Below are positions 1 to 64,000 of a stretch of DNA of 64,000 nucleotides, in pieces. Source of the DNA: Magnetococcales bacterium (GTDB lineage: Bacteria; Pseudomonadota; Magnetococcia; Magnetococcales; JADFWU01); the NCBI GenBank assembly GCA_015234045.1, contig JADFWU010000014.1, positions 6,208 through 70,207 of the forward strand, read 5' to 3'. A model generated the notes under the pieces. That model searched no databases, was not told where the DNA came from, and saw only the letters and a program-made list of their open reading frames with translations. Both the position numbers and the translations under genes were made by a program. Within the stretch, counting starts at the first letter, position 1. The number at the start of each line of letters is the position of its first letter.

Positions 1-59
1 ATCTCCTGAGGCTTATATTTGTTTGGACTCGATTTTATTAATAATGGACGTAAATACTA

Positions 60-941
60 CTACAAAGAAGCCGCTTGCGCCTTAATAAAAGGAGCCAGCC
101 GATCACGCATGTCTTTTCGCTCAAGAGAGAGTGCCAAGTTGGCCATCTGAAAGCCAACTTTGTCACCACAATCATAGCGGATACCATTAAATGGTACGCC
201 GTAGATAGGCTGCTCTGCGCGGAGTGCTTCCATGGCATCGGTCAGTTGAATTTCACCACCAGCTCCGCGTTTGCCTTCGCCTAGCAGGCGAAAAATCTCC
301 GGTGACAATACATAACGTCCGATAATGGCCATGTTGGAAGGTGCTTCGGAAGGGTCTGGTTTTTCCACCAAGCCATGGCACTGCATCAGTGCCCCTTTTT
401 GTGGGCCAGGGTCGAGGATTCCGTACTTGTTGGTTTGATCAGGATCGACCTCCATTACGGCAATCATCGAGGCGTTATGGGTTTCGTAATGACGCACCAT
501 CTCGCCAAGAAATACCTGATCTTGAGTGTTGGAAACCATGATGTCATCGGGCAATAATACGGCAAACGGCTCATCGCCAACCAAATCACGCGCACACCAG
601 ACAGCGTGCCCCAGTCCGAGCGGACGGCTCTGACGGGTTTGAACCAGGCGGCCATCCGCAAGATTAAGGGACTGGATCTCTTTGAGGTGGAGCTCTTTTC
701 CCTTTTTCTTGAGTGATCGTTCCAACTCTGGCATCAGATCAAAATGATCGCCAAGGATTTCTTTGCCGCGACTGGTGACCAGAATAATCTGTTCAATGCC
801 CGCGCCCCATGCCTCTTCAATGGCATATTGAATCAGCGGTTTATCTACCACGGTGAGCATCTCTTTCGGCATCACTTTGGTAGCGGGCAGAAATCGGGTT
901 CCCAATCCAGCTACGGGTAGAACTGCTTTGCGTACTTTCAT
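60..941 (-). CDS. galU: UTP--glucose-1-phosphate uridylyltransferase
   Basis: Cytosolic enzyme that makes UDP-glucose from UTP and glucose-1-phosphate, feeding cell-surface polysaccharide and sugar-nucleotide pathways. The 293-residue product opens with the nucleotidyltransferase signature GLGTRFLPATK followed by PKEML and VDKPLIQYAIEEA, all typical of bacterial GalU, and has the usual family length. The frame stays open upstream to 1004, but I choose the ATG at 941 because the family normally begins at MKVRKAVLPVAG and a GGAGAG ribosome-binding site sits just before it. It stands alone, with 259 bp to the next gene on the same strand. Only its first 59 downstream bases are in the window, so a downstream operon partner cannot be excluded. 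Confidence 0.95.
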   Translation of the reverse strand: MKVRKAVLPVAGLGTRFLPATKVMPKEMLTVVDKPLIQYAIEEAWGAGIEQIILVTSRGKEILGDHFDLMPELERSLKKKGKELHLKEIQSLNLADGRLVQTRQSRPLGLGHAVWCARDLVGDEPFAVLLPDDIMVSNTQDQVFLGEMVRHYETHNASMIAVMEVDPDQTNKYGILDPGPQKGALMQCHGLVEKPDPSEAPSNMAIIGRYVLSPEIFRLLGEGKRGAGGEIQLTDAMEALRAEQPIYGVPFNGIRYDCGDKVGFQMANLALSLERKDMRDRLAPFIKAQAASL

Positions 942-1053
942 TGAGGCTCTCCGGTCATGCGCTGATTCACGTTGCATGAATGGGGAAACAGTCTTTGCAT
1001 ACATGCGGAGATAACATGCGGATTGCTAAGCTGATAGAGCAACCACAGACAAG

Positions 1054-1084
1054 CATCACCGGCACCTTGAAGGAGCCGGTGATG
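1054..1084 (-). terminator. Perfect 10-bp hairpin downstream of the cytochrome gene
   Basis: CATCACCGGC and GCCGGTGATG form a perfect stem with an 11-base loop, between the cytochrome gene at 1201 and galU. It lacks a clear T-run on the minus strand, so it is a weak terminator candidate or simply a transcript-stabilising hairpin. Confidence 0.35.
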
Positions 1085-1200
1085 TGTTGTTGAAAATATC
1101 TCAACACGATAAAAAGTTAGATGGTCCTAAATCGTACCATTGAAAGCGTGTATACAGGCTTTCCAGAGGGTAAAACAAAACCGAGTCTACACTTGTTTGA

Positions 1201-1593
1201 TCAGTTGTTTTTTGCGCCTTGATTGACCCAGTCTCGCAGGATCTGGACTTCACATTTTGTCAGGCGCTTGCGGTTATGAGGCATGCGGATACCGGCGCGG
1301 CCTTCAACCAATACGTTGAGGTTGCTCACCATGGCGTTACCTGGTGTGATGATGGGACCATATTTGGTGCCTTTCATCAAACCTTCATAGGTTTCCAAGT
1401 CCAGGCCGCTTAATACGGTGCCTGGGCCGCCTGCCGCATGACACTCCAGGCAACGGTATTTCAAAATGGGAAATACATCCTCGCTGAAAGTGACCTTGCC
1501 GGGCTGTTCAGCGTAACCGGTATTGGCGATCGCCATGAACAGAAATAAAGCAGCTCCCAGTAACCATCTACCGCTTTGAGTACGCTTATGCAT
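1201..1593 (-). CDS. Small exported cytochrome c (PSCyt1-like)
   Basis: A 130-residue periplasmic mono-haem protein. A signal peptide covers about residues 1-28 (arginine/lysine start, hydrophobic core, cut near GYA-EQ). The haem-attachment motif CLECH lies at 48-52 in the context FSEDVFPILKYRC, which is characteristic of the PSCyt1-type cytochrome domain often found in front of planctomycete proteins. RMPHNRKRL near residue 103 carries a methionine that could be the distal ligand, and the end is a short amphipathic helix (LRDWVNQGA). GGGGAA precedes the ATG. The redox partner is unknown; neighbours give no clue. Family call is by motif only. Confidence 0.8.
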   Translation of the reverse strand: MHKRTQSGRWLLGAALFLFMAIANTGYAEQPGKVTFSEDVFPILKYRCLECHAAGGPGTVLSGLDLETYEGLMKGTKYGPIITPGNAMVSNLNVLVEGRAGIRMPHNRKRLTKCEVQILRDWVNQGAKNN

Positions 1594-2025
1594 TAGTGTT
1601 CCCCTTCTTTTCCCTTGCTATTGGAATGCTCTTCAGACCCATGGCATTCGTAAAGATGTCAAGTCTGAGAGGATTAAGGTCTTATCCATGCAACACTGCA
1701 CATGGCTATAATACAACGTTATACTTGATAATTTGAAAGGATACTCGGAATTGACACGAATTTCATCCTTTGATGGATAGGAAATTATCCGGCAACTCCT
1801 GGCAACGGGGATTAGAGCGGGATAAACTGCTCAATTCCTTGCATGGGTCAGAATTGCGGTTTCCAAACCATTTCGACCAACAGGGTATCCGTATTTAAGA
1901 AAGTTTGTCCAGAATCTGTTCAAATTTTATCGGTATGAGAGTGGCTTTGTCCCCTCCATAATGCAGGAAAGTTTGAGAAAATTTTCCTGGTATGTCACGA
2001 GTAAACACGCAGAGAGAACTAATTT
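1594..2025. other. Divergent intergenic region before trpB
   Basis: 432 bases between the divergent cytochrome and trpB genes. It must hold both promoters, but I see no convincing -35/-10 pair. A TTGACA at about 1752 lies inside a loose inverted repeat whose arms are AAAGGAT and ATCCTTT. There is no short ORF with tandem Trp codons, so no classical trp attenuator is visible. Confidence 0.5.
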
Positions 2026-3267
2026 ATGAGCACTGGTTACTACGGCCCGTTTGGTGGTGCCTTTATCCCGGAAATATTGCATGAGACCTTCCGAAGATTG
2101 ACGGAAGAGTATGCGTCTGCGCGTTCTGATCCTGATTTCTGGCGTGACTATGAAAAATTAATGGAAAACTATTCCGGTCGTCCAACGCCGCTCTCTTTTG
2201 CTGAGAACTTGAGCAAACATTTCGGACGTAAGATCTATATCAAGCGAGAAGATTTGAATCAGACCGGTGCGCACAAGGCCAATAACGTCATGGGACAGGG
2301 GCTTTTGGTCCAACGTATGGGCAAGCGTCGTGTCATTGCCGAAACCGGCGCGGGTCAACATGGTGTGGCAACAGCCACCATGGCGGCGCGTTTGGGGCTG
2401 GACTGCGTTGTCTATATGGGCGCTAAAGATGTTGCCCGACAGCGGCCCAATGTGTTTTGGATGGAGCGGTTGGGTGCTACGGTGATACCGGTTACCGCTG
2501 GTTCACAAACCTTGAAAGATGCCATTAACGAGGCCATGCGTGATTGGGTGGCCAGTATGGACGATACGCATTATGTATTGGGTACAGCCTGTGGGGCGCA
2601 TCCCTTTCCAGAAATGGTGTCATGGTTTCAGTCCATCATCGGTGCGGAAGCGCATAAGCAGATTTTGGCGCAGGAAGGGCGCTTGCCTACACATGTGTAT
2701 GCCTGTGTGGGTGGTGGTTCCAATGCAATGGGCATTTTTCAGGGCTTTTTGGATAATCCTGAAGTGGAATTGATCGGTGTTGAGGCGGGTGGTGATGGTA
2801 TTGATACCGGACGGCATGCCGCACGGATCGCTTCCAATGCAGCTGTGACGGGTGTTGCCCAGGGCTATAAGACCTATTTCCTTCAGGATGGTGATGGTCA
2901 GATGAAGGAAACCAGCTCTGTTGCTGCGGGTTTGGATTATGTTGGTGTGTCGCCTATCTTGGCCAATTTGCATGAACAGAAGCGGGTACGTTTCGAAGCG
3001 GCTACCGACAGTGAAGTGATGGAAGCGCACGATCTTTTGATGCGTAAGGAAGGTTTGATTGCAGCGCTGGAGTCAAGTCATGCCGTGGCGCAGGCGTTCA
3101 AGGAATTGCCCAACCTGCCTGAAGATGCTGTGGTGGTGATTAACCTGTCTGGCCGTGGTGATAAGGATATCTTTACCATTGCTGATGCGTTGGATGATCC
3201 TCAGTGGCGTGAATTTATTATCAAAAAAGGCAATGAATACGCTAAGGGTCAGGAGAAGGAATCATGA
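2026..3267 (+). CDS. trpB: Tryptophan synthase beta chain
   Basis: PLP enzyme that condenses indole with serine to tryptophan; normally works as an alpha2-beta2 complex with TrpA. The 413-residue product has the PLP-lysine motif TGAHKANN, the loop AETGAGQHGVATAT, the phosphate-binding GGGSNAMG and the C-terminal SGRGDKDIFT. It starts directly at YYGPFGGAFIPEIL. Sequence around LGTACGAHPFPEM and the long YKTYFLQDGDGQ segment differ from common enterobacterial and alphaproteobacterial TrpB. The stop overlaps the trpA start (ATGA), so the two are translationally coupled. No trpF or accD neighbours are present, unlike the usual trpFBA arrangement of alphaproteobacteria. Confidence 0.93.
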   Translation: MSTGYYGPFGGAFIPEILHETFRRLTEEYASARSDPDFWRDYEKLMENYSGRPTPLSFAENLSKHFGRKIYIKREDLNQTGAHKANNVMGQGLLVQRMGKRRVIAETGAGQHGVATATMAARLGLDCVVYMGAKDVARQRPNVFWMERLGATVIPVTAGSQTLKDAINEAMRDWVASMDDTHYVLGTACGAHPFPEMVSWFQSIIGAEAHKQILAQEGRLPTHVYACVGGGSNAMGIFQGFLDNPEVELIGVEAGGDGIDTGRHAARIASNAAVTGVAQGYKTYFLQDGDGQMKETSSVAAGLDYVGVSPILANLHEQKRVRFEAATDSEVMEAHDLLMRKEGLIAALESSHAVAQAFKELPNLPEDAVVVINLSGRGDKDIFTIADALDDPQWREFIIKKGNEYAKGQEKES

Positions 3268-4040
3268 GTCAGAGCGCACTGAAAAGCCATATCACCGAAA
3301 CGCTGAAGCGCAAACCGATTCTTTTGATGTCACATCTTGTGTTGGGCTATCCTTCGGTGGCGGAGAATCACCGGGTCATTGATGCCATGGTTGCCAATGG
3401 TGTGGATATGATGGAGTTGCAGATCCCTTTTTCAGAGCCATCAGCGGATGGTGAGACGATTGCCAGGGCCAATCAATCGGCATTGGATCTGGGGTTTAAG
3501 GTGGATCAGGCCTTCGAGATGTTTTCTCAGGTGACGGCGCGTCATCAGATTCCCTTTTTGATCATGACCTACTTCAATATCATGTTGGCGCGTGGGATTG
3601 AACGCTTTATCGCTGATGCGGCATCCAGCGGTATTCGTGGATTGATTATTCCAGATCTGCCGCTGGAAGAAGCGGGCGAGGCGATGGCGCTGGCTAAAAA
3701 ATATGGGCTGGACTGGATTCAGCTTTTAACGCCGACCACGCCTGTTGATCGCCTTGTGAAACTCGGTGCCGCTGCTGAGGGGTTTACATATTGTGTGGCG
3801 CGTAAGGGTGTGACAGGTAAAGAGACCAATTTTGATGAATTGGGCGCTTATTTGAAACAGTGTCGTAAAGCCGCGCCATCCTTGCCGCTGGCATTAGGGT
3901 TTGGAGTGCGGCGTAAGGCGGACGTGGATGCGTTGGTTGGTCAGGCGGATATAGCGATTATCGGCACCGAAGGAATACGGATTCACGAAAACGAAGGCGC
4001 TGAGGCCGTTGGTGCGTTCTTCGGTGGATTGAGAGAGTAG
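3264..4040 (+). CDS. trpA: Tryptophan synthase alpha chain, divergent
   Basis: Family role: cleaves indole-3-glycerol phosphate and passes indole to TrpB. The 258-residue product keeps the two catalytic acids, Glu51 in MELQIPF and Asp62 in SADG, but has Glu58 where Asp is usual (IPFSEP instead of IPFSDP). The normal phosphate-binding end GSAIV is replaced by a different stretch, IIGTEGIRIHENEG. FITAGYP is replaced by SHLVLGYP. These changes may mean altered activity, but the fold signature (GFGVRRKADV, ARKGVTGKE) is clear. Start ATG overlaps the trpB stop, with AGGAGAAGG upstream. Followed by a hairpin shared with the convergent TRAP gene. Confidence 0.9.
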   Translation: MSQSALKSHITETLKRKPILLMSHLVLGYPSVAENHRVIDAMVANGVDMMELQIPFSEPSADGETIARANQSALDLGFKVDQAFEMFSQVTARHQIPFLIMTYFNIMLARGIERFIADAASSGIRGLIIPDLPLEEAGEAMALAKKYGLDWIQLLTPTTPVDRLVKLGAAAEGFTYCVARKGVTGKETNFDELGAYLKQCRKAAPSLPLALGFGVRRKADVDALVGQADIAIIGTEGIRIHENEGAEAVGAFFGGLRE

Positions 4041-4051
4041 GCTTCTGATCT

Positions 4052-4087
4052 GGATGATGTGCGGAGGTGTTGCACATCATCCGGTTT
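4052..4087. terminator. Convergent terminator between trpA and the TRAP gene
   Basis: GGATGATGTGC and GCACATCATCC form a perfect 11-bp stem with a 9-base loop, followed by GGTTTT on the plus strand. The right arm overlaps the stop codon of the convergent TRAP permease, so it can serve both directions. Confidence 0.7.
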
Positions 4088-6074
4088 TACACGTTTTTCT
4101 TCGCCACGCCATAAAACCAGCCAGTATGATTAACGCCGTACCTGCCACCAAATAGTTCTCTTCAATGCCAACAAGGTTCCCGAGTAATTCTGGTCTGAAC
4201 AGACCCAGACACAGCCCCAGCAATCCAATGCGCCATGGCCAATTCAGCGGACCATTCATCCAACCCATGATACCGTGAATAAAGGCGAACATGGCACCAA
4301 GGGCTTGAATGAAAATAAAGCCGGCAAGCCACCAATCACTGATCCAAATCCAGTCGCCTGGTGAGAGTGGCGAGCCGCCAACGCGCACCCCCTGGATTAA
4401 TATCAGATCTGTGTTAAACAAGAACATGAATGGCAAGATGGCGGTGCGTAGGTCATAGGTAAAGCCCTGAATTCCGGTTTTTATGGGGTCAGATTTGGCG
4501 ATGCCTGCCGCAGCGTAGGCAGCCAGTCCAACAGGTGGCGTATCATCCGCCAGGATACCAAAATAGAACACGAACAGATGTGCCGCCAAAGCAGGCACCA
4601 ATAAGCCGGAAGCCTGTCCCAACTCAACAATAATCGGTGCGGTAAGTGAGGCCATGACAATGTAATTGGCGGTGGTTGGCAGGCCCATGCCCAGAATCAG
4701 ACTGGTTAACGCGGTCAGTAACAGCACAAGGGAGAGGTGGCCCATGGCCAATGTCTCGACAACTTCCAACAGGCGCTGACCAAGTCCGGTCAAGGTGATT
4801 GCGCCGACGACAATACCCGCTGATGCCGTGGCAACAGCGACTGGAATCATCTGTTTGGCACCACTGATCAAGCCTTGGATCAGGGATGTTAACCCCTCTT
4901 TGAGACCGATAAAAACAGAATTACCGCTACGCAGTGCGCCAATGGTCGATTGAATCAACACCATGATCATGACCAGAATACAGGCGTTGAAAGCCGCCAA
5001 CGTGGCCGAATAGTGAAAGAGTGCCAGAGAGAGAATCAACACCAATACAGGCAGAAGATGGTGTAAACCTGAGAATAGAGTAGCGCGAAAGGGCGGTAGA
5101 TCGGCTTTATCCATGGGTTTGAGCTTTAAACGCTCGGATTCCAGATGAACAACCAGAAAAAGACCGAGATAGGAGATCACTGCCGGAATCAAGGCCGCTT
5201 TGACCACATCCAGATAGGCGATACCGAGAAATTCGGCAATGATGAACGCCGCAGCACCCATGATTGGTGGCATGAGTTGACCGTTGGTGGAGGCGGCCAC
5301 TTCAACGGCGGCGGCTTTTTCTGCTGGAAAGCCGACTTTTTTCATCAATGGGATGGTGAAAGCGCCGGTGGTGACGGTGTTGGCAATGGAGGAGCCGGAA
5401 ACCATGCCTGTCAGGCCGGATGCCGCGACCGCCGCTTTGGCCGGACCGCCACGGAATCGACCGAGCAGTGAGATGGAAATCTGAATGAAATACCGACCAG
5501 CACCTGCTTTGTCCAGCAGAGCGCCAAACAGAACAAACAAAAAAACAAAACTGGCTGAGACGCGCAAAGGCACACCAAAAATGCCTTCGGTAGTCAAATA
5601 CATATGGCTGACCAATTTATTGATGGATGCGCCGCGATGGGCGATTAGATCCGGCAGATAGGGACCAAACAGGCAGTAGGCAAGGAATACCGAAGCGATG
5701 ACAGCCAGTGCAGGACCGAGTGTCCGGCGGGTTGCTTCCAGCAGTAGAATGACCGTCAATACGCCCATGACAATATCGCGTTGTAGCGGTAAACCAGGGC
5801 GTAGGGCGATGCCATTGTAGTCGAATAAAAGATATAACGCACCACAGCCAGCGAGCACCGATAACATGTTGCTGATCAAGGAAGTCGTGCGGGATGTGTG
5901 CCGCTTTCTGCCGGGAAACAGCAAAAAAGTCAACACCAGTGCAAAAGCGAGATGGATGCTTCTGACCAGAGTGTCATTGATGGCCAATTGCGTGATGCCT
6001 AGCTGAAAAAGCGACCAAAGCAAGGCAATACCTGCGGGAAGCTGATTTGAGAGCCTGAAATGTACGCTATTCAT
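4077..6074 (-). CDS. TRAP transporter permease, fused 4TM/12TM type
   Basis: Inner-membrane permease of a tripartite ATP-independent periplasmic transporter, secondary uptake of small organic acids driven by an ion gradient. At 665 residues it is the fused form in which the small and large membrane subunits are one chain. Evidence: hydrophobic throughout, with family motifs SGLTGMVSGSSIANTVTTG, AAVEVAASTNGQLMPPIMGA and LGMGLPTTANYIVMA. The fused form usually pairs with a TAXI-type binding protein, but none is adjacent, so the binding protein must be elsewhere or absent. Substrate cannot be predicted. No strong ribosome-binding site is seen before the ATG at 6074. Confidence 0.9.
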   Translation of the reverse strand: MNSVHFRLSNQLPAGIALLWSLFQLGITQLAINDTLVRSIHLAFALVLTFLLFPGRKRHTSRTTSLISNMLSVLAGCGALYLLFDYNGIALRPGLPLQRDIVMGVLTVILLLEATRRTLGPALAVIASVFLAYCLFGPYLPDLIAHRGASINKLVSHMYLTTEGIFGVPLRVSASFVFLFVLFGALLDKAGAGRYFIQISISLLGRFRGGPAKAAVAASGLTGMVSGSSIANTVTTGAFTIPLMKKVGFPAEKAAAVEVAASTNGQLMPPIMGAAAFIIAEFLGIAYLDVVKAALIPAVISYLGLFLVVHLESERLKLKPMDKADLPPFRATLFSGLHHLLPVLVLILSLALFHYSATLAAFNACILVMIMVLIQSTIGALRSGNSVFIGLKEGLTSLIQGLISGAKQMIPVAVATASAGIVVGAITLTGLGQRLLEVVETLAMGHLSLVLLLTALTSLILGMGLPTTANYIVMASLTAPIIVELGQASGLLVPALAAHLFVFYFGILADDTPPVGLAAYAAAGIAKSDPIKTGIQGFTYDLRTAILPFMFLFNTDLILIQGVRVGGSPLSPGDWIWISDWWLAGFIFIQALGAMFAFIHGIMGWMNGPLNWPWRIGLLGLCLGLFRPELLGNLVGIEENYLVAGTALIILAGFMAWRRKTCKTG

Positions 6075-6359
6075 AGTCGTTTTTGGCCAGTCTTAACATA
6101 TTGAAAGTCATTTGCATTTATTGTCCTTACGCGATTTTTTTTTCTGTGAATCGCATATATGGAGTGTGCTAGTATATGGCCTGCATTGGCATATATAATG
6201 ATTTTTCGATTCCTTGGTTAGTAAAAAGACATCCTCGTCCAGCGCATATTGACAGATATGCATGGATTCGTGTGTGCTCTCAGGGATGGATATCTGCATT
6301 TGTCCAGTGTGGTCAAGAACAACAGAGGCAGGAAAACCAGGCAAAAGGAATGGTATCTA

Positions 6360-8207
6360 ATGGATAGCATACGCAACATGAACTTTGGGACCAAGATTAT
6401 TCTGACCACCATTATCTTTCTGATAATAGGATTTATGGCGGTTTTCGTCTTTGTCAAGAATCAGATTGAAACCGATGCCATGGATGCCATTGTAAGGCAG
6501 GCACGTTCAGTGACGGTTCAGGCGGAAAGTGCGCGGAACTATGTTGCCAAGCTTGGGTCGGGCGGTAATTTTGATCCAGAATTGCTGGGTGAAGCCAAAG
6601 AGGCTCTGAAAGCCAGCGGTGCGCGCAGCCAGGAAGACATCATTAAAGCAGCACGTAAGACACGCTTTTATGAAACCATTCCCATTGTTGCGGGTTGGAC
6701 TATTGGTCAGAAGAAGGCGCGGGATGCCAGTTATGATTTCCGGGTCACACGTATTGGGGCGCGTAATAAAGATAACGAAGCCACGCCATTCGAACGTGAA
6801 ATGCTTGAAAAAATGTCCCGTGAAAATCTGGATGAGCTTTGGTCCATTGATGAGGAAGATAACAGCCTGCGTTACATGCGGCCTGTTGTGTTGGATAAAG
6901 CGTGTATGGTTTGTCACGGCACCGAGCGGGATTATCCAGAGGGCAAGGGCTACGATCCGTTGGGCATCCGCATGGAAGGCTGGAGCTATGGCGAGCAGCG
7001 TGGCGCTTTTGAGGTGATTGCTGATCTGACACCTATGCAGGATTCGGTTCATTCAGTTGTTTTCCAAATCCTTGGGTTGGGTGTGCTGATTCTACTGTTG
7101 ATCGGTGGTACGGTTTACTACATGGTGAACACGCTGGCCATTGGTCCGGTGCAGACCATTCGTGATCTGTTGGTTCGGGTAAGCCAAGGTGATTTGACTG
7201 TTCAGGTGCCTGAAGCAAAAACCAAGGACGATATCGGACAGGCTGTGAAGGCAACCGGTGAAATGGTTACCAGCCTGCGAGAGATTGTCGGGCAGGTTCA
7301 AGAGACCAACGAACAGGTGCGTGCGCACAGTAGTTCGATGAGTTCCAGTTCTGCGGAGTTGTCAGAAGGTGCCACCAGACAGGCGGCCTCTATTGAAGAA
7401 ACCTCTTCAGCCATGGAAGAGATGAACGCCAATATTCAGCAAAATACTGAGAACGCACAACAGACAGAAGGGCTGTCTAAAAAAGCGTCTCAAGATGCAG
7501 TCGAGACAGGCCAATCGGTGGATGAGGCGGTCAACGCCATGAAACAGATTGCCGAGAAGATCACCATTATCGAAGAGATCGCCCGTCAAACCAACTTGTT
7601 GGCTTTGAACGCAGCCATTGAAGCGGCACGTGCGGGTGAGCATGGTAAAGGGTTTGCCGTTGTGGCGGCTGAGGTGCGTAAGTTGGCGGAACGTAGCCAA
7701 AGTGCGGCGGGTGAGATTGGTCAACTCTCTTCATCCAGTACGGCCATTTCTGAGCAGGCTGGTGAAAAGCTCTCCAGACTGGTTCCAGACATTCAGCGTA
7801 CGGCTGAGTTGGTTCAGGAGATTACCGCAGCGTCAACCGAGCAGTCACATGGTGCGGATCAGATCAACAGTGCCATTCAGCAGTTGGATCAGGTGATTCA
7901 ACAGAATGCTGGTGCATCGGAAGAGATCGCAGCGGCAGCCACTGAGCTGTCAGGCATGGCCAATCAGTTGGGTGATGCCATTGGTTTCTTCAATCTTGGC
8001 AATGCGCCAGCTGGTCGCCGTGCGGCACCAGCCGCCGCAGCACCGGCTCGCCGTCCTACGGCTACAGCAACACCGGCACCGAGGAGGCCTGCACCTAAGC
8101 CATCCGCAGCGCCGAAAGCACTGCCTGCACCTACACGATCAGCACCAGCCAGCAGCAGTGGTGGTGTTGACCTGAATATGGATGATGATGAGTTCGAGCG
8201 GTTCTAA
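6360..8207 (+). CDS. Methyl-accepting chemotaxis protein with haem-binding DUF3365 sensor
   Basis: A 615-residue transmembrane chemoreceptor. Order: membrane segment about residues 10-32; periplasmic DUF3365/Tll0287-like sensor about 35-225 carrying CMVCH (182-186), the covalent c-haem motif; second membrane segment about 232-255; HAMP about 256-308; long cytoplasmic signalling coiled coil with the conserved hairpin tip [20 protein letters not shown] near 405-425; then an Ala/Pro-rich tail and an acidic end ([10 protein letters not shown]). It probably senses redox state, oxygen or a gas through haem and signals to CheA/CheW. The frame opens upstream at 6249, but the ATG at 6360 with AAAAGGA before it gives the normal short cytoplasmic start. 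Confidence 0.92.
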
Positions 8208-8250
8208 GCCGCTTTTAAAAATGGGAAAGCGCGTCTTTTCCTGAATGAAT

Positions 8251-8288
8251 AAAAAAGACCAGTTTCGGTAACGGAGCTGGTCTTTTTT
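8251..8288 (+). terminator. Rho-independent terminator of the MCP gene
   Basis: AAAAAAGACCAG and CTGGTCTTTTTT form a strong stem with a 13-base loop and a T-run, 44 bp after the MCP stop. Clear on the plus strand; symmetric A-run means it could also act in reverse. Confidence 0.85.
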
Positions 8289-8290
8289 GA

Positions 8291-8320
8291 CATGGATTCC
8301 CGCTTTAGCAGGAATGACGA
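8291..8320. repeat. REP-like short palindrome
   Basis: ATTCCCGC-TTTA-GCAGGAAT followed by GACGA resembles the common proteobacterial repeat of the form ATTCCCGC..GCGGGAATGACG. A decayed relative (GTCATTCCCGCC) occurs near 33484. Known class of extragenic repeat; function not inferable. Confidence 0.5.
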
Positions 8321-8373
8321 CTTTTTCAGTGCGGTAAATCCTGTCATTATTTGTACATTTCTGAATTAGAGTT

Positions 8374-8534
8374 ATGGAGATTTCGTCTAAAATTTGAACA
8401 GTCAGCCGTTCCAGCCCTGGTGATATTTTTGCTCTGATGATCTGCTTCGCATATCAAAAGCGGCGCAAAAACATCACCAGGGCTTCCACTCAGTTTGTAA
8501 TTCATTGTCTAATTTCGGATCGAAATCACTATAG
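8374..8534. repeat. Palindromic hairpin element, copy A
   Basis: First of three copies of a roughly 150-bp non-coding element (others at 30957-31112 and 53073-53510). Its core is a pair of 20-bp arms at 8413-8432 and 8465-8484 with one mismatch, enclosing a second small stem (CTGCTT with AAGCGG) around the loop CGCATATCAA. The outer ends carry GATTTCG and CGAAATC, a short terminal inverted repeat. This fills most of the 330-bp gap between the MCP gene and the DAB operon, together with the terminator and REP-like palindrome. No ORF inside. Confidence 0.75.
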
Positions 8535-8537
8535 ATT

Positions 8538-10049
8538 CTAGCCGCCGTTAACCCGAGCCACCCAGGCTTCGGCAGATACCTTCATCAGATCAAGAACCAA
8601 TCCTGGAAAGAGTCCCAAAACCAGCACGAAAACAGCCAGTGAAATCGCTATGGCCAACTCACGAGGTCGGAGATCTTCAGCCTGGATGATCAATCCATAA
8701 CGTGCGGGTCCCAAAAAAGCCTTTCTGAATAAATTCAACACATAGGCCGCACTGATTACCATGATGCCCAGTGCGGCGAGTCCTGCGCCGGTGTGGGTCT
8801 CCAATGCACTGACAATCATTAGAAATTCAGCCGGAAAACCATTGGTGCCGGGGATGCCTAATCCGGCGATGCAAAGCAGGAAGAAAAATGCCGAAAACAG
8901 CGGTTTGGTAGTGGCCAGTCCGCCAAGGCTGAGAGATTCTGTAGAGCCGGTACGATGGTGTAGAAATCCACTGAGCAGATAGAGCCCGCCCGCCACAATG
9001 GTGAAGTTGACCAACTGAAACAGCGAGCCCTGTATGCCTGACAGTGTAAGAGACGCAAGACTCAAAACTACAAGCCCTACATGGCTGACACTGGCGTAGG
9101 CGAGCATGCTGCGAAGGTTGGTTTGTGCCAAGGCCATCAGGGCACCGTAGATCATGCCTAGTGTGCCTAATCCAGCCAGCAGCCAGTGAAAATTGACCGT
9201 GGCATCAGGTGTGAGTGGAACCAGATAGCGGATCAATCCATAGACACCCAGCTTCAGACCCGTTACCCACGCAGCGGTGGTTCCACTGCCATCAATGGCG
9301 ATGGTGGGTAGCCAGGAGTGGAACGGAAACAGCGGAACTTTGGGTGCAAATCCCAGTAGAAATAGAAAGAACAGCGCGGTTTGCAGCGTAGCGCTTACCG
9401 GTGTGTCGATCAGGGTTGGATAATCAAAATTGAGAAGATAGTCCTGGCCAGAGGCGGTGATGTCTGCATGATTGATAGCCAGCAGTACAAATGCCAACAG
9501 TAATGGAATTCCGCTGGCCAACATATGCAGGGTATATTTGCTGGCCGCATAGCGCCGCCGTGGACCGTGACCCCAGTGACTGACCAGGAAATAGACCGGT
9601 ATCAACGTGGTTTCCCAAAATAGAAAAAACAGTATGGTATCCAGGGCGCAAAAGGTGCCCAGCGTGGCTGCGAGCAGGACAAGCAGTAAGCTGAAATAGA
9701 GTCTGGGCATGGCCCGAATACGGGTCCATGAAGAGAGAATAATACCAAGAAACAGCAGGCTGGTCAGTGGCAGGAAAAGCACTGAAATACCATCTACACC
9801 AACGAAGTAATTGATCTGAAGGGTTGGAATCCAACTGTGTTTTTCAACAAATTGGAATGCGCTGGTCGAGGGATCGAATCCAGCCAGAATCGCCAGGGTA
9901 AAGGCGAGAGTGATCAGCACGGAGATCAGGGCGAGGTGCCGTGCTTTGAATCGGTGCGGCGCAATCCAGATCAGCAGTGTGCCAATGGCCAGAGTAGACA
10001 GCATCATGCTGATCAATGGTAAGCCGTTTTCAATAGGTGTTTCAATCAT
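8538..10049 (-). CDS. NuoM/MrpD-like proton-translocating subunit, last gene of the DAB operon
   Basis: 503-residue polytopic membrane protein of the complex I/Mrp antiporter family. Proton-path residues expected for NuoM are present: Glu in LFFLFWETTLIP, Lys in GFAPKVPLFPFHSWLP, Lys in TGLKLGVYGLIR and a late Glu in GTNGFPAEFLMI. About 14 membrane helices are visible. AGGAG lies 9 bases before the ATG. It follows the next upstream gene by 22 bp on the same strand, in a five-gene run with DabA. No other complex I genes (NuoA-K) are near, so it is not a respiratory NADH dehydrogenase part. Inferred role: an extra ion-translocating module coupled to the DabA/DabB carbon-uptake complex. Confidence 0.85.
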   Translation of the reverse strand: MIETPIENGLPLISMMLSTLAIGTLLIWIAPHRFKARHLALISVLITLAFTLAILAGFDPSTSAFQFVEKHSWIPTLQINYFVGVDGISVLFLPLTSLLFLGIILSSWTRIRAMPRLYFSLLLVLLAATLGTFCALDTILFFLFWETTLIPVYFLVSHWGHGPRRRYAASKYTLHMLASGIPLLLAFVLLAINHADITASGQDYLLNFDYPTLIDTPVSATLQTALFFLFLLGFAPKVPLFPFHSWLPTIAIDGSGTTAAWVTGLKLGVYGLIRYLVPLTPDATVNFHWLLAGLGTLGMIYGALMALAQTNLRSMLAYASVSHVGLVVLSLASLTLSGIQGSLFQLVNFTIVAGGLYLLSGFLHHRTGSTESLSLGGLATTKPLFSAFFFLLCIAGLGIPGTNGFPAEFLMIVSALETHTGAGLAALGIMVISAAYVLNLFRKAFLGPARYGLIIQAEDLRPRELAIAISLAVFVLVLGLFPGLVLDLMKVSAEAWVARVNGG

Positions 10050-10071
10050 TCAAACTGCTCCTGAGCACCAT

Positions 10072-11586
10072 TCAATGGGTCAGCTGATAGAGATTGCCCA
10101 GCTCAACCAGGGAGCCATCAGTTAAATGGAACCAGGGCGTGGAGTAGAATCCGGTCACCAGTAGAACCGCGATAACAACGATAGATAAAAGTCGCTCCAA
10201 GGTTCGAACCGGAACCGGATTGACGAATGGTTTATCCGGCTTTTCGCCCATGAACGCCCGTTGAAATGCCCAGAGCAGAAAGCCCGCAGCCGCCACATTG
10301 CCCAGCGCTGCCGGAATGGTTACCACCGCGCCGAACCGCTCAATAGCGGCTTCCAGAATCAGATGAATCGCATCAAAACCGGGCGTGCCCGGCATGCCGA
10401 TGATGGACAGTCCCGCGATGATAAACACTGATCCGATAATCGGAAAAGATTCATACAGTCCACCCAGTCGGGAAATGATCATGGTTCGGGTTCGGTTCTG
10501 AATAAATCCCAAGGTGAAAAACAGACAGGCTACAGCCAGTCCGAAATTGATTGAGAGCATCACCCCGCCTTGAAATGCAGCATGGCCCAGACTAAATAGT
10601 CCGATAATCAAAATACTGGTGTGACTGATCACCGCAAAAGCCAACAGAGAGCGCAAATTCTTCTGAATCAGGGCCAACAGCGTTGCGTAAAACACACCCA
10701 CAACGGCTATGGTCACCACAGCTGTGTGCCAATGTGTGATCCCTTCGGGGGTGAGTGGAAATACAAATCGGACAAGGCCAAAAATGCCGACCTTCAAACT
10801 CAGTAGGAAGATCGGCGCGACGGCAACGGTGCCATGTTGAATGATTGGTGCCAGCCAGCCGTGAAACGGAAATACCGGAATTCGGATTGATAGACCGTAA
10901 AAGATCACGAAGAAAAGAATGGATTGATCAACCAGTGGTGCAGGGGTTTTGACCAGATCAAACAGATCAAAGCTCCATGTGCCGCCGGTCATATTGCTAT
11001 GGTTCAGACCGAGCATGATGGTGCCGACAAACAGCAGTACGCCACTGACAAACATAAACTGCATGTAGCGCACAAACGATGCGTTAATCTCCGGTGATGT
11101 GGCCCAATACCAGATCAGATAGCCAACCAGCATCAACTGAAGCCCGGAAACCATCGTGAACCAGAGCAGATCAACCGTAACGAATTGGCTGATCAAAGTG
11201 GATTCAATGGTTAGTGTCAGTGCCAGGAAACGCCAAGAGGGTTCCATGGGGCGAAGCCGGCCATAGGGAATCAGAATCAGAGTCAGAAAGGAGGTCAACA
11301 GCAGAAAAATAACCGAAACGCCATCAATAGCCGCATGGTATTGGATGGGGCCATAGAGTGTGACCTGTTCGGCAAACTGCATGGCCGGGTTGTCGGGTTC
11401 GTAAAGGCTATACAGCACCACAGTCATCAGAAATACTGACAATGTGCCCATCAATGCCGCTGAAAAGGCGATCTGATAGCGACGCGCATAGGTGATCAGA
11501 ATAGCCAGCAACAACGGTACAAGTTGCAGCAGGGCTAAGATCGGTACGCCCAATTGATCAGACCAGAGTAGTTCCTGATAGCTCAT
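10072..11586 (-). CDS. Atypical NuoM/NuoN-like membrane subunit in the DAB operon
   Basis: 504-residue polytopic protein of the antiporter-like family with several family marks (IRIPVFPFHGWL, LLSLKVGIFGLVRF, ALIQKNLRSLLAFAVISHTSI). Unlike its neighbours it lacks the usual key charges: the helix-5 Glu of LFWE is missing (LLWFTMVSGLQL), the helix-7 Lys is replaced by Arg in SIRIPVFP, and the late Glu is lost (GTPGFDAIHLI). It could therefore be a structural or modified ion-path subunit. Start is uncertain: the frame opens with GTG at 11598, touching the dabB stop, while ATG at 11586 has GGTGAG just upstream and is used here. Confidence 0.8.
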   Translation of the reverse strand: MSYQELLWSDQLGVPILALLQLVPLLLAILITYARRYQIAFSAALMGTLSVFLMTVVLYSLYEPDNPAMQFAEQVTLYGPIQYHAAIDGVSVIFLLLTSFLTLILIPYGRLRPMEPSWRFLALTLTIESTLISQFVTVDLLWFTMVSGLQLMLVGYLIWYWATSPEINASFVRYMQFMFVSGVLLFVGTIMLGLNHSNMTGGTWSFDLFDLVKTPAPLVDQSILFFVIFYGLSIRIPVFPFHGWLAPIIQHGTVAVAPIFLLSLKVGIFGLVRFVFPLTPEGITHWHTAVVTIAVVGVFYATLLALIQKNLRSLLAFAVISHTSILIIGLFSLGHAAFQGGVMLSINFGLAVACLFFTLGFIQNRTRTMIISRLGGLYESFPIIGSVFIIAGLSIIGMPGTPGFDAIHLILEAAIERFGAVVTIPAALGNVAAAGFLLWAFQRAFMGEKPDKPFVNPVPVRTLERLLSIVVIAVLLVTGFYSTPWFHLTDGSLVELGNLYQLTH

Positions 11587-11597
11587 ATGGCTCACCA

Positions 11598-13151
11598 CTA
11601 GAGAATGATCACAAAGGTGATGACAATCATAAAGATCAGATAGCGTGGCCGACTGAGAATCAGATCAATGCGTAACAGTTGATTGCCCAGCATTTGCAAA
11701 CCAGAGAGAAAGTTTTCACCAGTACCTTTCAAAACCATGTGTTTTTCAACCCAGTGTAACAGTGTGGCCACGGTTTGAATCAATTTACCAAATACGCCTT
11801 GGCCATAGCCGATATGGCCTTTACGATGGTCGCCGCCCTCAAATTTCATAGCTTGCCACCGTACCAGAGACGAGATGGTGTCCGATTCGCCGGACGGAAC
11901 ACCGATGAGTCGATCCACAACCCGTTCTTCGAACATTCTGGTATCCTGAGCCATTTTTCTGGCCGAGTGGGTGAACAGCATATCGCCGATCTGTTCCAGC
12001 CAGAAGCGTTGCTGTGCAGCTGTGTAGAGCCAATGCTGATTGGATAGCCACCTCGGTACGGGTTGGGCAGGTTTGCTGGTCATAAATCCCAGGGATGGCG
12101 CGTGAAACAGCTGCCATGCACGCCAACTGGCATGGGCGGCCATTGCCCAGGCTGCCAGGGTAAACCAACCCATACCACACATGAAAAACATCAAACCAAC
12201 CTGTGAAATGGTCGAGAAAATTAAAGCGCTTTTGACATCGCTCTGTACCAGTCCAGAGATCCAACCATAAAACGCTGTTAACAGACCAACGATGACCAGT
12301 AGGGTCATGATCCAAGGTTCCTGCACCAACAGCGGTGCTAATCGTAGGGTTAGATAGAGTCCGGCATGTACCATTAGAGCGCCATAAAAGATGGCGCTGG
12401 AGGGGGTTGGGCCATCCAAAGCACGTGAAATCCAGGGTGAAAAAGGGAATTGTGCAGATTTGGCCAATGCGGCCAGCATAAATCCGCAGGCAATCAGGCT
12501 TGTCTGAGAAATAAGGTCATTGCCCAGTTCCAAGGTATGAATCTGATCCCAGGAGACGGATCCCATCCACTTGTATGCCAGAAAAATTCCCAGAATAAAA
12601 CCCGCATCCCCAATCCGGTTGGTCACCATGGCGCGTTGGGCGTTGCGGGTGGCTATCGGTCGATCCAACGCATAACCGATCAGTAAAAACGAGCTCACGC
12701 CTGCCAACTCCCAGCCTACAAAAGTCAACACCGCGTTGCCGGATAGGATAATCAACATCATGCTGCCGGCAAACAGGTTCATCACCATCATAAAGCGCAT
12801 CATGCCGGCTTCATGGTGTAGATAATTGGTGGAAAAACGCATGGAAATGGTCATGAGTAGCGCAACCAATGTACCGTGCCCAAGGCTCAACCAATCCAGC
12901 GTAAAGCTGATGGGTACATGATATATGTCGCTTTCAAACCAAGTGCCGACGTCAACTTGACCGGGCAGACCCTGGATAAGGGCGATTACGTCCAATCCCA
13001 GTATAAGTAACAGCACAACAAGCGCACTCAGTGTAGAGAGATGGCCGATTTTTCGTTCATTTATGGAAAATCGACCCACCCGAGCCACAGCAATCCAGCC
13101 GCCAACCAACCAGGGTAGCAGTGGTATCAAAGCAACCAGAGTCTTAATCAT
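11598..13151 (-). CDS. dabB: DabB-like NuoL/MrpA-type subunit
   Basis: 517-residue membrane protein matching the partner of DabA in energy-coupled inorganic-carbon accumulation (DAB/DAC systems). It has the NuoL-type motifs TFVGWELAGVSSFLLIGYA, ALAKSAQFPFSPWISRALDGP with a histidine in LMVHAGLYL, and the DabB-type AMAAHASWRAWQLFHAPS. It is shorter than true NuoL (about 610) but ends with an amphipathic stretch and one terminal membrane helix that recall the NuoL lateral arm. The ATG overlaps the dabA stop by 8 bp. Established family role: supplies ion-motive force to drive vectorial CO2 hydration by DabA. Symbol given by homology of motif and context. Confidence 0.85.
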   Translation of the reverse strand: MIKTLVALIPLLPWLVGGWIAVARVGRFSINERKIGHLSTLSALVVLLLILGLDVIALIQGLPGQVDVGTWFESDIYHVPISFTLDWLSLGHGTLVALLMTISMRFSTNYLHHEAGMMRFMMVMNLFAGSMMLIILSGNAVLTFVGWELAGVSSFLLIGYALDRPIATRNAQRAMVTNRIGDAGFILGIFLAYKWMGSVSWDQIHTLELGNDLISQTSLIACGFMLAALAKSAQFPFSPWISRALDGPTPSSAIFYGALMVHAGLYLTLRLAPLLVQEPWIMTLLVIVGLLTAFYGWISGLVQSDVKSALIFSTISQVGLMFFMCGMGWFTLAAWAMAAHASWRAWQLFHAPSLGFMTSKPAQPVPRWLSNQHWLYTAAQQRFWLEQIGDMLFTHSARKMAQDTRMFEERVVDRLIGVPSGESDTISSLVRWQAMKFEGGDHRKGHIGYGQGVFGKLIQTVATLLHWVEKHMVLKGTGENFLSGLQMLGNQLLRIDLILSRPRYLIFMIVITFVIIL

Positions 13152-16100
13152 GGCATACCGCCTCGGGGTGTTGAATCAAGGCGGGCGGTAGAGGTTGTCG
13201 ATTACCGCGATACCATTCGGTTGAGTTTTTTACCAAGGGCAGGGTATCGTGGTCGTCTTGCCAGTCAATCCAACCTTTATCTGGTTGAAATGTTTTTATT
13301 TTCGCTGAATCAGGATCTTTGGCTGCCAATAACAGCCAGCCATTGCCCACAAGTTCTTGTAAGGAGGGTTGGCGTTGATAGATGGTGGTAAGTAGCTCGG
13401 TTTTAGCTTCTATCAGAACCAACAGGCGCATGGCTTCATGAATCTCCACCATCTGTTTTGGCAATCCCGTACGTAGATCTGACTCCGTACCATCCATCAC
13501 GCCAAACAGTCCTGTAACGTTATGGGTAATCTTGGAACTGCTGCCCAGATTCTGGTTATCAACGGTGGAGAAATAGTACTCCAGATTAATGCCTGCGCCT
13601 ACCGGAGCGGAACTGAGTAGAATTTTCTCTAAAATTGTGCCGTCAGGGTCTTGATCAGGATTGTAGGAGATCAGAAACGCACGACGATCAAAAAAAACGC
13701 CTTGGCTTAATGACCGGCGACCAATAAACGCAGAGGCGTTGGTGGCGTGACCAAACTCTGGTTGCACTTGGCTGATATCATAACATCTGGCTCGAACATG
13801 ATTCATCGCCTGTTTCAAGGTCGGATTGTCTGGTGCGGATGGAAATTTCCGACACCGTTCATGGGCCGAGCCATGGGCGGCGACATCCAGATCTTTCAAT
13901 AGTTTTTTAAAATTGTCTGCCAATGTGGTGGGAATCAGGTTGGTGTCATACCAGTCAAAGGTTTCATCACCGGTATTGTGTTGGGCACCGATAAAGCGGG
14001 TCGAGTTTGGGATTTCAATCCCTTCTTCACGCAATAATGCCCGTACAACAGAACGATTGGCCATGGCGGCAAACGCCCGCGCATTGGGTCCGCCGTGACG
14101 GCCTGAGCAGGCACCACACTCATAGGCGGCGACATGGGGATTGTTTTGACTGAGGGAACGATGTCCCATGATTACCACCAAAGGGGCAAACTCGCTGGTG
14201 AGTCCAATGGTTCGCAGGACGTTTTCGATGTGATCTGCCTGTTCACGGTCGGTAAAGCCCTTGCGGTTGTTTTCCGGGGTGGCATCAGTGGTGTCGTCGT
14301 TAGCGTTGAGTGTCAACTCAGTGGGCAAGGGCTTTTCTATCCGATTATGGATGGTGCGCACCATCTTCTCATGGGTAAGAGGATTAAAAACCCGATGGGC
14401 AAGTGCTGTCAGCGCAGTTGGCGCGGCCAAAAGTGTTCCCGCTGTTCCGGTCAATAGTTTATGACGGTTTTCGGTCAGTAAAAACGTTTGCAAACGCTGC
14501 CGCCAGTTACGTCTGGCATCATTGATACGCTTCTGAGCTGCGCCTACAGGTTTGACGGTTTCGCGTACTGTGTGGGATGGTTTTACCACCACCGGACACA
14601 GCGGTGTCGGTGTGGTGTCGTTCAATCCAAACCAGTTGATGGGTAAGCCAAAAAAACCCGATGCGCCCAATGTTTCAATGGCCGGGTTTTGTTCCTCCAA
14701 ATGACGGCGGATACCCTCTTCACGGTCATCCATACAGAACACGATCTGTGCTATTGGTGTCTGCGTTCTTGTTTCCCAGTGTCCTCTGTCATGGTTCTGA
14801 ATTACGGCGTGAAAAATCTGGTCTCGATAGTGCATTTCATAGGCTTGAAGCCAGATATAGCCGCTTTTCTCTGTGGAAAATGTGTTCAGACAATCGAACA
14901 GTGCGTTGGTATCCTTGCGGGTTATCTGTCGTACTTGATCACCAGTCAATCCGAGATGTTGAACCAGGCGAAACAGCCGCCATCCCAGACGATAGACCAG
15001 ATCTCCTTTTGGTCCATCCGCTGCGGGTGAGTGACGCCATGTCCAGATCTCATAGGCCATGCTGCGCCACTCTTCCTGGCTGGGTTGGTGTTCTTTGCGG
15101 CGATTGATTAATCCATGGGCGCGATTGATGGCGTATTCTGGCAGGCGATGGTTGAATAGCGTGTAGCGCACCAGAAATTCTTTTCGATTATGGTGAAAAT
15201 AGTCGCTCAATAGATCAAGATCAGGTCCAACATCCCATGTTTCACGGCACAGACGAAGTGCAAAAATGCGTTCCAGAATCAATCGAACAGCCAGATAGTC
15301 CATTATGTCGATGGATGCATCTTGTCCCTGATAATTGGGTTTGCCCTGACGCCACATGAACATGCCGGAGAAGCCGGGTAACTCCAGTGCGATACGTTCC
15401 AGGTAGCTGACCCAAAGATCACGCGGTAGCGCCCGGTGTTCCAACTCAGAAACCACCACGCTCAAAGCGTCTTCAGGTAAGGCATCAAGGAGTTCCCACC
15501 AATCTGATAACGCTTCAAAGATCCAGGCTAGATCCCGTTTCGCGCTCTCTTTCCAGTTGGCAAGAAATCCTTTGTCACGTGATTGGGCGTGCCAAGCAGC
15601 AATACCGAGATCCATATGATTGGAGAGTTGCCGCGTCAATAATGGGCGGATCTCATCCATGATGTCTTCGCCAGTCAAGGCGATCAGCATGCCGCGAAGC
15701 GTGAGGTTTGGTCCTACCTGTTCCATAAGAGAGTTGATCAGCGCGCGGGCTTCCCGTTTCATTTGACGCTGGACGTGAAATTCCTGGTTTTGCGTCTGTG
15801 CTGACTGTTCGGCATAAATCTCAATAAAGGCTTCCGCTTGATCGGGTGACAGATCAAGCAACTCTTCGGGATGCAGGCTATGATGCTTTATGTCGAGCGC
15901 ATCCAAACAGGCGGACCAAAGATCCCGGGTGATCTCTGCTTCAGAATCTTCATTGCCACCGCCAAGCAGTTGCTGGCGGACCTCCTGTGGTAGATCGCTT
16001 TGTAATCTGTCCAGTGCGCCCATTTCCTCTATCTGCCAATTCAACTGACTGGCGGTGACGGATTTAAAGGGAAAACGCAGACTGCATAGATAGATTTCGC

Positions 16101-16443
16101 GCTGAAGAATCTGTCTATCTCCGATGGTAATAACCGGTTTGTCTGGTTCGAGTGCTGGGCTGTTGTCAAGAGTGTCGGTGAGATCTTTTAGGGTGATACG
16201 GCCTTGGTTAAATAGGGTGCGAAAGTGCGTTTTTGGGAGATAGGCGGAGATGCCGGTGCGCTTTTTAAGTTCTTCCAGTGCTTTTTCAAAATGAAGATGT
16301 TGGTAGCCGTGCAACGTGTTGTGATGGACAAAATCCCGCAATGGTGCTTGAGCAGGCAATATATGCTCAAAATGGGCCACCGCTTCACGCAACCACTGGT
16401 GGTTGTGTTTATGAATTTTGGGTGTCTCTGTTACAGGAATCAT
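13144..16443 (-). CDS. dabA: DabA inorganic-carbon transporter subunit (DUF2309)
   Basis: Large soluble, membrane-associated protein that resembles a beta-carbonic anhydrase active site and, with DabB, traps CO2 as bicarbonate inside the cell. The predicted zinc and catalytic residues are visible: Cys570 and Asp572 in FCMDDREEG, His761 in IMGHRSLSQNNPH, and Cys776 in AYECGACSG, with the same 15-residue His-Cys spacing reported for the Halothiobacillus protein. GGPNARAFAAMANR follows. At 1099 residues it is longer than the roughly 800-residue DabA first characterised, with an extended N-terminal half. The start ATG at 16443 has only a weak ribosome-binding site. It is second in a five-gene minus-strand run. 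Confidence 0.93.
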   Translation of the reverse strand: MIPVTETPKIHKHNHQWLREAVAHFEHILPAQAPLRDFVHHNTLHGYQHLHFEKALEELKKRTGISAYLPKTHFRTLFNQGRITLKDLTDTLDNSPALEPDKPVITIGDRQILQREIYLCSLRFPFKSVTASQLNWQIEEMGALDRLQSDLPQEVRQQLLGGGNEDSEAEITRDLWSACLDALDIKHHSLHPEELLDLSPDQAEAFIEIYAEQSAQTQNQEFHVQRQMKREARALINSLMEQVGPNLTLRGMLIALTGEDIMDEIRPLLTRQLSNHMDLGIAAWHAQSRDKGFLANWKESAKRDLAWIFEALSDWWELLDALPEDALSVVVSELEHRALPRDLWVSYLERIALELPGFSGMFMWRQGKPNYQGQDASIDIMDYLAVRLILERIFALRLCRETWDVGPDLDLLSDYFHHNRKEFLVRYTLFNHRLPEYAINRAHGLINRRKEHQPSQEEWRSMAYEIWTWRHSPAADGPKGDLVYRLGWRLFRLVQHLGLTGDQVRQITRKDTNALFDCLNTFSTEKSGYIWLQAYEMHYRDQIFHAVIQNHDRGHWETRTQTPIAQIVFCMDDREEGIRRHLEEQNPAIETLGASGFFGLPINWFGLNDTTPTPLCPVVVKPSHTVRETVKPVGAAQKRINDARRNWRQRLQTFLLTENRHKLLTGTAGTLLAAPTALTALAHRVFNPLTHEKMVRTIHNRIEKPLPTELTLNANDDTTDATPENNRKGFTDREQADHIENVLRTIGLTSEFAPLVVIMGHRSLSQNNPHVAAYECGACSGRHGGPNARAFAAMANRSVVRALLREEGIEIPNSTRFIGAQHNTGDETFDWYDTNLIPTTLADNFKKLLKDLDVAAHGSAHERCRKFPSAPDNPTLKQAMNHVRARCYDISQVQPEFGHATNASAFIGRRSLSQGVFFDRRAFLISYNPDQDPDGTILEKILLSSAPVGAGINLEYYFSTVDNQNLGSSSKITHNVTGLFGVMDGTESDLRTGLPKQMVEIHEAMRLLVLIEAKTELLTTIYQRQPSLQELVGNGWLLLAAKDPDSAKIKTFQPDKGWIDWQDDHDTLPLVKNSTEWYRGNRQPLPPALIQHPEAVCHD

Positions 16444-16500
16444 AATCGGTTTCTGTCTCAGGGGCTGAAGGGGTGACTTGTCTGTCTTAGGTGTTTGCCT

Positions 16501-17961
16501 CTATTGAATAAATAAAGTGCTGAATTGTGTCACAGACGCAGTGAATAACGATACTGTCGGTGCCGGATAAATCCCAATAACGATAATACTCACAGCTAAC
16601 GTCCCAACAGCGATAAGTTCATGTGGTCTAAGATCATCAATATTCCGAATGGATGGTCGTACCGGACCGGTAAAAAGGCGGCCAATCGTACGCAGTGCAT
16701 AGGCTGCACTGATGATTACACCCAGTGCCAGAATTGATGCAGACCATCCCCATTGCTGAAACCCACCGATCAACGTGTGCAATTCGGCAATAAAGCCTGC
16801 TGTACCCGGTAGGCCCGTGCCTGCAACCAGTGCCAACACGGTAAACAGTGCAAAACGCGGTGTGATCAGTACCAGGGAGCTATAGTCACCAATGTCACGC
16901 GTATGTGTGCGTTCATAAAGCAGACCAATCAGCAAAAAAAGGCTGCCCGCCACCAATCCATGGGCAACCATCTGCAATACCGCACCCGTCATGCCGATGA
17001 GATTGAACGAGGCAATTCCCATCAGAACCACGCCCATATGACTGACTGAAGCGTAGGCAATCATCCGTTTAAGGTCTCGTTGTCGCCAAGCCAGCAGACC
17101 ACCGTAAATCAATCCGATCAGTGCCAGTGCATAGAGCATATCCTGAAATGCTAATGCTGCTGTTGGCAGTGTCCCAGAGATTCGGATCAATCCATAGGCC
17201 CCCATTTTTAACAGGATGCCGGAGAGCAGGATACTGACAGGACTCGGTGCTTCCACATGGGCCAAGGGTAACCAGCCATGAATCGGAAAAACAGGCATTT
17301 TGACACCAAATCCGATTAAAAAACCTAAAAAGACCAATATCTGTGTATCCAATGGCAGAGTCTTAGCACCCAAGGCGATAGCGGACATCTCGAAACTACG
17401 GTTTGGTGAAGCATCAAAAAGAACCAATAGGCTGATCAGCATGAATACCGAACCGCCCAGAGTGTAGAGCATGAAGTTGATGGATGCGCCGTGTCGATTG
17501 GGTCCGCCCCAAAAGTTGATCAGGAAAAACAGCGGAATCAGCGTCACTTCCCAGAACAGGTAGAATATGGCCCAATCCCGCGCCATAAACACACCAAGGG
17601 TCGCGGTCTCAAGCACCAACATCAGCATGTAATAGCCTTTGATCGGCCTGCGAACGCCTTTGGATGCTAACAAGGAGACAAAGCATAACAGTGCGGTCAG
17701 TAGCACCATTGGGTAGGAAAAACCATCAATGCCCAGGGCATAGGATGTGCCCAAATGGGTGTTCCATTGAAGGTGTTCAACGAATTGAAGCGTGGCAACG
17801 GTGGTATCAAACAGAAACCAAAGCCATCCTGCCAAACCCAGTGCAAGCCCGCTGTGTAGGAGGGCAATTCGACGGATTAGCGTATACTGTCTTGGAGAGA
17901 GTAAAAAAATAATACCCATGCCGAACAGTGGAATGCCCAACAATAGGGAAAGATAACTCAT
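16501..17961 (-). CDS. NuoM/MrpD-like proton-translocating subunit, first gene of the DAB operon
   Basis: 486-residue, about 14-helix membrane protein with the complete NuoM signature: Glu in LFWEVTLIPLFF, Lys in GFGVKMPVFPIHGWLP, the classical HVEAPSPVSILLSGILLK and late Glu in GTAGFIAELHTL. The frame extends upstream to 18141, but that part is not membrane-like; ATG at 17961 with AAGGAT before it begins directly with the first helix. 57 bp separate it from dabA, all on the minus strand. It is much closer to canonical NuoM than the third antiporter-like gene. Inferred: ion-translocating module of the enlarged DabAB complex, or an Mrp-like antiporter tied to it. Confidence 0.87.
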   Translation of the reverse strand: MSYLSLLLGIPLFGMGIIFLLSPRQYTLIRRIALLHSGLALGLAGWLWFLFDTTVATLQFVEHLQWNTHLGTSYALGIDGFSYPMVLLTALLCFVSLLASKGVRRPIKGYYMLMLVLETATLGVFMARDWAIFYLFWEVTLIPLFFLINFWGGPNRHGASINFMLYTLGGSVFMLISLLVLFDASPNRSFEMSAIALGAKTLPLDTQILVFLGFLIGFGVKMPVFPIHGWLPLAHVEAPSPVSILLSGILLKMGAYGLIRISGTLPTAALAFQDMLYALALIGLIYGGLLAWRQRDLKRMIAYASVSHMGVVLMGIASFNLIGMTGAVLQMVAHGLVAGSLFLLIGLLYERTHTRDIGDYSSLVLITPRFALFTVLALVAGTGLPGTAGFIAELHTLIGGFQQWGWSASILALGVIISAAYALRTIGRLFTGPVRPSIRNIDDLRPHELIAVGTLAVSIIVIGIYPAPTVSLFTASVTQFSTLFIQ

Positions 17962-18285
17962 GCTGATCCTTATGGTTCTATCTTCATAGAGGGGCTTCCT
18001 ATGGTACGAAATTCTGGATGTTGAACCAATGGTTGGAAAGCGTGGTTGGCAAAACAGGGTGTTTGGTCTGCTGGGTGCATTGCGTGGATAATTACGCTGC
18101 CATTGACGGTTAGTTGATGGGTAAGCTATCCTGAAACGCACTCTTTCGACTCAGAGAATCAGTCTGTTAATGAGCTATTTTAACGCGATAGTATAATCCA
18201 ATTAAGGATGACCTCATCATCACTATTTTGGAGAGGCGCTTGTGCCTGTCGTACTAGGATTGCTACAACATAGATATTGAATAAA
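17962..18285. promoter_or_regulatory. Divergent control region between the DAB operon and the VWA lipoprotein gene
   Basis: 324 bases without a gene. The promoters of the five-gene DAB run (minus) and of the VWA gene (plus) must lie here. A TATAAT at 18192-18197 is a plausible plus-strand -10 but has no good -35. No LysR-type or other regulator gene is adjacent. Confidence 0.4.
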
Positions 18286-21200
18286 ATGATCAAAATCAAA
18301 CCTCTTTTAACTACGTTGCTGCTTTCGCTTTCCCTGTCTGGATGCGGCGCAGGTGAGATCAACCAGCTATTGTGTGAGAAATTTGGCAATAGCAGTAGCT
18401 GTCCCGTGGAATACACCACAGGCGTGTTTATTGACTCTGCCGTGTCCGGTTTGACGTATAAAAGCGTTGAAGTCAGTGGAACCACAGATGAAAATGGCAC
18501 TTTTCGATATGCGAAAAAAGGTGAGGTGACCTTTTCAGTAGGTGGCGTTGACCTGGGAACCGTGGATGGTGCGGCCATGCTTACGCCGCTGGATCTGGCA
18601 GGCAGTGACGATGTCCACAACAATCAGGTGGTTAATACGGTGCGTCTGTTGCAGAGTTTGGACAGCGATGGCGACCCGGATAATGGTATCACCATTGAGA
18701 TTCCCGATGATGCTGATACCTCCGCTATCGCGGATTCCATTGATGTTACGGCATCGACTGCGGTTTTTGAATCCAATGCCAATCTGACTACCTTGATTGC
18801 CGCTTTGCGTGAAGATGGTGATGGCAGTGTAGTGGATCTTGATACCGCAGTGACGCACCTACAGGAGTCTCTCAATACAGAGCTTGATCTGGAGATTACC
18901 TACAGCATTGGTGGTACGTTAACCGGTCTTGATGATGGCTTGAGTCTAATCCTGTCCCATGATGATGGTACCACTGTAACGCTTTCCGATAATGGTTCGT
19001 TTCTGTTTCCCAATGGCTGGAGCACCGATGATAGCTATACGTTGTCCATCAGCCAGCAACCGGACTTTCCTCTCAATGGTCACTACTGCCAGTTTGCCGA
19101 TAGCTCGAATAGTGGCACCATTGAGAGCAGTAATGTCAGCGATGTAACCATCGAGTGCGGTATCCATATCGCCTTGCAGCAAGAGTATTTCCAGACCGCC
19201 GCACCGTCATCTGTCACCATGGTGGTCAAAGCGTATAACGCACAAACTGGGGCGAATATCGAAAATCTCGCACTCTCCACCGACGATGATGAGAACAGCT
19301 ATGCTTTGGATGTTCAAGAAGACAGCGGTACTCTACAAACCACAGAAACTTTTCCTCTGCTGACATCCATTGATGAGATCAATCAAACCATTCGCAGTGT
19401 TCTGGTGCTGGATATTTCCACAAGCCTGACACAGGATGATCTGGATGATCTGAAAACATCTGCCATCAGCTTCATTGAAAAACATTTCTCCGACACACTC
19501 ACCGCTGTCAACCGAGAGATGGCGATCTACACCTTTGATGATACGGTTTATCTGACAGCGGATTTCAGTTCAGATGCCGATTCACTTACCGATGCGGTCA
19601 ATGGTATCAGTCGAGGCATGTCTTCTACCAATCTTTATGGCGCACTTGAAACCGCGCTGGATAGCTTTGATAACATGTTGGAGCCGAATGATACCGGTTC
19701 TTACGACCTGGAATACGGATTTGTAATTCTGATCACCGATGGTGTTGATAATACCGATCTCACCACGCTTTCTGATGTGATTACCGCGCGTGGTGATAAA
19801 GAGGTGTTTACAATTGGGGTGGGCGATGATGTGGATGAGACGGTTCTTTCCCAAATCGCACAGACATCGGATCAGGCGGAATTAACCGGTGAAGAGTCGG
19901 TCTTCTCTTTGACTGATTATACTGATCTGGATACCGCTCTTGATACCATCTACAGCCGTATCAACAACTATGCTGATGGTATGTATCTTCTCAATTATCA
20001 GAGTCCAAAACGCGACAGTAGCCATACCCTTTCTCTCGCTATTACAGACAATGAATACACCGGTACAGATGCCGAATTGAGTGATAGCTTTGATGCTGAT
20101 TCGTTCTATAGTCAGTTGGTGGTCAGCGGATTGGTAACTGGGCTCAGTGATCGTACGGTAACGCTGAAAAATACCCTGGACGATGATACGCCCTATGACA
20201 CACGCGATGATGTGTCTTACACCGTGGAAATCAGTCGGGATGGTGCTTTCCTGTTTACTCAGACTCTGGAAGATGCACAAGGTTATACCGTTACCGTGGA
20301 TACCCAGCCCACTGGGCAAGCGGTTGGTCAGAGTTGTTCTGTGACTAACGGTTCCGGCTCTGTTGATGGTCAAGCCGTGACTGATGTGCTGATAGATTGT
20401 TCTGAATCAACCCGCATGGTACTCACCAGCTATAAAGTTCTTTCAACCGATAAGCTGGATACCGACTCTCCCTCTATCGTCACTGTCATTCTACGTGCTC
20501 AAGATGCCAATACCGGTGAAACAGTCACCAATGTGAGCTTTGATGATGCCACCAGTGCGAGTAACTATATCCTTGATCTGTCTGAAGGTGCTCAGAGCTT
20601 GGACAGTATGGATCCTGAGTATTCCATCACGCTGGAACCGGTAAGTATCTACTCTCTCTATACGGTTCTGATGCTGGATATCAGCGGCAGTATTGCCAGT
20701 CAGGGAACGGATGAATGGACAGCAATCAAGTCCGCAGCCATTGAGGCGATCTCTTCTTTGAAAAGCGGTGCGGATTCCACCGCTACGCCCAGTGTTGATA
20801 CGCGGGATTCCCGTTTGTTGACCAATCAGTGGGTAGCGGTCTACACCTTTGATGATGATTTGGTGCTGCAACAGACGTTTACCAACGATCTGGCTACTCT
20901 GCTGGATGTGTTGAATAATTTGGAACAGTCTGACACTGATGAGCCTTCCACGGATCTGTTGTGTCACCTGATCACCGGTCTTGGCAGTTTGGATGCGGAG
21001 GATGAAACCGCCAATACGCCGTCCTGGGATGAAATGTATACCGCCAATGACATCACCACCGGATTTGTCATGTTGTTCACCGATGGTGTGGATACCGCGA
21101 AGAACTGTACAACGACTGAAGTCCAAACCGCCATTACCGGCCACAAAAATGTGATCTCCATCATGGTCGGTGATGATGCCGATACTGACACGCTGGCCGC

Positions 21201-21738
21201 GATATCCACAACGAATTTCTTCGATGTGCCGTATATCATTCCGGTAGACGATACCGACAGAATCGTTGATACCCTGGATTCGATCTATGGTGATTTCATG
21301 GTCGGCCTGAATCGTGTTCTCTATGCCAGTCCTGCCCGTGAAGATGAAGCGAGCAATACAAATGATCTGTTGATAGAAGTGGTGGACAATACCGATACCA
21401 GCGACAATGCCACGGTGGAGGAGGTGTTCTCTTCACAGGGCTTCTCCGATTTTCTCGGTACGGTTCAGTCTGTGATATTCGCCCCTGCTTCAACGCGATT
21501 GGATCAGGAAATTACTCTGAAAGGAACGCTGCGCTGGTGGGATGGTGATCCAGAAACCTTCAGCTGGGCAATTTTGCCGGAAACCTGGAATGCCACCATA
21601 ACTGTCGATGACACGGATGACTCTTTGGCTGTGTTGGTCGCCTCTGAAGCGCCTGCCGAAGATGAAACCGCCATTATTCGGCTTTCTGGTGCGAATTCAG
21701 GTAAAGCAGCGCAGTGGGAAATCGAGGTTAAGGAGTAG
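18286..21738 (+). CDS. Exported lipoprotein with two von Willebrand factor A domains
   Basis: 1150-residue protein starting with a lipoprotein signal (LLLSLSLSGC, lipobox LSGC). Two VWA domains each show a complete metal-ion site start: DISTS from Asp376 and DISGS from Asp798, with later YTFDD and ITDGVDNT / FTDGVDT motifs. Each is followed by a similar beta-rich linker, suggesting internal duplication. The protein is acidic and Asp/Thr-rich, fitting a calcium-binding surface protein. TTG at 18277 also opens the frame; I prefer the ATG at 18286. Likely an outer-membrane or surface adhesion/scaffold protein; no partner genes (such as MoxR or BatA) are adjacent. Substrate unknown. Confidence 0.8.
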   Translation: MIKIKPLLTTLLLSLSLSGCGAGEINQLLCEKFGNSSSCPVEYTTGVFIDSAVSGLTYKSVEVSGTTDENGTFRYAKKGEVTFSVGGVDLGTVDGAAMLTPLDLAGSDDVHNNQVVNTVRLLQSLDSDGDPDNGITIEIPDDADTSAIADSIDVTASTAVFESNANLTTLIAALREDGDGSVVDLDTAVTHLQESLNTELDLEITYSIGGTLTGLDDGLSLILSHDDGTTVTLSDNGSFLFPNGWSTDDSYTLSISQQPDFPLNGHYCQFADSSNSGTIESSNVSDVTIECGIHIALQQEYFQTAAPSSVTMVVKAYNAQTGANIENLALSTDDDENSYALDVQEDSGTLQTTETFPLLTSIDEINQTIRSVLVLDISTSLTQDDLDDLKTSAISFIEKHFSDTLTAVNREMAIYTFDDTVYLTADFSSDADSLTDAVNGISRGMSSTNLYGALETALDSFDNMLEPNDTGSYDLEYGFVILITDGVDNTDLTTLSDVITARGDKEVFTIGVGDDVDETVLSQIAQTSDQAELTGEESVFSLTDYTDLDTALDTIYSRINNYADGMYLLNYQSPKRDSSHTLSLAITDNEYTGTDAELSDSFDADSFYSQLVVSGLVTGLSDRTVTLKNTLDDDTPYDTRDDVSYTVEISRDGAFLFTQTLEDAQGYTVTVDTQPTGQAVGQSCSVTNGSGSVDGQAVTDVLIDCSESTRMVLTSYKVLSTDKLDTDSPSIVTVILRAQDANTGETVTNVSFDDATSASNYILDLSEGAQSLDSMDPEYSITLEPVSIYSLYTVLMLDISGSIASQGTDEWTAIKSAAIEAISSLKSGADSTATPSVDTRDSRLLTNQWVAVYTFDDDLVLQQTFTNDLATLLDVLNNLEQSDTDEPSTDLLCHLITGLGSLDAEDETANTPSWDEMYTANDITTGFVMLFTDGVDTAKNCTTTEVQTAITGHKNVISIMVGDDADTDTLAAISTTNFFDVPYIIPVDDTDRIVDTLDSIYGDFMVGLNRVLYASPAREDEASNTNDLLIEVVDNTDTSDNATVEEVFSSQGFSDFLGTVQSVIFAPASTRLDQEITLKGTLRWWDGDPETFSWAILPETWNATITVDDTDDSLAVLVASEAPAEDETAIIRLSGANSGKAAQWEIEVKE

Positions 21739-21833
21739 GGCGGAGAAATGACTCTGTTTATTGTGCCTTGCGTATGAATCAAAGATAACGCGGTGTCTTT
21801 GATTTATGAACTGTTCGGGCTAGGAGACAGTGT

Positions 21834-22616
21834 GTGTTGCCTCAACGTATTCAGCCTGCGGCTCTGAGGCTTTGGTGTCGCTGTTTGAATTTGATGTTTC
21901 CGCCGGTGTGTCCATTTTGTGATGCTCAAGTGGCGCAAAACGGGCGGCTTTGTGAAGTCTGTCGTTCAGCGTTACCCAAACAGCCGGATCACTATTGTCT
22001 GCGTTGTGGACAACGGGCTTACGGTGGCCCTGATGGTTGTTTGCGCTGTCTCAATAAAGCCCATGCACCGAATCGGTTTGTGGTCGGGTATCTCTATCAG
22101 TCACCGCTCAGAGAGCAGATACACCGGTTTAAATATCGTGATACACCCGAATTGTCAAAACAGCTGGGCGCACTGGGTTGGACGCGGATGGCCAGTCAGT
22201 TACGCAGCATACCGTTGGATATCGTTGTGCCGTTGCCTTTGCATAATACCAAGTTGATTCAAAGACGTTTCAATCAGTCAGCGCTGTTGGCGGGGTGTTG
22301 GGCGAAAAATCTGAAAATACCGATGGTGACAAATGGCCTCCAACGGTTCAAAATGACACAGTCACAGGCCAGTCTGACTGCCCGGCAGCGACGTGACAAT
22401 GTGCGCGGCGCTTTTCGGGCCGATTCAAAACAGGTGAGTCAACGTCGTATTCTATTGGTTGATGATGTGATGACTACCGGTGCTACCGCGCTTGCAGCGG
22501 TGCAGGCATTGAAGCGGGCTGGTGCTTGTTCGGTCACTATTGCCTGTTTAGCGTTAGCTATTCCAGATCGTGCGGATGATGCTGTTCAAGGAGGAAAACA
22601 CCATGCCAAACATTGA
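21834..22616 (+). CDS. comF: ComF family phosphoribosyltransferase-like protein
   Basis: 260-residue cytosolic protein. N-terminal double zinc ribbon: CPFCDAQ, CEVC, CLRCG and CLRC. C-terminal PRPP-binding loop ILLVDDVMTTGATA, typical of ComF/GntX proteins implicated in DNA uptake or nutrient use of DNA. Starts with GTG at 21834, backed by AGGAG seven bases upstream; no ATG fits. Overlaps the glutaredoxin gene by 14 bp, so both are likely in one transcript. No other competence gene is nearby. Confidence 0.88.
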   Translation: MLPQRIQPAALRLWCRCLNLMFPPVCPFCDAQVAQNGRLCEVCRSALPKQPDHYCLRCGQRAYGGPDGCLRCLNKAHAPNRFVVGYLYQSPLREQIHRFKYRDTPELSKQLGALGWTRMASQLRSIPLDIVVPLPLHNTKLIQRRFNQSALLAGCWAKNLKIPMVTNGLQRFKMTQSQASLTARQRRDNVRGAFRADSKQVSQRRILLVDDVMTTGATALAAVQALKRAGACSVTIACLALAIPDRADDAVQGGKHHAKH

Positions 22617-22860
22617 TATCTATTCCACAACTGTCTGTCCTTTCTGTGTTCGCGCCAAGATGTTATTGGATAAGAAAGGGGCCAGCTATACTGAAATTAA
22701 CCTGAATAAGGAACCAGACCGTCGGGATGAGATGCTCACCCGCTCAGGTGGTCGCCGTACGGTGCCTCAGATATTCATCGGTGATGTCCATGTGGGCGGT
22801 TGCGATGATCTCTATGAGCTGGAGTTTGACGGAAAATTGGAACCTATGTTGGCGGATTAG
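22603..22860 (+). CDS. grxC: Glutaredoxin 3
   Basis: 85-residue thiol-disulfide oxidoreductase that uses glutathione. Contains the dithiol site CPFC near residue 11, the cis-proline motif TVPQIFI and GGCDDLYEL, all normal for the class 1 glutaredoxin GrxC. Start chosen at 22603 because AAGGAGG sits at ideal distance; the longer frame at 22570 would add a non-family extension. Lies between comF and a nitrilase family gene on the same strand. Confidence 0.93.
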   Translation: MPNIDIYSTTVCPFCVRAKMLLDKKGASYTEINLNKEPDRRDEMLTRSGGRRTVPQIFIGDVHVGGCDDLYELEFDGKLEPMLAD

Positions 22861-22866
22861 CCCAAA

Positions 22867-23691
22867 ATGGCTTTTCGAACAGGTGTGATACAGCTCAATT
22901 CTGGAGCGGACCGGCAGAAGAATCTCACGGATGCCGCCTTGTTGATGCAGCAAGCCGTTGAACGTGGCGCTCAGATGCTGGTTTTGCCAGAGAACTTCTC
23001 GTTCCAAGGGCAGAGTGAGGCAGATAAACGTCATCATGCTGAGACGCTGGAGGATAGTCCAAGTCTCGACTTTTTGCGTGATTTTTCCAGTCAGCAGGGG
23101 GTGTGGATTGTAGGTGGTTCCATTCCGCTGGTTGCTGATGATGCCCATCTGGTCACCAATAGCTGTTTCGTTGTTGATAACCAGGGCGCGATTCAGGGTC
23201 GATACGACAAGATCCATCTGTTTGATGTCAATTTGGGCGGTCGTCCTTTTCGTGAGTCTTCGGTAATTCAGCCCGGCAATCAGGTAGTGGTGGTGGATAC
23301 GCCTTGGGGAAAATTAGGGCTGACCATCTGTTATGATTTGCGTTTTCCCGAGCTGTTTCGTGCGCTGGTTGATGCTGGTGCCCAGATGATTGCCGTGCCA
23401 GCGGCGTTTACACTGAATACTGGGCGAGACCATTGGGAATTGCTGTTGCGTGCCAGAGCTGTGGAAAACCTGGCTTGGGTTTTCGCATCCGATCAATGGG
23501 GAAAACATCCTGGAGGACGCAGTACCTACGGCCACTCCATGGTCGTTGAGCCTTGGGGAACCGTGGTCGGACGCTGTTCGGATGGGGTTGGGATAACCGT
23601 GGTGGATGTGGATCTGGGCGTTTGTGAGGTCAGTAGAAAGAAAATTCCCTGTCTGGATCATCGGGTTGGATTTTTGTCAGGTAAGCAATAA
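22867..23691 (+). CDS. Carbon-nitrogen hydrolase (Nit1/NitFhit-like amidase)
   Basis: 274-residue cytosolic nitrilase-superfamily enzyme. The Glu-Lys-Cys triad is visible in VLPENFSF, RYDKIHLFD and LTICYDLRFPELFR. Best match by eye is the Nit1/YafV-like group that hydrolyses deaminated glutathione (a damage-repair amidase), which fits its place next to glutaredoxin, but omega-amidase activity is also possible. Only six bases separate it from grx, so it is probably in the same operon. It converges on the coiled-coil gene with a 14-bp gap and no clear terminator. Confidence 0.88.
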   Translation: MAFRTGVIQLNSGADRQKNLTDAALLMQQAVERGAQMLVLPENFSFQGQSEADKRHHAETLEDSPSLDFLRDFSSQQGVWIVGGSIPLVADDAHLVTNSCFVVDNQGAIQGRYDKIHLFDVNLGGRPFRESSVIQPGNQVVVVDTPWGKLGLTICYDLRFPELFRALVDAGAQMIAVPAAFTLNTGRDHWELLLRARAVENLAWVFASDQWGKHPGGRSTYGHSMVVEPWGTVVGRCSDGVGITVVDVDLGVCEVSRKKIPCLDHRVGFLSGKQ

Positions 23692-23705
23692 GGTTTGCAG
23701 TGTGG

Positions 23706-24539
23706 TTAGGGCCAGTATTTAAGGATGGCAATAATAGTGCCGCTGCTCGCAATTGTGAGACCGAAAGACCAAATCATAAAGCGGTCGATACGCCTGTTTA
23801 GCTCGAAAAAGCGTTTATCCATAGCAGCTTGAGTGCTTTCAAAGCGCTTATCCATAGCAACCAGGCTACTTTCAAAGCGCTTATCTACTTGGTTAAAGCG
23901 CTTATCCATAGCAACCAGGCCACTTTCAAAGCGCTTATCTACTTGGTCAAAGCGCTTATCCATAGCAACCAGGCTACTTTCAAAGCGCTTATCTACTTGG
24001 TCAAAGCGCTTATCCATGGCAGCTTGAATGCTTTTAAAGCGCTGATCCATGGTCGCTAGAGTGCTTTCAAAGCGCTTGTCCATAGCAACTTGGTTGCTTT
24101 CAAAGCGTTTATCTACTTGGTCAAAGCGCTTATCCACAGCAACCTGGTTGCTTTCAGAGGATTTGTCCACTTTGTCAAAGCGCTGATCCATAGCAATCTG
24201 GTTGCTTTCAGAGGATTTGTCCACTTTGTCAAAGCGCTGATCCATAGCAACCTGGTTGCTTTCAAAGCGCTTGTTTATATCTTTTTGCAAGAGCTCAAGA
24301 CGTTTTTCTGTCTGTCCAATATGCTTTTCTGTTTGTTCAATACGTCTCTCAACCAGCGCAAAGCCCTGCTGCATCAACTCTCGGTGATGCTTCATCTCGA
24401 TCTCGACTTGGACGATGCGTTCGCGGATTTCTAAGGCGTAGATGTCTCGTGAAGACGCAACGGTCGTTTCCCCGAAGAGTTCTCCACGGTGATTTTTGAT
24501 GGTTTCAATAATCAGTTGTTCAATCTCAACACGTTCCAT
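23706..24539 (-). CDS. Membrane-anchored coiled-coil repeat protein (DUF1640/CCDC90-like architecture)
   Basis: 277 residues: a head of about 55 residues (IEQLIIETIKNHRGELFGE), a neck with EQTEKHIGQTEKR, a stalk of 18-residue repeats such as MDKRFDQVDKRFESSLVA and shorter 11-residue versions, and one C-terminal membrane helix (MIWSFGLTIASSGTIIAIL). The 7- and 11-residue periods point to a parallel oligomeric coiled coil. This head-neck-stalk-anchor plan is known for prokaryotic relatives of CCDC90/MCUR1. Function unknown. The stalk is encoded by near-identical 54-bp DNA repeats, so copy number may vary between strains. Confidence 0.75.
   Translation of the reverse strand: MERVEIEQLIIETIKNHRGELFGETTVASSRDIYALEIRERIVQVEIEMKHHRELMQQGFALVERRIEQTEKHIGQTEKRLELLQKDINKRFESNQVAMDQRFDKVDKSSESNQIAMDQRFDKVDKSSESNQVAVDKRFDQVDKRFESNQVAMDKRFESTLATMDQRFKSIQAAMDKRFDQVDKRFESSLVAMDKRFDQVDKRFESGLVAMDKRFNQVDKRFESSLVAMDKRFESTQAAMDKRFFELNRRIDRFMIWSFGLTIASSGTIIAILKYWP
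23806..24276. repeat. 54-bp and 33-bp in-frame tandem repeats
   Basis: The coding DNA of the coiled-coil stalk repeats AAAGCGCTTATCCATAGC-type units. Full 54-bp units encode 18 residues (7+7+4) and short 33-bp units encode 11 (7+4). Several neighbouring 54-bp units differ at only a few bases, indicating recent duplication. Confidence 0.9.
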
Positions 24540-24607
24540 AAGAATCCGCTTTCGAGGTCCTTCAATGACTGGACTAAACGCGCATGTATAATCCCGACAC
24601 TACTATC

Positions 24608-25909
24608 CTACCTCTTTCGGCGTTGAAAAGCAGCTAGAAAGAAGCCATCCGTACCATGGCGGTCCGGTGTCAAGGTTAGCCAGGGGGTGTTGCTGTCCTG
24701 TTCGGGAAGGGGGATGCCTTGGGCGTTTAGGGCAGCGTGAACGGGGATGGGGTTGAACGCACTGTTTTCGTTTAGGAATGACTCCACGGTGTCACGGTTT
24801 TCCCGTTCAAACAGGGAGCATGTGACATAGACTAAACGGCCATTGGGACGCACCAGTCGGGAGCCGGCTGAGAGTAGGGCGCATTGACGTTGGTGGAAGG
24901 CTTCCACCTTTTCCGGTGTGATGGACCATTTCAGTGCCGGATCACGCCTCAGTGTGCCTGAACCGCTGCACGGAGCATCTACCAGAACCCGGTCTGCTTT
25001 GTTGGTGAATTGTCTCAGTTTTGTATCCCCTTCGTGGCGGATAGATTGGCATTTGATGATGCGTGTGCCTGAGGCGCGAAAGCGAGGTTGGGCCTGTTTG
25101 AGGCGTTTTGGGTCATTGTCCAAGGCGAGAAGTTTTCCACGACCTGCCATCAATGCGGCGATATGTAGGCTTTTTCCGCCCGCACCTGCACAGAAATCCA
25201 CTACAAATTCATTTGGTTTAGGATCAAGAAGTCGGGATGCCAGTTGGCTTCCCTGGTCCTGAATAGCGGCAAGTCCGTCTCGGATGATTTTATCCAATAC
25301 CGGATGGCGCACGCGCTCCAGGATCAGTGCATCTTGTGACACCGTACCATTTGTGACAGCAAGTCCGGCTTCTTGCAGGCGTTGGGCGACATGTTGGCGC
25401 GTGGTGCGTAGCGTGTTGACACGCAGGGTTGTTGGTGCGTTTTCCAGCAGGGCGCGAGCAAGGTGGGTGGTGCGCTCTTCGGACCATTGTTGACACCATC
25501 TCTGCCAGATCCACTCGGGAATTGAGTGGCGGCACGGCGCGGATAACGTTTTTTCAGCGTGTTGCCACTGTTGATCCCAGATTTCCGGGGATTGAGTGTT
25601 CCAAACCGGATGTTGGGCATCAAACAGTGCCAGTACATCGGTAAGCGGATACGCACTGACCACGCGTAAGGCGGACAGAATGAGCGCTTCGGCAGGGTGT
25701 GTTTTTATGCCGGTTGGAGCCAGTTGTGTAAGACGACATCGGTGGCGAACAATGGCAAACAGGGTGTTGGAGAGAAAACGGCGATCTCGTCCACCCAGTT
25801 CCGGGTGGTTACGGGTCAGTTTGTTCAGCGCGTGGGCAGGTTTTATGGTGTCGCTTTTCTCAATAAGACCAACCAATTGGTTGAGTAGAAGAGGTGGAAT
25901 CCGCATCAT
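24608..25909 (-). CDS. rsmB: 16S rRNA m5C967 methyltransferase
   Basis: 433-residue SAM-dependent methyltransferase that methylates C967 of 16S rRNA. N-terminal NusB-like RNA-binding part (about 1-130), then the Rossmann domain with DFCAGAGGKSLHIA, the catalytic pair VDAPCSGSGTLRRDP and VTCSLFERENRDT. Length is normal for RsmB/Fmu. The start overlaps the stop of the AI-2E family gene (ATGATG; either Met is possible). Last gene of a four-gene overlapping operon; in many proteobacteria it sits with fmt-def, which is not the case here. Confidence 0.93.
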   Translation of the reverse strand: MMRIPPLLLNQLVGLIEKSDTIKPAHALNKLTRNHPELGGRDRRFLSNTLFAIVRHRCRLTQLAPTGIKTHPAEALILSALRVVSAYPLTDVLALFDAQHPVWNTQSPEIWDQQWQHAEKTLSAPCRHSIPEWIWQRWCQQWSEERTTHLARALLENAPTTLRVNTLRTTRQHVAQRLQEAGLAVTNGTVSQDALILERVRHPVLDKIIRDGLAAIQDQGSQLASRLLDPKPNEFVVDFCAGAGGKSLHIAALMAGRGKLLALDNDPKRLKQAQPRFRASGTRIIKCQSIRHEGDTKLRQFTNKADRVLVDAPCSGSGTLRRDPALKWSITPEKVEAFHQRQCALLSAGSRLVRPNGRLVYVTCSLFERENRDTVESFLNENSAFNPIPVHAALNAQGIPLPEQDSNTPWLTLTPDRHGTDGFFLAAFQRRKR

Positions 25910-26976
25910 GATACGGATTCAGAACCAACCGGTTCTTCAGGCAGAATGGCTTCAAAGATACTTTTGATCAACACGGCTAACGGTACGGCAAAGAAGACAC
26001 CAAGAATGCCCCAAATCGTCCCAAACATAAGAATGGCCAACATAATCATGGTGGGGTGGACCTTGACGGTCTCGCCCAGGATAAGCGGGGTTAGCACGCT
26101 GCCATCGATCATATTGATCACGCCCCAGGCGATAATGGGTTTGGCGGCTTCAAAAGTGAAACCCCATTGGAAGATACACAGGATAACAACCGGCAATGCA
26201 ACGGTTGCGATGCCGAGAAAGGGGATCAGCACCGATAGCCCGGTGAGCAGGCTCAGCAGAAAAGCGTAACGGACACCCATGAAGGAGAATACCAAATAGG
26301 TCGCAACGGCCAGGATAAGCATTTCCCAGAATTTACCACGGATATAGCCGCCAACGCCTTTATCGGCATCGCTGAGTACTTTATTGAGCATGGCGCGATC
26401 TTTGGGCAGAAAGCGGTTTACGTTGTTCATTAAAGGGGCTTTATCCCAAAGGAAGAAAAAGACCAGAAAGGGCACCAAAACCAGATAGACCGCCAAAGAG
26501 AGCAGGCCGGGCAAACTTTTCAGAACGACAGAGACCGAGTTTGCGGCCATATCCTGAGAGCTTTCTACCAGGGTGATCATCATATCCTGAACAAGTTGTG
26601 GATTGATCACCCCTGAACTAACATCCACCAAGCGGTGGATCATGGCTTTGAGGGTTTCGATGATACTGGGAATTTCACCGGCCAGTCTGGTGAGTTGTTG
26701 CGCCAGAAGCGGCGTTAATACGAATAGAAGTACAATCAACATGATCAGAAACAGTCCAAACACCACCATGACCGAAATGGAGCGCGGGATTTTAAAGTTG
26801 ATCAATCCGCGTACCATGCCTTCGAGAAGATAGGCCACCACCAGAGATGTGATGAACGGGGCCAGAGCATCGCCAAAAAAGACGATGACCAGCCCGGAAA
26901 CGGTCAGTACCAGCGTCATGGTCATGAGCTGGTTATCCTGGAAGGGGGCTAGAAGTGTGGATAAGGGATTGCTCAT
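25906..26976 (-). CDS. AI-2E family (PerM-like) membrane transporter
   Basis: 356-residue integral membrane protein with about eight helices, the pattern of the AI-2 exporter/PerM family. Motifs: GDALAPFITSLVVAYLLEG near the start, VLVPFLVFFFLWD in the middle, and the conserved LTGLSVLIPFLG plus GETVKVHPTMIMLAI late. Substrate is not predictable; members export autoinducer-2, exchange ions or act as permeases. Overlaps its neighbours by 4 bp on each side, so it is co-translated with the YkuD gene and rsmB. Confidence 0.88.
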   Translation of the reverse strand: MSNPLSTLLAPFQDNQLMTMTLVLTVSGLVIVFFGDALAPFITSLVVAYLLEGMVRGLINFKIPRSISVMVVFGLFLIMLIVLLFVLTPLLAQQLTRLAGEIPSIIETLKAMIHRLVDVSSGVINPQLVQDMMITLVESSQDMAANSVSVVLKSLPGLLSLAVYLVLVPFLVFFFLWDKAPLMNNVNRFLPKDRAMLNKVLSDADKGVGGYIRGKFWEMLILAVATYLVFSFMGVRYAFLLSLLTGLSVLIPFLGIATVALPVVILCIFQWGFTFEAAKPIIAWGVINMIDGSVLTPLILGETVKVHPTMIMLAILMFGTIWGILGVFFAVPLAVLIKSIFEAILPEEPVGSESVS

Positions 26977-27545
26977 GATCTGTTTGACTCGGTGTTCTGT
27001 GTGGTGTTGTCTGTAGCCATGATCAGTACCATGGTGTCGATTCCAACACGATGAAATAGATTAATTATATGTGCATCTCGCATGCGAATACAGCCTGCGG
27101 AGACAGGTTGACCAAGTTGTTTGACATGGGGTGTGCCGTGGATGTAGATGTATCGATCAAAACTGTCTACACCACTACCTTGGTTAAGTGCTGGCTCAAT
27201 GCCACTGAGTCGGAGTATGCGACTGGTGATGAAATCGCCGGTTTGGGTGGTGTTTTCCGGGATGATTTCATGGGTGGGTTGACGGCTTATGAAGCGTCGA
27301 TGCAGCGGTTGCCCATCACCAATTTTATCACTGATGCGATGCAGTCCAACCGGAGTGCATCCGCTATTTTCCCGGCAACCGAAACCGTTAAGGGCGGTGG
27401 AAACAGGCCAGGATCCACGGCAACTGTTTTGTTCAAGGCAGTAAATCCGTTGTCGCTGCCCGAGGATGACCAGCGCTGTTTGCTGGTCATCCCAGCCGCC
27501 CGAGACCAGAGTCCGGGCGGCTTGGAATAACGCGTGATCAGTCAT
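26973..27545 (-). CDS. YkuD-domain protein without signal peptide (candidate cytosolic L,D-carboxypeptidase)
   Basis: 190 residues. The YkuD active-site motif is intact: IHGTPHVKQLG then SAGCIRM with the catalytic Cys. Usual L,D-transpeptidases are exported; this one begins MTDHALFQAARTL with no signal peptide or anchor, and the start is fixed by the 8-bp overlap with the upstream gene. Signal-less YkuD enzymes such as ElsL of Acinetobacter are cytosolic and trim murein tetrapeptides for recycling; the same role is inferred here. Neighbouring genes are a Bax-inhibitor-like protein and an AI-2E exporter. Confidence 0.8.
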   Translation of the reverse strand: MTDHALFQAARTLVSGGWDDQQTALVILGQRQRIYCLEQNSCRGSWPVSTALNGFGCRENSGCTPVGLHRISDKIGDGQPLHRRFISRQPTHEIIPENTTQTGDFITSRILRLSGIEPALNQGSGVDSFDRYIYIHGTPHVKQLGQPVSAGCIRMRDAHIINLFHRVGIDTMVLIMATDNTTQNTESNRS

Positions 27546-28302
27546 CGCCTCCCAAAAACCCCATAAGCTGAAGCAGGAAGATGAACAGGTTGATGATGTT
27601 CAAATAGAGGGTCAACGCACCCACGGTGGGCGGAATCGCCCAGGGATTGTTGCGGAGTTGTTGGGTGTCAAACAGGATCAGTGCGGAGAAAATCACCGAG
27701 CCCGCAGCGGACATGGCGAACATCAAGGCTGAAGATTGCAGAAACATGTTGACCACACCGCCAACCAGTACCGCGATGACACCGGCGAACAGGATGCCGC
27801 CCCAGCGGCTGAAATCCTTTTTTGTAGTCATGGCATAGGCGCTTAGACCGAGGAATCCACCAGCAGTCATGAAGGCGGCTTGTCCCACAACGGCGGACAT
27901 GCCTGCGTTAACGTACACGGCAATCAGTGGTCCCAAAGCGAAGCCGCTCAATCCAGTAAACAGAAACAGCGTAGCTGGATGAGGCACTTTCATGGCGAGG
28001 AATACAGCGCCAAGCTGCATGAACATAAGGACAAAGGGATGTTCATGGGCAAATGATGCCTGCATGCCGACCCAGCCAGCAGCAACGGCGAGAAACAGGC
28101 TGGCACCCAATAGGACATATACCTGTTTCAGATAGGCGATGGCTTGTTCAGCGCTGAACGCAGGGGCAAAAGCTTGATCTGTTGGGTTTTGAAAGCCTTG
28201 AAGTCGTCCTGTAGATCGTTGAGCAGCGGCCTGTTGAGCAGCGGCCTGTTGGGCCGCTGCGGCAAACGGATTTTGATTGGGAGAGTTATCCTGTTGTCTC
28301 AT
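27538..28302 (-). CDS. Bax inhibitor-1/YccA family membrane protein
   Basis: 254 residues, seven membrane helices after a cytosolic Gln/Ala-rich leader (AAAQQAAAQQAAAQR) encoded by three 15-bp repeats at 28215-28259. Family signatures: YVLLGASLFLAVAAGWVGM, FTGLSGFALGPLIAVY, ILFDTQQLRNN and the closing LNIINLFIFLLQLMGFLGG. Members include E. coli YccA (a modulator of FtsH proteolysis) and YbhL; some are calcium leak channels. First gene of the four-gene operon, with a TTTTCTCC-complement ribosome-binding site (GGAGAAAA) before the ATG. Confidence 0.9.
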   Translation of the reverse strand: MRQQDNSPNQNPFAAAAQQAAAQQAAAQRSTGRLQGFQNPTDQAFAPAFSAEQAIAYLKQVYVLLGASLFLAVAAGWVGMQASFAHEHPFVLMFMQLGAVFLAMKVPHPATLFLFTGLSGFALGPLIAVYVNAGMSAVVGQAAFMTAGGFLGLSAYAMTTKKDFSRWGGILFAGVIAVLVGGVVNMFLQSSALMFAMSAAGSVIFSALILFDTQQLRNNPWAIPPTVGALTLYLNIINLFIFLLQLMGFLGGDD

Positions 28303-28678
28303 GGTGTTTTTTCTCCTACATCTCGATATATAGTTCGAGTATCATTAACTCTGTATTGGGTTGAGTGAACAAAAGCCTCAGCCCTCCGCTTTTGTTCTCT
28401 GCCTCCGCTTTTGTCCTTTGGCTGTGACAGGCGTGAAAGCAGGTCACAGTAGGAGCATCCTGATCCGAGTCAATGGATGAGGACTGCGGTTGTTGCGAAG
28501 GGACGCGCAGGGCTTAAAGGGGGCATGAAGCACCCGACCTAACCACTATATAAGCACGAAATCTGATTTTTCAATAGATCAGACTTCCAAAAGCGCCTCT
28601 CTTACGCCATTTTGAGCAAACATGTTGGACAGTGCAATGTGTTTGAAAAGAATTTTTCTGAAAAGTTCCTGAAAAGTC
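28303..28678. other. Divergent intergenic region with a structured segment
   Basis: 376 bases between the minus-strand YbhL-like gene and the plus-strand TetR-like gene. It holds the structured segment listed separately and a 6-bp hairpin (TCTGAT / ATCAGA) at 28562-28583. No small ORF with a ribosome-binding site is convincing. Confidence 0.5.
28367..28536. ncRNA. Candidate structured RNA of unknown family
   Basis: A chain of stems in non-coding DNA: GAACAAAAGC with GCTTTTGTTC (28367-28397, perfect 10 bp); CTGTGAC with GTCACAG (28422-28449); CAGT with ACTG enclosing CATCC with GGATG (about 28447-28485); and GGGGGC with GCACCC near the end. CTCCGCTTTTGT is also directly repeated 19 bp apart. 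I cannot assign a family; 6S RNA was considered because of the size and a GGGCTTAAAGG stretch, but the match is not good enough. Strand is undecided. Confidence 0.3.
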
Positions 28679-29341
28679 ATGGCTGAGAAGAAAAAGAAGT
28701 CTAAAAAAAACACCAAAAACACACTGCGTAAAAAGAGAGGTCCTAAAACGGGCTATCGCGCTCTTGAGCGTAAGATTGATGTGCTCAAGGCGATGATGAC
28801 ATTGCTGGAGCAGGGGAACGATCAAATTAAATTTGATGCGCTGGCCAAGGCGGTGGGGCTTTCTGTTCGGGAGTTGCGTTACTCCTTCGACAGTCGCAAA
28901 TCAGTATTTCTTGCGTTGGTGGAATATATTGAAGACCATTTGATGAAACCCGTGACACAAGTTGGCTTGAGTGAGGATAATGGCCTGCTAAAGTTACGGC
29001 GTTTATTGGCGTATCATTTGCGTTTTTTGGCGGAGCATCCGGGGTTATGTCGGGTGTTTTTAGTAGATTCAGTGGTGCCCGATGTGGCGGCAGAGCGATT
29101 GCGGCTGATGTTGCGCAACTATGAACGTGATGTCGAGCAGATTGTAAAGGCAGCGCAAGCGCGTGGTGAGGTCTCTTCTGAGGTGCCGGCGGTATCGGTG
29201 GCGCGGATGTTTGTGTCGATTCTACATTCCCGCGCACTCTGGATTGTTCATCATGATCATCGTGTGCCGCCCGCGCAGGAGTGGCATGGCTTGTGGGTGG
29301 TTTTCAGCCGTGCGTTGCAGTTTGGTGTTGCTGGTAGCTAG
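28679..29341 (+). CDS. TetR-family transcriptional regulator (probable)
   Basis: 220 residues. A very lysine-rich tail (KKKKSKKNTKNTLRKKRG) precedes a helix-turn-helix of the TetR type: IKFDALAKAVGLSVRELRYSFDSRKSVFLALVEYIE. The rest is an all-helical ligand/dimer domain (LAEHPGLCRVFLVDSV, SVARMFVSILHSRALW), similar in layout to AcrR/SlmA relatives. The basic tail may add nonspecific DNA binding. It starts at ATG 28679 with no strong ribosome-binding site. Target genes unknown; the divergent YbhL-like operon is the obvious candidate. Confidence 0.78.
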   Translation: MAEKKKKSKKNTKNTLRKKRGPKTGYRALERKIDVLKAMMTLLEQGNDQIKFDALAKAVGLSVRELRYSFDSRKSVFLALVEYIEDHLMKPVTQVGLSEDNGLLKLRRLLAYHLRFLAEHPGLCRVFLVDSVVPDVAAERLRLMLRNYERDVEQIVKAAQARGEVSSEVPAVSVARMFVSILHSRALWIVHHDHRVPPAQEWHGLWVVFSRALQFGVAGS

Positions 29342-29458
29342 TCTGTTGCGGAACTGTTGTCGTCTTTGTTTTGTCATACTTGTGAAACAGTGGAAAATCC
29401 GGTAATCTGTCGGAAAAAATAAACTGTTATCCTCAGATATCAATGTGAGGCTTTAACC

Positions 29459-30331
29459 ATGTTTGAGGGTGTTTTATCAGCTCTGATCACCCCTTTTAAG
29501 GAAGATCGTCTGGATGTAGAGGCGCTTGAGCGCCTGATTGAGTTCCAGATTGATGGCGGTATTCATGGCATTGTTCCTTGTGGAACAACCGGTGAATCGG
29601 CCACGCTGACCCATGCTGAACATAAGGATGTGATTGGCCGCACCGTGGAGATCGTAAACGGGCGTGTGCCTGTGATCGCGGGAACCGGTTCCAATTCGGT
29701 GGCTGAGTCTATTGAACTGACTCGGGCTGCCAAAGAGTTGGGAGCAGATGGTGCGTTGCTCATAACGCCATACTATAATAAGCCCACTCAGGAAGGCCTG
29801 TTTCAGCATTACCAGGCCGTATCGGCTGCGGTTGATATTCCTCTGGTGCTCTATAATGTCCCCGGTCGGACCGCTGTGGATATGCAGGCGCATACTGTGG
29901 CGCGACTTTGTGGTATCGACAATATCGTTGGTGTGAAGGAAGCGACTGCCAGTATGGAACGGGCCTCCGAGATCCGTATTCTGTGCGGTAAAGAGTTTGC
30001 TCTGATCTCTGGTGATGATGCGACGTTCCTGCCTTTTCTTTCGGTAGGTGGCACGGGTGTTATCTCCGTATCGGCCAATGTGGCACCGAAACAGATGGTT
30101 TCAATTTGGGATCACTGGCATGCCGGGCGTTTGGATGAGGCGCGGTTGGCTCACGAGACGCTGTTGGAATTGAATCAGCGTCTGTTTTGCGAAACCAGTC
30201 CGATTCCGGTCAAATCCGTAGCCAGTTGGATGGGGCTGTGTGATGGTTCATTACGACTGCCTTTGACAACGCTTTCGGAAGAGCATTTTGAGCCGCTTCG
30301 TCGCACGGTGACACGGTTAGGGCTTTTATGA
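29459..30331 (+). CDS. dapA: 4-hydroxy-tetrahydrodipicolinate synthase
   Basis: Cytosolic aldolase joining pyruvate and aspartate semialdehyde, the first step specific to lysine and diaminopimelate synthesis. 290 residues, normal length. Active-site Tyr132 in VLYNVPGRT, Schiff-base Lys160 in GVKEATAS and the GTTGESATL loop are all present. GAGG precedes the ATG. In many alphaproteobacteria dapA is followed by smpB; here two cytochrome c genes lie between them. Confidence 0.96.
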   Translation: MFEGVLSALITPFKEDRLDVEALERLIEFQIDGGIHGIVPCGTTGESATLTHAEHKDVIGRTVEIVNGRVPVIAGTGSNSVAESIELTRAAKELGADGALLITPYYNKPTQEGLFQHYQAVSAAVDIPLVLYNVPGRTAVDMQAHTVARLCGIDNIVGVKEATASMERASEIRILCGKEFALISGDDATFLPFLSVGGTGVISVSANVAPKQMVSIWDHWHAGRLDEARLAHETLLELNQRLFCETSPIPVKSVASWMGLCDGSLRLPLTTLSEEHFEPLRRTVTRLGLL

Positions 30332-30496
30332 TCCACTTGATCACAGAAATCTGATATGATTCTGTGTGAGCGTTGTATCATGAGAAAATGATTGGGACGG
30401 TGGAAGCGCTTTTTCCACTTGGATGATGTTTAGGTGCATACTGTATCTTTTTGGACGAAATCGTCTATATTTTCTTCTGCATAGGAGACACTTTCA

Positions 30497-30859
30497 ATGA
30501 AGAAAACCCTGATGTTGGCTGTGGCTTTAGCGTTTACAATGTCTGCTGGCTACTCCCATGCGGATGGTGCCAAACTGGCCAAGCGTAAATGCGGTACTTG
30601 TCATGATCTGAGTGACAAACAAAAGAAAAAAGTTGGTCCGCCTCTGTGGGGTGTGGCTGGTCGTCCTGTCGCTTCGGTTGAAGGCTTCAAGTATTCAGGC
30701 CCTATGCAGGACAAGGGCGGCGTTTGGGATGATGCTAATCTGGATGCGTTCCTGACAAAGCCAGCTACGGCTGTACGTAAGACCAAAATGAAATTCGCCG
30801 GTCTTAAAAAGGATGATGAGCGTGCTGCGGTAATCGAATATCTGCACACACTCAAGTAG
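30497..30859 (+). CDS. Class I cytochrome c, small soluble
   Basis: 120 residues. Signal peptide about 1-22 (MKKTLMLAVALAFTMSAGYSHA). Haem motif CGTCH at 32-36, conserved GPPLWGVAGRP, GFKYSG and distal Met98 in KTKMKFAG; the end is YLHTLK. This is the classic cytochrome c2/c552-like fold, an electron shuttle between membrane complexes. AGGAG lies before the ATG and a strong terminator follows, so it is a monocistronic unit. The second domain of the next cytochrome is a clear paralogue. Confidence 0.93.
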   Translation: MKKTLMLAVALAFTMSAGYSHADGAKLAKRKCGTCHDLSDKQKKKVGPPLWGVAGRPVASVEGFKYSGPMQDKGGVWDDANLDAFLTKPATAVRKTKMKFAGLKKDDERAAVIEYLHTLK

Positions 30860-30876
30860 ATTGCTTTGATGTTATG

Positions 30877-30904
30877 GAAAAGGCGGCCTTGGCCGCCTTT
30901 TTTG
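30877..30904 (+). terminator. Rho-independent terminator of the cytochrome c gene
   Basis: AAAAGGCGGCC-TT-GGCCGCCTTTTTT, a perfect GC-rich stem followed by a T-run, 18 bases after the stop. Confidence 0.93.
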
Positions 30905-30956
30905 TTTCTGATTATGAAAAGTTACTGAGAGAGTTTTTATGGTTAAGGGTGTTCTG

Positions 30957-31112
30957 TAACGGATTCGCCTAAGAATTGAATGGTCAGTTGTTCCGGTCCT
31001 GGTGATGTTTTTGCTCTGATGATCTGTTTCGCCTATCAAAAGTGGTGCAAGAACATCACCAGGACCACCATTCAGATGGGTAGAGATTGTCTGGTTTTGA
31101 GCCGAAATGACG
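30957..31112. repeat. Palindromic hairpin element, copy B
   Basis: Second copy of the element at 8374-8534. Arms at 30995-31014 and 31047-31066 match with one mismatch, and where copy A has AGCCC/GGGCT this copy has GGTCC/GGACC, so both sides changed together. The outer flanks (GGATTCGCC and GCCGAAATGAC) also align with copy A. It occupies most of the 320-bp gap between the two cytochrome genes; the rest holds the terminator and the TTG-start upstream region. Confidence 0.75.
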
Positions 31113-31179
31113 ATACTGCAAGAGTGGGCGAGTCTTATGTCAAGTCTAGCTTGAGAAGTTATAAATTCAGGGGTGCAGA

Positions 31180-32028
31180 TTGAAACGCCGGAATAAAAAC
31201 TTCATACTTCTGTTTGGGGTCGTGGTTGCATTGATCTTTTTCTTTTTTACTCAAGGAAGAGATCTGCTTAATCCGAAAGCCCAAAAATCAGACACACATC
31301 AGCGACAGAGCGAAGAGAATTCTCTTGTAGCTCAAGGACGTCAGTTGGCGCGGGCCTGTATGGCTTGTCATGATTTCAAGTCATCCAAGAGGATGATGGT
31401 GGGGCCGCCATTGTGGAATATCTATCACATGCCTGCCGCCCAAGTGCCGGATTTTGTATATTCCCGTGCCCATAAAGATAAAGCGAAAAGCGGTTGCCTT
31501 GTGTGGAATGAGTCCAATCTGGATCGTTACCTGGATAGCCCCAGGACATTTATTCCTGGTAATCGGATGGCTTTCTCCGGTATGCACAATAAGACAGACC
31601 GGCGTGCGCTGATCGCATTTATCAAAACCATGCGTGATGATCGGGGTATGTTGGCTTCATTGCCGCCTGAATCAGAACAGATGAATATTTTGCGTATGAG
31701 TGCCTCTGAGCCTGCTTTGATGGCTCAAGGTGCAGCGGAGAGCAGGCGTTGTGTGGCGTGCCATGATCTCAGCCAAGCTAAGAAAAATGGTGTTGGGCCG
31801 CATCTTTGGGGCATTGTCGGACGCGGTGTTGCCAATGTTGATGGATTTTGTTACTCCAAACCACTGTTGAAAAAGGCAGCTGTCAATCACGTTTGGGATG
31901 ATGCGGCGCTGTTTGTTTTTCTAAAAGAGGCGCATGCGTATCAGCCGGGAAGTGGGTTGCGGTTTGAAGGTATTGAAAACAAAGAAGTGCGTGCAGGATT
32001 GGTTGGCTACTTGAGGACACTGCAATAG
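31180..32028 (+). CDS. Membrane-anchored diheme cytochrome c
   Basis: 282 residues: an N-terminal anchor (FILLFGVVVALIFFFF), then two cytochrome c domains with CMACH at 60-64 and CVACH at 191-195. Domain 1 keeps a likely distal Met in GNRMAFSG; domain 2, closely related to the preceding cytochrome c, has SGLRFEG where the ligand Met should be. Haem 2 may thus have a different or open distal site. Start is TTG at 31180 with AGGGGTG upstream; the first ATG downstream would remove the anchor and part of the haem site. It abuts smpB with no gap. Confidence 0.85.
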   Translation: MKRRNKNFILLFGVVVALIFFFFTQGRDLLNPKAQKSDTHQRQSEENSLVAQGRQLARACMACHDFKSSKRMMVGPPLWNIYHMPAAQVPDFVYSRAHKDKAKSGCLVWNESNLDRYLDSPRTFIPGNRMAFSGMHNKTDRRALIAFIKTMRDDRGMLASLPPESEQMNILRMSASEPALMAQGAAESRRCVACHDLSQAKKNGVGPHLWGIVGRGVANVDGFCYSKPLLKKAAVNHVWDDAALFVFLKEAHAYQPGSGLRFEGIENKEVRAGLVGYLRTLQ

Positions 32029-32484
32029 ATGTCTATTAAAATCATTACAAAAAATCGCAAAGCGCGATACAACTACGAGATTATCGAGAAGATAGAGGCT
32101 GGTGTGCAGTTGTATGGCACTGAAGTCAAATCTATTCGTACCGGACGCATGAGTGTGAATGAGGCGTACGCGGTGGTGACGCGCAATGAGTTGTTTCTGC
32201 TCAATGCCAATATTCCCGAGTACAATTTCGGCAATATCAATAACCATGATGCGTTTCGTTCGCGTAAGTTGCTGGTTCATAAGGGTGAATTGCGTCGGTT
32301 GATCGGTATTACCAAAGAGAAGGGGATGGCGTTGATTCCCATGGCTGTTTATTGGAAAGGGCCATGGGTGAAGGTGGAAGTTGGTATTGGTAAAGGTAAA
32401 AAACTGTTCGATAAACGCCAGTCCACCAAGGATCGTGAGTGGGGTCGAGAAAAACAACGCCTGATGAAACAGGATTTTTCGTAG
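32029..32484 (+). CDS. smpB: SsrA-binding protein
   Basis: 151-residue tmRNA-binding protein essential for trans-translation rescue of stalled ribosomes. Family motifs: NRKARYNYEIIEKIEAGVQLYG-type start, TEVKSIRTGRMSVNEAY, and the C-terminal KKLFDKRQSTKDREW tail that inserts into the ribosome. The ATG follows the stop of the diheme cytochrome directly, with GAGGA inside that gene's end, so translation is coupled. Confidence 0.97.
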   Translation: MSIKIITKNRKARYNYEIIEKIEAGVQLYGTEVKSIRTGRMSVNEAYAVVTRNELFLLNANIPEYNFGNINNHDAFRSRKLLVHKGELRRLIGITKEKGMALIPMAVYWKGPWVKVEVGIGKGKKLFDKRQSTKDREWGREKQRLMKQDFS

Positions 32485-32495
32485 AGGGTGAGCGG

Positions 32496-33431
32496 ATGCG
32501 GGTCGTCCTGGCTGAACCAAGAGGATTTTGTGCGGGTGTGGATCGCGCCATTGCTATTGTGGATCGTGCGTTAGAGAAGTTTGGTGCGCCCATCTATGTA
32601 CGCCATGAGATTGTTCACAACCGCCATGTGGTAGAAGGGTTGCGTGTAAAAGGTGCTGTATTTGTTGATGAATTGGATGATGTGCCGGATGGTGAGACGG
32701 TGATCTACTCTGCACATGGTGTTTCCAAAGCGGTTCAGGAGGAGGGCGCATCGCGTCCGTTGCGGGTATTGGATGCTACCTGTCCGTTGGTTTCCAAGGT
32801 GCATCGTGAGGCGATTCGTTTGGATCAGGAAGGGTATCAGGTGATCCTGATTGGTCATAAGGGACACCCTGAGGTTGAGGGAACCATCGGGCACCTACCT
32901 CAAGGGCGGGTTGCCGTGGTGTCGGATGGAGATGAAGTTGCGGTATTGCCAGACGCTTCAAGTGATTTGGTGGCATATATTACCCAGACCACCTTATCCG
33001 TTGATGAAACGGCGGAGACTGTGTCCGCTTTGGGAAAACGTTTTCCAGGTATTCGCGGACCGGATCGTGAGGATATCTGCTATGCCACTCAAAACCGTCA
33101 AAATGCGGTAAAGGCGCTGGCTGAGCAGTGTGATTTGATTTTAGTCTTGGGTGCGCCCAACTCCAGCAACTCCAATCGCCTGCGTGAAGTTGCCGAACGG
33201 GCCGGAACGGATGCCAAGTTGATTGAGTCGGCAGCGGATGTGGAAACGGCTTGGCTGACCGGTGTAAACTGCCTGGGCATCACGGCTGGAGCTTCCGCGC
33301 CGGAGAATCTGGTCAATGAGTTGTTGGACTTTCTCAAAGATCGTATCAGTGCAACCGAGGTGCTTTCTGTCAGTCAGGAGTTGATGAGTTTCCCGCTACC
33401 AAAAGAGTTGCAGGATTGGGCTGAGTTCTGA
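32496..33431 (+). CDS. ispH: 4-hydroxy-3-methylbut-2-enyl diphosphate reductase
   Basis: Last enzyme of the MEP isoprenoid pathway, an iron-sulfur protein making IPP and DMAPP. 311 residues. Three cluster cysteines are visible: Cys12 in EPRGFCAGVDRA, DATCPLVSKVH and VNCLGITAGASAPENLV; also the HEIVHN and IGHKGHPEVEGT motifs. ATG at 32496 with GAGGGTG upstream is chosen over an upstream in-frame start at 32439 that overlaps smpB. Gap to smpB is 11 bp, likely one transcript. Confidence 0.96.
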   Translation: MRVVLAEPRGFCAGVDRAIAIVDRALEKFGAPIYVRHEIVHNRHVVEGLRVKGAVFVDELDDVPDGETVIYSAHGVSKAVQEEGASRPLRVLDATCPLVSKVHREAIRLDQEGYQVILIGHKGHPEVEGTIGHLPQGRVAVVSDGDEVAVLPDASSDLVAYITQTTLSVDETAETVSALGKRFPGIRGPDREDICYATQNRQNAVKALAEQCDLILVLGAPNSSNSNRLREVAERAGTDAKLIESAADVETAWLTGVNCLGITAGASAPENLVNELLDFLKDRISATEVLSVSQELMSFPLPKELQDWAEF

Positions 33432-33442
33432 TTTATATATGA

Positions 33443-33520
33443 ATTACGCAATTGTCAGTTGAAACAGCCATCAAAGTGTGCAATGTCATTCCCGCCTCCT
33501 ATCCCTGCCGAATATCCAAT
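33443..33520. repeat. Decayed small repeat, TTACGCA-type end plus REP-like fragment
   Basis: ATTACGCAATTGTCAGTT followed by GAAACAG closely matches the stretch at 63880-63904, and the TTACGCAGTTG end is also seen at 53099. Right after it lies GTCATTCCCGCC, like the palindrome at 8291. This suggests remnants of the same small mobile repeats. No gene here. Confidence 0.45.
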
Positions 33521-33545
33521 CCGTCCATGTTTTTGACTATGCCTC

Positions 33546-33576
33546 TTTTGCCCTTTTGCCCTTTTGCCCTTTTGCA
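33546..33576. repeat. 8-bp tandem repeat TTTTGCCC
   Basis: About 3.7 perfect copies of TTTTGCCC in the ispH-flagellin gap. A simple sequence repeat prone to slippage; no function is evident because it is outside any gene and beyond the flagellin terminator. Confidence 0.85.
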
Positions 33577-33589
33577 GTATGTGTAAAAA

Positions 33590-33625
33590 CAAAAAAACCG
33601 CCCCTCATCCATGAGGTGGCGGTTA
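33590..33625 (-). terminator. Flagellin operon terminator
   Basis: On the minus strand AACCGCC..CTCAT-GG-ATGAG..GGCGGTTTTTTTG forms a strong hairpin with a T-run. A second stem (CTGATCTGAAC / GTTCAGATCAG, 33635-33665) lies between it and the last flagellin stop, perhaps protecting the mRNA end. Confidence 0.8.
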
Positions 33626-33698
33626 TAAAGGCCGCTGATCTGAACGGGGAAGATGTTCAGATCAGGTACAGCAAGCTCGTGAACTATCAGCGCCCTGA

Positions 33699-34517
33699 TT
33701 AGTTCAACAAGAGAAGAGCAAGTTGCGGTTGCTGATTGGCTTGAGCCAAAACAGCGGTGCCCGCTTGCTGGAGAATCGCATTCCTGGTCAGGTTGCTTGT
33801 CTCCGTAGCAATATCAGCATCCATGATCCGGGAACGCGCAGCTTCAGTGTTCTCGGAAATGTTGCTCAAACTGGCAATGGCCGATTCCATGCGGTTCTGA
33901 ACCGCACCCAACGTGGCGCGAATGTCAGAAACGCTGGCAATAGCAGAGTCCAGCGTGGTGATTGCAGTATTAGCTACCGTTTGTTGGGAAATGTTAACCG
34001 CGTTAACGCCAAGATCCGTTGCTGACGCACTGTCGATTGTCATGGCAATGGTTTGGCCAGCGTCTGGGCCGACCTGGATCTTGTTTGCGTTAATGCCACC
34101 GAGCAACAACGTTTTGTCGTTGAATTCGGTGTCACTGGCAATACGGGCCACTTCGGAAATCAGCTCGTCCAGTTCCGTCTGGAGATCTTGCCGATCACTG
34201 GTGGTATAGGTGTCACTGGCAGCTTGCACAGCCAGTTCACGCATCCGCTGCAAGGCGCTTTCGGTCTCATCCAGAGCACCGTCAGCAACTTGAACCAGAG
34301 AAATCGCGTCATTAGCGTTGCGAATCGCCTGGTTGGTGCCACGAATTTGAGCGGTCATCTTGCCAGCGATGGAAAGACCAGCCGCATCATCCGCAGCAGA
34401 GTTCACGCGCAGACCAGAGGAGAGACGCGCAAACGTCTTGCCCAGCTGGTTGGTGGACTCATTGAGATGACGACGCGCGGTTAGGGCGGCGATATTACCA
34501 TTGATTGAGAGAGCCAT
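33699..34517 (-). CDS. fliC: Flagellin (third of three)
   Basis: 272-residue flagellar filament protein. N-terminal domain: SINGNIAALTARRHLN, KTFARLSSGLRVNSAADDAAGL, GTNQAIRNANDAISLVQVADGAL. C-terminal domain: RATLGAVQNRMESAIASL and AQANQQPQLALLLLN. The central part is very short, so only the D0/D1 core is present and the variable outer domains are missing. AGGAG precedes the ATG. 61 bp downstream of the second flagellin on the same strand, before two hairpins. Part of a tandem family; subunits may occupy different filament segments. Confidence 0.95.
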   Translation of the reverse strand: MALSINGNIAALTARRHLNESTNQLGKTFARLSSGLRVNSAADDAAGLSIAGKMTAQIRGTNQAIRNANDAISLVQVADGALDETESALQRMRELAVQAASDTYTTSDRQDLQTELDELISEVARIASDTEFNDKTLLLGGINANKIQVGPDAGQTIAMTIDSASATDLGVNAVNISQQTVANTAITTLDSAIASVSDIRATLGAVQNRMESAIASLSNISENTEAARSRIMDADIATETSNLTRNAILQQAGTAVLAQANQQPQLALLLLN

Positions 34518-34578
34518 CTTTATTCTCCTGAAACAATTTGTTTCCTGTTTCTAAACTGTTGACCATCAAGCCTGTCAG

Positions 34579-35454
34579 TTACCGCAATAGCATGAGTGCC
34601 AATTGAGGTTGCTGATTGGCTTGAGCCAGAACCGCTGTGCCTGCTTGTTGCAGGATAGAGTTTCTGGTCAAATTGCTGGTCTCTTCAGCAATATCTGCAT
34701 CCATAATCCGGGAACGCGCTGATTCAGTGTTTTCAGACATGTTGGTCAAGCTGGAAGCAGCTGATTCCAATCGATTTTGGGTCGCGCCAAGCGTGGCCCG
34801 AATGTCCGAAATACTCGCGATAGCTGTATCCAGAGTCGTGATGGCTGAGGCGGCAAATGAAGCGCCGGTCTCCGCACCCGTAGCACTGAAATGTAGATTC
34901 GTTCCGTCGAGTAGAATGCCTACTGTTGAGGCCGCAGCTGCATTGATGGTCAAATCAATGGTTTGCCCTGCGTCCGCACCGATCATGAACTTGAAGGCTG
35001 TTGTGCCAGCGGTGCTGTATCCACCTGCCGCACTGCCGCCAAGTAAATTTTGTCCGTTGAACTCCGTGTCTGCCGAAATCCGGTTGATCTCGGAGATGAG
35101 CTGATGAAGCTCTGTCTGGAGGTCTGAACGGTCACTTGTTGTCAACGTGTCGCTGGCCGCCTGAACGGACAGTTCCCGCATGCGCTGAAGCGCACTCGTG
35201 GTCTCTTCCAGAGCACCATCCGCAACTTGAATCAATGAAATCGCATCATTGGTGTTGCGAACAGCCTGGTTGGCACCGCGAATTTGGGCAGTCATCTTGG
35301 AGGCGATGGACAGTCCTGCCGCATCGTCCGCCGCTGAATTGACCCGAAGCCCGGACGAAAGCCGTGCAAAGGTCTTGCCCAAGGAACTGGTAGCATTGCT
35401 CAGATTGCGCCGTGCGGAGAGCGACGTGATATTTGAATTAATGGAGAGAGACAT
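34579..35454 (-). CDS. fliC: Flagellin (second of three)
   Basis: 291-residue flagellin, the longest of the three. It shares SSGLRVNSAADDAAGLSIA and SRIMDADIAEETSNLTRNS with its neighbours but has a larger middle segment (GGSAAGGYSTAGTTAF and a Gly/Thr-rich stretch) and ends in LALMLLR instead of LALLLLN. It is the most divergent copy (SARRNLSNATSSLG). AGGAGAA before the ATG. 32 bp after the first flagellin stop, so the genes are probably transcribed together. Confidence 0.95.
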   Translation of the reverse strand: MSLSINSNITSLSARRNLSNATSSLGKTFARLSSGLRVNSAADDAAGLSIASKMTAQIRGANQAVRNTNDAISLIQVADGALEETTSALQRMRELSVQAASDTLTTSDRSDLQTELHQLISEINRISADTEFNGQNLLGGSAAGGYSTAGTTAFKFMIGADAGQTIDLTINAAAASTVGILLDGTNLHFSATGAETGASFAASAITTLDTAIASISDIRATLGATQNRLESAASSLTNMSENTESARSRIMDADIAEETSNLTRNSILQQAGTAVLAQANQQPQLALMLLR

Positions 35455-35486
35455 ACTGTTCTCCTGTCACCTTATCGCTAAACCGC

Positions 35487-36347
35487 TCAGTTCAAAAGAA
35501 GCAGAGCCAGCTGTGGTTGTTGATTAGCTTGAGCCAATACCGCTGTGCCTGCTTGTTGCAGGATGGCGTTTCTGGTCAGATTGCTTGTTTCCGAAGCGAT
35601 GTCCGCATCCATGATGCGTCCACGTGCTGCCTCGGTGTTTTCTGACAGATTGCTCAAACTCGCTATTGCTGATTCCAGACGGTTCTGAACCGCGCCCAGT
35701 GTGGCACGAATATCAGAAACACTATCCAGAGCCGTATCCACCGCTGTAATCACCGAACCCGCTCTGAGTTGAGCAGATGTGGTGGTCATGGCCGTGATGT
35801 CCGCTGCACTGCCCATGTTGGATGCAATTACACCGATAGCCGATGTGCCCGCATGTTTGATGGCCAGATCAATGGTTTTTCCAGCATCGTGACCGATGTG
35901 GAATTTCACCTCAAAACTGCCGTTGGTTCCAGCCAGAAGATTCTGATCATTAAACTCGGTATCTGATGAGATACGGTCGATTTCAGACAGAAGTTCTGTC
36001 ACCTCTTCCCAAAGATCGGATCGATCTGAAGTGGTGTATGTGTCGCTGGAAGCTTGAACTGCCAGCTCTCGCATCCGCTGCAAGGCATTTTCGGTCTCAG
36101 CGAGGGCGCCTTCCGCTACCTGAGCCAGAGAAATGGCATCATTGGCATTGCGGATGGCTTGGTTTGTTCCCCGAATTTGAGCCGTCATTCCTGTGGCAAT
36201 CGAGAGTCCTGCTGCGTCGTCCGCTGCGGAATTAACCCGCAATCCAGACGACAAGCGGGCAAAAGTCTTACCGAGCCTGTCTGATGCACTGTTCAAGTGC
36301 CGACGGGCGGTAAGTGCCGCTATGTTGCTATTAATCGTGAGAGACAT
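35487..36347 (-). CDS. fliC: Flagellin (first of three)
   Basis: 286-residue flagellin with intact N- and C-terminal coiled-coil domains (TINSNIAALTARRHLNSASD at the start, LAQANQQPQLALLLLN at the end) and a short variable middle around GTNGSFEVKFHIGHDAG. First gene of the tandem set, so the main promoter should be in the long region upstream (36348-37032). AAGGAA lies close to the ATG. Tandem short flagellins are typical of magnetococci, an inference that supports the taxonomic guess. Confidence 0.95.
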   Translation of the reverse strand: MSLTINSNIAALTARRHLNSASDRLGKTFARLSSGLRVNSAADDAAGLSIATGMTAQIRGTNQAIRNANDAISLAQVAEGALAETENALQRMRELAVQASSDTYTTSDRSDLWEEVTELLSEIDRISSDTEFNDQNLLAGTNGSFEVKFHIGHDAGKTIDLAIKHAGTSAIGVIASNMGSAADITAMTTTSAQLRAGSVITAVDTALDSVSDIRATLGAVQNRLESAIASLSNLSENTEAARGRIMDADIASETSNLTRNAILQQAGTAVLAQANQQPQLALLLLN

Positions 36348-37032
36348 GGTTCCTTACCTCAAACTCCTTGATTGAAACGATCCCCTACGAAACGTTTCAA
36401 AAAGGCTCCCATCCTTGGTTGTCATTGGGCTGTTCGTTTAATCGGGCCAACCCAACCCGAATATTTCCAAATTATTTCTTTCCTTGAGTCCTCAGTGAGT
36501 GCCTCCTTTCGATCCTATATTACTTATAAATAAATCATAGTTGGCGTTTGCGCCGATTCTCTGGAACAAATCAACCATTATTTTTTTCAACTATTTGATT
36601 GAACGAGTAAAAAATCGCTAAAGTCGATAGTTGGTTTTTTCCAGGTTGATTACTCCCTAGTCCACTTATCGGAATTCTCTTAACGGGACTTGAGTGAAAA
36701 ATTGCCCCTTTTTCAAAAAAAAGCGATTTTTTCTTCTGGTTGGAAAAATCGCGCCTATGTCGGAAAAACGGCTGCTTTAGACCATGTGTTTGTGGTGTTC
36801 TGTTTTTAACGTATTGATAATGAATGCTTTTTGTTGGCAGGGTGAGTTTTTGGGCTATAGTTGTTTTGTTCGAAATGTTGACTGATGTTGCGTGATATAA
36901 TTGGAAACCATATTGTTGAGGAGTGTGGAATAAATCGAGTGTCTCAATTTCACGGTTGGAAGGGCGCTTTTACTGTTCATCACTGTCAGCAAGGATATGA
37001 TCCGGCGGCTTTTGCAAGGAGCGATACAAAGC
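36348..37032. promoter_or_regulatory. Flagellin leader and divergent control region
   Basis: 685 AT-rich bases with no credible gene. Seen: a perfect palindrome GAAACGTTTC at 36389-36398 in the flagellin leader; the 9-mer AAAAATCGC three times, two forming an inverted pair (36723-36731 with 36744-36752); and a possible sigma-28 site listed separately. The leader from that site to the flagellin ATG would be over 300 bases, long enough for post-transcriptional control. Confidence 0.45.
36666..36693 (-). promoter_or_regulatory. Possible sigma-28 (FliA) flagellar promoter
   Basis: On the minus strand TCAA, 16 bases, TCCGATAA resembles the flagellar class 3 consensus TAAA-N15-GCCGATAA. It points toward the flagellin cluster about 320 bp away. 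One mismatch in each box; treat as a candidate only. Confidence 0.3.
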
Positions 37033-39438
37033 ATGATGAATCGAGGTCATCTGATCTGCGTATGCGTCAACGATACCGCAACCCCCGATTGGTCATTACG
37101 ACTGGCTGAGGAGGGCTGGTCTGTGATTACGCTCACTCCTGAACAATTGGATAGTGAACGGATTGAGGTTGAAACCGCTGCTATGGTGGTAGTCAACAAT
37201 GCCAAGGGTTGGCTGGACAGTGACTTTGCCACCGAGTCACATGCGCGACATGGTCTGTCGTGGTTGCTGCTTTTTGATGCGTGGAACCAGGACTATCTTG
37301 CTCGTGCTTTGGCTTTGGGTCATTCGCACTGGCTTGTGCGTGACATGGCAGGGCAGTGGTTGGATATGTTGCCAGGTATGGTCGCTCGACTGGTGGGTAC
37401 GTCACATCGCTCTCTACGCCGGCATGTGCGGCTACTGCTGAACTCTCTTGATGAGGGTGTCGTTGGGCTGCGTCCCAGAGGTGAAATCGCCTGGATTAAC
37501 AGTGCCGCGCTACGCATCATCGGCATGAGCGCGGATGATGTGTTGGAAAATAGGCAGGAAGATGTTCTCCAGCTGTATGAACAACCAAGACAAGAAAATA
37601 GTGATATGCCTGAGTCGTTGGCATGGTCTGTCAGTCGGGATGGTTTTGATATTCTCTCTTTGGATTGTTGGTGTCAGAGCGGTGGTGATAACCGAGTGCC
37701 TGTCTCTTTTTCACTGACACCAATCTCCGGCGATCCAGGCTTGGCAGGCGTGGCGATCCTTCAGGACATCAGTGAGCGAAAGGATATGGAACGTGTGCTG
37801 AGAAAGGTGCGTAAAGAGGCGCAAACCGCCACGCGGGCCAAGACCGAATTCCTAGCCACAATGAGCCACGAAATCCGCACGCCAATGAATGCCATCATCG
37901 GCATGTCAGAGCTATTGGGACAAACCCGACTCACTGCCGAGCAGGAGCGGTATATCAATATTTTTCGTCACTCCGGTGAAGTCTTGTTGGATCTGATTAA
38001 CGATATTCTTGATCTGTCCAATGTTGAGGCAGGTTTGCTGGAGGTGGATCACACGCCATTTGATCTGATCGAATTGGTGGACAGTATTGCCGATATCATG
38101 GGGCTACGTGCTCTGGATAAGGAACTATACATGTTGACCCATTTTAGCCCCTCTGTGCCGTGTGATGTGGTGGGCGACCCTGCACGGCTCAGGCAGATTT
38201 TGGTGAATCTGGTCGGTAATGCTATTAAGTTTACCGAGCGTGGTGAGGTTGGTATTCGGATCAGTTGGGAATCCACTGATGAGAGGATGGGGCTGTTTCG
38301 CTTTGCGGTGTCGGATACCGGAATTGGTATCTCTCAAGAGAAACAGAAATCCATTTTTCAGCCCTTTACTCAAGCGGACTCCTCGGTAACGCGTACTCAT
38401 GGCGGTACCGGGTTGGGTTTGACAATTTGTCACCGTCTTGTGGATCTCATGGGCGGTTCCATACATGTGAAAAGCCGACCTGGGCGTGGCAGTACTTTCT
38501 GGTTTGAGGTGCCTTTGGAGTATCGGCATCAGTCCAAACAGGTGGAGCATCGTGGTTTGCCAGATTTTACTGGCTGTCGGATGTTGCTCCACTCGGACAG
38601 CTATGCCTCAAAATTGGCACTGCGTGAGATGCTTGGTGTGGTGAATATGGAGGTCAAGACCGTGGGCAACCATGATGCCCTGGTGCGTGAAATAGAAGTT
38701 GCTTGGGCACGTGGTGCGCCGTATCACGTCATTGGGCTTGATTCTCAAACGCCATTTCCTGGGATGGATAAATTCATCTATGCCAGCCGCCTGCGCGGGC
38801 GACAACAGTGTGGTACTACGCCGATTTTGATCTTTTCTCTGCCTGGTCCACGTCGAGATCCAGAAAAACTCAGTCGTTTGGGGGTTACTCAAATTATCAA
38901 GCCCATCCGCCGCAATGAACTCATTGCCACGGTTGCTCAGTTGCTCAATATCGTATGGGATCAGCATGATGCCGAATCAGATCAACATGATGAGCGTTAT
39001 CTGACGGATAGTGCCAGACCAATGAAAATCTTATTGGCAGAGGATTCAGTTGATAATGCTCTGCTTATCCGTGCTTACCTGGAAAAAACGCCCCATAAGG
39101 TTGACGTGGCGGAAAATGGGCGGTTGGCTACTGAAATGTTTATACAGAATGAGTACGACTTGGTGTTGATGGATGTTCAAATGCCCATTCTGGATGGATA
39201 CAGCGCCACACGGGAGATTCGTGCCTGGGAGGTGGAAAATAATCAACCCCCCACTAAAATCCTCGCCCTTACTGCCAACGTGCTGCAAGAGCACCGTCGT
39301 CGAAGTATCGCGAGTGGGTGTGATGGTCATCTCACAAAACCCATAAAAAAACGTGAGCTTATGCGTGAGATACATCGATTCAGCAAAGAGGATACTCTGG
39401 AGGATGTTGAACAGATCCCGATTCCGCTACCAGAGTAG
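37033..39438 (+). CDS. Hybrid sensor histidine kinase with receiver domains
   Basis: 801-residue, apparently soluble kinase with no membrane helix. Order: a receiver-like N-terminal domain (1 to about 118) without a phospho-acceptor Asp (VVVNNAKGW); PAS about 135-255; HisKA with His279 in SHEIRTPMNAIIG; ATPase domain with NLVGNAIKF, DTGIGI and GGTGLGLTI; a second receiver-like domain about 510-635 with a weakened acidic pocket (LLHSDS); and a full C-terminal receiver with Asp714 in LMDVQMPILDG and Lys in HLTKP. Start chosen at 37033 because AAGGAG is 11 bases upstream; ATG 36997 is also open. It lies beside the flagellins, so a role in motility control is possible. Confidence 0.9.
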   Translation: MMNRGHLICVCVNDTATPDWSLRLAEEGWSVITLTPEQLDSERIEVETAAMVVVNNAKGWLDSDFATESHARHGLSWLLLFDAWNQDYLARALALGHSHWLVRDMAGQWLDMLPGMVARLVGTSHRSLRRHVRLLLNSLDEGVVGLRPRGEIAWINSAALRIIGMSADDVLENRQEDVLQLYEQPRQENSDMPESLAWSVSRDGFDILSLDCWCQSGGDNRVPVSFSLTPISGDPGLAGVAILQDISERKDMERVLRKVRKEAQTATRAKTEFLATMSHEIRTPMNAIIGMSELLGQTRLTAEQERYINIFRHSGEVLLDLINDILDLSNVEAGLLEVDHTPFDLIELVDSIADIMGLRALDKELYMLTHFSPSVPCDVVGDPARLRQILVNLVGNAIKFTERGEVGIRISWESTDERMGLFRFAVSDTGIGISQEKQKSIFQPFTQADSSVTRTHGGTGLGLTICHRLVDLMGGSIHVKSRPGRGSTFWFEVPLEYRHQSKQVEHRGLPDFTGCRMLLHSDSYASKLALREMLGVVNMEVKTVGNHDALVREIEVAWARGAPYHVIGLDSQTPFPGMDKFIYASRLRGRQQCGTTPILIFSLPGPRRDPEKLSRLGVTQIIKPIRRNELIATVAQLLNIVWDQHDAESDQHDERYLTDSARPMKILLAEDSVDNALLIRAYLEKTPHKVDVAENGRLATEMFIQNEYDLVLMDVQMPILDGYSATREIRAWEVENNQPPTKILALTANVLQEHRRRSIASGCDGHLTKPIKKRELMREIHRFSKEDTLEDVEQIPIPLPE

Positions 39439-39457
39439 CCTAGGCTATAAGTATGCC

Positions 39458-42400
39458 CTATAAGCTGAGAGAAACCGTCTGAGTCGGTTGTTCTATCGTG
39501 AGTGTGATGTCCGATTGTGCGGCCTCAACGGTAGAATAATCCTCATCACTGTCTATTGTGATTCTGTAAGTCTTTTCGACCTGTAGACCGGAGACGCGGT
39601 AGTTGCCATCTTTATCGGTCACGACATTCGCCACAAAGCTACTGCTTTCAGAATCAAATACTGTCACCAAAGCACGTGCTGCATCAACGCCACTTAATGT
39701 ACCGCTGATCTCACCCTGATGATCAGATAGTGTGAGGATCGTATAGGCCAGGTCGGAGTCTGTCAGATCAATACCGGATTGATAGGCCACACCTTCCTGA
39801 GTCCATACCTTGAGTTGATAGTCAGACATTGGTGACAGGTCGGTGATTTCAAAACTGCCATCTGATTGGGTCGTGGCTTGACTGCCATACTCGCCGATTT
39901 TGTTCCAAGCCAACACAATCACATCGGAGAGGGCGTTTCCATCCAAATCCTGAAGCGTGCCGGAAATGCTTCGACCTGGGATCAGTTCGATATTCATATC
40001 ACTAACGTCACTGTTGACTGTGAGAGTGTCTGCTTCAGACCACGAAGCGCTCCAACCCGATGCCGAACCGCTGGCGTAATACATGACAGGAAAGCCGCTG
40101 GCAGAGAAGGAGATGAAATAATCACCAGGTGGTAGATCAGTAATGGTTAATGTGCCATCTCCACGCCGGAAGTCTGCTTCATAGAGCTCTTTCTCCGTAC
40201 TCCATAGATCCATGGCGACCACCAGATCGTCATTTTCGGTGCCCAAACCGGATATGGTCGTTTCAACTGAATAGGTGATGGAGCCACCAAGGATGAAGTT
40301 GACTCCTGTTGAGGATAAACCATTCTCAGTGGTTAGGGTTGTGGCATCTTTTGGTGAAGGTACGCTCTCACCGTTTCCAGCATAAAAATAACGGCGCTCA
40401 TTCCGTTCAATAGAGATCTGATAATCAAAGGCTGACTCAAGTCCTTCCAGTGTATAGGGCTGGTCTGAACCATCATCACTGATCACCACAACAGAAGCAA
40501 AACGTCCAAGGCTTGGAGAAAACGCTTCCACGGTGACCACATCACCTTCAACCAGACCGGAAATTTCACCAGAGATGGACGCGCCGCTTTGAAGGGTGAA
40601 ATCCACGCTGTCCTTGCTGCTGCTGGATATGTCTACATGAATCGGCTCTGAATCCTGGCGGCCTTGGACAAACAGTTTGACCTGATAATCGGATAAAGGA
40701 CGCAAGCCTTTCATCATATAGACACCAGTATCAGGATCAATCAAAGCAACGGTATTTTCACCAGTGGAAGGGGAGGATGCTCCAATCCAAGCGTCAACCT
40801 GATCGGGCAGTCCCTGAACTGTTCCGCTGATGGAAAAACCGGTGGAAACCACCAGGTCGATATCATCTCTGTCGCTGTCTTTAAGCAAAATAGGCTTGGC
40901 AAGATCAAAAGGCTTCAGCGAACCTCCAACCACATAGCATCCGGGAGTCATGGTTTGAGTCTTAAGGCAGACGCGATAGTCATTGGCTGGAGGTAGACCA
41001 TGTATCTCATAATCAACGCTGCTGGATGTGCCGGTAACCTTAACATATTGACCCAAACGTAGATTTGTAGACCAGGCGCTTATTTCAGCTTTCTCGCCTG
41101 AGGGCAGGCCGGAGATCGTTCCACCAATGGACAGTGCTGAACTGAGATTAACCGCTAAGGAGATACCGCCAACGCCTTCGGAGAGGTCCAAAATCCGTGC
41201 CTGATTGGGGTCTGGGCGCAATTTATTGTCGGCATCCAAAAAACCGCCAAGCACATTGCCGGATAGGGGATTGATGTGAACCGTATAGTCCGGTGCTGGT
41301 CTGAGATTGGTAAAAGAGACCAATAGATCACTACCGGTTCCGTTGACCTGTTCCCAAGCACCTAATCCGCTGCTGTTGGAGGAGATGTCAATCTCAATGC
41401 TGGCTCCGACAGGTGCGCCAGTGATGGTTAGATTCAGTGATTGGGCAACCTTAAGTTCAATACCAATATTATCCTTGTCAGTCTGAGTCAGATCTATAAT
41501 GGATGCCTTGTCCCAAGTGACGCCGCTGGATGTGGTGTTGCTGGAACTGCCGCCCCAAAAACCACTGGGATAGCTGGTTGAGAACCACTGAAGCCGGTAA
41601 TCATCCACTCTTTTCAATCCGCCGATGGAAAAATCAATGGGCTGTCCATCGCCAATAATGTTGGTTTGAGTATAGTGGCCCACCGAAGGCGCGTAGAGTG
41701 ATATCGTCAACGATGTGCCTGTGGCAAGACCGTTGATTGTCCCGGAGATGCTGCGCTCTGGTTGCTCGACATTAATGATAAAATTCTGAACAATATCAGC
41801 CTGATTTGAAATGAGCTCTACGGTGAACGTTGCTGTGTAGGTGCCGGGCTGGTTGAAGATATGTTCGGCTTCATTGCCTTCTTTAACTGTGCCATCACTG
41901 AATGACCAATAGGCCCGTTTGACCTGCTCATCCAAAGAGGTTGTGGTGGCTTGGAAGTTGAATGTGTCTCCAGAGCGCAATCCCGGTTCAGGCAGTTTTA
42001 CCGAATCAACACCATGATGAGTGGATTGTGTTGAATCGAAAGGAAATTGATCCAGATCATCGGTGACACCATCGTTATCGTCATCATCGTCACACAGATC
42101 ACCTTGGGCATCATTATCGTTGTTGGCTTGGTCACTATTAGCGACATCAGGGCAGTTATCCAAGTCGTGAACGATGCCGTCTCCGTCCAAATCAACGACA
42201 GCGGGATCAGCGAGATGAACAGGAACGAGGGAATCGGTTCTGGAACCATTGCCTAGCTGACCATCACTGTTATTGCCCCAACTCCAGACAGAACCATCGG
42301 ATTTTTGCGCCATGCCATGAGTAAATCCAGCGCTGATGGCGGATGCATTGGTCAGGTTGGTTACTTTGACCGGATAGGGCGAGGCGTTAGTGCTGTTATT

Positions 42401-45397
42401 GCCCAGTTGGCCTTTGTCATTTTTACCCCAACTCCACACTGTGCCATCTGAGGCAAGCGCCAAGTTGAAAGAGGTCTTGGTGCTGATGGCGACAATGGTT
42501 TGATTTCCAAAGCCGGTGACCTGAATCGGTTGGTTTGACTGCTGAATCAGACCGTCACCATCGCCTAATTGATTAAAGGAGTTGCTGCCCCAAGTCCAGA
42601 CTGTTCCGTTGGAACGCAGCACCATGGAGTGTGAATCGCCTGCTGCAACGGCAATGATATCGTACAGATCAGGCACCTGAATCGGAGAGAGCCTGGTGGT
42701 GTCGGTACCATCACCAAGTTGACCGCTGGCATTGTTGCCCCAAGCCCACACGGTTCCATCATAAGCCAGTGCCAAAGAGTGAGAACCGCCGCCGGAAACA
42801 GTGGCGATGTTGGATAAGCCGATCGTTTGAACCGGTATGTCACGGTCATTATAGGTGCCATCACCCAGTCGGCCATTGTTGACACCCCAACCCCACACCG
42901 TGCCATCTTTTCGCACGGCCAGAGAGTGGGATGTCGCTGCCGAAGCGTAGGTAACGCCGGTCATGTTGGTTACTTGAACAGGGCTAAGGCGCATGGCGAC
43001 TTGTGATGCACCATCACCTAACCGCCCACCATTATTGCTACCCCAGGACCAGAGAGAGCCATCGGTGAGTACCGCCATGCTGTGGACTTCGCCAGCGGTG
43101 ACTAGTGCAGGCGAGCTGAGATTAACCACATCTTTCCGGGTCTCACTCTGAGCGCCCGTACCACTGCCTAGCTGACCATTGTTGTTCTTACCCCAAGCCC
43201 AAGCGCCATTTTCCGCTGTAATGGCCAAGCTGTGTGAACTGCCTGCGGAAATTACGCTGGATTGACTAAATTTGGGAGTGCTTTGTGGGGCGAGATTGGC
43301 CAGGAAAATTTGTTGAGGATCATCGGTGCCATAAACAGCGCCTGCTAAGGCATTGGTCTGCGGAAAATCATCAGAAAGGGTTGTGCCAACGACCCAGACC
43401 GTACCCTGACTATTGACGGCAATGCCTTGGCCGGAATCGTTACTTGTGCCGCCGAGCAGGGCGGTGTAAACGATGCTTGAGCCATCGGAAGTCATTTTGA
43501 TCACAAAGGCATCTTTGTCGGTTCTCTCCTCATTTTTGCCTTGTGTTTCGTAGAGAGGGCTGACATGTGGGAAGCCATCATCCGCCGTGTCACCAGTCAG
43601 ATAGATATCGTTACGGCCATCTATCTGGATATCTCTACCCAAATCTGCACTTTCACCACCAATATAGGTGGAGGCGGCTATGGCGGACAGTTCACGATCG
43701 GCAAACAGAACAACAAACGCATCGGATGTGCCTCCCAAGGATGTATCCAGCGCATTGAGAACCGGAAAGTCCGTTGATTTGGTATAACCGGTCAACACGG
43801 GCACGCCATTGCCATTAACAGCAAGTCCATATACACCATCATTCAGAGTGCCGCCAATGTAGGTGGACATCAGGATTTCTGAGCCATCACTATTGAGCTT
43901 GATCAGGAAACCATCCCGATCACCGCTGAGATCGGCATCCAATGGATTTTTTGTTGGTAGATCATTTGAGTAGGTTTCGCCAGCGATGAAAATATGATTA
44001 TCGGAATTGATATCCAACGCATAGGGATAATCGTGACCAGATCCACCGATCAGAGAGCTGTATTGCAGGGTGTATTCATCCTCATCCAATTGGGCGAGTT
44101 CAGTAAGAAAAATGTCTGAATTGCCGGCATGGCTGAGTCCCAATCCGTTGGCTGTTGGAAAATCACTGGACAGTGTATTGCCGGTGATTAGCGCATTACC
44201 GTTGCTCTGCCAGCGCACAGCACGTGCTATATCTTTTGCATTTCCGCCCAGGTAGGTAGCGTAAGTGAGGGTGCCATCGGTTTTTGACAAGGTGATAATA
44301 ACGGCATCCCGTCCAACACTTTTGGTTGGTTGGATGGCATTTGCAGTTACAGGGAAATCACTGGATTCGGTGTATCCAGCCAGCACGAGCGTACCATTTG
44401 GGCGTACATCCAAGGCTAATCCAGCATCATTAGACGATCCGCCAAGATATGTTACATAGGCCAGTGCGCCGCTATCTCCATCATACTTGGCTACAAAGAA
44501 ATCACTGTTACCGTCCAGTTGGTCATCCACAGCGCCGGGCGTTATTGGAAAATCCACCGAGCGCGTATTTCCCGTGAAGTAGACATCACCAGAAGCGTCA
44601 ATCGCAACAGCGCTACTGGTGTCCTGTCCAGCACCGCCGATGAATGTGGAAAACTGAAGAACAGGATCAATCACGAGTGTCTTGTCGTGATCATAATCAG
44701 AGATCTCAAAAGCGATCTGTACGCCATTATCATGAGAATCAATAACAAAGCGTCCCTCAACCGACATTCGTCCACTTTGGCTATGCTGATAGATAACAGG
44801 TGCTTGTTGAATAAAATGGCTACCACCAGCTTGAAGAACAAGATTGCCGTCATCATCCAGTGTCGCGCTATCAATACCTTGAATCAGAAAACGAATCGCG
44901 CTCGGATCAGCGCCGGGATTGACTATGAAGTCATACTCCAGCAATCCGGGATTGCCATAAAATACCAGGTCAATGCCAGGATAGGCGGCGTTATAGCGTA
45001 CTTTTTCGAAGCTTGAGACCTCTTCTTGCCACTGGTTCGGATCATTACCGACAAAGTAGTGAACATGACTGTTTAGTGGGTTCTCACCTTGGATCGTGTT
45101 GGTGGTTTGGTTGTTGGTATCCAACAGGGTGAGTGATATTGCTCGGCGTTTTCCATTGATATCAGAATGGATAGCGGTTGCGCCACGCTCGGACATCAGT
45201 AGAGAAAAACCGGGAGCGCGGGCAATAAATCGCGCATCAGGCGATGCCTGACCTCGATTTTTTTCAAAATGGAGTGGAAAGTTTCCTGGGGCAATTTGTG
45301 CCGAACTCGTGGCATGCCATGAGAGCAACACCGCAAGAGTGGCGGCGAATACCAGGGATAACCTACTGGAAAAATTTAACAATTCCGACATATTCAT
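39458..45397 (-). CDS. Giant secreted protein: SBBP propeller, RCC1 propeller, PKD and carboxypeptidase-regulatory-like repeats
   Basis: 1979 residues. Signal peptide (LVFAATLAVLLSWHATSSAQ); N-terminal domain typical in front of SBBP repeats (FPLHFEKNRGQ); about seven SBBP blades to residue 710 (GGTSNDSGQGIAVNSQG, TGYTKSTDFP); exactly seven RCC1 blades about 712-1060 (DGTVWAWGNNASGQLGDGT); a calcium-type Asp-rich repeat (DLDGDGIVHDLDNCPD) to about 1110; a PKD-like domain to about 1210; then nine or so beta domains starting ISGTI/ISGTV up to the end. No sorting tag is recognised. Start could be TTG 45406, ATG 45397 or ATG 45391. Probably a cell-surface or released adhesin/binding protein. Converges on the kinase gene with 19 bp between. 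Confidence 0.85.
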   Translation of the reverse strand: MNMSELLNFSSRLSLVFAATLAVLLSWHATSSAQIAPGNFPLHFEKNRGQASPDARFIARAPGFSLLMSERGATAIHSDINGKRRAISLTLLDTNNQTTNTIQGENPLNSHVHYFVGNDPNQWQEEVSSFEKVRYNAAYPGIDLVFYGNPGLLEYDFIVNPGADPSAIRFLIQGIDSATLDDDGNLVLQAGGSHFIQQAPVIYQHSQSGRMSVEGRFVIDSHDNGVQIAFEISDYDHDKTLVIDPVLQFSTFIGGAGQDTSSAVAIDASGDVYFTGNTRSVDFPITPGAVDDQLDGNSDFFVAKYDGDSGALAYVTYLGGSSNDAGLALDVRPNGTLVLAGYTESSDFPVTANAIQPTKSVGRDAVIITLSKTDGTLTYATYLGGNAKDIARAVRWQSNGNALITGNTLSSDFPTANGLGLSHAGNSDIFLTELAQLDEDEYTLQYSSLIGGSGHDYPYALDINSDNHIFIAGETYSNDLPTKNPLDADLSGDRDGFLIKLNSDGSEILMSTYIGGTLNDGVYGLAVNGNGVPVLTGYTKSTDFPVLNALDTSLGGTSDAFVVLFADRELSAIAASTYIGGESADLGRDIQIDGRNDIYLTGDTADDGFPHVSPLYETQGKNEERTDKDAFVIKMTSDGSSIVYTALLGGTSNDSGQGIAVNSQGTVWVVGTTLSDDFPQTNALAGAVYGTDDPQQIFLANLAPQSTPKFSQSSVISAGSSHSLAITAENGAWAWGKNNNGQLGSGTGAQSETRKDVVNLSSPALVTAGEVHSMAVLTDGSLWSWGSNNGGRLGDGASQVAMRLSPVQVTNMTGVTYASAATSHSLAVRKDGTVWGWGVNNGRLGDGTYNDRDIPVQTIGLSNIATVSGGGSHSLALAYDGTVWAWGNNASGQLGDGTDTTRLSPIQVPDLYDIIAVAAGDSHSMVLRSNGTVWTWGSNSFNQLGDGDGLIQQSNQPIQVTGFGNQTIVAISTKTSFNLALASDGTVWSWGKNDKGQLGNNSTNASPYPVKVTNLTNASAISAGFTHGMAQKSDGSVWSWGNNSDGQLGNGSRTDSLVPVHLADPAVVDLDGDGIVHDLDNCPDVANSDQANNDNDAQGDLCDDDDDNDGVTDDLDQFPFDSTQSTHHGVDSVKLPEPGLRSGDTFNFQATTTSLDEQVKRAYWSFSDGTVKEGNEAEHIFNQPGTYTATFTVELISNQADIVQNFIINVEQPERSISGTINGLATGTSLTISLYAPSVGHYTQTNIIGDGQPIDFSIGGLKRVDDYRLQWFSTSYPSGFWGGSSSNTTSSGVTWDKASIIDLTQTDKDNIGIELKVAQSLNLTITGAPVGASIEIDISSNSSGLGAWEQVNGTGSDLLVSFTNLRPAPDYTVHINPLSGNVLGGFLDADNKLRPDPNQARILDLSEGVGGISLAVNLSSALSIGGTISGLPSGEKAEISAWSTNLRLGQYVKVTGTSSSVDYEIHGLPPANDYRVCLKTQTMTPGCYVVGGSLKPFDLAKPILLKDSDRDDIDLVVSTGFSISGTVQGLPDQVDAWIGASSPSTGENTVALIDPDTGVYMMKGLRPLSDYQVKLFVQGRQDSEPIHVDISSSSKDSVDFTLQSGASISGEISGLVEGDVVTVEAFSPSLGRFASVVVISDDGSDQPYTLEGLESAFDYQISIERNERRYFYAGNGESVPSPKDATTLTTENGLSSTGVNFILGGSITYSVETTISGLGTENDDLVVAMDLWSTEKELYEADFRRGDGTLTITDLPPGDYFISFSASGFPVMYYASGSASGWSASWSEADTLTVNSDVSDMNIELIPGRSISGTLQDLDGNALSDVIVLAWNKIGEYGSQATTQSDGSFEITDLSPMSDYQLKVWTQEGVAYQSGIDLTDSDLAYTILTLSDHQGEISGTLSGVDAARALVTVFDSESSSFVANVVTDKDGNYRVSGLQVEKTYRITIDSDEDYSTVEAAQSDITLTIEQPTQTVSLSL

Positions 45398-45539
45398 AAA
45401 TCTCAACTATCCGGGCGCATGGGCGACGGGTTGTCTGATTTGAATGGAAAACAGCCTTATCCTCTATTGTATCGGTTTTTCAGGCGAATTTGTTAAAGGA
45501 TTTTATGTAGAATGGGTAGTTTGAGGTGGAATCGGGAAA

Positions 45540-45580
45540 AACAAACAAGGCTGTCAATGAAATTGACAGCCTTGTTTGTT
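45540..45580. terminator. Perfect 19-bp hairpin after the 63-residue ORF
   Basis: AACAAACAAGGCTGTCAAT, loop GAA, ATTGACAGCCTTGTTTGTT: a perfect stem ending in a T-rich run. Placed 22 bases after the stop of the 63-residue gene on the minus strand; symmetric, so it could act both ways. Confidence 0.8.
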
Positions 45581-45602
45581 GCGTAAGCGAGCTGGATTAA
45601 AA

Positions 45603-45794
45603 TCAAGCAGCCTTGTTGCCTTTTGTTTGATTCTTCCAGTAAAGCTCAGGGCGTCCGCCAAACCATTCAACGCCCTTCATGTCTTCACCGAAGACTTTGG
45701 CAGTCTCCAGAAAAGCTTGCGTGAGCTCTTCGATAAGCTTTGGTTTGATTTCTTGAAATTTCTCAACTGACGAGAGATATGGAGAGTGTGACAT
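45603..45794 (-). CDS. Small orphan protein, 63 residues
   Basis: Not recognised. 63 residues, mostly helical and acidic (SVEKFQEIKPKLIEELTQAF, KVFGEDMKGVEWFGGRPELYW) with a basic end (KNQTKGNKAA). No signal or membrane segment. It is likely a real gene: AAGAGGTG lies at good distance before the ATG and a perfect terminator hairpin follows. It sits 58 bp downstream of the 190-residue orphan gene, with a perfect inverted repeat between them. Amphipathic N-terminal helix recalls small phasin-like proteins, but this is speculation. Confidence 0.6.
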   Translation of the reverse strand: MSHSPYLSSVEKFQEIKPKLIEELTQAFLETAKVFGEDMKGVEWFGGRPELYWKNQTKGNKAA

Positions 45795-45815
45795 TTTACA
45801 CCTCTTGCTTTGAGG

Positions 45816-45842
45816 TTAACGAAAATAAAATCTTTTCGTTAA
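45816..45842. promoter_or_regulatory. Perfect inverted repeat between two orphan genes
   Basis: TTAACGAAAA, 7-base loop, TTTTCGTTAA. TTTTCGTTAAGTGT is then repeated directly once more up to the stop of the 190-residue gene. Could be an operator for the 63-residue gene or a processing/attenuation hairpin. Confidence 0.5.
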
Positions 45843-45852
45843 GTGTTTTTCG

Positions 45853-46425
45853 TTAAGTGTGTTTCTCTTTGCCTGGACGAATAACGATCCAGTTTCCGTG
45901 CGACGATACATCAATTTCATGCACGCCAAGTGCCAAGGCTAACTGTTTCTTTCTGAGCCTTGCACTGTACAGGATAAATTCCCTACTCATGTTCTGTCGA
46001 GGATATATCTTCAACTCTTTAGATGGGTATTCGCTGATGGAAAGTTCCAAGCAATGCACAATTGCATGGGAAAGAATGTCCGCATGCGCTTCGTCAAACT
46101 CGACCAGATATTGATCAAGATCTGGTTTTGCGTGGATTTGCATTAGCTTAAGCCAGTTGTTTTCTCTGAGGCTCCCACGTTTGGCATGCAGCACTTCCAA
46201 AAGCGCGATAACTTCTTGGTTGTTTCTAGAAATTAAAGCATAAGCATAGCTGTCTTTTTCGCCCTTTCCATTGGCAATTTTTTCTGCCCAGTCCAGAGCC
46301 ATTAGATAGGGGGTATGATAAATGTCTTCGCTGTGCGCCTCAATTTGTTTTTCCCACTGTTTTCTTGTTGATGATATGATTTTATTGTCAACTTTTTTGC
46401 AATATATATCTTTTTTGTGAGACAT
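45853..46425 (-). CDS. Orphan protein, 190 residues, GNAT-like features
   Basis: No firm family. Soluble, charged protein, AT-richer than neighbours. The middle section (AYALISRNNQEVIALLEVLHA followed by WLKLMQIHAKPDLD) loosely resembles the beta4-beta5 core of GNAT acetyltransferases; the end has a repeated-strand pattern (LKIYPRQNMSREFILYSARL, SHGNWIVIRPG). It contains paired cysteines only at the N-terminus (YCKK). ATG at 46425 has GGGAAAGTGC upstream, a weak site. It lies alone between flhB and the 63-residue gene, same strand. Possible accessory or transferred module; function not assigned. Confidence 0.6.
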   Translation of the reverse strand: MSHKKDIYCKKVDNKIISSTRKQWEKQIEAHSEDIYHTPYLMALDWAEKIANGKGEKDSYAYALISRNNQEVIALLEVLHAKRGSLRENNWLKLMQIHAKPDLDQYLVEFDEAHADILSHAIVHCLELSISEYPSKELKIYPRQNMSREFILYSARLRKKQLALALGVHEIDVSSHGNWIVIRPGKEKHT

Positions 46426-46544
46426 GCACTTTCCCTAGTTTACGATTGATCAAGTCTTGGGCATAAAATAGCATGCATATCTAAAATATCAAATCGCTAT
46501 TTTCAATATTAGCATTCGTGTCATGATGAGAACGTTGGGTGTTG

Positions 46545-47621
46545 TTATGCAGCGGGCTGTCGTCCTTTGAGATTATAGACATAGGCGAGCACTTCAGCGA
46601 CCGCTTTAAACAGATCCGGCGGCACGGATTGATCCAGTTCAACATCCCGGTAGAGGACACGCGCCAGGGGTGGGTTTTCTACCAGGGGAACACCGCTTTC
46701 CTTAGCGCGTTCACGGATACGGCCAGCAACGGGGCCGCGTCCTTTGGCGGTGACTTTTGGGGCGCTCATCTCTCCGGGGGTGTATTTGATGGCGATGGAG
46801 AAATGGGTCGGGTTGGTGATGACTACATCGGCTTCAGGAACTTCCTGCATCATGCGCCGTTGGGCCATTTCCCGTTGAATTTGTCGGATTCGGCCTTTGA
46901 GTAGTGGATCGCCTTCCATCTGTTTCATTTCATCTTTTACTTCCTGTTTGGTCATGCGTAGGCCTTTTATATATTCCCATTTCTGGTAGAGGAAATCCAG
47001 AATGGCAATAAGTACAAACGCCATGGTGACGTTCCAGATCACTTTCATGGAGTCATTGCCCAGCATGCTTACGATTTCCATGATAGTGGTATCAGTCAGT
47101 ACCAAGGCCTGCATGGCGCTATCTTCAATGGCCCACCAGACCACAACGCCAATGATAGTCATTTTGATAACGGATTTAATCATCTCCACCAGAGAGCGCA
47201 TGGAGAAGAGGCGTTTCAATCCAGAGAGGGGATTGACTTTGGAAAATTTCGGTGCAACGGCTTCCCAACTGACCATGAAACCGTGCTGGACCAATGCCGC
47301 CAGGATGGCTAGAACCATAAGGGTCATGAAAAAGGGCAGTAGGTCTTTCATGACTTCGATGACAAGTTCTTCAAACAGTAATTCAACGCCTTCACGGGTG
47401 AGATCATCGGTGATCTGACCACTGAGCAGAAAGCGCATTTTATTTTGCAGGGATTGCCACAAGGCTTGGCCTTGAAAGAAGAACAGCAGTACCGTGCCCA
47501 GAAATAGGAAGGCGGTAGAGACTTCACGTGACGTGGCAACCTGGCCTTTTTTGCGCGACTCTTCCAACCGTTTTGGGGTTGGTTCTTCTGTTTTAGAGTC
47601 TTTGTCAGAATCTTCTGCCAT
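46545..47621 (-). CDS. flhB: Flagellar type III export protein FlhB
   Basis: 358-residue inner-membrane switch protein of the flagellar export gate. N-terminal basic segment with EEPTPKRLEESRKKGQVATSR (shown here in part), four membrane helices, and a C-terminal cytoplasmic domain with the self-cleavage motif NPTH in VVITNPTHFSIAIKY. Cleavage at that site changes export from hook to filament substrates. Start at ATG 47621 (GTG 47624 is directly before it). 15 bp downstream of fliR on the same strand; last gene of the small flagellar cluster. Confidence 0.95.
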   Translation of the reverse strand: MAEDSDKDSKTEEPTPKRLEESRKKGQVATSREVSTAFLFLGTVLLFFFQGQALWQSLQNKMRFLLSGQITDDLTREGVELLFEELVIEVMKDLLPFFMTLMVLAILAALVQHGFMVSWEAVAPKFSKVNPLSGLKRLFSMRSLVEMIKSVIKMTIIGVVVWWAIEDSAMQALVLTDTTIMEIVSMLGNDSMKVIWNVTMAFVLIAILDFLYQKWEYIKGLRMTKQEVKDEMKQMEGDPLLKGRIRQIQREMAQRRMMQEVPEADVVITNPTHFSIAIKYTPGEMSAPKVTAKGRGPVAGRIRERAKESGVPLVENPPLARVLYRDVELDQSVPPDLFKAVAEVLAYVYNLKGRQPAA

Positions 47622-47636
47622 CACCAGCTACCAGAA

Positions 47637-48431
47637 TCAGAGGTTAACGACTTTGAAGGCGAGGGAGAAAAAGGCGTCCACTTCGCGCACTATTACTTGT
47701 CCAAACACCACCATGGAAATGCCGACCACGACAAAGCCGATCATCTGTGCAAGCGGCATAGCCAAAAAGAATACCTGAATTTGAGGTGATGCTCGGTTGA
47801 TTAAGCCCATGCCAAGGTAGAGCAATTTTGTTGCGACGATGACTGGTGCAGCAATCAGGATGGAGAGTCTAAACAGGCGACTCAACGCAGCTACACCGGA
47901 TTGTAACATGTGGTCACTGGGCGGTAGTCCACCACCCAGGGGCAGTGATACAAACGACCGGGCCAGACCTTCCACCAGCAGGTGATGGCCATCCATAATC
48001 AGAAAGAGCATCAATCCAGTCAGATAGAGCAGGTTGGAGAGCACGCTTTCTTGCAGTCCAGAGGTTGGGTCCAGCACCATGGCCATGGAGAGGCCCATGT
48101 GGAAGCCGATAATGCCGCCAGCCACCTGCGTTGAAACCAGCACCCAGTGAACCAGCATGCCGATCATGGCACCGATCAGCAGTTCAGTGAATCCGGCAAA
48201 CACCATTGCAGGCACAACACCTTCTCCCTCACCCTTCCAGGGTGGTACAACGGGAAAGATGATGATGGTCAAGAAGAAGATCAGAACGACCCGAATACGC
48301 ATGGGACCGACCGCACGGGAAAAGAAGGGCGCGGAGAGAAATAGCCCACTCAGCCGGGCCATGATCAGGCCCATACGCTCTATCTCCTGTATGGAGAAAC
48401 CCAGAAAATCGAGCAGCGCAGCGGGATCCAA
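47637..48431 (-). CDS. fliR: Flagellar biosynthesis protein FliR
   Basis: 264-residue export-gate subunit with about six membrane helices. Motifs: RLSGLFLSAPFFSRAVGPMRIRV near the N-terminus region, LLIGAMIGMLVHWVLVSTQVAG, GHHLLVEGLARSF and FFLAMPLAQMIGFVVVGIS. The start is a TTG at 48431; it is well supported by GGAGG eight bases upstream, and no ATG fits the family N-terminus. It follows fliQ by 16 bp and precedes flhB. Confidence 0.94.
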   Translation of the reverse strand: MDPAALLDFLGFSIQEIERMGLIMARLSGLFLSAPFFSRAVGPMRIRVVLIFFLTIIIFPVVPPWKGEGEGVVPAMVFAGFTELLIGAMIGMLVHWVLVSTQVAGGIIGFHMGLSMAMVLDPTSGLQESVLSNLLYLTGLMLFLIMDGHHLLVEGLARSFVSLPLGGGLPPSDHMLQSGVAALSRLFRLSILIAAPVIVATKLLYLGMGLINRASPQIQVFFLAMPLAQMIGFVVVGISMVVFGQVIVREVDAFFSLAFKVVNL

Positions 48432-48447
48432 GGTTCAGCCTCCAAAG

Positions 48448-48717
48448 TCAGCCGATCAGTGTGGGAATGGTATCGAACAGTTTTCGAAAGTAATCAATCA
48501 GGTTTTGCAACATCCAGGGCAGGGCGAGAATCAAGGCGGTGAATGTCGCCAGAATCTTAGGAATGAATGTCAGGGTCATTTCCTGAATCTGTGTTACCGC
48601 TTGGAATAGAGACACCAGCAAGCCAACCGCAAGTGCGGTCAACAGCATGGGCGCAGAAATAAGCAGCGCCAGCCGGACTGCTTCAGCTACCAGTTCCAAT
48701 ACTACTTCCATCGTCAT
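48448..48717 (-). CDS. fliQ: Flagellar biosynthesis protein FliQ
   Basis: 89-residue export-gate subunit, two membrane helices in a hairpin, family motif GLLVSLFQAVTQIQEMTLTF followed by PKILATFTALILALPWML. Normal length. First gene of the fliQ-fliR-flhB run. The usual upstream partner fliP is not here: the next 359 bases are non-coding and then genes run in the other direction, so fliP must be elsewhere in the genome. Confidence 0.95.
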   Translation of the reverse strand: MTMEVVLELVAEAVRLALLISAPMLLTALAVGLLVSLFQAVTQIQEMTLTFIPKILATFTALILALPWMLQNLIDYFRKLFDTIPTLIG

Positions 48718-48907
48718 AATCTTAGGTACTCCACCCTCTGAGGATTGGCGATTTAATTGTACCTGAGTGTCAACTGTGGCGAAAGCTTCTGTTTGTCATT
48801 CTGTGGGCATTTTTGCTAAATTCATTCGAAATTTCAACAATGGATGCCGTGGCGCTCTATTTGTTGTTGGTTAAAAATAGGGGCGTATGTTCGGGGTTTC
48901 TCGGTTT

Positions 48908-48923
48908 TGGCACCAGCTTTGCT
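48908..48923 (+). promoter_or_regulatory. Sigma-54 (-24/-12) promoter
   Basis: TGGCAC, five bases, TTGC, then T: exact -24 GG and -12 GC spacing of the RpoN consensus. It points to the coiled-coil gene at 49077, which overlaps recX. Sigma-54 promoters are common for flagellar genes; fliQ lies divergently. An enhancer-binding site is not identified. Confidence 0.65.
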
Positions 48924-48929
48924 TTATTA

Positions 48930-48978
48930 TTTTTGGATCTTAAGATTGTTTTGGATCTTAAGATTGTTTTGGATCTGA
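48930..48978. repeat. Tandem 18-bp repeats with palindromic core ATCTTAAGAT
   Basis: TTTTGGATCTTAAGATTG occurs twice in tandem and begins a third time (TTTTGGATCT). Each unit contains the perfect 10-bp palindrome ATCTTAAGAT. It lies just after the sigma-54 promoter, around the expected transcription start, a position suited to a repressor operator or a leader structure. Confidence 0.75.
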
Positions 48979-49076
48979 GCAGGATCTGAATGCGAGCCTA
49001 AATATTTCATAATCCTCATAAGTGTTTCAAACACGTAACCTGTTGACAGATTAAATCGGAATTAGTGGAGACAGCC

Positions 49077-49664
49077 ATGCATCGCCCCGCTCTGCCGTCA
49101 TTGACCATACTGGTGATTTTTATCCTGTCAGGTATCTATTTCCTGTTGGAGCCAGCCATCAGTACCGCCAATCCGGTACGAGATTTTCATCGTGCCCGTA
49201 CTTCTCAGGAGTTACAGGCCCAGGTTAATGCCCTGGAAAAAAAGATTAACGGTATTCGTCAGCGTCTGACCACGCAGCAGGAAAAGGTCGCTGAAATCCA
49301 ACAGCGCAGACAGGGTGCTGAAAAACAGATCTGGGCAGCCATCCAAGGTCTGGAAGATGAGAAACGACCGGTTCGCAATGCCATGGAATCATTTAACCAT
49401 GTCCATCAACAAGCCCTTGTAGATCCTGCTATCTCTACGGAAGATGCACGGCTGGTCTATCTTGCTGTAAAGACCAGAACCGAGGCGGCTATCCAAGAGA
49501 GAGAGGATAAACTTGATCAATTAAAGAACATTCTTGCTCAGGTGGATGAAGAGCTTGGTTCGGCACAGCTTCGGGTGGATGAGACCAAAAGTGAAATTGA
49601 GTCGTTGAAACGGACATTGCACCGCGCTAATGAAGTGACTTTCATGGGTGTGTCGAAGGATTGA
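49077..49664 (+). CDS. Membrane-anchored coiled-coil protein
   Basis: 195 residues. One N-terminal membrane helix (LTILVIFILSGIYFLLEPA), then two long coiled coils: about 40-100 (ELQAQVNALEKKINGIRQRL) and about 135-185 (EAAIQEREDKLDQLKNILAQ), joined by a short less helical part. No family is recognised. GTG at 49065 opens the frame, but ATG at 49077 with GGAG upstream is better. Its stop overlaps the recX start (TGATG). Expression from the sigma-54 promoter upstream suggests a link to flagella or envelope, but that is inference. Confidence 0.72.
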   Translation: MHRPALPSLTILVIFILSGIYFLLEPAISTANPVRDFHRARTSQELQAQVNALEKKINGIRQRLTTQQEKVAEIQQRRQGAEKQIWAAIQGLEDEKRPVRNAMESFNHVHQQALVDPAISTEDARLVYLAVKTRTEAAIQEREDKLDQLKNILAQVDEELGSAQLRVDETKSEIESLKRTLHRANEVTFMGVSKD

Positions 49665-50236
49665 TGACTAGTTTGGAAGTGTTGGAAGATGACCACGAAG
49701 ACGAAGAGGCCTACCAAAGAGTGTATGAACAGGCCATTCGTTGGTTGGGGCAACGTCCTTATGGCACAGAGGAGCTGACCCGGCGATTGGAGAATAAAGT
49801 ACCTGATGAAGATCACGTACATATCGCGCGGGTTGTTGACCGATGTGTGTCGTTAGGGTATTTGGATGATTATGAGTTTGCGTTGGGCCGTATTCGGAAC
49901 CGGATGATTTCCCGTGGTTATGGACCTGCATGGGTTCAGATGGATCTGCGTTCCCGGGGAGTGGATGATACGGTTGTTCGATCCGCTTTGCGTGAGGTGT
50001 TGGCTGAGGTAAACTTGGTGGAATTGGCTTCTGATGTGTTGAAGCGCCGGTTTAGTTCTGCGGGTAGTCGGTTTGTGTTGCCATCGGAGAGAGAAGACGC
50101 GGAAAAAAAGCCGCGTATGGATCGGAAAGAGAAGAAGCGCCGCTATGATTTTCTGATGCGCCGAGGGTTTGATTCTGACATCGTTTGGACGGCAATGGAA
50201 AGGTCGTTTGGGCGGGATGATGACGATGTTTATTGA
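49664..50236 (+). CDS. recX: Regulatory protein RecX
   Basis: 190-residue helical protein of the RecX family, which restrains RecA filament growth. Motifs: AIRWLGQRPYGTEELTRRLENK near the start (first repeat), CVSLGYLDDYEFALGRIRNRM, SRGYGPAWVQMDLRSRGVDD (second repeat), and a C-terminal RRYDFLMRRGFDSDIVW. The family contains three such three-helix repeats and all are visible. Start ATG 49664 overlaps the previous stop, with AAGGA five bases before. recA is not adjacent; alaS is next, as in many proteobacteria where recA-recX-alaS cluster. Confidence 0.88.
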   Translation: MTSLEVLEDDHEDEEAYQRVYEQAIRWLGQRPYGTEELTRRLENKVPDEDHVHIARVVDRCVSLGYLDDYEFALGRIRNRMISRGYGPAWVQMDLRSRGVDDTVVRSALREVLAEVNLVELASDVLKRRFSSAGSRFVLPSEREDAEKKPRMDRKEKKRRYDFLMRRGFDSDIVWTAMERSFGRDDDDVY

Positions 50237-50277
50237 AGGGTAGTCCCTATTTTTGATGTGTTTTTTAGCTGTTTTTA

Positions 50278-50320
50278 GCAGTGTGGGCACAGCCTTCCCT
50301 GCATTCCAAGCCGTTTTAGT
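50278..50320. repeat. Lone diverged copy of the nested palindrome unit
   Basis: GCAGTGTGGGCACAGCCTTC then CCTGCATTCCAAGCCGTTTTAG matches half of the 75-bp unit at 53688-53838. The nested stem with ACA loop (GGC-ACA-GCC inside GCAG/CTGC) is kept although the bases differ. It lies in the recX-alaS gap. Confidence 0.6.
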
Positions 50321-50353
50321 CGTTTTATATTCACCATCGCCGCCGAGGACCAC

Positions 50354-52978
50354 ATGACTGGCAACGAGATTCGTAAAATATTTATCGATTTTTTCGAAAA
50401 AAATGATCACACCCATGTGGATTCCTCCGGTCTGATCCCTCAAAACGATCCAACTCTGCTATTTATCAATGCAGGCATGGCTCAATTCAAATCCGTTTTT
50501 CTTGGAGATGAACAGCGTCCTTATACGCGGGCGGTAACGTCGCAAAAATGCGTTCGTGCGGGTGGAAAGCACAACGATCTTGAAAATGTGGGACGCACTG
50601 CCCGTCATCACACCTTTTTCGAGATGCTCGGTAATTTCTCTTTTGGTGACTATTTTAAGGAAAAAGCCATTCCCATGGCTTGGGATCTGGTTACCAAGGA
50701 GTACGGCCTTCCCGAAGATAAACTACTGGTAACCGTCTATTCGGAAGATGACGAAGCCTACGATATCTGGCACAAAACTGTCGGATTGCCCAAAGAGAAA
50801 ATTATCCGCATTTCAACCAGTGATAATTTTTGGTCGATGGGTAATACCGGTCCGTGTGGTCCCTGTTCGGAAATATTTTATGATAATGGTGACCATATTG
50901 ACGGTGGTCCTCCTGGTTCGGAAAATGAAGATGGTGATCGATTCGTAGAGATCTGGAATCTGGTTTTCATGCAGTACAACAGGGATGAGGCGGGTACGCT
51001 TCATCCACTGCCCAGTCCGTGTATTGATACCGGTGCAGGTCTGGAACGTATCACTGCGATTTTGCAAGGTAAGACCAATAACTATGATAGTGATCTGTTT
51101 CAGCCGTTGATTCAGAACGCTGCCAAGATTTGTGGAAAGCCTTATGGTGAAACGGATGCACACGATGTCTCATTGCGCGTCATTGCCGACCATATACGAG
51201 CGGTCAGTTTTCTGATTGCTGATGGCGTATTGCCGTCTAATGAAGGGCGCGGTTATGTGCTGCGCCGTATCATGCGCCGGGCTATGCGACATGGTCGTTT
51301 GTTGGGTATGAAACAGCCGTTTTTGTATAAGTTGGTGGCCACGCTGACCGCGTTGATGGGGGAGACCTATCCTGAATTGAGCGCTCAACAAAAACTCCTT
51401 GCCATGATTATTGAAAACGAGGAAAAGCGCTTTATTACCACGCTTGATGCAGGTTTGAAGATTTTGGAAGATGCGGTTGCTGATTTCGAAGAGGGTGATG
51501 TTGTAGACGGTAAGACAGTTTTTACCCTTTATGACACCTTCGGATTTCCAGTGGATCTCACGGCGGATATCACGCGAGATCGTGGTATTACGCTGGATCT
51601 GGAAGGTTTCGAAGCCCATATGGCCGAGCAACGGGCGCGAGCGCGTGCGGCTTGGGCGGGGTCTGGTGATGAGGCGGTTTCAGGGCTTTATCATGAGTTG
51701 CTTGATCAACATGGTGCCACTGAGTTTATGGGTTATGTAACCGAATCAGCTCATGGTGCGCTTCAGGCGATTTTAAAGGACGGTTCGCCGGTCGATAAGA
51801 TCGAAAAGGGCGATAAAGCTCAACTGATTGTTAATCAAACGCCTTTCTATGGTGAGTCCGGTGGTCAGGTGGGTGATGCCGGTATTATCACAACAGACAG
51901 TGCAAAATTCATTGTCAGCGATACTCAAAAACCACTTCCTGGCCTGACAGTCCATCATGGTCGTGTGGCCAATGGTTCATTGGCAATAAACGACCCTCTG
52001 ACCCTTGATGTGGATCACGAATGGCGCTCGGGTGTGCGTATGCATCACTCTGCAACCCATTATCTGCATCATGCTTTGCGTTCTGTGATTGGTGATCACG
52101 TCAAACAAGCGGGGTCATTGGTTGAGTCAGCGCGCCTGCGTTTTGACTTCAACCATTTCCAAGGCATGACACATGAAGAGGTCACCGAGGTTGAAAATCG
52201 GGTCAACGCTGCGATTTTGGATAATGAGCGCCAACAGACCACAGTCATGACACCCGAAGAGGCGGTGGAAGCGGGCGCTATGGCGCTGTTTGGTGAGAAG
52301 TATGGCGATGAAGTGCGCGTTGTCCGCATGGGTCCAACCATGGAGTTGTGCGGCGGCACACATGTGAATCGTTCCGGTGATATTGGTATCTTCAGGATTA
52401 TCTCAGAAAGCGCGGTTGCTGCGGGTGTACGCCGTATTGAAGCGGTTTGCGGTCCTGAAGCACGCCGATCCTTCCAGCAGGAGAGCGCCGTACTCAGACA
52501 AGCCGCCCAAATGCTCAAAGCCCAGCCTCACGCCCTTACCCAAGGCATCGAACGACTTTTGAATCGTCAAAAGGAGTTGGAAAAAGAGCTGGAAAAAGCG
52601 AAATCTGCCATGTCTGGCAATTTAGTGGATGAGTTGTTGGACAAAAAGAGTGCTATTAACGGCGTAGATGTTATCGCCGAGATCATTACCGATCAAGACC
52701 CCAAAGGGCTGCGTGATCTCATTGATCGTCTTAAGGATAAGCTGGGCAGTGGTTTGATTTTCCTAGCCATGGGCAACGCTGGCAAGGTCAATCTCATTGC
52801 CGGCGTAACAAAAGACCTGATCGGACGCTTCAGAGCAGGCGACATCATCAAACACGCTGCACCCATCGTCGGCGGACGTGGCGGCGGACGACCTGACATG
52901 GCCCAAGGAGGCGGAAGCCAACCTGAAAACATGGCAGAAGCCATGAATGTGGTCAAAGTTTGGGTTGCTGATCAGTAA
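50354..52978 (+). CDS. alaS: Alanyl-tRNA synthetase
   Basis: 874-residue cytosolic enzyme charging tRNA-Ala. Catalytic domain with FFEKNDHTHVDSSGLIPQND, FINAGMAQFK and RHHTFFEMLGNFSFGDYFK; editing domain with the zinc motif HHSATHYLHHALR and CGGTHV; C-terminal C-Ala domain with GGRGGGRPDMAQGGG. Normal length. The start at ATG 50354 (TGNEIRKIFIDFF) matches the family. Ends in a strong terminator. Confidence 0.97.
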   Translation: MTGNEIRKIFIDFFEKNDHTHVDSSGLIPQNDPTLLFINAGMAQFKSVFLGDEQRPYTRAVTSQKCVRAGGKHNDLENVGRTARHHTFFEMLGNFSFGDYFKEKAIPMAWDLVTKEYGLPEDKLLVTVYSEDDEAYDIWHKTVGLPKEKIIRISTSDNFWSMGNTGPCGPCSEIFYDNGDHIDGGPPGSENEDGDRFVEIWNLVFMQYNRDEAGTLHPLPSPCIDTGAGLERITAILQGKTNNYDSDLFQPLIQNAAKICGKPYGETDAHDVSLRVIADHIRAVSFLIADGVLPSNEGRGYVLRRIMRRAMRHGRLLGMKQPFLYKLVATLTALMGETYPELSAQQKLLAMIIENEEKRFITTLDAGLKILEDAVADFEEGDVVDGKTVFTLYDTFGFPVDLTADITRDRGITLDLEGFEAHMAEQRARARAAWAGSGDEAVSGLYHELLDQHGATEFMGYVTESAHGALQAILKDGSPVDKIEKGDKAQLIVNQTPFYGESGGQVGDAGIITTDSAKFIVSDTQKPLPGLTVHHGRVANGSLAINDPLTLDVDHEWRSGVRMHHSATHYLHHALRSVIGDHVKQAGSLVESARLRFDFNHFQGMTHEEVTEVENRVNAAILDNERQQTTVMTPEEAVEAGAMALFGEKYGDEVRVVRMGPTMELCGGTHVNRSGDIGIFRIISESAVAAGVRRIEAVCGPEARRSFQQESAVLRQAAQMLKAQPHALTQGIERLLNRQKELEKELEKAKSAMSGNLVDELLDKKSAINGVDVIAEIITDQDPKGLRDLIDRLKDKLGSGLIFLAMGNAGKVNLIAGVTKDLIGRFRAGDIIKHAAPIVGGRGGGRPDMAQGGGSQPENMAEAMNVVKVWVADQ

Positions 52979-52995
52979 AAGAGTCTGTAATTCAT

Positions 52996-53036
52996 AAAAA
53001 AAGGCGGGAACAGAGCACTCTGTTCCCGCCTTTTTT
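52996..53036 (+). terminator. Rho-independent terminator of alaS
   Basis: GGCGGGAACAGAG-CA-CTCTGTTCCCGCC flanked by A- and T-runs; a perfect 13-bp stem, 24 bases after the alaS stop. Confidence 0.95.
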
Positions 53037-53072
53037 GATTGGGTGAAAATTACGCTGTTGACGCGCCTGATT

Positions 53073-53510
53073 ATAGCGATTTCGTCTAAAGTTTGAACTT
53101 ACGCAGTTGACTGCGTCAGAGGCCCAAAGGGCCGACTTCTACAGGGGGCTGGGGACCGAAGGTCCCCAGCGGGTTTGGGCAGCGCCCAAATTAATGTAAT
53201 GCGGGGCGTTTACGTCCCGAGCATATTTTGCGTGCAGCGCGAAATATGCGTCAGCCCCGCGTGGCCCAAAGGGCCACACAATTAATAGGCTGCGTAGCAG
53301 CCGTCCCAGCCCAAAGGGCTGGCATGCCGAAGGCATAGCCGCGAAGCGGCGCAAAACACAGACAGGCCACCAGCTGCGTAACTCATAACAATAAGCCGTT
53401 CCAGACCTGGTGATGTTTTTGCTCTGATGATCTGCTTCGCATATCAAAAGCGGTGCAAAAACATCACCAGGGCTTCCACTCAGGTTGTGAATCATTGTCT
53501 AAACCGCATC
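53073..53510. repeat. Palindromic hairpin element, copy C, apparently split by an insertion
   Basis: Third copy of the element at 8374 and 30957. The left end (TAGCGATTTCGTCTAAAGTT) is at 53073-53098 and the hairpin core at 53394-53502, with arms at 53403-53422 and 53455-53474. In copy A these two parts are adjacent; here about 290 bp of palindrome-rich DNA (53100-53392) separates them. The right outer end is eroded after ATTGTCTAAA. Confidence 0.65.
53100..53392. repeat. Insert made of short palindromes with three-base loops
   Basis: About ten palindromes in a row, most with a 3-base loop: GGCCC-AAA-GGGCC, GGGGACC-GAA-GGTCCCC, TTTGGGC-AGC-GCCCAAA, GTGGCCC-AAA-GGGCCAC, GGCTGC-GTA-GCAGCC, CCAGCCC-AAA-GGGCTGG, ATGCC-GAA-GGCAT, GCCGC-GAA-GCGGC, plus the larger GCATATTT..AAATATGC inside GCGGGGC..GCCCCGC. 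The two ends carry ACGCAG in opposite orientation (TTACGCAGTTG and CAGCTGCGTAA), a possible terminal inverted repeat. No coding potential is credible. Confidence 0.75.
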
Positions 53511-53539
53511 CAGTTTGAAAAGTGTAATTTGTGACTCCG

Positions 53540-53680
53540 AATACGCCCCTGCGGGGCTATAATAAACAACGAAATTGGCCCGCACATAAAGTCGGCCCTA
53601 CGAGCCTCCAATTGTGTGGCTCTTCGAGCCACGGCGCTACGCATTTTCCGCGCTTTGCGCAAAAAATGCTCCGTATGCTA
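53540..53680. repeat. Further triloop palindromes
   Basis: GCCCC-TGC-GGGGC (53545-53557), GTGGCTC-TTC-GAGCCAC (53616-53632) and the extended GCATTTT-CC-GCGC-TTT-GCGC-AA-AAAATGC (53641-53669, stem with one internal loop). Same design as the insert at 53100-53392 but different sequences. Confidence 0.75.
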
Positions 53681-53687
53681 ACGCGCC

Positions 53688-53838
53688 ATTTCGTTTAATG
53701 TGGGCGTTGCCCACACCCAGCAGAGGCGGCACAGCCTCCTCTGCACTCCAACCAGTTTTAGAATTTCGTTTAATGTGGGCGTTGCCCACACCCGGCAGAG
53801 GCGGCACAGCCACCTCTGCACGCCAACCCGTTTTAGAA
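53688..53838. repeat. 75-bp tandem repeat, two copies, with nested palindromes
   Basis: Two units starting ATTTCGTTTAATG at 53688 and 53763, about 93% alike by eye. Each contains GTGGGC-GTT-GCCCAC and the nested stem GCAGAGG..GGC-ACA-GCC..CCTCTGC and ends in GTTTTAGAA. With the lone relative at 50278 this is a small repeat family. The full non-coding region 52979-53885 (907 bases) thus holds the terminator, copy C and these repeats; I see no gene in it. Confidence 0.8.
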
Positions 53839-53885
53839 ATTTCTTGTCCTAAATAGGGCTGTGGGTTTGCAGGCAGTCGCTTTCA

Positions 53886-55973
53886 TCAAAACTTATACAC
53901 ACCAGAAAGCCAAATACTCCGCCCAGGTTCGTTTACCTGAACCTGTGTTGGATCAAACGAGCTACTCCTGTTCAAATGCTCCGCATACGCCCGATCAAAC
54001 AGATTGTTAACGCCAAGCTTGATCTTAAAGTCTTTGATAGGTGTCACACTGCCATACATGTCAAACACGCCAAAACCCGGTGTTTCACCAGAATCCAAAC
54101 CACTACCAACCGCAGTATCATCATCCACACGTGTTTGTTTGGATGTCAGGCGCAATTTACCTCCAACGCTCCATTTGTCAGCTGTGTAATCACTGGTGAG
54201 TCCCATCTCAAGTGGTGGAATCTGTGCCAATGGACGGTTGTCCGTTTCATTCTCAGCCCAGGTGTAGGCGATAGTGAGGCCGCTGGTGAATTGATCATTC
54301 CAGCGATAGTTTACCGCCGCTTCACCGCCTAAAAATAGCGCGTCAACGTTGCGGTAAATCGTGGCGTTGCCAGCGGCATCAGCCCGATGCGCACGATCAC
54401 GAAGAATATAATCGCTCACTTTGTTGGCCATAACGCTGAAATCCCAAGACCAAGCGGCCATCTCGCCCTGAATGCCCACTTCAACTTGGTGATTCTGTTC
54501 AGGATCAAGATGGGGATTGCCAACCCAACGCATAGCCGCGGTCATATTGTTGGCAGCTAAATAGCGCTCAGTGGCATCAGCGGTGCGTACGGTTCTGCTG
54601 ATAGAGGCGTGCAGTGTCGCATCGCCATCCATAATATCTTGTTCCAACCGCAACAGGCCGCCAATATTGTTCTCGCTACTGCTTTCATAGCCTGTACCAT
54701 AATAAATCGCGTAAATCGCGTCAGGGCTATAGTTCATGGCTCCGGCTGGATCTTCATCAGCCCGGTCAGCTTCTGCGCTGACATGGTCCCAACGTAAGGC
54801 GGCTTTAAGGGATCGGCTTTCAGTCCAATTCCAGTTGGCTTCAGCAAAAATGCCGGAGGTGCTGATAGACACATCAGGCCATAGAACTGATTGAAGCGTA
54901 TTGACCATGGCGGCGCTCATGCCGGTATATCGGCTGGCATCCCTTTGATTGTTTTGATGGTCAACGCCAATGGTATAGCTGATGGCTTCGTTTGGTTTAA
55001 GCGTGGCTTTAATACGACCGCCCCAGGTGTCCGAAGTGCTTGGTGCGCTCATGTACATGGCACCTACCGGACGCAGGGAGTAGTTGTCCATCAAATGGGC
55101 AACCTGACTACCATACAACTCAGCCCGAATCGCTGAGACCAGACTGCCTGGACGATCAAGCTTCCATTTTAAACGCAACGTGTCATTGTCGGTATAAGGT
55201 GTGTCCATGCCAGCACCGGCATAGGTAAGGTCACGGGCGCGAGTGGCTTCATAACTTAGTTGAATCAACTGATTGGCAGAAGGTGTCAACCCAAGCATGA
55301 TGTTGCCAGTGCTCTCTTTAAACGCGGCGCGGACGCTGTTGCCATCGCCATCCTCGTAATCATTACCCTGACTGAGATTGCCAATTGCACGGATAAAGGC
55401 GCGATCATTGCCTGTAGCCAGATCGAGAAAGCCTTGTTTCGTGTCCGAATTGCCAGTGTATCCGCCGCCAGCTTTGCCAGAAAAACCCCAATCCGGACCA
55501 AATTCAGGGGCGGTACGCTCAAACTGTACCGTGCCACCGCCGCCGCCGCCTCCATGTGAGAGGGATTGAACGCCTTTGGTAATGGTGACCTGATCGTAGG
55601 TCTCTGAAGCGGCATAAGAGCTGGGAGGGTCCATTCGATTCGGACAACCGCCCATGACATAAGCGCCATCGAGCATAATATTAAGGCGATTGCCGGTTTG
55701 ACCACGGATCACCGGATCAGTCCCATGACCGCCAATGCGAATGGTGGAAATGCCTGGAACAGTTTTCAGAAGGTCGCCACCATCGGTAACGGGCCCTTGG
55801 TCTCTCTGTTCCATCTCTACGCTGGCTGTGGCAGGCGCGGCAATGCGGGTATCCTCAACAATCAATACCCGTTCAGATTCTGCATAAGCCGAACTGGAAC
55901 AGGCCAGTAATCCGACTAATAGGCTTAAAACAGGGGGAAAGTTGCCCATACTGGGAAGGTGTTTATTGTCCAT
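53886..55973 (-). CDS. oprC: TonB-dependent copper receptor, OprC/NosA-like
   Basis: 695-residue outer-membrane protein. Signal peptide (VLSLLVGLLACSSSAYAES), plug domain (GGDLLKTVPGISTIRIGGHG, DPVIRGQTGNRLNIMLDGAY) and a 22-strand-type barrel ending in an aromatic (SIWLSGVYKF). The plug has CPNRM, Cys110 to Met114, matching the CxxxM copper site of Pseudomonas OprC, in the family context GGCPNRMDPPSSYA. Gly-rich SHGGGGGGGTVQFER follows. Inferred to import copper for cytochrome oxidase or other cuproenzymes. GGAG lies before the ATG. Single gene; no riboswitch is recognised upstream. Confidence 0.9.
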   Translation of the reverse strand: MDNKHLPSMGNFPPVLSLLVGLLACSSSAYAESERVLIVEDTRIAAPATASVEMEQRDQGPVTDGGDLLKTVPGISTIRIGGHGTDPVIRGQTGNRLNIMLDGAYVMGGCPNRMDPPSSYAASETYDQVTITKGVQSLSHGGGGGGGTVQFERTAPEFGPDWGFSGKAGGGYTGNSDTKQGFLDLATGNDRAFIRAIGNLSQGNDYEDGDGNSVRAAFKESTGNIMLGLTPSANQLIQLSYEATRARDLTYAGAGMDTPYTDNDTLRLKWKLDRPGSLVSAIRAELYGSQVAHLMDNYSLRPVGAMYMSAPSTSDTWGGRIKATLKPNEAISYTIGVDHQNNQRDASRYTGMSAAMVNTLQSVLWPDVSISTSGIFAEANWNWTESRSLKAALRWDHVSAEADRADEDPAGAMNYSPDAIYAIYYGTGYESSSENNIGGLLRLEQDIMDGDATLHASISRTVRTADATERYLAANNMTAAMRWVGNPHLDPEQNHQVEVGIQGEMAAWSWDFSVMANKVSDYILRDRAHRADAAGNATIYRNVDALFLGGEAAVNYRWNDQFTSGLTIAYTWAENETDNRPLAQIPPLEMGLTSDYTADKWSVGGKLRLTSKQTRVDDDTAVGSGLDSGETPGFGVFDMYGSVTPIKDFKIKLGVNNLFDRAYAEHLNRSSSFDPTQVQVNEPGRSIWLSGVYKF

Positions 55974-56116
55974 GCTTACTCCTAAATGTTGAAAAGAAAC
56001 ATTAAAGGAGTTGGCAAGGGATGGGCCAGGACGAGTTGTTTGTGTTATCAGTTAGATGGGGGTGTTACGGTTGTGCGCGGTGTAGGGGAAATCACCTGGT
56101 TTGGGTGAAATGACAC

Positions 56117-56154
56117 ACAATCCCGGATGGCAAATAAAAGCCATCCGGGATTGT
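56117..56154 (-). terminator. Perfect hairpin downstream of the giant RCC1 gene
   Basis: CACAATCCCGGATGGC and GCCATCCGGGATTGTG form a perfect 16-bp stem with an 8-base loop, 25 bases after the stop of the RCC1 gene on the minus strand. The T-run is poor (TGTGTCATTTC), but the stem is strong. Confidence 0.75.
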
Positions 56155-56178
56155 GGTCGGCACTAAAAAAGCAACTTG

Positions 56179-59100
56179 TTACTGTCTTGGTGTTGGACGG
56201 ACCGTTACCAGCACTCTTCTTCCTGAACTATCCAAATAGTGGAGATTAGGCAATCCGCCGGGTATCAATAGTGAGTTGACCGGCCTGTCTTCTAAGATAT
56301 CCTGATCATTGATCCTATAGAGTCGGATGGCAAAATCCGTTGGCTCGGTCACCTCAGGGAACGTCACTGTGTGGGTGAATTCAAAGGAAGTCGATTCTTC
56401 GCCTTTATAGGCCCATGGTGTCCAGTCTGTTTTTTCAGAAGTGAGTCGATTTGACGCGTATATGACCTGTTCAAATTTTTGGCCACAGGCTGCCAGATTT
56501 TCCGGGTCACAGGCAAACAAGGCAATCTGGGATTGGTAATCCATATGGTATCCCAGAAGTTCCCAGCGAATTTCATAGCTTTCACCACCAATGATCTGTT
56601 CTGGAATATCAAAATCTGTCAAAACAGGTGGCATGCGGCGGGCGGCTTGTTCTCTTGATGATTCATCCGTAAACGGATTGGTTTCAATGCGTGACCAAGC
56701 GTCTGCAAGAATATTCGCTTTCGTCTGGTCAAGCGCTGGATCATCCTCGTTGTTTACTGTTGGTTCATTAGCTGTTGGATTTTCTCCAGTATTGGCGGGA
56801 AGCACCATGAGACGCAATCGGCGTCCGGTTGTACCATAGTACTCTCCTTCTTGCAGGCCACCCGGAATCAAGAGTGATATGGCCTGATGATCAGCTGCGT
56901 TGTCCAGATCATTGATTCTATAGAAACGCAATACCATCTCAGTGGGTTGGCTGACATCTGGGACCATTAGCTGATCTTCAAACAGTGACTTCCTTGCGGG
57001 AATGGTGCCATAGCTCCACTGACTGCTTATATTTCCTACAGAGTTGATTTTACCGGTTGTAGCCACATTATCGTTGTAGAATAGACCGCATTCTCCTTCA
57101 GCATGTTGATCACAATCAAACAGTGCGACAGCCGATTGATAGGATGCATGATAGCCGACCATTGACCATTTGACCGTCATTGCCTCTCCGCCATATACCT
57201 TGACAGGCAGGTCCACATCAAACAGAACCGGCGGCATGCGTCGTGCCGCTTCAATTAGTTCCTGGTTGTCCAATGGTGGATTAAACCAAGCGGTAATCGT
57301 CGTGTCCTCAGTGATTGTGACAGAGCATGTAGTAGCAAAGCCACATGTCGGCTCACTCCAACCGACAAAATGGCCTTGATTGGCATCCGTGCCGAGATCT
57401 ACTGTCAATTCAATTGCAGATCCATTATCCATTGTGACAGAACACTCGGTAGCGCCAAGGCCGCAATCCAAACCATTATTCAGATTGAATACACGTCCAA
57501 TATTCTCGTCTGACAATTGAATGGTTACTCGTGCAACCCCCGTTTTCTGTGGGTTCCAAGGTGCGAGATCATTCAGATTATTTACGCCATCGCCATCTAT
57601 GTCGTCATCACACTTATTGCCGACACCATCCTGATCCATGTCATACTGATTGGTGTTGCTTTCTGTTGGGCAATTGTCGAATGAATCGAGTGTGCCATCG
57701 TCATCAATGTCGGCTTTGATATTCAAAGGTACTTGAATGGGTTCTGAGCTATCAAGTATTGAACCATTTCCCATAATCTCATAACTACTCATACCCCAAC
57801 CCCAGGTAGAGCCGTCTTCTGTATAGGCAAGAACATGGGCGTTGTTCATTGCCAATGCTGTAATATTCATGAGTCCCTGGATTTGCTCTTTCGTACACTC
57901 ACAACTGCTTTCTTCTGTGGGCGAACCCAATTGTCCAAAGTTATTGTTTCCCCAGGACCACACAGTATCATCTGTCCCGATGACAATCGTGTGTTTTGCA
58001 TAGTGTCCACCATATATACGCTTGATTTCTGGCAGTCCTTTTACTAATACAGGCGTTAAGCGGTCTGTGGTTGAATTGTCTCCAAGCCAGCCAAGCCCAT
58101 TGTCTCCCCAAGCCCAAACTGAACCATCAGATTTGAGAGCCATGGTCATCATTTTTCCAGTGGTAACGCTGATAACATCAGTCAAACTGGAAATTTGGAC
58201 AGGCGTATGATGGTCTTCAGTCGTCCCATCACCAATGACCCCATTGTCGTTATTTCCCCACCCCCAGAGCGTGCCATCGGATTTGACAGCAAAGGACTGA
58301 GCGCTTCCTGAGGCAATAGCAATAACATCTGAAAGATCCAATGCTTGAACTGGAGAGGCTTTAGTTATTGTCGTTCCATCTCCAAGCTGGCCATGGTTGT
58401 TCCTTCCCCATGCCCAAACTGTTCCATCCGATTTCAGGGCTATTGAGTGGTCTGAACCTAAGGAAACAGTCGTTACATCACGAAAACCTTCAATTCGTGT
58501 TGGTGTTTTTGTAGTCGTTATAAATCCAGATTCTGAAATGTGATCTCCACCCCATGACCACACTGCACCATCAATGGTTACTGCAACCGTGTGTCTATCA
58601 CCAGCAGATACGGAAACAGTATTCTCTAATCCATGGAGTTGAATTGGTGTTGAGATTGGTCCCTCACCAAAGGCAGCCATTTGTTCGTCAGTGAGGCCCA
58701 GTTGATCATTGGTATTGTTTCCCCAAACCCATACGGTGCCGTCTGCTTTTGAGATTATAGTGTGTCTCATGCCCATTGAAATGGATACTTCTGGTTCCAT
58801 TATTGGCGTATTTGGACTGTAGTCATCATCATCCAATAGACCATCGGCATCGGTGTCGGGATTGTGGGGGTTCGCATTTTTGAGAAATTCGCCCAGATTG
58901 GATAATCCATCTTGATCAGGGTCATCCTCTGCATCATTTCCGGCGTTTTGTGGATTGAAGCCATGAAGTATTTCAAATGAATCTGGCAGGCCATCGCCAT
59001 CATCATCACCATCACAAAGATCACCTTGACCATCTTGGTCCAGGTCTAATTGGTCAGAATTGGCATCAATGAGGCAGTTGTCCTGGTGGTCATGTATGCC

Positions 59101-62100
59101 ATCTCTGTCTTGATCAACCAAGATGTCGAAATCAATCAATGTGGGTGACTTTCGATTGATTTGTGTGTCATCACCAAGCTGGGCCGAGGTGTTGTTTCCC
59201 CAGGCCCATAGTTTTCCATCACTATTGAATGCAAAGGCATTTCTGTTCGCTGCGGCAATTCCGACTATATCGGAGAGTGCAGTAATCTTGCCTGGGATAT
59301 TTCGGTTTGTGTTTGTGTTGTCGCCTAATTGACCGTCATCATTATATCCCCAGTTCCAGACAGAGCCGTCAGAATCAAGAGCCATCGAATAATCGGTGCC
59401 TGCTTGAATAGCGACTATATTTGTCAGGTTAGGGAGTTGAGACGCTTGAAACGCGTCTGCTGTTATTCCCTGGCCCAACTGTCCTCTGCTGTTGTTACCC
59501 CAAGTCCAAACAGTACCGTCTGACTTCAGAGCCAAGCTGTGCGAGTTGCCAGCGGCAATTGCAATGATGTCGGTGAGGTTGGTTACCTGGACAGGTTCCA
59601 ATCGTGTTTCAGTGGTTTCATCGCCCAACTGGCCATAACTGTTATCTCCCCACGCCCAAACAGTACCATCGGAATTTAAGGCAAGTGAAGAAGAGCTGCC
59701 AGAAGAAATGGCTGTAATTTCAGTTAGATTTTGGATTTGAATGGGGTTGATTGTGGTGTCAGTTGTCCCGTGGCCCAATTGTCCATAGAAATTAGATCCC
59801 CAAGACCAGACAGTACCGTTGGATTTTAGGGCCAGGCTGAAAGAGTCTCCTCCAGAAATGGCGGTAATGTCGGATAGATTCGTCATCTGAATAGGCGCGT
59901 AATGATTATCTCCAGGGTATGGCATATTGCCCCAGAACCAGGTAGTGCCATCAGATTTAAGTGCAAGTGTGTGATAGTTCCCAGCTGCAACAGCGACAAC
60001 ATCGGTCAATGTAGATATCTGGTCAGGCGTACGCCTAATCGAACCGTAGTATCCAGCGTCACCATTTCCCAGTACGCCCATTGAGCTGCTTCCCCAGCTC
60101 CAGGCGGTGCCATCCGGTCTTGATGCGATGGAGTGTTGTTGGCCACCGCTTATGGATATTTGAGGGGTAAGTGGTGGTGTTATAGGGCTAACATCCTCAC
60201 CATCCAATTGACCATCAGAATCAGTGTCTGCGATCAAAGGATTCGAGCCAATTTGTGCTTCTTCAAGGTTGCTCAAGCCATCCTGGTCATGGTCCTCATC
60301 AGAATCACCGTTGGACAGAGGGTTCAGGTTATAGAGGATCTCAAAAGCGTCTGACATACCATCATTGTCGTCATCTTCATCGCACATATCCCCTTGTCCA
60401 TCCAGATCCAGATCAGATTGATCGGTGTTGCTGTCATTTGGGCAGTTGTCCTCTGTGTCCAATAGGCCATCTCTATCTCTGTCTGCTGAGATAGTGAAAT
60501 CAATCCGTTTGGGGGTGAATTCGTTGTATATATGGGCTTCGGAATTTCCCCACGCCCATAACGTACCGTCAGCCTCAAGGGCGTAGTTTTGGACACCTCC
60601 TGCGAATATTTGTACAACATCAGATATGCCTGATACTTGAACAGGGTTAGTTTTTCCCTCGGATGTTCCATCTCCTAATTGTCCAAAGAAGTTATCACCC
60701 CAAGCCCAAACTGTGCCGTTGGATTTTAGAGCCAGAGTATGGGAATCCCCAGTAGAAATTGACAGAATATCGGACAGTCCATTGACTTGCACAGGAGAGG
60801 ATGGAGACATGTAAGGATCAACGCTGGAATAATTAGGATTATTATACTCCCATTCCCAGACCGTACCATCATGCTTCCTAAAAGTGATGCGAAAGTTGGA
60901 CGAGATAATCTCAGCGATACCTGTTGGCATATCAATTTGAACAGGGGGTGCTTTATCCTCAGTTGTGCCATCTTCTAACGGACCGTAATGGTTATAGTCC
61001 CAGCCCCAAATAGTTCCATCATCCTTAAATGCTAAGGAATAGAGGGGGGTCGTGATCAACTTGTTAATATCAGTCAGGCCGAGCACCTGGGCTGGTGATG
61101 TCTGGTAAATGGGATACGGTTCAAAAGTGTGGTTGTTATAAAAAGCACCCCACTCCCAAACAGTACCATCAGATTTCAGGGCTAGAGAATGGCGGTCAGC
61201 AGAATGGATTTCAGTAATGTTTGTCAATCCAAGCACTTGGACAGGCAATGCCCGTGCTTCAGTTGTGCCATCACCCAGCTCTCCATAGTTGTTATAACCC
61301 CAACCCCAGACTGTGCCATCAGATTTTAAAGCCAGAACATGACGTGAGCCTGTTGCGAGTGAGATAGTGTCAGTTAAATTGACGACACGATCGGCAGTGT
61401 ATTGTTGTGGTATTGTTCCATAGTTTGGCTCTTCATCAGGGACCGCATTCAGCGTCCAGACTGTTCCATCCGTTTTTAATACAACAGAAGTCGCGTAGGG
61501 AGGGGTGTTTGAATAATATGAACTGATATTGGAGGTAGGCTCGGCACCGAGTATCTGACGTGGCGAGAATTTATCCATGTCAACTAAATATAAGTCTGGT
61601 GACATCATCCATAAATTATCCCAAATCCAGACTGAGCCATCGCCTTTCACGGCAGTGGTAATTTCGTTATTGATTTGAATGTCAATTTTTGGCGAAGTCG
61701 GTGCCGTGATGGGGCTGATATCATCAATATCGAGGATGCCATCGGAATCGGTGTCAGCGACATCGATATCAGAGCCCTTCAGGAACTCTTCATAGTTTGT
61801 TAGTCCATCCTGGTCTCTGTCTTCAAGGCCATCTGCTTCAGACCGATCATCCAATCCATGCAGAATCTCATAAGTGTCTGGAATATTGTCGCCATCATCA
61901 TCCAAGTCGCAGACATCCCCCTGGCCATCTTGATCCAAATCCATTTGATCTATATTGGCATCGGTAGGGCAGTTGTCCGTTATGTCCAATACACCATCTT
62001 CATCTCTGTCCACTCTTGGGTAGAATTCAATTTGAATGGGAGAGAGTTGGTCAACATTGGTGTCATTTCCTAATTGTCCGAAGTAATTCTGCCCCCAGGC

Positions 62101-63525
62101 CCAGGTCGTGCCATCTTCCAGGATTGCAAGAGTACAGTTGGTTCCCATGCTGATCTTAGAGATATCTGTTAGAGAGGAAATCTGGATGGGGGTTGTGCGG
62201 TCTGTAGTTGTTCCATCACCCAGTTGCCCGTTGTCATTGTCACCCCAGGTCCAGAGGCTTTTGTCGGTACCAATGGCGATGGTACGTAAATCTGTCTCGC
62301 TCATATAAACGCGGTCAATATTTGGCAGTCCATCAATTTTGACAGGTGTTAATTGGCTTGTTGTTGTGCCATCGCCTAAAAAGCCATAAAGATTGTATCC
62401 CCATGCCCATACAGAGCCATCTTCTTTGACCGCTGAGGCAGATGCTCTGCCCACAGCCACGCTTATTACATCAGAGAGGGCCGGAATCTGGACAGGACTC
62501 AAATGGTCCTCGGTTGTCCCATCGCCAATACGTCCAAACTGATTGTTGCCCCATCCCCAGAGTGTACCATCTGTCTTGATTGCAAATGCACGCTCTCCGT
62601 TAAAAGCTATAGCAATGACATCTGCCAAGTCAGAGACTTGAGCAGGTATGACTAGATCGGTAGTTGTTGCATTGCCCAATGCACCAATCGGATTTGCACC
62701 CCACGTCCAAACTGTACCGTCTGACTTCAGTGCCATTGATGTGTGACCAGCTGCTTTGATGTCAATAACATCACTCAGGTTGGTTACTTGAATGGGCAGA
62801 TCAGTATCAGTGCGGTCTCCAGTTCCCAGCTGGCCATTCTGGTTATTGCCCCAGGCCCAGACAGTGCCATCAACACGCACTGCTAGCGTATGGTGATGGC
62901 TGGTAGATATGGCAACATAACCCTGTGTGTCATCTGTCAGAGTTGGAGTCAGGCTGGATTGGGTACTTCCGTTGCCAAAATCTCCATGACTATTGCTTCC
63001 CCAAGCCCAGAGTGAGCCATCTATCCTTGTCGCAATAGCATGGCCACCACTAGAAGAGATGGCTATTTGAGCCGGTACGGAAGGTATGTCAGCAAGAATA
63101 TCAACATCATCTGTTATGCCATCAGCATCGGTGTCTGGATTGAAAGGATCGGTGTTTTTTCGAAACTCTTCGAGATTAGTTAATCCGTCCTGGTCATCAT
63201 CACGGTCTGCATCACCTGGATAGAGTGGGTCTAGGCCATGGTCGGTCTCAAAGGAGTCTGGGATGCCATCTCTATCAATATCATTTTCTGCAAGAGTCAC
63301 TGTGTTAATCGTGATTGGTTGTGTCACGTAAAGTGTGTCGTCAACGCTACCATTTGAAATCTCAATAACAAGTTCGTTGGTATTGTCAGTTGTAAGCGAA
63401 CCACTGGTGGTCATCAAATAAGACGTATAGCCAGCTGACGCTGAGGTCGGTGCTATAGCTGGGATGAGCGCAAAGGTGAGTAATAAAAGTGTTCTATAAA
63501 TCAAGTTGTTGTCTGTTTTGATCAT
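56179..63525 (-). CDS. Giant secreted protein with four RCC1 propellers separated by calcium-type repeats
   Basis: 2448 residues. Signal peptide (TLLLLTFALIPAIAPTSASA). Then five Asp-rich thrombospondin type 3-like segments (for example DNCPTDANIDQMDLDQDGQG and DPDQDGLSNLGEF) alternate with four RCC1 blocks that I count as 7, 8, 7 and 7 blades (ALKSDGTVWAWGDNSYGQLG). After the last Asp-rich segment comes a Cys-containing bacterial repeat domain (HFVGWSEPTCGFATTCSVTI) and two copies of a roughly 200-residue beta domain, each opening AARRMPPVL and containing VALFDCD / IALFACD. Start ATG 63525 fits the signal peptide; TTG 63570 would add 15 residues. Likely a calcium-stabilised surface or extracellular binding protein; ligand unknown. 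Confidence 0.87.
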   Translation of the reverse strand: MIKTDNNLIYRTLLLLTFALIPAIAPTSASAGYTSYLMTTSGSLTTDNTNELVIEISNGSVDDTLYVTQPITINTVTLAENDIDRDGIPDSFETDHGLDPLYPGDADRDDDQDGLTNLEEFRKNTDPFNPDTDADGITDDVDILADIPSVPAQIAISSSGGHAIATRIDGSLWAWGSNSHGDFGNGSTQSSLTPTLTDDTQGYVAISTSHHHTLAVRVDGTVWAWGNNQNGQLGTGDRTDTDLPIQVTNLSDVIDIKAAGHTSMALKSDGTVWTWGANPIGALGNATTTDLVIPAQVSDLADVIAIAFNGERAFAIKTDGTLWGWGNNQFGRIGDGTTEDHLSPVQIPALSDVISVAVGRASASAVKEDGSVWAWGYNLYGFLGDGTTTSQLTPVKIDGLPNIDRVYMSETDLRTIAIGTDKSLWTWGDNDNGQLGDGTTTDRTTPIQISSLTDISKISMGTNCTLAILEDGTTWAWGQNYFGQLGNDTNVDQLSPIQIEFYPRVDRDEDGVLDITDNCPTDANIDQMDLDQDGQGDVCDLDDDGDNIPDTYEILHGLDDRSEADGLEDRDQDGLTNYEEFLKGSDIDVADTDSDGILDIDDISPITAPTSPKIDIQINNEITTAVKGDGSVWIWDNLWMMSPDLYLVDMDKFSPRQILGAEPTSNISSYYSNTPPYATSVVLKTDGTVWTLNAVPDEEPNYGTIPQQYTADRVVNLTDTISLATGSRHVLALKSDGTVWGWGYNNYGELGDGTTEARALPVQVLGLTNITEIHSADRHSLALKSDGTVWEWGAFYNNHTFEPYPIYQTSPAQVLGLTDINKLITTPLYSLAFKDDGTIWGWDYNHYGPLEDGTTEDKAPPVQIDMPTGIAEIISSNFRITFRKHDGTVWEWEYNNPNYSSVDPYMSPSSPVQVNGLSDILSISTGDSHTLALKSNGTVWAWGDNFFGQLGDGTSEGKTNPVQVSGISDVVQIFAGGVQNYALEADGTLWAWGNSEAHIYNEFTPKRIDFTISADRDRDGLLDTEDNCPNDSNTDQSDLDLDGQGDMCDEDDDNDGMSDAFEILYNLNPLSNGDSDEDHDQDGLSNLEEAQIGSNPLIADTDSDGQLDGEDVSPITPPLTPQISISGGQQHSIASRPDGTAWSWGSSSMGVLGNGDAGYYGSIRRTPDQISTLTDVVAVAAGNYHTLALKSDGTTWFWGNMPYPGDNHYAPIQMTNLSDITAISGGDSFSLALKSNGTVWSWGSNFYGQLGHGTTDTTINPIQIQNLTEITAISSGSSSSLALNSDGTVWAWGDNSYGQLGDETTETRLEPVQVTNLTDIIAIAAGNSHSLALKSDGTVWTWGNNSRGQLGQGITADAFQASQLPNLTNIVAIQAGTDYSMALDSDGSVWNWGYNDDGQLGDNTNTNRNIPGKITALSDIVGIAAANRNAFAFNSDGKLWAWGNNTSAQLGDDTQINRKSPTLIDFDILVDQDRDGIHDHQDNCLIDANSDQLDLDQDGQGDLCDGDDDGDGLPDSFEILHGFNPQNAGNDAEDDPDQDGLSNLGEFLKNANPHNPDTDADGLLDDDDYSPNTPIMEPEVSISMGMRHTIISKADGTVWVWGNNTNDQLGLTDEQMAAFGEGPISTPIQLHGLENTVSVSAGDRHTVAVTIDGAVWSWGGDHISESGFITTTKTPTRIEGFRDVTTVSLGSDHSIALKSDGTVWAWGRNNHGQLGDGTTITKASPVQALDLSDVIAIASGSAQSFAVKSDGTLWGWGNNDNGVIGDGTTEDHHTPVQISSLTDVISVTTGKMMTMALKSDGSVWAWGDNGLGWLGDNSTTDRLTPVLVKGLPEIKRIYGGHYAKHTIVIGTDDTVWSWGNNNFGQLGSPTEESSCECTKEQIQGLMNITALAMNNAHVLAYTEDGSTWGWGMSSYEIMGNGSILDSSEPIQVPLNIKADIDDDGTLDSFDNCPTESNTNQYDMDQDGVGNKCDDDIDGDGVNNLNDLAPWNPQKTGVARVTIQLSDENIGRVFNLNNGLDCGLGATECSVTMDNGSAIELTVDLGTDANQGHFVGWSEPTCGFATTCSVTITEDTTITAWFNPPLDNQELIEAARRMPPVLFDVDLPVKVYGGEAMTVKWSMVGYHASYQSAVALFDCDQHAEGECGLFYNDNVATTGKINSVGNISSQWSYGTIPARKSLFEDQLMVPDVSQPTEMVLRFYRINDLDNAADHQAISLLIPGGLQEGEYYGTTGRRLRLMVLPANTGENPTANEPTVNNEDDPALDQTKANILADAWSRIETNPFTDESSREQAARRMPPVLTDFDIPEQIIGGESYEIRWELLGYHMDYQSQIALFACDPENLAACGQKFEQVIYASNRLTSEKTDWTPWAYKGEESTSFEFTHTVTFPEVTEPTDFAIRLYRINDQDILEDRPVNSLLIPGGLPNLHYLDSSGRRVLVTVRPTPRQ

Positions 63526-64000
63526 AGTGATTTGATCCGCATTAGGTTCATTTGTAGTGTTCTCTGGCAATAGTTGTCTATATTGCCGCGTTAAAATTTA
63601 AGCTGGTAGTATAGTTGGTTTGTTGTGTAAAGAACACGTAAAAACACCAATACCGAGTACAGTAAGTTGTTGATAGTTGTGTTGTAGTTTTAGTTAAGCT
63701 GTTTTTTGTTGTTTTATTTGTGGTGAGATAGAAAAGTTGTTGGGAATTCTAACTGTGCAGAATAAAGCGATAAAATTATAGGTGGTTATTTATAAGGTTT
63801 TTTTAGGTCGTGTTGATTTGTTGTCTGGAGGAGATGGAAAGGGCAGTAAAAAAATCATCCTAATTGCGCAGGATTAGGAGTTACGCAGTTGCTGGTTGAA
63901 ACAGAGATGGAGGTGGCTAAGGACCACGGAAAAAATTAATCATCCCAGTCGCGCAGGATATTGATTCGTCCGCAAGGCACAGAAAGGGGCGCGTGCTTAT
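63526..64000. other. AT-rich region upstream of the giant RCC1 gene
   Basis: 475 bases, no credible gene. Rich in GTTGTT and TTTTAG-like tracts. It must hold the promoter of the RCC1 gene on the minus strand; no clear boxes seen. Its last 150 bases hold the repeat listed next. Confidence 0.5.
63853..63959. repeat. Direct repeat pair around a TTACGCAGTTG repeat end
   Basis: AATCATCC-TAATTGCGCAGGAT (63853-63874) recurs as AATCATCC-CAGTCGCGCAGGAT (63938-63959). The first copy continues into a perfect stem TCCTAAT / ATTAGGA, and between them lies TTACGCAGTTG followed by CTGGTTGAAACAG, related to 33443-33470 and to the ends of the insert at 53100-53392. Confidence 0.5.

Follow-up and report, generated by a model that had tools for sequence, protein, structure and literature searches.

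In the 64,000-nucleotide stretch of Magnetococcales DNA analysed here (the window), five minus-strand genes occupy positions 8538-17961 and are transcribed in the order M1-DabA-DabB-Mx-M2. These genes, and one structural feature of DabA, are as follows:

16501..17961, minus strand: M1, NuoM-like subunit of 486 aa (ORF, Pfam/NCBIfam), with complete channel residues E138, K221, K252 and E393 and a clade of its own
13144..16443, minus strand: DabA, carbonic-anhydrase-like subunit of 1099 aa (PF10070, 778 bits; alignment with PDB 9rd0 and 104 relatives)
14386..14550, minus strand: finger of DabA, residues 632-686, a predicted helical hairpin (AlphaFold model, alignment column counts)
11598..13151, minus strand: DabB, NuoL-like subunit of 517 aa (PF00361 and PF00662), with TM1-11 kept and residues E148, R179, D182 and K231
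10072..11598, minus strand: Mx, degenerate NuoM-like subunit of 508 aa (NCBIfam, residues, fusions, co-occurrence with DabA)
8538..10049, minus strand: M2, NuoM-like subunit of 503 aa (ORF, families), with complete channel residues E146, K237, K266 and E408 and a clade of its own

All five open reading frames, with the positions and gaps proposed for them in the initial annotation, were confirmed, and their Pfam and NCBIfam families agree. The intergenic gaps are, in cluster order, 57, -8, -1 and 22 bp, DabB overlapping DabA by 8 bp; the third becomes 11 bp if Mx, which starts with GTG, is begun at the in-frame ATG located 12 bases downstream. PF00361 is present in M1, DabB, Mx and M2, PF00662 in DabB only, and the NuoM family TIGR01972 (cut-off 263.8 bits) is matched by M1, Mx and M2 with 488, 271 and 419 bits, respectively. 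Scanning the cluster for promoters and terminators returned sites no more numerous than in shuffles. As had been noticed from the sequence, no NuoA-K or NADH-binding gene occurs among the listed open reading frames (at least 100 aa at 3264-24539, at least 200 aa further right), and the NADH, Fe-S and quinone modules that accompany NuoA-K in respiratory complex I were not seen near the cluster; the complex I nuo cluster of the host is located on a separate contig (C33). Nor does the mrpA-G set of an Mrp antiporter occur here, small Mrp subunits not being seen beside the window cluster, and the Mrp-like clusters of the host lie elsewhere (contigs C95 and C51). M1, Mx and M2 each form one clade (SH-aLRT 100, 100 and 99), distinct both from the host NuoM and from that of E. 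coli; together with the host's own nuo cluster, these separate clades rule out that they are ordinary complex I nuoM copies.

DabA is the sole PF10070 protein found in the host genome. Its four predicted active-site residues are indeed present, C570, D572, H761 and C776 aligning with C351, D353, H524 and C539 of DabA2 (PDB 9rd0), and the zinc ligands C570, H761 and C776 as well as the dyad D572-R574 are invariant in 104 long and 26 short DabAs. With this Cys-His-Cys and Asp-Arg signature in a PF10070 subunit and an adjacent NuoL-like PF00361 subunit, the pair has the composition of a DAB/DAC complex. The length of 1099 residues, previously singled out as a peculiarity, is correct but ordinary within the enlarged subfamily. 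We rebuilt the DabA2 and DabB2 numbering from alignments with PDB 9rd0, and it matches every tested residue of the study of DAB2 (PMC13144422). In this numbering, position 356 is Ser in 26/26 short DabAs and Glu in 98/104 long ones (E575 in the window), and position 658 is Leu in 26/26 short and His in 102/104 long DabAs (H899). The finger Glu444 is present in all 26 short DabAs and no conserved acid is found in long DabAs, including that of the window, with the proviso that finger length differs between short and long forms, so that the exact counterpart of Glu444 is uncertain, no column there being mostly acidic. The conserved charges of the long finger are basic (R660 in 57/58, H661 in 49/58 and R684 in 56/58). 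Leu658 of DabA2 occupies the site of the transition-state glutamine in beta-carbonic anhydrases, and the fixed His at this position may make the active site of long DabAs less latent. In the AlphaFold model of DabA (mean pLDDT 83, pTM 0.82), the finger helices span residues 632-656 and 663-686.

DabB position 151 is Glu in 0/26 short-type and in 93/97 enlarged sequences (E148 in the window); moreover, in enlarged DabBs His260 is mostly replaced by Tyr and Lys347 mostly by Arg, and the window carries Ala336 at the position where DAB2 requires His339. In the five- and three-gene forms, the stretch corresponding to TM12-15 of NuoL is absent after TM11 (after about residue 346 in the window), and six-gene DabBs keep helices in this region, without Lys399-Asp400. 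Enlarged DabBs (23 rows) make up a single clade (99/99) that is separate from two-gene DabB (100/100) and from NuoL, and topology tests grouping them with NuoL or with DabB2 rejected neither (p-AU 0.41 and 0.19). DAB2 of Halothiobacillus neapolitanus (DabA2-DabB2, PDB 9rd0) and the window system have in common the zinc ligands, the Asp-Arg dyad, DabB TM1-11 and the Lys-Asp ion pair. DAB2, however, is made of two genes, with dabB first, and has Glu444, Leu658, Ser356 and DabB Ile151, extra DabB helices and no NuoM-like subunits, whereas the window has Glu575, His899 and Glu148, no finger Glu, a truncated DabB and three NuoM-like partners; the features by which a DAB2-type system would be recognized, that is the finger Glu444 with DabB TM12-13 and a residue other than Glu at position 151, are both missing. 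In DAB2, the E444A and E444Q substitutions abolish activity, a Glu introduced at DabB 151 halves growth yield and the outer half-channel is thought to be formed by the finger together with DabB TM12-13 (PMC13144422). The coupling path of the enlarged system hence probably differs from that of DAB2, since it carries changes that damage the latter; the loss of half-channel elements in both DabA and DabB could instead translate into weak or no proton conduction through DabB.

With E144, K234, K265 and E407 of E. coli NuoM as reference, the channels of M1 and M2 look complete, the residues E138, K221, K252 and E393 of M1 being conserved in 82-83 of 83 relatives and E146, K237, K266 and E408 of M2 in 69-73 of 74. 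In TM12, both have the NuoM-type Glu and not the Mrp-type Lys. Mx, already described as atypical, has lost channel residues: G152 and I411 take the place of both channel glutamates (TM5 and TM12) and R239 that of a Lys, K269 being retained. Among relatives the Arg and the Lys are fixed, and Mx of the six-gene form still has the TM12 Glu. The three extra antiporter subunits announced in the initial annotation are thus present as three NuoM-like genes, but, because Mx is devoid of the TM5 and TM12 glutamates, they would provide at most two complete extra channels (M1 and M2), not three.

Synteny of a DUF2309 gene with several antiporter genes, which had been proposed as a check, was found in other genomes. 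Indeed, among the loci of Magnetococcales and the best 80 loci from a scan of 84,980 species genomes, the M1-DabA-DabB-Mx-M2 order is intact at 60, in several classes, which rules out chance or an assembly artefact as its source, and most incomplete loci end at or near a contig end. We define as enlarged DAB the five orthologs in order on one strand, as they stand in the window. Hosts of the intact order include Magnetococcales, Nitrosomonas marina Nm71 (L086), Nitrosomonas sp. Nm132 (L080), Nitrotoga (L081) and Methylomonas methanica (L104), the five-gene set spanning nitrifiers, methane oxidisers and sulfur bacteria; in two Thiothrix loci, including that of Thiothrix fructosivorans (L107), the order contains an internal DabA-DabB duplication. 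A three-gene form, DabA-DabB-M, occurs in Sorangium, Myxococcus and Planctomycetes, and a six-gene form with an extra MrpD-like subunit in metagenome-assembled genomes assigned to Rubrobacter, Chloroflexi and Rubrivivax as well as in Roseovarius autotrophicus. In the tree, positional orthologs of M1, Mx and M2 are all present at six-gene loci, and in myxobacteria the only M subunit of the three-gene form clusters with Mx, which suggests that Mx was the first subunit to be added. In a Nitrospinaceae genome (L140), DabA is followed by MnhE, MnhG, MbhD/E, MnhB, MnhC/NuoK-like, MrpD, NuoL-like and NuoM-like genes, a set of the Mrp/MBH type, and L141 has the same DabA, M, long NuoL-like, M spacing as L140.

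Some loci depart from this linkage. In family f4 of the Magnetococcales (L031, L189, L190), dabA is unlinked and lies beside a CheW-receiver gene, and M1-M2-DabB-Mx form their own cluster. The linkage in relatives on which the enlarged complex had been made to depend is therefore broken for dabA in two Magnetococcales genomes, yet the four antiporter genes remain clustered and both parts are retained. In two Competibacter-like genomes (L115, L132, L191, L193), DabA adjoins DabB-Mx and M1 or M2 is found elsewhere, the unlinked M2 adjoining a beta-carbonic anhydrase gene; L121 has M1-DabA with DabB absent within 10 kb. The Competibacter-like arrangement and the L121 locus argue against a five-subunit complex. 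Conversely, DabB and Mx are naturally fused in L115, L132 and L118, and DabB is fused to an M subunit in L129. The AlphaFold model of the L132 fusion (pTM 0.58) is mostly good for the first 360 residues of DabB and for the Mx half and not for residues 361-530: DabB TM1-11 and Mx fold, with complex I NuoM chains as best structural matches (TM about 0.9 by target length), but their relative placement is not confident, and this want of a confident DabB-Mx interface also counts against the five-subunit model, as do Ala336 in the window's DabB and the loss of both known half-channel elements.

Co-inheritance was followed with an Mx profile (A2), on which full-length Mx orthologs score at least 586 bits and other antiporters at most 298, one split copy giving 402 and 305. 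Of the 48 Magnetococcales genomes, which are related and do not amount to 48 independent events, 34 contain DabA and Mx and 14 neither, with no exceptions; family f5 has two genomes with both and two with neither. In the remainder of the same sample of 398 Pseudomonadota, outside the Magnetococcales, Mx was found in a single genome (G218), which also carries a long DabA and the five-gene set, and the roughly 30 genomes with a short DabA are all devoid of Mx. On such sequence comparisons, synteny, orthology, co-occurrence and gene fusion lend strong support to the existence of a conserved system in which DabA is joined by several antiporter subunits. The multi-subunit, Mrp-like DAB complex of the initial annotation holds to this extent, the likeness to Mrp being apt through L140, but not as a standard DabAB plus three, since DabA and DabB differ at fixed functional sites and DabB is without TM12-15.

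Regarding the inorganic carbon context, a SulP gene (PF00916) is directly upstream of M1 at three loci (L042, L072, L126), the gene after M2 in L104 encodes a beta-carbonic anhydrase (PF00484), one is found a few kb downstream in L135, and a gene bearing the beta-carbonic anhydrase motif is present in L089; these SulP and beta-carbonic anhydrase neighbours support a putative inorganic carbon role. RuBisCO (PF00016) was found in none of the 48 Magnetococcales genomes, and RuBisCO-linked CO2 concentration is thus not supported in this order. Cultured Magnetococcus fixes carbon via the reductive TCA cycle. The host genome has no PF00484 match, and in Magnetococcales the presence of PF00484 does not track DabA, which led us to reject DabA as a replacement for beta-carbonic anhydrase.

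A mechanism can be proposed from what was observed, namely gene content, orthology, co-inheritance, the residues gained and lost and the DabB-Mx fusion. With a probability of roughly 0.55, we favour one five-subunit, proton-driven vectorial carbonic anhydrase with lateral, complex I-like coupling and two complete extra channels; the single particle, its direction, ion identity, stoichiometry and CO2 activity are what we infer. The five gene products would assemble into one membrane complex performing vectorial hydration of CO2 to cytoplasmic bicarbonate, powered by the proton motive force, as has a precedent in DAB2, reported to be proton-motive-force dependent (PMC13144422). Through its finger helices DabA, the zinc carbonic-anhydrase-like subunit, would reach the NuoL-like DabB. 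Since the channel of Mx itself is broken, this subunit would pack against DabB and act as a relay, either structural or electrostatic. In complex I, ion pairs with the TM5 Glu are near the subunit interface (PMC13144422), which fits a DabB with Mx as neighbour. M2 and M1 would lengthen the arm, each with one complete NuoM-type proton channel, and coupling would be lateral, as in the membrane arm of complex I, leaving the DAB2-type exit path unused. Such a complex would gain driving force for each CO2, or could function at low proton motive force. More speculatively, at somewhat less than even odds, a carbonic anhydrase might here replace the redox arm of a complex I-like machine, making these systems an unrecognised class of proton-driven CO2 hydrases with several channels; with the coupling glutamate of DAB2 and TM12-15 of DabB both lost, energy would then have to be routed laterally via the degenerate Mx into two complete pumps, with more than one proton per CO2. 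By our own arithmetic, one proton at 150 mV corresponds to 14.5 kJ/mol and about 300-fold bicarbonate accumulation; as one proton is already enough, additional ones would be of use when energy is scarce, or in making the reaction irreversible or fast, and not in making it feasible.

The same genes could be read otherwise. It seems unlikely that DabA-DabB pumps CO2 by itself, in the manner of DAB2, with M1-Mx-M2 forming a separate Mrp-like antiporter that is only co-regulated with it, for example to rebalance protons or sodium during CO2 uptake. Two-subunit DABs do suffice in H. neapolitanus and others (PMC13144422), M1 or M2 is unlinked in some genomes and family f4 keeps its antiporter genes clustered away from dabA; however, DabB clusters and even fuses with Mx and lacks TM12-15, DabA lacks the Glu required in DAB2, and Mx, whose channel is incomplete, tracks DabA perfectly in Magnetococcales. 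That the complex is a transporter coupled to sodium or bicarbonate, and not a CO2 hydrase driven by protons, is suggested by the homologous pair MpsAB, proposed as a sodium/bicarbonate symporter (cited in PMC13144422), and by the MrpD-like subunit added in the six-gene form. Against this stand the invariant zinc site and Asp-Arg dyad, the NuoM-type Glu in place of the Mrp-type Lys in TM12 of M1 and M2 and the absence of sodium dependence in DAB2 (PMC13144422), which leave such a transporter quite improbable. Finally, M1 and M2 resemble intact pumps, and according to a proposal of 2017, made when the likeness of DabA to carbonic anhydrases had yet to be recognised, an exergonic reaction at DabA pumps ions outward and builds a gradient (PMC5700660). 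We consider this reverse operation very improbable, as the free energy of CO2 hydration would, from established thermodynamics, be too small to pump several protons and DAB2 is reported to depend on the proton motive force (PMC13144422).

Like the complex I membrane arm and Mrp, the enlarged DAB combines one NuoL-like with several NuoM/MrpD-like subunits, M1 and M2 sharing with complex I the conserved TM5 Glu, TM7 Lys, TM8 Lys and TM12 Glu. In the five-gene form, unlike in complex I and Mrp, NuoA, J, K and H or MrpB, C, E, F and G are not seen (several are in L140), and a carbonic-anhydrase-like subunit stands instead of the NADH or quinone module. The cyanobacterial NDH-1MS complex likewise places a carbonic-anhydrase-like subunit on NuoL/NuoM-like antiporter subunits, but has a full complex I body, is ferredoxin-driven and uses CupA, a protein unrelated to DabA. 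This CO2-uptake complex is mentioned in PMC10880623. Closer to the present system, the 'clade C' of ybcC/nuoL neighbourhoods (COGNAT, 2017) comprises DUF2309 (ybcC) genes that lie upstream of a homologue of nuoL and are frequently accompanied by NuoM and SulP genes. As read here, this short application note defines no fixed set of subunits and gives neither residues nor orthology, fusions or co-occurrence (PMC5700660). The proposal that subunit number sets ion number was made there as well (PMC5700660), and higher ion-per-CO2 coupling is thus not new in outline. The other literature searched describes DAB/DAC complexes of two or three subunits or gives no subunit count. Within the literature searched, the following appear to be new: the five-subunit set as defined here, together with its orthology; the degeneration of Mx; the truncation of DabB and its fusion to Mx (DabB::Mx); the disappearance of the coupling Glu of DAB2; and the co-occurrence of DabA and Mx. 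To our knowledge, CO2-dependent dissolved inorganic carbon accumulation or rescue of carbonic-anhydrase mutants is known only for one- to three-subunit DAB/DAC members.

CO2 uptake by vectorial carbonic anhydrases has so far been understood only for the two-subunit form. Nitrifiers, methanotrophs, sulfur oxidisers and Magnetococcales have the enlarged form, which, if our reading of its coupling path is true, would mean that proton-per-CO2 coupling can evolve stepwise. It would also offer a redox-free system for understanding the lateral transfer of energy between the antiporter subunits of complex I, a question that the natural series of two-, three-, five- and six-gene systems makes directly testable.

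In the DabB of the window (11598-13151), residue 336 is an alanine, whereas its counterpart in DabB2, the DabB of the DAB2 system from Halothiobacillus neapolitanus, is His339, which is required for activity in DabB2. A histidine occupies the equivalent position in 87 of 97 DabBs of the enlarged type and in all 26 two-gene DabBs sampled.

Elsewhere, the window carries:
23706-24539, a 277-aa protein containing numerous nearly identical 'AMDKRFDQVDKRFESS' repeats; its C-terminal part includes a hydrophobic stretch
33699-36347, three flagellin-like genes in tandem
39458-45406 and 56179-63570, a pair of giant proteins, 1982 and 2463 aa long, rich in repeats that look RCC1-like

In one Methylococcales locus (L121:13195-23186), M1 (NuoM-like) is followed by DabA, and the next 10 kb contain no DabB, Mx (degenerate NuoM-like) or M2 (NuoM-like), an arrangement reflecting either a rearrangement or a misassembly. 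Another locus (L202:110-5719, genome G315) encodes a 995-aa DabA, a DabB that is short at 440 aa, and a strongly diverged antiporter-like protein of 433 aa; a short-type DabA is also present in this genome. Two Thiothrix clusters have an internal tandem duplication:
L073:9935-22000 and L107:8950-21400, M1-DabA-DabB-DabA'-DabB'-Mx-M2

A Nitrospinaceae locus, resembled by one from Nitrospirales (L141), is a DabA locus of even greater size, with an Mrp/MBH-type gene set following DabA:
L140:9920-20629, DabA, then MnhE, MnhG, MbhD/E, MnhB, MnhC-like, MrpD, NuoL-like and NuoM-like
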